NCBI GenBank assembly: GCA_003598085.1
Contig: QZKU01000037.1
Coordinates: 1-16,583, forward strand
Source: Candidatus Abyssobacteria bacterium SURF_5
Lineage (GTDB): Bacteria; Abyssobacteria; SURF-5
DNA length: 16,583 nucleotides
Direction of reading: 5' to 3'
Shown here: positions 1-16,583 of the stretch, piece by piece
Layout: each line of letters starts with the position of its first letter
Numbering within the stretch: position 1 is the first letter of the stretch
Notes under the pieces: model-generated
Told to the model about the DNA's origin: nothing
Databases searched by the model: none
What the model saw: only the letters and a program-made list of their open reading frames with translations
Translations under genes and position numbers: made by a program

Positions 1-75
1 CTTTCGAGCATCCTGATCAGACACTCGATATACAGGATTTAGTTCATGCTTTTCAATTATTTATGACTTTTTCTC

Positions 76-96
76 ACCCACAAATTCTCATGAGGA
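76..96 (+). repeat. Left copy of an inverted intergenic motif (partner at 16490-16510)
   Basis: The + strand reads ACCCACAAATTCT, then CA, then TGAGGA. The minus strand at 16510-16490 reads the same except TG in place of CA, so 19 of 21 bases match. Four bases further on, both copies have ATTTTT (101-106 here). Both copies lie upstream of a gene for an exported protein and point towards it, which would suit a shared regulatory site. A chance match of this size in 16.6 kb is not excluded. Confidence 0.4.
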
Positions 97-109
97 CCCG
101 ATTTTTATG

Positions 110-128
110 CCGATTTCAATGAAATTGG
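110..128. other. Hairpin, 8-bp stem with 3-nt loop
   Basis: CCGATTTC (110-117) pairs with GAAATTGG (121-128) around the loop AAT, with one G-T wobble. No T-run follows on either strand, so it is not a typical intrinsic terminator. It sits just downstream of the repeated motif at 76-96. Function unknown. Confidence 0.35.
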
Positions 129-363
129 GCCGGGGATGTATCGGCTCATCCTTCTTTCACTGCATGGCGACTCCATCTCTTCGGGGAATGGATCGATTTT
201 GCAGTTGAACGCAATAAGGAAATCTCGCGAGCCCCTCCACATGGAGATACTGAATAGTAACGTTGCGGGCCGAGGCGGGAAGAGGGTAAGCAGTCGTATG
301 AAGGTATTGCAATAGATACAGATCGGTCACGAGCCGTTAATGCTGCTAACTACAACATAAGAA

Positions 364-377
364 GGCAATTACTTGCC
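364..377 (+). promoter_or_regulatory. Small 5'-UTR hairpin before the Shine-Dalgarno of the propeller gene
   Basis: GGCAA (364-368) and TTGCC (373-377) can form a 5-bp stem with loop TTAC. It ends six bases before the AAGGAG Shine-Dalgarno (384-389) of the gene starting at 398. It could protect or modulate the leader, but a stem this short may also be chance. Confidence 0.25.
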
Positions 378-397
378 GTCGGGAAGGAGTACAGGAA

Positions 398-2836
398 ATG
401 AAAGCTGTCGGCCGCACAACTCCGGTAGTACTACTCAGTCTTCTTCTGGTTCTTTTTTCGTCTCGATTCGCAGGCGCCTATGACGGGTCCCTCAGCACCT
501 CCTGCGCCATTGAGGGAACAACGGCTACTGTATGCCTGGTATTGGATGTTCCTGCGGCCAGTGTGAAAGGGGTCTCCTTCAAGCTTACGGATACCCCCGA
601 CCTGCTGCATTATTCCAGCATCTCAGGCACCGCCTGCACCAGTGTGTTTCTTGTGGATGCGAATGAAAGCGACAATGTGGTGACCGGTCTGCTTGTATCT
701 CTCTCAGGTAGTTGCATCCCAGCGGGGTCATGCTGCATAGCGGAAATCACATATAATGTTGACCCCAGTATGACTCCCGAAGATGTCATTACCCTCACCA
801 TACTGGAGGCATCCGTCGCTGAATGCGCAACCGGAGCATCTCTCGATATCGAACTGATTTCCGGCGAGTGCGGATGCGCCGAACCGACCACGTACTATCG
901 CGATATGGATGAAGACACCTATGGACTAGATGCAGACTCAAAAGTGTTGTGCGCTCCCGAACCTCCCTATACAGCTTTGGTTGGAGGAGATTGTGACGAC
1001 GGAGATGCGCTTCAGCATCCTGGAGCTGTTGAGGTTTGTAACCTAGAAGACGATGATTGCGACTTATTAACTGACGAACCTGGAGCGCAGGGCTGTTCCA
1101 CATATTTTCGAGATGAAGACGACGATGGATATGGCGTGGATGCCGATAGTCAGTGCCTTTGCGCCGCAACGGACCCTTACACCGCAACCATAGCGGGCGA
1201 TTGTGACGATGGGAATCCCGCTCGAAATCCAGGCGCAACAGAAATATGTACTGGAGGTATTGATGAGGATTGTGATGGATTAGTCGACGGGGCGGATACA
1301 GAAGATTGTGGCAGCTCCGCCTGCTGGACAGAAATCTGGACCCAAATCCATGACAGCGCGAATGGTGATGACACGACCATGGCCACCGCAATCGATAGTC
1401 AGGGAAACATAATCGCGGCGGGAACGGTCATGGGCCTGGTGGATCATGGCGAGAACGCATATCTGGTCAAGTATGACCCCGATGGGAATCTCCTTTGGAC
1501 TCGCGAGGTCGACAGCGGCATAATCAAGATCGGCGGCACCATATACGGCGACGATAGCTTTGTAGACGTGTGCGTGGACAGCCACGACAATATCATTGCC
1601 GTTGGCGGAATCGGCGAGAACTTCCAGACAACCACTCCCCCGCGCGCAAAGTCGATGCTGATGAGAAAATACGCCCCTGATGGCACTTTCCTTCTGGAGA
1701 AGCGCTATTTTGAGTATGGCGGAGCGTGGGCCACGGGTTGCGCCGTCGACGGAGCAGACAACATCTATGTGACCGGAAATGTACTGACGGATTGGACTCC
1801 ACACGCGTGGCAGTGGGCGACTCTTAAATACGACAGCAATTTCAATTTGCTGCTCGGACCCATTTATTATAACTACAGCACGTCTCAATATTATCCCGAT
1901 CATTCTCACGGTATAGCCGTAGACAGCGCGGGAAACATGATCGTAGTCGGCTGCCGCGGAGTCAGCGGCTGCGAGGGTTGCGAGGATTATGACCTCGACT
2001 GGCACATACGCAAATATGCGCCCTCGGGCGTACTACTGTGGTCGGATACTCAGAGTGGACCGGCCCTCCTGGTGGATTTTGCCTGGGATGTGGATATCGA
2101 TAGCAACGATGACATCATAGTCGCGGGCACAACTAACAAAGGAACCGATAACGACGTCTATTCGGATTACGATTGGCGCGTGATCAAGTATTCGAAAGAC
2201 GGCGCAGTCCTGTGGACATACCTGTTGGATCCCTCCTTTACGGAAGAGAGCTATGACGTAGCGGTTGATGTGGATGACAACGCCTTAGTTGCGGGCTACA
2301 TAAAAGACGCCGCTGAGATTGCGCATTGGCATCTCAAAAAGCTGGAAGGCGTCAGAGGCAACGAATTGTGTGCGGAGACGTGGAATGGCTCCTTGGAACA
2401 TGAGGTAATCAGGGGCGTATCCTTCAGGGACAACACGATTGCTCTCGGAGGCAACTTCCACAATGGGCTGGATTACGATATGCGCACGAAGAAGCTTGAG
2501 ACCGCATGCCAGCCCTTATCGCAGATCAATTTGTTGAGTCCCGCAAACGGTTCCGTACATTTGTACCCGCCGAGTTTCTGCTGGACTCCGGACGGTACAT
2601 GCGATAGAGGCTTTGCCGTCGATTTCAGCGCATCTCCGGGGTTCAAGAATTTCTGGTCCACGTATGATAATCTGCACATGATCATTGCAGATGAATGTTG
2701 GCCGATGCCTATGACCTATTGGAACAAGATACCAGCGGGAAGTATGATCTTCTGGCGGGTCCGCGGTGCGGATGTGGATCTGGTTCCGCTTGCTCCGGTT
2801 CTCAGTCAAGAAATCTGGTCAATACAAAAGCAGTGA
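398..2836 (+). CDS. Secreted protein with MopE-type metal-binding motifs and a beta-propeller
   Basis: An 812-residue exported protein. Residues 1-27 form a signal peptide (basic start, leucine-rich core, AGA before Tyr28). Residues 28-157 are a Cys-containing beta-rich region resembling a cohesin-like or Ig-like sandwich (low certainty). Two MopE-type motifs follow at about 166-233 and 236-304, each with an acidic Y-x-D-x-D-x-D-x-Y-G-like segment, then a GDCDDG...HPGA/NPGA...C segment, probably binding Ca or another metal. Residues 329-685 contain seven repeats of the form A-V-D-x-x-x-N-I-I-V-A-G (329, 390, 447, 505, 563, 619, 671), spaced 52-61 residues apart and typical of SBBP/NHL-like propellers; I infer seven blades. 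Residues 709-812 look like an FnIII-type domain (SPANG, then FWRVRG). ATG at 398 follows AAGGAG with 8 bases spacing. No sorting tail is visible. Likely a surface or extracellular binding protein; the ligand is unknown. Confidence 0.88.
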   Translation: MKAVGRTTPVVLLSLLLVLFSSRFAGAYDGSLSTSCAIEGTTATVCLVLDVPAASVKGVSFKLTDTPDLLHYSSISGTACTSVFLVDANESDNVVTGLLVSLSGSCIPAGSCCIAEITYNVDPSMTPEDVITLTILEASVAECATGASLDIELISGECGCAEPTTYYRDMDEDTYGLDADSKVLCAPEPPYTALVGGDCDDGDALQHPGAVEVCNLEDDDCDLLTDEPGAQGCSTYFRDEDDDGYGVDADSQCLCAATDPYTATIAGDCDDGNPARNPGATEICTGGIDEDCDGLVDGADTEDCGSSACWTEIWTQIHDSANGDDTTMATAIDSQGNIIAAGTVMGLVDHGENAYLVKYDPDGNLLWTREVDSGIIKIGGTIYGDDSFVDVCVDSHDNIIAVGGIGENFQTTTPPRAKSMLMRKYAPDGTFLLEKRYFEYGGAWATGCAVDGADNIYVTGNVLTDWTPHAWQWATLKYDSNFNLLLGPIYYNYSTSQYYPDHSHGIAVDSAGNMIVVGCRGVSGCEGCEDYDLDWHIRKYAPSGVLLWSDTQSGPALLVDFAWDVDIDSNDDIIVAGTTNKGTDNDVYSDYDWRVIKYSKDGAVLWTYLLDPSFTEESYDVAVDVDDNALVAGYIKDAAEIAHWHLKKLEGVRGNELCAETWNGSLEHEVIRGVSFRDNTIALGGNFHNGLDYDMRTKKLETACQPLSQINLLSPANGSVHLYPPSFCWTPDGTCDRGFAVDFSASPGFKNFWSTYDNLHMIIADECWPMPMTYWNKIPAGSMIFWRVRGADVDLVPLAPVLSQEIWSIQKQ

Positions 2837-2873
2837 TCTACCGGGCCACATCAGAGTGAGAAGGCTTTTCTGC

Positions 2874-2900
2874 GGGGAGGGAAACTAGCTTTCCCTCCCC
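2874..2900. terminator. Strong hairpin between convergent genes, possible bidirectional terminator
   Basis: GGGGAGGGAAA (2874-2884) and TTTCCCTCCCC (2890-2900) form a perfect 11-bp stem around the five-base loop CTAGC. The hairpin lies 37 bases after the stop of the + strand propeller gene and overlaps the last codons and TAG stop (2887-2885) of the minus-strand RDD gene. Neither side has a clean T-run, so intrinsic termination is plausible but not certain. It could instead stabilise the 3' ends of both transcripts. Confidence 0.6.
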
Positions 2901-3658
2901 CGCTCTTTGAAGAGCGAGTCGACGGCGTTGCGGACGTATTGCTCGTCGGTGAGGCCGAACGTCGCCTCGTCGGGAAACTTGACGAGCGATTTGATGTAGG
3001 CAGCGATATCTTTGAAGAGCTCGAGCCGGGAGCCAGACTCGAGACTTTCACGCCGCTGCACCGCCTGAAGAGCCAGAGCCGTGAACTCGGGAGGAGCGTG
3101 CTGGCGGAGCCGCGCCACCAGGTGCGGATATTCGCGAAACGAATTGTATTTCTCGGAGAGCAACCCGCCAAAGTCGTACTTCAGATCGGGCCGCTTTCGG
3201 ATGACCACGGTACTCGCGGCGATATCTCCCAAACGCTGTGATCGGGGCGTCACGACGGAGGCAGTCCCTCCGATCAGATAGAAAACCGGCAGCGCATCCA
3301 CGAACCGGAGCAGGTTGCGGATCGCGATCTGCGAGAATTTCAGGCGCAGGCCATCCTCGTCCACCACTCTCAGCCCCAGCAATCGTTTCCCGAGTGTCTG
3401 TCCGCGCCAGTACCATTCCAGGATGATGCTGTAGCCGATCGAGACGAGGAAGTACAGCAGAATAATGACCGCCGTTGCGAAGTCGCGACTGATGATGTTC
3501 AGAGAGTAGAGAAGCTGCGTGATGACCGACGTGATGACGATGATGCATCCGAGGTCGATGATCCACGCGAAGAAACGGGTCACCGGCCCCGCAAGGAGCA
3601 GCGAAAACGAGATGCCCTCGGACGTCCTGATGACTAGAGCATTGGTTCGTCTGAACAT
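2885..3658 (-). CDS. RDD family membrane protein with cytoplasmic C-terminal extension
   Basis: A 257-residue RDD protein, last gene of the operon. The RDD signature is visible: Arg28 and Asp35 in the first helix (GPVTRFFAWIID), the G-x-T-x-G-K-R-L-L-G-L-R-V loop near 86-98, and a closing Q-R-L-G-D segment near 141-145. Three membrane segments lie at about 33-50, 62-82 and 115-135. Residues 155-257 are a charged soluble tail, longer than in minimal RDD proteins. Known RDD proteins are small membrane proteins, some implicated in transport or ion homeostasis; the role here is unknown. ATG at 3658 follows GAGG with 8 bases spacing. The gene begins 10 bases after the SpoIIM-family gene stops. Its own stop codon lies inside the 2874-2900 hairpin. 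Confidence 0.88.
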   Translation of the reverse strand: MFRRTNALVIRTSEGISFSLLLAGPVTRFFAWIIDLGCIIVITSVITQLLYSLNIISRDFATAVIILLYFLVSIGYSIILEWYWRGQTLGKRLLGLRVVDEDGLRLKFSQIAIRNLLRFVDALPVFYLIGGTASVVTPRSQRLGDIAASTVVIRKRPDLKYDFGGLLSEKYNSFREYPHLVARLRQHAPPEFTALALQAVQRRESLESGSRLELFKDIAAYIKSLVKFPDEATFGLTDEQYVRNAVDSLFKERGRES

Positions 3659-3668
3659 GCGTCAAGCC

Positions 3669-4682
3669 TCATCGATCAATTTCGGCGGGCGCCACTCTTT
3701 TTCTGCCCGACCACATCAGATAAACGGTCAACAGAATCAATTCGAGCAATCCGAACGTGGTTTTTAGCGAGTAGGGGATGACCGGCTCGTGATACTGCGA
3801 GAAGAAGGCTTCGACCAGTCCCGCCCACACGAGTAACGCGGCCACTCCGCAGATGAGGGTTACGAGGTCGCCAGATATCTGACGCAGTCGCGCCTTCAAA
3901 GAGATCGGCGTCCCCCATCCGATGAGCGCTTTTCCCAGCACGAGGCCGGCCTGTCCCGCGATCAGGATTGCCGGAATCTCGATTGCGCCGTGCGGCAGGA
4001 GCCAGCCGGCAAGGAAGCGTACCTCTCCCGCCAGAACGTAGTCGCAAACGACCGCCCCGAGGATCGTGCCGTTGTAGAACAACATGATGATGGTGCCGAT
4101 TCCCCATGTCATCCCGAGCGCCATCGTAAAAATCGAAACCCTTGTATTATGAGTCATCAAGAAAGCCGAAAACGTGCCTTTTCTTCCTTCAAGATGATCC
4201 ACCTCGCGCGACTCCTCATAGGCGACACGTTGTGAAGGGTCTCCCTGCAGGTGTGAGAACGGCATCAATACATCCTTCGAATCGGGATCGAGAGACAGCG
4301 CGAACCCTCCAAAACTTGCGCCTGCAAGAGTAATGAGAACGGCCAGCGCGAAAGCCATCGCATGTTTTCGGAAAACCTGCGGAAAAGTTTGAAAGAACCA
4401 CGTTCGGACGGAGAAGCGGACGCCCCTGTCGCGGGTTTCATGAATTTCCGCATAGGCTCGCGAGACCAACGATTCCAGATAGCGGTGAGTTCCAGGTTCG
4501 GACGGAAACGCGGCGAGCCTCACCAGATCGCTTGAGACGCGCTGGTAAAGATAATGAAACCGTTTCGCTTCCTCGAGACTCAATGTGCGTTCGACACGCG
4601 TTTCGAGCTCCGTAAGGAGTTTCTCCAGTTCCTTCCAGTACCGCTCTTCTGAAATGAGAAATCGCTGCAGGTCGACTATCAC
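3669..4682 (-). CDS. SpoIIM/DUF95-family integral membrane protein
   Basis: A 337-residue protein of the stage II sporulation protein M (DUF95) superfamily. The N-terminal ~100 residues are soluble and helical, with E-R-Y-W and R-F-x-x-L-Y-x-R patterns. A membrane helix (about 105-125) is followed by a polar loop. The conserved core then reads N-T-R-V-S-I-F, M-T-W-G-I-G-T, F-Y-N-G-T-I-L-G, and the family hallmark L-P-H-G-A-I-E-I-P-A. Two further membrane segments precede the basic C-terminus. I chose the GTG at 4682 because it overlaps the DUF58 stop (GTGA) and has GAAGG 8 bases upstream; the longer ATG at 4733 would run 55 bases into DUF58. There is no sign of sporulation here: this family is commonly encoded next to MoxR/DUF58/RDD genes in non-sporeformers and is probably the membrane core of that module. 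Confidence 0.88.
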   Translation of the reverse strand: MIVDLQRFLISEERYWKELEKLLTELETRVERTLSLEEAKRFHYLYQRVSSDLVRLAAFPSEPGTHRYLESLVSRAYAEIHETRDRGVRFSVRTWFFQTFPQVFRKHAMAFALAVLITLAGASFGGFALSLDPDSKDVLMPFSHLQGDPSQRVAYEESREVDHLEGRKGTFSAFLMTHNTRVSIFTMALGMTWGIGTIIMLFYNGTILGAVVCDYVLAGEVRFLAGWLLPHGAIEIPAILIAGQAGLVLGKALIGWGTPISLKARLRQISGDLVTLICGVAALLVWAGLVEAFFSQYHEPVIPYSLKTTFGLLELILLTVYLMWSGRKRVAPAEIDR

Positions 4683-6034
4683 AGGAGTTGCCTTCGTTTC
4701 ACATTGATGTATTGCGAAACCAGATGACTGCACATCGTCTCATTGTCCAACAGATTCATCGCGACACCGCGGCGCTTCAACACCTGCTCCAATTCCCGCA
4801 GTTGCTGAAACTGCAGGTGACCGCCCAATCGCCGGTAGAGATCATCCGCCTCCCGGACGGCCTCGCCGGAAAATACGGGCGCCAGCACGGGCGTTTTCAG
4901 CATATTTACCAGGACGAGATGATGCCGCGTGAGCACATCCAGATTCTGGACGAAAGTCTCCGCGAGCACCGGATCGTCGAGATTGGTCAGGAAAATGAGC
5001 AGGGCGCGGCGCCGGAGGCGGAGGCGGATAAACGAGTTCAGCTCGTTGAAGTCCGGGTTCACCATTTTCGGCTGGAGCGAGTAAAGCGCGTCGCGACACG
5101 CCGCATAATGAGCTTTTCCGTTCCGGGCGCGCACGAAGGAGTGCACCTTGTCGTGAAATGTCAGCAGCCCGAACAAGTCGCCCTGCTTCTCGGCCACCAG
5201 CGCCAGGACCAACGCTGCGGTAATGAATCGCTCTAGTTGAAGAACGGTCGGGGGTGATTCGGGCGATCCATTCGACTGCGTCTGGATTTCGCGCGAACTG
5301 AGGCGCGATGCATCCAGCACAACATATATCTCTTGAGTCCGCTCGATCTGAAAAATCTTGGTGACGGGATGACTTCTCTTTGCCGTCGCTTTCCAATGGA
5401 TATCTTCGTAACTGTCGCCCGGAATGTAATCCCGAAGCTTCTCGAATTCCTTTCCCTTTCCGACCTGGCGCTGGGCGTGCAGGCCAAACATACCCCTGTT
5501 CAGAAAAAGCGCGGCCAGACTCTTCTGTTCCTTATGAATATTTGGATAAACACGGACCTCGGCCTCCACCTGAAATGTCTTGCGGAAAGCCCAGAACCCG
5601 ATAGGTGATCCGGTTTCCAGATGGACGGCCTGAATCGCATATGTCCCTCTTCTCGAGGGCGTACAGGGGATGGCGACTTCATAGGCCCTATTTTCTTTGG
5701 AAAGGGCGGTAGTGAATTCTTCGACCGGCAACTTGAATTCAGCCGGCGCCCCAATTCCGATCCGCAGCCTGCGATTTGAAGGTTGTTTTGTTTCCAATTT
5801 CAGAAGAAGCAAACCTTCCTTATTTTCGGTTATGCGGATTACTTCCGGCAAGTGGACTTCGATATTATCGAGTCGTTTCCGGGCAGAGAGGGCGTCCGCT
5901 ATCGCGAGAATGAGGAAGCCGCCTATGATGATTTCGGCCGCAAGCAATGTTGACGGCTGGATGGCGGCCACAAACGAAAAGGGAACCACGAGACAGGCGA
6001 CCCAGAACAGTAATCGGTATTGAGGCGCGATCAT
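4679..6034 (-). CDS. DUF58 (VWA-like) protein, MoxR partner
   Basis: A 451-residue DUF58 protein. Two hydrophobic segments at about 7-24 and 30-48 anchor it, followed by an immunoglobulin-like beta region (about 55-165). The DUF58 signature spans about 197-219 (E-F-x-x-L-R-D-Y-x-x-G-D-x-x-x-x-I-H-W-K-A-T-A). A VWA-like domain starts at VVLDAS. The MIDAS-like site is Asp241-x-Ser243-x-Leu245-Ser246, so the third canonical residue (Ser of DxSxS) is Leu and the serine is displaced by one. DUF58 proteins are usually encoded directly after a MoxR ATPase and are thought to link it to client proteins at the membrane. The ATG (6034) overlaps the MoxR stop by four bases (ATGA) with no clear Shine-Dalgarno, suggesting translational coupling. 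The same overlap recurs at its 3' end with the SpoIIM-family gene. Confidence 0.92.
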   Translation of the reverse strand: MIAPQYRLLFWVACLVVPFSFVAAIQPSTLLAAEIIIGGFLILAIADALSARKRLDNIEVHLPEVIRITENKEGLLLLKLETKQPSNRRLRIGIGAPAEFKLPVEEFTTALSKENRAYEVAIPCTPSRRGTYAIQAVHLETGSPIGFWAFRKTFQVEAEVRVYPNIHKEQKSLAALFLNRGMFGLHAQRQVGKGKEFEKLRDYIPGDSYEDIHWKATAKRSHPVTKIFQIERTQEIYVVLDASRLSSREIQTQSNGSPESPPTVLQLERFITAALVLALVAEKQGDLFGLLTFHDKVHSFVRARNGKAHYAACRDALYSLQPKMVNPDFNELNSFIRLRLRRRALLIFLTNLDDPVLAETFVQNLDVLTRHHLVLVNMLKTPVLAPVFSGEAVREADDLYRRLGGHLQFQQLRELEQVLKRRGVAMNLLDNETMCSHLVSQYINVKRRQLL

Positions 6035-7005
6035 CGGGGGACGTTCACTTTCTGGAGAATTCGTTCGACGACTTCGGCGACCGCCAATCCTTCAATTTCA
6101 TATTCGGGGCGCAGGATGATTCGATGTTCCAGAACGGGCAGCGCCATGGTCTTCACATCGTCGGGCGTAACGTAGTCTCTTCCCGAGATTGCAGCCAGCA
6201 TCCTGGCCGAAAGCAGGAGCGCCTGAGTGCCGCGGGGGCCTGCGCCGACGAGAACACTATCTTCGATGCGGGTTTTACGAATAATCTCGACGATATATTG
6301 GAGCAGCTCATCACGCACCAGGATGTATTCGCTTATCCTGCGCAACTGCTGCAAGTCGTCCGAGTTGATTACGGCTTTCACCTCGCCCCTGGCAAGGGTT
6401 TCCTCCGGCGAGGAGTCTTTGAGCATTCGCTTCGCCAGCTCGAGTTCTTCGGCCTGGTCGGGACACGCCATCGAGATCTTCAGCATAAACCTGTCTTTTT
6501 GCGCCTCGGGCAGCGGATACGTCCCTTCGAACTCGATAGGATTCTGGGTCGCAAAAACCGTGAAATTGGGTGAGAGCAGGTGGGTTTCTCGATCAATGGT
6601 CACCCGCCGCTCCTGCATCGCCTGCAGGAGGGCGGATTGTGTCTTTGCCGGCGCGCGATTGATTTCATCGGCAAGAAGGAACGTAGTGAAGACCGGTCCT
6701 TTCACCAGGACGAATTCGTTGGCTTTCAAATTAAAGACGTTGGTCCCGATGATATCCGAGGGCATCAGGTCGGGCGTAAACTGGATGCGCGAGAACTCGC
6801 AGCCGAGCACGCAGGCGAGGGTGCGGACAAGCAGGGTTTTTGCCACCCCCGGCACTCCCTCAAGGAGGGCGTGCTGTCCGGTGAAGATAGCGATAAGGGC
6901 CTTATCGACAACTTCCTGGTGGCCAATGATAACTTTCGCAACCTCCTGGCGCGCTCGGGTCAGCACATCAGTCAGGAACGCGATGCTTCGTCCGTCCGTT
7001 TTCAA
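6031..7005 (-). CDS. moxR: MoxR-family AAA+ ATPase
   Basis: A 324-residue MoxR ATPase of normal length for the family. Visible motifs: Walker A GVPGVAKT (50-57), Walker B LLADEINRAP (110-119, with Asp113-Glu114), sensor 1 in FATQNP (Asn155), the arginine-finger region EAQKDRFMLK (Arg172), and sensor 2 in the AGPRGTQALLL segment towards the C-terminus. MoxR proteins couple ATP hydrolysis to maturation or assembly of protein complexes, typically with a VWA-domain partner; DUF58, the next gene, fits that part. The start is TTG at 7005: it reads TTG-AAA-ACG and has AAGGAG with 7 bases spacing (7018-7013), partly inside the stop region of DUF4350. Four bases separate it from the DUF4350 stop. All catalytic motifs appear intact. 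Confidence 0.96.
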   Translation of the reverse strand: MKTDGRSIAFLTDVLTRARQEVAKVIIGHQEVVDKALIAIFTGQHALLEGVPGVAKTLLVRTLACVLGCEFSRIQFTPDLMPSDIIGTNVFNLKANEFVLVKGPVFTTFLLADEINRAPAKTQSALLQAMQERRVTIDRETHLLSPNFTVFATQNPIEFEGTYPLPEAQKDRFMLKISMACPDQAEELELAKRMLKDSSPEETLARGEVKAVINSDDLQQLRRISEYILVRDELLQYIVEIIRKTRIEDSVLVGAGPRGTQALLLSARMLAAISGRDYVTPDDVKTMALPVLEHRIILRPEYEIEGLAVAEVVERILQKVNVPR

Positions 7006-7009
7006 TTTT

Positions 7010-8284
7010 TCACTCCTTCTCCGCCAATACAGCGGAAATCATTTGATAGGCTTCGACCGGGTTGCGCCGCCTCGCAGGAGATGCCATCTCCTGCTCGAGA
7101 ATTTCGCGCACCCGCTTGCGCTTTCGTTCATCGATGAGTCCCGGAGAACGCTCCCATTCCTCGACGCATACCTGCAATATCTTTTTCGCTGGAATGCTGC
7201 GCCGCAGCAAATTGACCAGTCCCGCTGCAGAGTCCTTGCCGCGCCGGCTCATTTGTTCGGCAGGCGTCCCGTGTTTCGGGGTCAGGCTGAATGCGTTTTT
7301 CCAGACGAACAGGAGCGCGAGCCCGATCAAAGCCGTCAGCGGCCGGTCCAACCGATAGCTGCGAACCAGCGTCATGATTCCCTTATGCTCCTGAATCCCG
7401 AAATGACTCTCATCAAAGATGACGGTCGAGGAAGGTCCCACCAGCCAGGCGATGAGGCCGGTATGTCTTTCCCGGCGCATCGCTTCATTGCTGAGGAGAT
7501 ACGAATCGCTGCACAGAACGATCGTTCCTCGAATCCATTGGCGTTCTACAAGGACGGGAAGCCCGTTTCGGGCATACAACACTTTCCATGGCTCAGATAA
7601 CTGTGTGAAGTACAGAGCCGAATACCAGGGCAGCATCTCGGGCCAGTCGGCCGGTCCGTTCTGTTTCAGCGCCGTCATTTCGAGATAATCCTCGTTTTCA
7701 GACTCCTTTGGCATCAAGGTTGAGAACTTGAATCCCCACCGATTTTCGATCGAAACCATGCGGACGAACCACGGCTCTTCCGCCGGGTCCACGCCTTCAT
7801 CTTCATCCTCAGAAGATTCCTCTTTCTTCTCAGACTTCTCTTTGGAATGTTCCTCCTGCGATTCATTTATTGACCCGCCGCTCTCTTCGCCTCTTTCACC
7901 GTTACCGCTCGCTTCTGCTATTTCCTCGGTTATCGGGAAGAAGGTAAGAATCAGCCGTCCGCCGTCGCCCACAAAATCCTCGATGGCCTTGATCACGTAT
8001 TCCGGATCATCGGACAGATTGGCGCCGCAAATGAACAAGGTTTTGCCTTTCCCGCCGCCCAGTTGCTCGATTGGGCTCATGTTTTGCTGGACCGACACGC
8101 CCTCCAATGCGGCCATCGCCTTGTACAGCGCCCGCGTTCCGAGCGGATCGCTCCTAAGCGTGGAATACGGCGGGTACATGTTTCCTTGCTCATACACGAG
8201 ATCGAAGAGACGGTACAAGCCCCAGGCGAACATGACAATGATCGCCGCAAAAAGAAGGGGAGCCGATTTAGTTAGCGCCTTCAT
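7010..8284 (-). CDS. DUF4350 membrane-anchored protein with acidic linker
   Basis: A 424-residue protein. A membrane helix at about 9-28 precedes a DUF4350 domain (from about 38): S-D-P-x-G-T-R-A-L-Y near 45-54, an I-C-G-A-N-L strand, and the family motif V-I-F-D-E-S-H-F-G near 288-296. A second membrane helix lies at about 314-330. A basic C-terminal cytoplasmic tail of about 95 residues follows. Residues 127-171 form a very acidic Glu/Ser/Lys-rich linker that splits the domain and is unlikely to be structured. DUF4350 proteins lie beside MoxR/DUF58 genes in many bacteria; the fold is reminiscent of a GATase-like/sugar-binding alpha-beta domain, and no reaction is known. ATG at 8284 overlaps the end of the preceding gene by 17 bases with no strong Shine-Dalgarno, consistent with coupled translation. 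Confidence 0.85.
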   Translation of the reverse strand: MKALTKSAPLLFAAIIVMFAWGLYRLFDLVYEQGNMYPPYSTLRSDPLGTRALYKAMAALEGVSVQQNMSPIEQLGGGKGKTLFICGANLSDDPEYVIKAIEDFVGDGGRLILTFFPITEEIAEASGNGERGEESGGSINESQEEHSKEKSEKKEESSEDEDEGVDPAEEPWFVRMVSIENRWGFKFSTLMPKESENEDYLEMTALKQNGPADWPEMLPWYSALYFTQLSEPWKVLYARNGLPVLVERQWIRGTIVLCSDSYLLSNEAMRRERHTGLIAWLVGPSSTVIFDESHFGIQEHKGIMTLVRSYRLDRPLTALIGLALLFVWKNAFSLTPKHGTPAEQMSRRGKDSAAGLVNLLRRSIPAKKILQVCVEEWERSPGLIDERKRKRVREILEQEMASPARRRNPVEAYQMISAVLAEKE

Positions 8285-10088
8285 ACGTTTTCAACTTTTG
8301 TTGGTTCGCGAGGAGATATTCCACCAGATCGCGTCGCGCTTCGTAATCGCCGTACCAGATTGATTCGTACACGGTAGCGCTTTGAGAAAAGACATCTATG
8401 AGCTCCGGATACGCATGGGCGCGCCGTTCGAGCTCCCGTTTATAGTCGCGATTGGATTTGAACAAAGCGATATAAATGAAGTTGGCTCTGGCGAGCAGCG
8501 CAAGGGTGGCAAGAAAAACCGCCCGCAGCGCCAGCCGAAATTCGCCTTGCTCGAGAAGTTCTGCCGCCAGCGCAAGCCAGCCGTCTTCCGGCAGTTCGGC
8601 GGCGCTCGTGGTTTCCTTCTCGATATCAGGTCTGGCCCGCACGACAATGGCGTCGACTTGAAGAGGCTGCCGGAAGCGGTTCTTCCACATTCGCCATATC
8701 ATCACGCCGACGACAACGAAGAGCAGGATTGCAAGGCCGTATAAAATCGTTCGCAAGACACCGCTGATTGTTTCGAGACCTCTTCTATCCCTGTCGAATT
8801 CAGGCGCTCGTTTGCTGAGCCAATCGATCAAAGCCTCAATCCACCGGGTGAGCGGCTGGGCCCTGCGCATGATAGCCTCTCCCCAATCGGCCAGGGTCTC
8901 GGCAATGTGGCGGAAAAATGAGGCCGTTGCGCCACCCTCTTTTTCAGCCGGCTTCTCTCTGGGCATTCGCCACACGTAAAAGCGGGACTCGAGTTCCCGG
9001 TCCAAGGCTTGATCCAAATCTGAAGGCGAAATGGTCAAGCGGCGAGTATCGACTTCATGCTGCGTCCTGTCCTGCGCCCGGGCCTCACGAGGAACGGCGA
9101 GACCGGAGTTGAGAACACATATTGCAACAAGACCGACGGCGGCTGCCTTTCTCGAAATCCATTTCAGATCAACCCGAAGGTCCTCGCCCGTCTTCTGGGA
9201 GTCTAGATAAAAGCATCTCAAAACGTATGCCGCCTTTGCCAGCGGGTCCATGCAAAGGAAAGTGAGCCCGCAGACTGCGGCAAAGAACGTGGTATTGAAC
9301 ATTCCTCCAAAAGTCAAAGTGAAGCGCGTCGATATTCCGGTGAGCATCTGAAAAAGGCCGGGGAACAAAAGAATGGCTGAGGCGATGTTTGCGGCTATCA
9401 ATACGCCAAATGGGCTGAGAGGAACCAGCGCCAGCAGGAGCACCCCCATGTACAAGCTTAAGAAAACCTGACTCCATGCCGCGCTGACGGCAACGATTAT
9501 CGGGCTTACGACCAGGAAGAATGCGGCGGCAGAGATCAGAAGAAAGGGGCTCAGCGCCCAGATGACGAGAAAATTCTGTTTCTGCCAGGGACGGGCCAGA
9601 CGATCGGCCTTCTTGTACAAATCGATTATCTCGACGCCTTTGCCGTCCTCGAGCACGGTCATGTTCTGGTAGAGCGCATAAGCCCAACCGAATGGCACGG
9701 CGGCCAGAAACGCCAGCGGCAGGATGAAAAAGCCGGTGGACTGAACGATAGTCTGGCGGATGATCGCGCGAGCTATCATTCGGAATGTCCATCTTTGGGG
9801 GGCGGAATTGCAGACGTGTTCGAGCAGCCGGCGCGCATACATTGCGTGACAGCATTTCATCCAGACGAAGAGAAGAGTCATGAGAAAAGCGCCCCTTGCC
9901 GCATACCGATAAGCGAAGGCGCTCCTGCTCATGTCGCCCCAGAAATACAGCAGGCCCAGCACAAAGGGAACCGTTCCCAGGCAGTACAGCGCAAGCGCAT
10001 GAATAGAGGAGGTGCGAACCAGATGAAACGCTTCCTCGATAATTTCGAGCGCCCCTTTCGGGGCAGGTTCTTTGCGGTCAATCTTCAT
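8268..10088 (-). CDS. Multi-TM protein with C-terminal DUF4129 domain
   Basis: A 606-residue membrane protein with two halves. Residues 1-300 hold about six hydrophobic segments (near 33-50, 66-80, 117-138, 173-200, 207-248, 263-280), with a P-W-Q-K-Q-N-F-L-V-I-W segment resembling uncharacterised multi-TM 'membrane domain' proteins. Residues 309-339 look like an internal signal peptide (basic KWISRK, hydrophobic core, then ARA-Q). Residues 340-440 are a probable periplasmic segment, a TM helix lies at about 447-467, and the cytoplasmic DUF4129 domain covers about 502-606 (A-E-x-L-x-x-G-x-x-x-x-A-L-R near the start, then R-D-Y-x-R-E-L). DUF4129 proteins are standard members of MoxR/DUF58 loci, sometimes linked to transglutaminase-like proteins; function unknown. 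The ATG overlaps the preceding B-box gene stop by four bases (ATGA). Confidence 0.82.
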   Translation of the reverse strand: MKIDRKEPAPKGALEIIEEAFHLVRTSSIHALALYCLGTVPFVLGLLYFWGDMSRSAFAYRYAARGAFLMTLLFVWMKCCHAMYARRLLEHVCNSAPQRWTFRMIARAIIRQTIVQSTGFFILPLAFLAAVPFGWAYALYQNMTVLEDGKGVEIIDLYKKADRLARPWQKQNFLVIWALSPFLLISAAAFFLVVSPIIVAVSAAWSQVFLSLYMGVLLLALVPLSPFGVLIAANIASAILLFPGLFQMLTGISTRFTLTFGGMFNTTFFAAVCGLTFLCMDPLAKAAYVLRCFYLDSQKTGEDLRVDLKWISRKAAAVGLVAICVLNSGLAVPREARAQDRTQHEVDTRRLTISPSDLDQALDRELESRFYVWRMPREKPAEKEGGATASFFRHIAETLADWGEAIMRRAQPLTRWIEALIDWLSKRAPEFDRDRRGLETISGVLRTILYGLAILLFVVVGVMIWRMWKNRFRQPLQVDAIVVRARPDIEKETTSAAELPEDGWLALAAELLEQGEFRLALRAVFLATLALLARANFIYIALFKSNRDYKRELERRAHAYPELIDVFSQSATVYESIWYGDYEARRDLVEYLLANQQKLKTYEGAN

Positions 10089-10420
10089 GAGTCGAATAGC
10101 TCACTCCAATAGCTTTGCCGCCAGATATTGCCTTCATGAAACGAGGATGGCAACGCAATCAGACCGCGCCCCAGGAGGTAAAAGAATATCCAGATTATCA
10201 AGAAGGAAGAACACCACAGAACTGTTCGTGACAGGGAAGCCAGTCTCGCTTTGCGCTTCTTCTTTTTGCCCGTGATCTTTGCGAGGCAGGGCGCGCAGAT
10301 CATCCTGTCTTCGTGTTCGGTAGCGCATTCCCGGCAATAGTAGCGATGGCATTCGAGGCATTGGGCCACGGCTTCGCGCCAGGCGTGATTGAAACAGCGT
10401 TGGCGGGAAAGATCGTGCAT
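10085..10420 (-). CDS. Small B-box zinc-finger membrane protein
   Basis: A 111-residue protein. An N-terminal B-box-type zinc module uses Cys9, His12, Cys21, Cys24, Cys29, Cys32, Cys42 and Cys45 (His36 is also available), enough to bind two zinc ions. A very basic stretch follows (KKKKRK, 52-57). One membrane helix lies at about 68-90, with a short aromatic C-terminal tail outside. The zinc module therefore probably faces the cytoplasm (positive-inside rule). The ligand spacing is identical to that in the 195-residue protein at 11506-12093. ATG at 10420 directly follows the TAG stop of the preceding gene with no intergenic base, and the stop overlaps the DUF4129 start. It probably acts as a protein-protein adaptor for the membrane complex; that is inference. 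Confidence 0.82.
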   Translation of the reverse strand: MHDLSRQRCFNHAWREAVAQCLECHRYYCRECATEHEDRMICAPCLAKITGKKKKRKARLASLSRTVLWCSSFLIIWIFFYLLGRGLIALPSSFHEGNIWRQSYWSELFDS

Positions 10421-11509
10421 CTACAGTCCCTTGTCGGTTGCGGTCACGGCGGCTGTCGCGTAGCGAGCTACCCGGTTTCTCATCTTGTGCCGGAAAATAA
10501 GAATCAGGCCCACAACGGCCAAAAGAGATTGAGCTACCCCGGTCGCGATGCAGTAGCCGTCGTAAATCGATCCCTCCAACTGGAATTCAAGCGGTGAGCG
10601 TGGAGGCGCCTCCATATTTTGAATCATGTATATGAAGCCATAGATCGAGCCAAAGAAAAAGCTGCAGACCGCCACGGCCAGAGTCAACCAGGTGATGCTC
10701 TTGACTGATCGTGGAAGATCACTGTGACTTTGCCTCCTGAAAGCGAAGATCAGAACGAGGATCAGCCCCAAGAAGAGCAGCATATCCAGAAAATTCTTTG
10801 AGATGCTCTTGTGGAAGATCTCGATGAAATCCGAGAATGCGCTCAGCAGGAGCCAGCCGTAAAGAAGGATATGCACCTGTCCATCCTCGTGGCGTGTCTC
10901 CCGTTCCCGTTCGGCCGGAGCGTCTTGCGGGAGTGCGTGAGCCGACGCCTGCACGAGCACAGGCTGGTCCGGCAATACATCGATTTCCTCTTTCGTTTCC
11001 GTCAGGGAAGCCTGGGCCGACTCGATCAGCGGTTTCAGGATCGCAATCGCTTTTCGCGCGGTCCGTATTCTGCCGAGGCACGGCAATTCTTCCGCTTGGA
11101 CGGCGGTATAAAGGCGGCATTTGCAGGTGGGTCCCAGGAATGTGTTGAGGAGAATCGAAACCAGGAAGGCCAGAAGGAGGGCGGCCTCGAAACCGAGGAA
11201 GAGGAAGAACGGCTTCATGTTTGGCGATTTCCATATCCAGTAAGGATAGGCCGTAGCAATAAAAATGCAAGCCCATGAAGCGGCAAGCAGCAGATTCTTG
11301 TTTCTTCGGCCGGCGGTCCGGCTGATTACGAGAGCCTGGATATCCTTCAGGTAGAACCTTTTGTACTGCTCCGTAAAGCGCCTTGAACGCACATCGAGAA
11401 CGTGGTCTGCGCCCAGCCAAAGGCTGTGCATGCTGTATTCGAGAAAACGGCGCTGCTGCGTAAACATGTTTCCGGGCAGCCGCCGATAGATTTTCTGTTT
11501 TCGCTTCAT
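10421..11509 (-). CDS. Six-TM membrane protein with PH-like N-terminal region, function unknown
   Basis: A 362-residue protein I do not recognise as a named family. The N-terminal ~65 residues (W-L-G-A-D-H-V-L-D-V..., Y-L-K-D-I-Q-A-L) resemble a bacterial PH-like domain. Hydrophobic segments follow at about 72-92 and 99-122. A cytoplasmic region (128-210) includes a Cys pair at 129/131 and Cys144, and an acidic, Ala/Gln-rich part at 170-209. Four further helices lie at about 212-232, 241-257, 271-294 and 318-339, and the tail is basic. I chose the ATG at 11509, which overlaps the upstream TGA (ATGA) as at other junctions in this operon; a longer reading from 11686 would lie on the coding sequence of the preceding gene. 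Its position between two B-box membrane proteins suggests the three form one subcomplex. Confidence 0.75.
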   Translation of the reverse strand: MKRKQKIYRRLPGNMFTQQRRFLEYSMHSLWLGADHVLDVRSRRFTEQYKRFYLKDIQALVISRTAGRRNKNLLLAASWACIFIATAYPYWIWKSPNMKPFFLFLGFEAALLLAFLVSILLNTFLGPTCKCRLYTAVQAEELPCLGRIRTARKAIAILKPLIESAQASLTETKEEIDVLPDQPVLVQASAHALPQDAPAERERETRHEDGQVHILLYGWLLLSAFSDFIEIFHKSISKNFLDMLLFLGLILVLIFAFRRQSHSDLPRSVKSITWLTLAVAVCSFFFGSIYGFIYMIQNMEAPPRSPLEFQLEGSIYDGYCIATGVAQSLLAVVGLILIFRHKMRNRVARYATAAVTATDKGL

Positions 11510-12093
11510 TGCATTATGTTCATGAAAAGCAGGCCGCCAAGATAGCCCCAGACCGCCAATTGCCCAAGGGAGATAACAATCGCCAGCACTGAACGCCACC
11601 GCCCGGGATAGACAATGCTCCGGGGCGATTTCCAATGCTTGACTGCGATAAAGATCGAGGCAGTAGCGGTAATGAATGTGCCCCAAATGAAAAGAACGAG
11701 CGGCAACACGGCCAGAAAAAGGGCGATGTCATCATAACGGACGCGCTCGTTCTGCAGATGCTCGAATTTTCCTTTTACCGCGCCCCTCTCGATGCAGGTG
11801 GAACACAGGTGCTGGCCCTTCAATTCGATCGCACACAAGGAACAGAGGAAGCGACCGCAGCTCTCGCATGCCACGGTCGCTTTCTTAGCGGAATGATAGA
11901 AGCAACTGCTTTCATCGTCAACCAGCAGTTTTTCGCCGGACAGACCTGGCGCGGCTTTTCTGACCAGTGCCGGGAAACTCGCAACCTCGAGATAGGCGCC
12001 GCAGCCGGGACAGTTCCCGGTCTGCGCCGGCTCCGCCAGCGGAAGCGAAACCGGTTTCCTGCATTTTCCGCAGTCAAATTGAAATATCTTCAT
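11506..12093 (-). CDS. Zinc-ribbon plus B-box membrane protein
   Basis: A 195-residue protein. An N-terminal zinc ribbon uses Cys8/Cys11 and Cys28/Cys31 (C-x2-C ... C-P-G-C). A B-box-like module follows: Cys64, His67, Cys76, Cys79, Cys84, Cys87, Cys97, Cys100. Two or three membrane segments lie at about 122-150 and 167-191. B-boxes are two-zinc protein-interaction modules; bacterial examples are often fused to membrane helices as here. The module has exactly the ligand spacing of the 111-residue protein two genes downstream. ATG at 12093 lies six bases after the stop of the GYF_2-RDD gene, with only a weak Shine-Dalgarno (GTTGAG). The 3' end overlaps the next ATG by four bases. Probably a cytoplasm-facing adaptor in the membrane. 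Confidence 0.82.
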   Translation of the reverse strand: MKIFQFDCGKCRKPVSLPLAEPAQTGNCPGCGAYLEVASFPALVRKAAPGLSGEKLLVDDESSCFYHSAKKATVACESCGRFLCSLCAIELKGQHLCSTCIERGAVKGKFEHLQNERVRYDDIALFLAVLPLVLFIWGTFITATASIFIAVKHWKSPRSIVYPGRWRSVLAIVISLGQLAVWGYLGGLLFMNIMQ

Positions 12094-12099
12094 CTCAAC

Positions 12100-12843
12100 T
12101 TATTTACGAATGACCCGGGTGCTGCAGATACGATCGTGCAACGCCTGTTTTTCGCTGTCGAATGCCGCCATGATGTATCCGATAAGCAGGATCATCGCGC
12201 TCAGGATTTCGGCGAAATACCTGCCGCACGCGCGCCAATAGGAGACTTTTCCGCCGTCCGGAGTCACGATTTTCAGACCGCAGGCCATTTTGCCCGGCGT
12301 CGCCGCAAATTTGCCGACAAAATACGTCGCATAAAATACCGCCACGCCGATTTGCGCGATCATCATAAGAACCGACCCGATGAAGAAACCCGCCGACGGC
12401 ATGGCTCCAGGCTGCGGCGGAGTCACCATAAAGCCGAAGCTCAACTGGATAACGGCATTCACAACCCCAAGAATGAACCAATCTACGAATTTCGCCGCGA
12501 ACCGAATCCAGAAGCCGGCATAGCGCAGAGTAGCAGGCAGGCGCGCCCCCTCCTGCAGCCGTTGAAAAAAGATCGGCTTGCACGCGGCGCACACCCGCGA
12601 ACCGGAGTACGCAACCATTTCATCGGCAGGAAAAGACTTGCCGCACTCGACACAGGGGAAGACCCGCTGTTCGGTCAGGGCAACCGTCTGATTCTGCACG
12701 TCGCCGTATGGCCGCCAGTCCGCCATCCCCCTCCGCCAAACGAGGTCTTTCGAGGTGATCACGCCGGTGGTTACCATGCTTTGTAACTCTTCGTCACTTA
12801 CCGGGCCCGCTTTCTGCCCATTCTCCACATAGTACCAGTCCAA
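12100..12843 (-). CDS. GYF_2 - zinc ribbon - RDD membrane protein
   Basis: A 247-residue first gene of the operon. Residues 1-50 are a GYF_2 (DUF4339) domain: W-Y-Y-V-E-N-G-Q-K-x-G-P-V-S at the start and V-W-R-x-G-M-x-D-W near 35-43, the usual proline-rich-peptide-binding module. Residues 64-88 form a zinc ribbon (Cys64, Cys67, Cys85, Cys88). Residues 107-247 are an RDD domain with Arg114 and Asp121 in its first helix, G-K-M-A-C-G-L-K-I-V near 184-193, H-D-R-I-C near 236-240, and membrane segments at about 118-140, 152-175 and 210-228. The start is TTG (12843): AAGGAGG lies 7 bases upstream (12857-12851) and an in-frame TAA just before it excludes a longer reading. This is the strongest Shine-Dalgarno in the operon, as expected for its first gene. 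Confidence 0.88.
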   Translation of the reverse strand: MDWYYVENGQKAGPVSDEELQSMVTTGVITSKDLVWRRGMADWRPYGDVQNQTVALTEQRVFPCVECGKSFPADEMVAYSGSRVCAACKPIFFQRLQEGARLPATLRYAGFWIRFAAKFVDWFILGVVNAVIQLSFGFMVTPPQPGAMPSAGFFIGSVLMMIAQIGVAVFYATYFVGKFAATPGKMACGLKIVTPDGGKVSYWRACGRYFAEILSAMILLIGYIMAAFDSEKQALHDRICSTRVIRK

Positions 12844-13164
12844 CCCTATCCCTCCTTATTCATCCATATTTCACAAAAGAACGCAAAAACCAAAACCCGG
12901 ACATTTTTTCCGACAGCCTCGACTCTGGACGGTCTTCTTCTCCTTTTCTTCTTATATTTGTTTTTGAAAAGAATGCGTTCATGTAGTGGAAATTTCACAT
13001 GAATATAAAAACAGGAGCAAATTTCAAGCCATTTGCAGAAAAAACTCTGGTTTTCCGAATATTTTTGCGGGATTCCGATCAAGAATCGGGCGGAAAACAA
13101 GCGATTTGAGCTCAACGGGGACAGTTTTGGCTGTTCAGAATCGAGTATTGTGTTTGCGGTCACT
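12844..13164. other. AT-rich leader/intergenic region upstream of the ten-gene operon
   Basis: No convincing gene. The stretch is clearly more AT-rich than its neighbours. A + strand pyrimidine tract at about 12932-12957 appears on the minus strand (transcript sense) as a purine-rich segment with AAAAGGAG. A palindrome at 13075-13089 (CCGAT, five-base loop, ATCGG) lies 76 bases past the GNAT stop. The operon promoter must be here or further upstream in GNAT; TATAAG near 12957-12952 is a possible -10, but I see no good -35 for it. Open frames crossing this region have low-complexity translations and look like noise. Confidence 0.55.
13075..13089. other. Short palindrome downstream of the GNAT gene
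   Basis: CCGAT (13075-13079) and ATCGG (13085-13089) flank CAAGA. It is positioned where a terminator for the minus-strand GNAT gene could lie, but the minus strand has no T-run after it. Could be an operator-like site or chance. Confidence 0.25.
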
Positions 13165-13632
13165 TCAAAAATAGATGCGGAAGCCCAAGCCATACTGATC
13201 AAAACCCAGAGATTTATACAGGCGGTGAGCCTCGGTGCGCCGTTTGTCAGATGAGAGCCCTATCTTATAGCAGCCACTTTGCCGGGCGACCCGGATAAGG
13301 TGTTCTACCAGCTTCCGGCCGATCCCCCTCTGACGGGAGTGGCCGGCCACGACGAGGTTTTCCACAATTGCCCACGGCAAAGCGTGATGCGAAAGGTTGG
13401 GCGCGATCAGCAGGTCTACGGCTCCGACAACTTGGTTGTTAGCAACTGCGACAAAAAGCTTACGATTGGGATCGGCTTTGATGTGATCGAAGGACTTTTG
13501 GTAATCAGGGGAAGGAGCATTTGGGTCGGATTCCGCGCGGCTTGTGGTTAAAGTAAGAGCTTTCATCAACTCCACGATAGCCGGCACATCCGCCTTTACC
13601 GCCTCTCGGATGACGACTTCACCCCCCTCCAT
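13165..13632 (-). CDS. GNAT family N-acetyltransferase
   Basis: A 155-residue single-domain GNAT protein, which transfers an acetyl group from acetyl-CoA to an amine. It opens with V-I-R-E-A-V-K-A-D at about 7-15. The beta-4 strand A-I-V-E-N-L-V-V (88-95) leads into the acetyl-CoA pyrophosphate loop Q-R-G-I-G-R (101-106). The C-terminal A-H-R-L-Y-K-S-L-G-F-D (135-145) is the usual motif B region. The substrate cannot be told from sequence; small-molecule amines or a protein N-terminus are both possible. ATG at 13632 has GAAGGAG with about 7 bases spacing (13646-13640). It has its own promoter (13654-13683) and diverges from the small membrane peptide gene, so it is probably a single-gene unit. 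Confidence 0.92.
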   Translation of the reverse strand: MEGGEVVIREAVKADVPAIVELMKALTLTTSRAESDPNAPSPDYQKSFDHIKADPNRKLFVAVANNQVVGAVDLLIAPNLSHHALPWAIVENLVVAGHSRQRGIGRKLVEHLIRVARQSGCYKIGLSSDKRRTEAHRLYKSLGFDQYGLGFRIYF

Positions 13633-13653
13633 AGTGTATCTCCTTCACGAGAA

Positions 13654-13683
13654 ATTATATGCGGGGAAGAGCGTGCATGTCAA
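13654..13683 (-). promoter_or_regulatory. Consensus sigma70 promoter for the GNAT gene
   Basis: On the minus strand TTGACA (13683-13678) and TATAAT (13659-13654) are both perfect consensus hexamers, separated by 18 bases. Transcription would start around 13647, immediately before the Shine-Dalgarno, giving a leader of only about 15 bases. This suggests strong, probably constitutive expression. Confidence 0.75.
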
Positions 13684-13711
13684 CAGAAGTATTCCTTTTC
13701 GGTATCGAATA

Positions 13712-13720
13712 TGGTACAAT
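13712..13720 (+). promoter_or_regulatory. Possible extended -10 promoter for the small membrane peptide
   Basis: TG-G-TACAAT is a good extended -10 element. The -35 position (13692-13697, TTCCTT) matches the consensus poorly, as is tolerated for extended -10 promoters. It lies about 40 bases upstream of the ATG at 13762 and diverges from the GNAT promoter. Confidence 0.4.
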
Positions 13721-13761
13721 TTTGGGCGGAAACAGGGCTCCAACCGATGAGGATTTCGATA

Positions 13762-13902
13762 ATGAAAGAAGCAATCCAAAAGATTGTTCTCATCGTAATC
13801 ACCGTTGTGTTGCTCTTCCTTCTGTACCGATGGGCAATGACCATGAAGGAGAGCGGCAGCCCTTACATTTCGTTTCCCAACAAGATCGAGACCTTCAAAT
13901 GA
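13762..13902 (+). CDS. 46-residue single-pass membrane peptide
   Basis: Starting at ATG 13762 the peptide is 46 residues: a short charged N-terminus (MKEAIQK), one strongly hydrophobic helix (about 8-24), then a polar tail ending KIETFK. GAGGA lies 8 bases upstream (13749-13753). In-frame ATGs at 13747 and 13711 exist but would precede or remove that site. I do not recognise a family. The helix, Shine-Dalgarno and an upstream extended -10 argue for a real gene, but at this length coding potential is uncertain. It is followed by a 17-base palindrome rather than a clear terminator. Confidence 0.5.
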   Translation: MKEAIQKIVLIVITVVLLFLLYRWAMTMKESGSPYISFPNKIETFK

Positions 13903-13903
13903 A

Positions 13904-13920
13904 ACGGGTTTCCAGCCCGT
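13904..13920. repeat. REP-like short palindrome
   Basis: ACGGG (13904-13908) and CCCGT (13916-13920) flank TTTCCAG. It begins one base after the stop of the small membrane peptide. GC-rich arms around a CTGGAA(A)-type core resemble dispersed REP-like palindromes that, from memory, are common in some uncultured bacterial genomes. There is no T-run, so it is a weak terminator candidate. Confidence 0.35.
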
Positions 13921-13989
13921 GCGTGGGCCGACCCCGGGCCGGGATCGTCTTCCCTCTTGACCGGCCGCAAAAGTGAAAAGGAAATTTTT

Positions 13990-14628
13990 TTGCCGGAACA
14001 TCCTGTGACTTTTTCCGCCGGAAATCTTAGGTTGGAAGGAATGTATCTGCGCGCGCGATCCCCCAAGCCGCAGCCGGCGGTCATCTGTCATCCGCACCCC
14101 GCATACGGCGGAACGATGGATAATAATGTCGTCATGGCGGCGGCGGGAGCCTTGCAGGAAACCGGCCATTCCACGTTGCGCTTCAATTTCCGCGGAGTCG
14201 GCGGCAGCGAGGGGCAATATGGCGGAGGAACGGGCGAAATCGAAGATGTGCAGGCGGCGATAGGGTTTGTGCTGGACGAAGAAGGAGATGTGCCGGTTGT
14301 TCTTGTTGGTTACTCATTCGGCGCGTGGGTCACGGCAAAAATGCTGGAAGGCGATGATTCAGTAGCACATGTTATCCTGATCGCGCCGCCGACCGCGATG
14401 TTCGACCTCTCCCCTCTCCTGAACGATGGGCGGGAACGCTCTCGGCACATTATCGTAGGCGAGCGCGACCAGTTCTGCGACCGCGAGTCGCTCCAGCAGA
14501 TATACGATCGGCTGCCCGAGCCGAAATCGATGCGTGTTATCCCGCGCGCGGATCACTTCTTTTTTATGCACGAAGACAGCCTGATCGAGGCGATAAAAGA
14601 GGCTGTCGCCGATCATTCACCGCTTTGA
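13990..14628 (+). CDS. Alpha/beta hydrolase (COG2945-like)
   Basis: A 212-residue alpha/beta hydrolase. The H-P-H-P-x-Y-G-G-x-M-D-N segment (34-45) after beta-3 is characteristic of the COG2945-type 'alpha/beta superfamily hydrolase' group. The nucleophile elbow is G-Y-S-F-G (Ser109), and the acid and base are predicted as Asp160 (V-G-E-R-D) and His189 (A-D-H-F). No signal peptide is visible, so it is cytoplasmic. The substrate is probably an ester or thioester, not identifiable further. I prefer TTG at 13990 because AAGGA lies 7 bases upstream (13978-13982); a longer TTG start at 13957 has no Shine-Dalgarno. The stop is 15 bases before the crotonase gene, so the two are probably co-transcribed. 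Confidence 0.88.
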   Translation: MPEHPVTFSAGNLRLEGMYLRARSPKPQPAVICHPHPAYGGTMDNNVVMAAAGALQETGHSTLRFNFRGVGGSEGQYGGGTGEIEDVQAAIGFVLDEEGDVPVVLVGYSFGAWVTAKMLEGDDSVAHVILIAPPTAMFDLSPLLNDGRERSRHIIVGERDQFCDRESLQQIYDRLPEPKSMRVIPRADHFFFMHEDSLIEAIKEAVADHSPL

Positions 14629-14643
14629 ATTCCGGAGGTTCCT

Positions 14644-15429
14644 GTGGCTGATTCACCGCGTTTCGAAACGCTTTTGTGGCGCCGGGACGGGCCGATACTG
14701 ACGCTCACGCTGAACCGGCCGGATCGTCTTAACGCATTCAATGCGGAAATGTTTCGAGACCTCGCCCAAGCCGTGCAGATCATTTCAGGTCAAACGGATA
14801 TTGGCGTAGTCGTACTCACCGGTGCCGGTCGGGCGTTCTGCTCAGGCGCCGACTTGAACAATGTCAGCCAGTACCATTCAGACGCGGAGGGCGATTCGCT
14901 TGCGCAAGGAATCCGGCAGGCGCAGAAAGTTTTCGACGCCGTCGAGGGGATTCCGCAACCCGTTATTGCGGCCATGAACGGACATGCGGTCGGGGCGGGC
15001 CTTCAAGTGGCGCTCGCATGCGATTTCCGCATTGCCGCGCATGGCACAAAATTGGGGTTGTCTGATGTCAAGATCGGGATAGTGCCGGCCCTGGGGGCAA
15101 CCATCCGGCTGCCGCGCCTGATCGGAATCGCGAAGACAAAGGAGCTGATTCTAACGGGGGATCTGATTGACGCCGACGAGGCGCATCGGATCGGGATGGT
15201 CAATCAAGTCGTCGAGAAGGAGCTTCTTGACCAGACGGTGAGGGAGTTGACTGAGAAGCTGGCTTCGCGCGCTCCGCTGGCCATAGCCGCAGCCAAGCGG
15301 CTCCTGAACGAATCGGCGCCGCTCGAACAAGTCGCTTTGGCTCAATCGCGCCTTATTAAATCTGCGGACGCGCTGGAAGGCATTTCCGCTTTTTTCCAAA
15401 AAAGAAAACCCCATTTCACCGGTTCGTGA
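14644..15429 (+). CDS. Crotonase (enoyl-CoA hydratase/isomerase) family protein
   Basis: A 261-residue crotonase-fold protein of usual length. The CoA/oxyanion-hole segments are present: L-N-R-P-D-R-L-N-A-F (23-32), G-A-G-R-A-F-C-S-G-A-D-L (60-71) and N-G-H-A-V-G-A-G-L (112-120). By alignment with rat mitochondrial enoyl-CoA hydratase, catalytic Glu144 corresponds to Gln121 and Glu164 to Asp141. Both canonical hydratase acids are thus replaced, so this is probably an isomerase-like, hydrolase-like or non-hydratase member acting on an acyl-CoA. GTG at 14644 has GGAGG 5 bases upstream (14634-14638). It follows the alpha/beta hydrolase by 15 bases. A neighbouring hydrolase would suit a degradation or thioester pathway, but nothing else in the window specifies it. 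Confidence 0.9.
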   Translation: MADSPRFETLLWRRDGPILTLTLNRPDRLNAFNAEMFRDLAQAVQIISGQTDIGVVVLTGAGRAFCSGADLNNVSQYHSDAEGDSLAQGIRQAQKVFDAVEGIPQPVIAAMNGHAVGAGLQVALACDFRIAAHGTKLGLSDVKIGIVPALGATIRLPRLIGIAKTKELILTGDLIDADEAHRIGMVNQVVEKELLDQTVRELTEKLASRAPLAIAAAKRLLNESAPLEQVALAQSRLIKSADALEGISAFFQKRKPHFTGS

Positions 15430-15541
15430 GCGCGCACCTTAAATTAACAGGGGTTCCCCCCCCCCGCCCCCACCCGACTGCCTGAACGACTCAGTCCCGT
15501 CATTGCAAGAGTTGATCGAGTTCCAGGGAAAGAATTGAGCC

Positions 15542-15560
15542 AGGCCGGAGACTCGCGCCT
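15542..15560. repeat. REP-like short palindrome
   Basis: AGGC (15542-15545) and GCCT (15557-15560) flank CGGAGACTCGC, followed by ACT. The layout, short GC arms around a GGAGAC core, resembles the dispersed palindromes noted at 13904-13920 and 15618-15634. Four-base arms alone are weak evidence. Confidence 0.25.
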
Positions 15561-15617
15561 ACTGCCATTCACTTAAGACGGCAAACATGCATTTCGGCAC
15601 TCGCGTCAGGTTTTCTT

Positions 15618-15634
15618 GCAGTCAAGATGCCTGC
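15618..15634. repeat. REP-like short palindrome
   Basis: GCAG (15618-15621) and CTGC (15631-15634) flank TCAAGATGC, followed by GCTACAACGGG. Similar in style to the element at 15542-15560. Could be a degenerate dispersed repeat; a genome-wide count is needed. Confidence 0.25.
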
Positions 15635-15706
15635 GCTACAACGGGTCCGCATGGAGCGCATTCTTTCAGCTTGCCAAGGCATGTGTTGCGTCGAGCGCTA
15701 AGTGAA

Positions 15707-15725
15707 AGGCATTAGACCCCTGCCT
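15707..15725 (-). terminator. Weak candidate terminator for the outer-membrane protein gene
   Basis: On the minus strand AGGCA (15725-15721) and TGCCT (15711-15707) flank a nine-base loop, followed by TTCACTT. It lies 33 bases after the TAG stop of the outer-membrane gene. The stem is short and the T-run poor. Confidence 0.25.
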
Positions 15726-15757
15726 CCGGCACTGGCTCGTTCTTGTTCAGGTTCTTT

Positions 15758-16333
15758 CTAAAAGAGCACGCCGACTCCGAACAGGCCGGCTACGTTATGC
15801 GCTCCGTCAATATCCCCTTCATCAATGAAGAGGTAGCGATAATTGAACTCCGCGAAGAGGTTGATGTTGTCAGCGATATAGAATTTCACGCCCGCCTGGC
15901 CGCCTGCCTGAGGACTGAAATCATCCTCATCATCCACCTCGACGTACGAGCCGCCTCCGCCGACTCCAATATACGGAACTACCGTGCTGCCTTCTGTGAC
16001 AAAGTTGTAGTTCAAGAAACCATCGGCGGCAATGGCGGCATTGTCCGTATCGAAATTATATGCGCCGGTTATCCCTACCCCTGCTTGCCACTCTCTTGTC
16101 ATGTAGGTCGACAACCTCAGGCCAATCAACAACTGGGTCTGCTCATCCTCGATATCGACATCCTCAAGAACGAGCGCGCCGTCATCGTCATCCACATCCA
16201 GTTCCAGATAACTGACTGACGCCGCGACTACCGCCAGCTCCACGTCCCCTTCTTGCTGAACCGCATACGCGTCGGAAACAAATGCAGGAACAAATAGAAG
16301 TGAAATCAGGAGAATCAGAAAGGTCTTTTTCAT
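15758..16333 (-). CDS. Outer-membrane beta-barrel protein
   Basis: A 191-residue protein with a clear signal peptide (MKKT, hydrophobic core, cleavage after AYA, residue 24). The mature part alternates polar and hydrophobic residues in short strands (G-L-R-L-S-T-Y, W-Q-A-G-V-G-I, P-Y-I-G-V-G-G-G-G, F-A-E-F-N-Y-R-Y), as in small OmpA/OmpW-like eight-stranded barrels. It ends G-V-G-V-L-F, with the terminal aromatic expected of a BAM recognition signal. Loops are notably acidic, especially residues about 46-66 (D-V-D-D-D-D, then E-D-V-D-I-E-D-E) and 131-138, so they might bind cations. ATG at 16333 has AAGGAG 8 bases upstream on the minus strand. A stand-alone gene; the partner motif at 16490-16510 lies in its upstream region. 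Ligand unknown. Confidence 0.88.
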   Translation of the reverse strand: MKKTFLILLISLLFVPAFVSDAYAVQQEGDVELAVVAASVSYLELDVDDDDGALVLEDVDIEDEQTQLLIGLRLSTYMTREWQAGVGITGAYNFDTDNAAIAADGFLNYNFVTEGSTVVPYIGVGGGGSYVEVDDEDDFSPQAGGQAGVKFYIADNINLFAEFNYRYLFIDEGDIDGAHNVAGLFGVGVLF

Positions 16334-16583
16334 CGTATCTCTCCTTCTCGTTGTGGTGAGGAACGATTACATACTGATGACCAGCACTTTCTTGTATTAC
16401 TCCTCCGGCAGTTGCTTCTCACCCCCTTTCACAATGTACGAGAATCTCTTCATGTTCGGGAGCGATATGCGGCGTTCAAAAAAATGAGCTCCTCACAAGA
16501 ATTTGTGGGTTAATTGTGGCATAGGAAGGTCTCCGAGCACGTGATAAAGGGCAAGCGAAAAGGTTTCAAATGTGCGGTAGCCG
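16334..16583. other. Upstream region of the outer-membrane gene, to the window edge
   Basis: No gene with support. It carries the inverted copy of the 76-96 motif at 16490-16510. I found no convincing sigma70 promoter for the outer-membrane gene. An ATG at 16570 (+) opens a frame that runs off the edge after four codons, too short to judge. Confidence 0.45.
16490..16510 (-). repeat. Right copy of the inverted intergenic motif; palindromic core
   Basis: The minus strand reads ACCCACAAATTCT, then TG, then TGAGGA, matching 76-96 at 19 of 21 positions. ATTTTT follows at the same offset (16485-16480). This copy contains a palindrome, CACAA-ATTC-TTGTG, that the left copy has partly lost, so it could be a dimeric regulator site. 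It lies about 157 bases upstream of the outer-membrane gene and points towards it. Confidence 0.4.

Follow-up and report, generated by a model that had tools for sequence, protein, structure and literature searches.

A ten-gene run with a MoxR core

Ten genes, all on the minus strand, span positions 2885-12843 of the window, the 16,583-nucleotide stretch of Candidatus Abyssobacteria bacterium SURF_5 contig QZKU01000037.1 that was analysed as a whole.

Gene 1, 12100..12843, minus strand: GYF_2, C4 zinc ribbon (CxxCG...CxxCKPxF) and RDD membrane domain, 247 aa, TTG start
Gene 2, 11506..12093, minus strand: LysW-like zinc ribbon, B-box-type zinc finger, short hairpin and TM, 195 aa
Gene 3, 10421..11509, minus strand: PH-like domain with a TM hairpin inside it at residues 67-124, followed by a four-helix membrane part, 362 aa
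Gene 4, 10085..10420, minus strand: B-box-type zinc finger and one TM, 111 aa
Gene 5, 8268..10088, minus strand: N-terminal multi-TM part and C-terminal DUF4129 domain, 606 aa
Gene 6, 7010..8284, minus strand: DUF4350 between flanking TMs, 424 aa (PF14258, 2.6e-12)
Gene 7, 6031..7005, minus strand: MoxR AAA+ ATPase, 324 aa (PF07726, AAA_3, 6e-62; PF17863, AAA_lid_2, 1e-21)
Gene 8, 4679..6034, minus strand: DUF58, vWA-type partner with an N-terminal TM hairpin, 451 aa (PF01882, 2.3e-18)
Gene 9, 3669..4682, minus strand: SpoIIM/DUF95 membrane protein, start at about 4682 (PF01944, 9.4e-34)
Gene 10, 2885..3658, minus strand: RDD membrane protein with a C-terminal extension, 257 aa (PF06271, 3.2e-22)

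From gene 1 to gene 10 the junctions measure +6, -4, 0, -4, -17, +4, -4, -4 and +10 bases. A first-pass annotation of the window had reported this run and its tight junctions, and both are real, down to each junction value. Genes 5-10 bring DUF4129, DUF4350, MoxR, DUF58, SpoIIM and RDD, all six families, together in one gene run, and this is the known core of that composition.

Within the core, the Walker A and B motifs of gene 7 are intact (GVPGVAKT and LLADEIN) and conserved in all members. The DUF58 gene, whose family has a vWA-type fold, adjoins the MoxR gene with a 4-base overlap. Its MIDAS-like stretch DASRLSAR is conserved as well; measured against the canonical DxSxS, the first aspartate and serine are kept, whereas the third MIDAS position (fifth residue) holds leucine instead of serine, and metal-dependent client binding by DUF58 is therefore uncertain. 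The DUF4129 match of gene 5 reaches 8e-4 in the window protein, under the curated cut-off, and the domain is present in 19 of 19 members. A 5-7 TM gene stands upstream of several short DUF4129 genes elsewhere, resembling gene 5 in position only; the idea that gene 5 is a fusion of such a gene with DUF4129 was dropped after profile comparison showed no homology. The DUF4350 family of gene 6 is described as flavodoxin-like and GldG-related in the account given in PMC5898192.

Zinc-finger and PH-like proteins upstream of the core

Gene 1 matches GYF_2 at 3e-18 and RDD at 1e-25 in Pfam, and the four cysteines and the CKP motif of its zinc ribbon are invariant across 21 members. GYF is absent from gene 1 at two loci (L055 and L070), and at three Verrucomicrobia loci (L064, L066 and L072) gene 1 does not conserve RDD. 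In gene 1, GYF and RDD can thus be replaced, unlike the zinc ribbon. The first-pass annotation had pointed to RDD proteins bracketing the operon as its first and last genes; we regard this bracket as incidental, because gene 1 is without RDD at the three Verrucomicrobia loci just named. The GYF domain of gene 1 matches the solved GYF domain of GltJ (7z3c). Like gene 1, GltJ/AgmX of the Myxococcus gliding machinery is a membrane-associated GYF protein that also carries a zinc ribbon, and the comparison covered the GYF domains; GltJ has other domains and is part of a gliding complex.

Genes 2 and 4 share a ligand pattern of C-x2-H ... C-x2-C ... C-x2-C and two further ligands, with C-x2-C as the last pair. 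In gene 2 the four ribbon cysteines and eight B-box ligands are invariant in 21 members, and in gene 4 all eight zinc ligands are invariant in 17. The zf-B_box model finds 15 of the 21 gene 2 proteins, and B-box models match 14-15 of the 17 gene 4 proteins. For the window proteins the Pfam E-values (0.0024 and 0.0015) lie below the curated cut-offs, gene 2 scoring 18.4 bits and gene 4 scoring 19.0 bits against gathering scores of 24.1 and 27; therefore we call both proteins B-box-type rather than members of the family. The gene 2 model resembles the zinc ribbon of LysW (5eio; probability 0.92, 36 columns, rmsd 1.4). A Foldseek search of the PDB with this model returned no match at E <= 0.001, and its B-box part gave no separate structural match.

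Gene 3 had been labelled a six-TM protein. In the AlphaFold model (pLDDT 82), a PH-like domain surrounds its TM hairpin and a four-helix part makes up the C-terminal region. There, strands at 15-64 and 128-141 and a helix at 148-167 enclose the inserted hairpin (67-124), and the strands form a seven-stranded barrel capped by the C-terminal helix, as expected of a PH fold. Second-look alignments place the model near the PH domain of NF1 (2d4q; Z 8.9, 95 aligned, 3.1 A), Rtt106 (3tvv; Z 8.5) and Avo1 (3ulc; Z 8.3, 79 aligned, 2.3 A). Foldseek against the PDB found no match at E <= 0.001, and the PH reading is based on these second-look alignments, whose Z of 8-9 is modest, together with the strand order. 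At four Verrucomicrobia loci (L064, L066, L071 and L072) the gene is reduced to the PH and hairpin part. As a protein design, a membrane hairpin inserted into a PH-like domain is unusual.

Gene order and co-occurrence across genomes

A search with gene 2 alone recovered 20 loci from several phyla, titled Poribacteria, Verrucomicrobia, Acidobacteria (Bryobacter), Hydrogenedentes, Lindowbacteria and Deltaproteobacteria, and wherever the contig suffices gene 4 and its successors come next, in unchanged order. Given that this order recurs in other lineages at 54-81% MoxR identity, the ten-gene arrangement is more than chance. In all surveys together, 38 of 44 informative gene 2 loci continue into genes 4 and 5. 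At the remaining six, genes 1-2-3 form a triad set apart, and the genome has gene 5 elsewhere. The proposal that the upstream genes are dedicated to the MoxR module is borne out by these counts, and the opposite outcome, upstream genes found mostly without MoxR/DUF58, did not appear. One phylum was surveyed in 68 genomes, of which 66 either have both gene 2 and gene 5 or lack both (Fisher p = 5e-17), and the two exceptions both lie at contig ends (gene 2 is cut in G594, and the contig of G560 stops after gene 3). Moreover, full-length genes 2 and 4 occur in the same five of 386 diverse genomes, with a score gap of 1e-64 versus 1e-11. Generic B-box matches elsewhere (E 1e-5 to 1e-15) were considered as relatives and rejected: the eight loci checked have no MoxR core alongside and encode other proteins.

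The solo triads (L171, L174, L176, L180, L184 and L188) have no core within about 4-12 kb, and they are confined to genomes that also carry gene 5. G564 holds two solo copies, and L187 has a tandem second triad. Although relocated in G530, G563 and G564, the triad is retained there together with an intact gene 4-10 block, which is linkage of triad and core without adjacency. Gene 4 behaves otherwise. It adjoins gene 5 wherever the locus is long enough to tell, and the Myxococcota have gene 4 and the core without genes 1-3; a core without the triad also occurs in other genomes. The upstream genes had been treated as a single unit of four, which does not hold: because of the Myxococcota, gene 4 is assigned to the core, which makes the addition one of 3 + 1, genes 1-3 being a separable triad. 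Since they accompany the MoxR motor in many bacterial groups, the four genes are dedicated to it and are putative, previously undescribed parts of the same machine.

A putative membrane-bound MoxR machine

We think it probable that all ten gene products belong to a single membrane-bound MoxR/vWA machine, in which the triad presents clients or a membrane surface for envelope remodelling. A cytosolic MoxR ring (gene 7) and the vWA-type DUF58 protein (gene 8) would act together in the manner of NorQ and NorD. Genes 5, 6, 9 and 10 would supply the membrane platform on which they work, with gene 4 (B-box and TM) as a fixed subunit of that platform. The cytosolic parts of the triad would be a zinc ribbon, often with GYF (gene 1), a zinc ribbon and B-box (gene 2) and the PH-like domain (gene 3). 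What the triad would most likely recognise is a client protein or the surface of the membrane, to be handed on to the MoxR/DUF58 pair, which would then remodel an envelope assembly. Gene content and order, co-occurrence, the conserved zinc ligands and, in a model, the PH-like fold of gene 3 are observed; we infer the single physical complex, the cytosolic orientation, the adaptor role and the envelope target; on this reasoning the four proteins are most likely cytosol-facing adaptors of a membrane-bound MoxR/vWA cell-envelope remodelling machine.

Parts of this arrangement are familiar. The mycobacterial Rv3691-Rv3695 region combines MoxR, DUF58, SpoIIM, RDD and DUF4350, the same core families as the window. 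In M. chelonae the genes of these five families drop together in expression, according to the section of PMC8191103 that covers them. That paper's listing of the orthologues Rv3692-Rv3695 is without the four zinc-finger, GYF and PH genes, and it is this published listing that sets the mycobacterial region apart. In PMC5898192, the part on archaeal loci predicts a complex of DUF4350 (arCOG01314), a MoxR-family ATPase and a vWA protein together, as in the window, but describes Ig-like and S-layer proteins instead of B-box, GYF or PH-like partners. In NorQ/NorD, CbbQ/CbbO and RavA/ViaA, a MoxR hexamer and its vWA partner remodel a target protein (PMC9976466). These pairs share the MoxR-vWA couple with the window, but act on defined enzymes. 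To our knowledge, they have no membrane platform or zinc-finger proteins. The open literature searched yielded no description of the ten-gene form, and no paper joining MoxR with SpoIIM and DUF58, with DUF4129 or with B-box.

Six of the 44 informative gene 2 loci stand apart from the core, so the triad might serve a purpose of its own. It could then be a separate inner-membrane sensor or trafficking module of use to the same cells, lying in most cases beside the MoxR block for shared expression and outside the complex. The six solo triads without a nearby core, the additional copies in G564 and L187 and the Myxococcota core without a triad all speak for such a module; nonetheless we consider it rather unlikely, as solo triads occur only in genomes also holding gene 5, 66 of the 68 genomes have genes 2 and 5 together or not at all, and gene order is maintained across phyla. 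Tight gene packing is common in bacteria and junctions alone prove little, so the four genes might be housekeeping neighbours that share a promoter by chance or keep a long-retained ancestral order. We find this very improbable: order and co-occurrence hold at the MoxR identities given above, in several phyla and even after relocation, and the co-occurrence tests largely rule out a chance neighbourhood of the four genes.

A role in anti-phage defence or conflict, as a ternary MoxR-vWA system, is at least as hard to credit and we give it hardly any weight, although MoxR-vWA pairs form the core of such systems (PMC7159879). The ten genes include no VMAP, iSTAND, FtsH or beta-propeller third component and no variable effector gene, and their content is fixed across phyla; we discarded an anti-phage role, as PADLOC recognised none of the ten proteins. 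Finally, the core could be a secretion or membrane-remodelling apparatus for which the zinc-finger proteins receive substrates in the cytosol; this reading sharpens that of the remodelling machine and is compatible with it. The relevant portion of PMC5898192 predicts such an apparatus for related archaeal DUF4350/MoxR/vWA and SpoIIM loci, and notes that bacteria have SpoIIM beside genes for vWA proteins and COG0714 ATPases. However, we identified neither a secretion substrate nor an outer-membrane channel or secretion signal at the locus, and we hold this sharper form only tentatively.

As for the remodelling machine itself, there is about an even chance that it represents an undescribed, widely distributed class of MoxR machine with its own cytosolic recognition layer, a core-fixed B-box subunit and a mobile triad, that would choose clients, or sites on the membrane, for envelope remodelling driven by ATP. 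Natural experiments are at hand in phyla with and without the triad, in genomes with a relocated triad and in Myxococcota with gene 4 only. The MoxR/DUF58/SpoIIM core is widespread, and conserved cytosolic zinc-finger and PH-like partners would offer a handle on what the machine recognises.

The ten-gene run and its surroundings

The minus-strand run comprises ten closely packed genes, and the junction lengths listed for it in the first-pass annotation were reproduced exactly from the gene coordinates. Counted from the upstream end, the products are a GYF_2/zinc ribbon/RDD protein (gene 1), a zinc ribbon/B-box membrane protein (gene 2), a PH-like membrane protein (gene 3), a B-box membrane protein (gene 4) and DUF4129, DUF4350, MoxR, DUF58, SpoIIM and RDD proteins (genes 5-10); we call genes 1-3 the triad and genes 5-10 the core. 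Pfam matches back the GYF_2 and RDD assignments of gene 1 and those of DUF4350, AAA_3/MoxR, DUF58, SpoIIM and RDD in the later genes; DUF4129 and both B-box fingers score below the cut-off in the window proteins and recur among their family members. The window is a complete 16.6-kb contig from a 5.1-Mb assembly of 145 contigs; the compared contigs come from MAGs, and organism names are the submitters' deposited titles. The nearest relative with the module bears the title Candidatus Poribacteria (G001, locus L053).

398-2836 (+): 812-aa secreted-looking protein with repeated Asp/Cys-rich motifs (CDDGDALQHPGAVEVCNLEDDDCD)
2885-12843 (-): the ten-gene run
13165-13632: GNAT-like gene, first one upstream of the operon
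13654-13683 (-): perfect TTGACA-18-TATAAT promoter match
13957-14628 (+): alpha/beta-hydrolase-like gene
14644-15429 (+): enoyl-CoA hydratase-like gene, adjacent to the previous one
15758-16333 (-): beta-barrel-like outer membrane protein, beyond the enoyl-CoA hydratase-like gene

The repeats of the 812-aa protein, encoded on the strand opposite to the operon, resemble MopE-type metal-binding repeats. The promoter match lies upstream of the GNAT-like gene, and transcription from it may read through into gene 1.

Linkage of the triad to the core

Gene 2 was the sole query of a synteny search against named genomes, so MoxR could not bias the choice of loci. Twenty loci were recovered, titled Poribacteria, Verrucomicrobia (several orders), Hydrogenedentes, Bryobacter/Acidobacteria, Lindowbacteria and Deltaproteobacteria. 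Genes 1 and 3 adjoin gene 2 in all 20, and genes 4 onward keep order and strand in every sufficiently long locus. Among 386 diverse genomes, five hold a full-length gene-2 family member (E-values of 1e-64 or better; the B-box proteins ranked next, which are unrelated, reach 1e-11), and all five have the module. Full-length members of the gene-4 family are confined to these five genomes apart from a weaker match in genome G029, and the long form of gene 5 is present in the five and in G029.

Breaks in linkage were surveyed in the phylum of G278 and G141 (68 genomes, including Hydrogenedentota/Hydrogenedentes-titled loci). Gene 2 is present in 31 genomes, gene 5 in 31 and both in 30 (Fisher p = 5e-17, kinship among genomes being ignored). 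The two discordant genomes reflect contig ends: gene 2 is cut at the edge in G594, and the contig stops after gene 3 in G560. When all surveys were pooled by hand into 52 distinct gene-2 loci, the proposed association of the upstream genes with the MoxR block was borne out: 38 are joined to genes 4-5 (MoxR in view at 31 of these), eight are cut by contig ends and six are solo triads (L171, L174, L176, L180, L184, L188). Gene 5 is kept elsewhere in every genome with a solo triad. Genomes G530, G563 and G564 (L189-L191) have an intact gene 4-10 block with ample flank and no triad beside it; G561, G565 and G566 look similar but on shorter contigs, and in G550 contig ends hide whether the block stands apart. 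The triad thus accompanies the core even where the two are not neighbours. At L187 (G562), a second triad copy lies in tandem directly upstream of a complete module.

The phylum of G029, probably Myxococcota, carries gene 4 as a single copy in 62 of 146 genomes. At 15 of the 16 loci retrieved there, genes 1-3 are missing and gene 4 is followed by DUF4129, DUF4350, MoxR and DUF58; only L143, which comes from the genome of L060, carries the complete set of ten. Further core loci lack both gene 4 and the triad. Gene 4 therefore goes with the core and the triad is an add-on. The first-pass annotation had treated the four upstream genes as one accessory set: they do travel with the core, but they split 3 + 1.

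Proteins 1-4 and a possible membrane machine

The constant part of gene 1 is a zinc ribbon (four Cys plus CKP). L055 and L070 lack its GYF domain, which is similar to that of GltJ. The RDD region shows no conservation at L064, L066 and L072, three Verrucomicrobia loci where a longer, different membrane region takes its place and GYF and zinc ribbon are retained. Gene 2 combines a LysW-like zinc ribbon and a B-box-type finger, all twelve ligands invariant, followed first by a short membrane hairpin and then by a TM. In the AlphaFold model of gene 3 (pLDDT 82), a TM hairpin follows the first five strands and precedes two more strands and a helix, which is the order of a PH fold; NF1, Rtt106 and Avo1 are the PH domains that it matches best (Z 8.3-8.9), bPH_2 matches weakly in two family members, and four loci retain only the PH and hairpin part. 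Gene 4 has a single TM and eight zinc ligands, all of them invariant, and positive charges lie beside the TM on the finger side. The positively charged flank of a TM faces the cytosol (the positive-inside rule), so the finger is predicted to be cytosolic. Nine matches to the gene-4 B-box profile occur in the window's own genome, two of them in the operon, and small proteins of the B-box type seem to be a recurring feature of this lineage.

The core, of MoxR/DUF58/SpoIIM type, is already known and partly studied; in the open-access literature searched, we found no paper that links this core with membrane genes of the B-box, GYF or PH-like kinds. DUF58 (gene 8) combines a membrane hairpin at its N-terminus with a domain of vWA type, so a MoxR/DUF58 couple would be expected at the membrane. 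In MoxR systems, the vWA partner inserts into the ring and relays ATP-driven changes to the target (PMC9976466). Archaeal DUF4350 is reported to be a large domain, extracellular and GldG-like, and a role in secretion or membrane remodelling has been proposed for SpoIIM/vWA/ATPase neighbourhoods (PMC5898192). From this mechanism, the DUF58 hairpin and the DUF4350 and SpoIIM proposals, we infer that the ten genes may encode a membrane machine remodelling an envelope assembly, in which the MoxR/DUF58 couple would sit at the membrane and genes 1-4 would form a recognition layer facing the cytosol.
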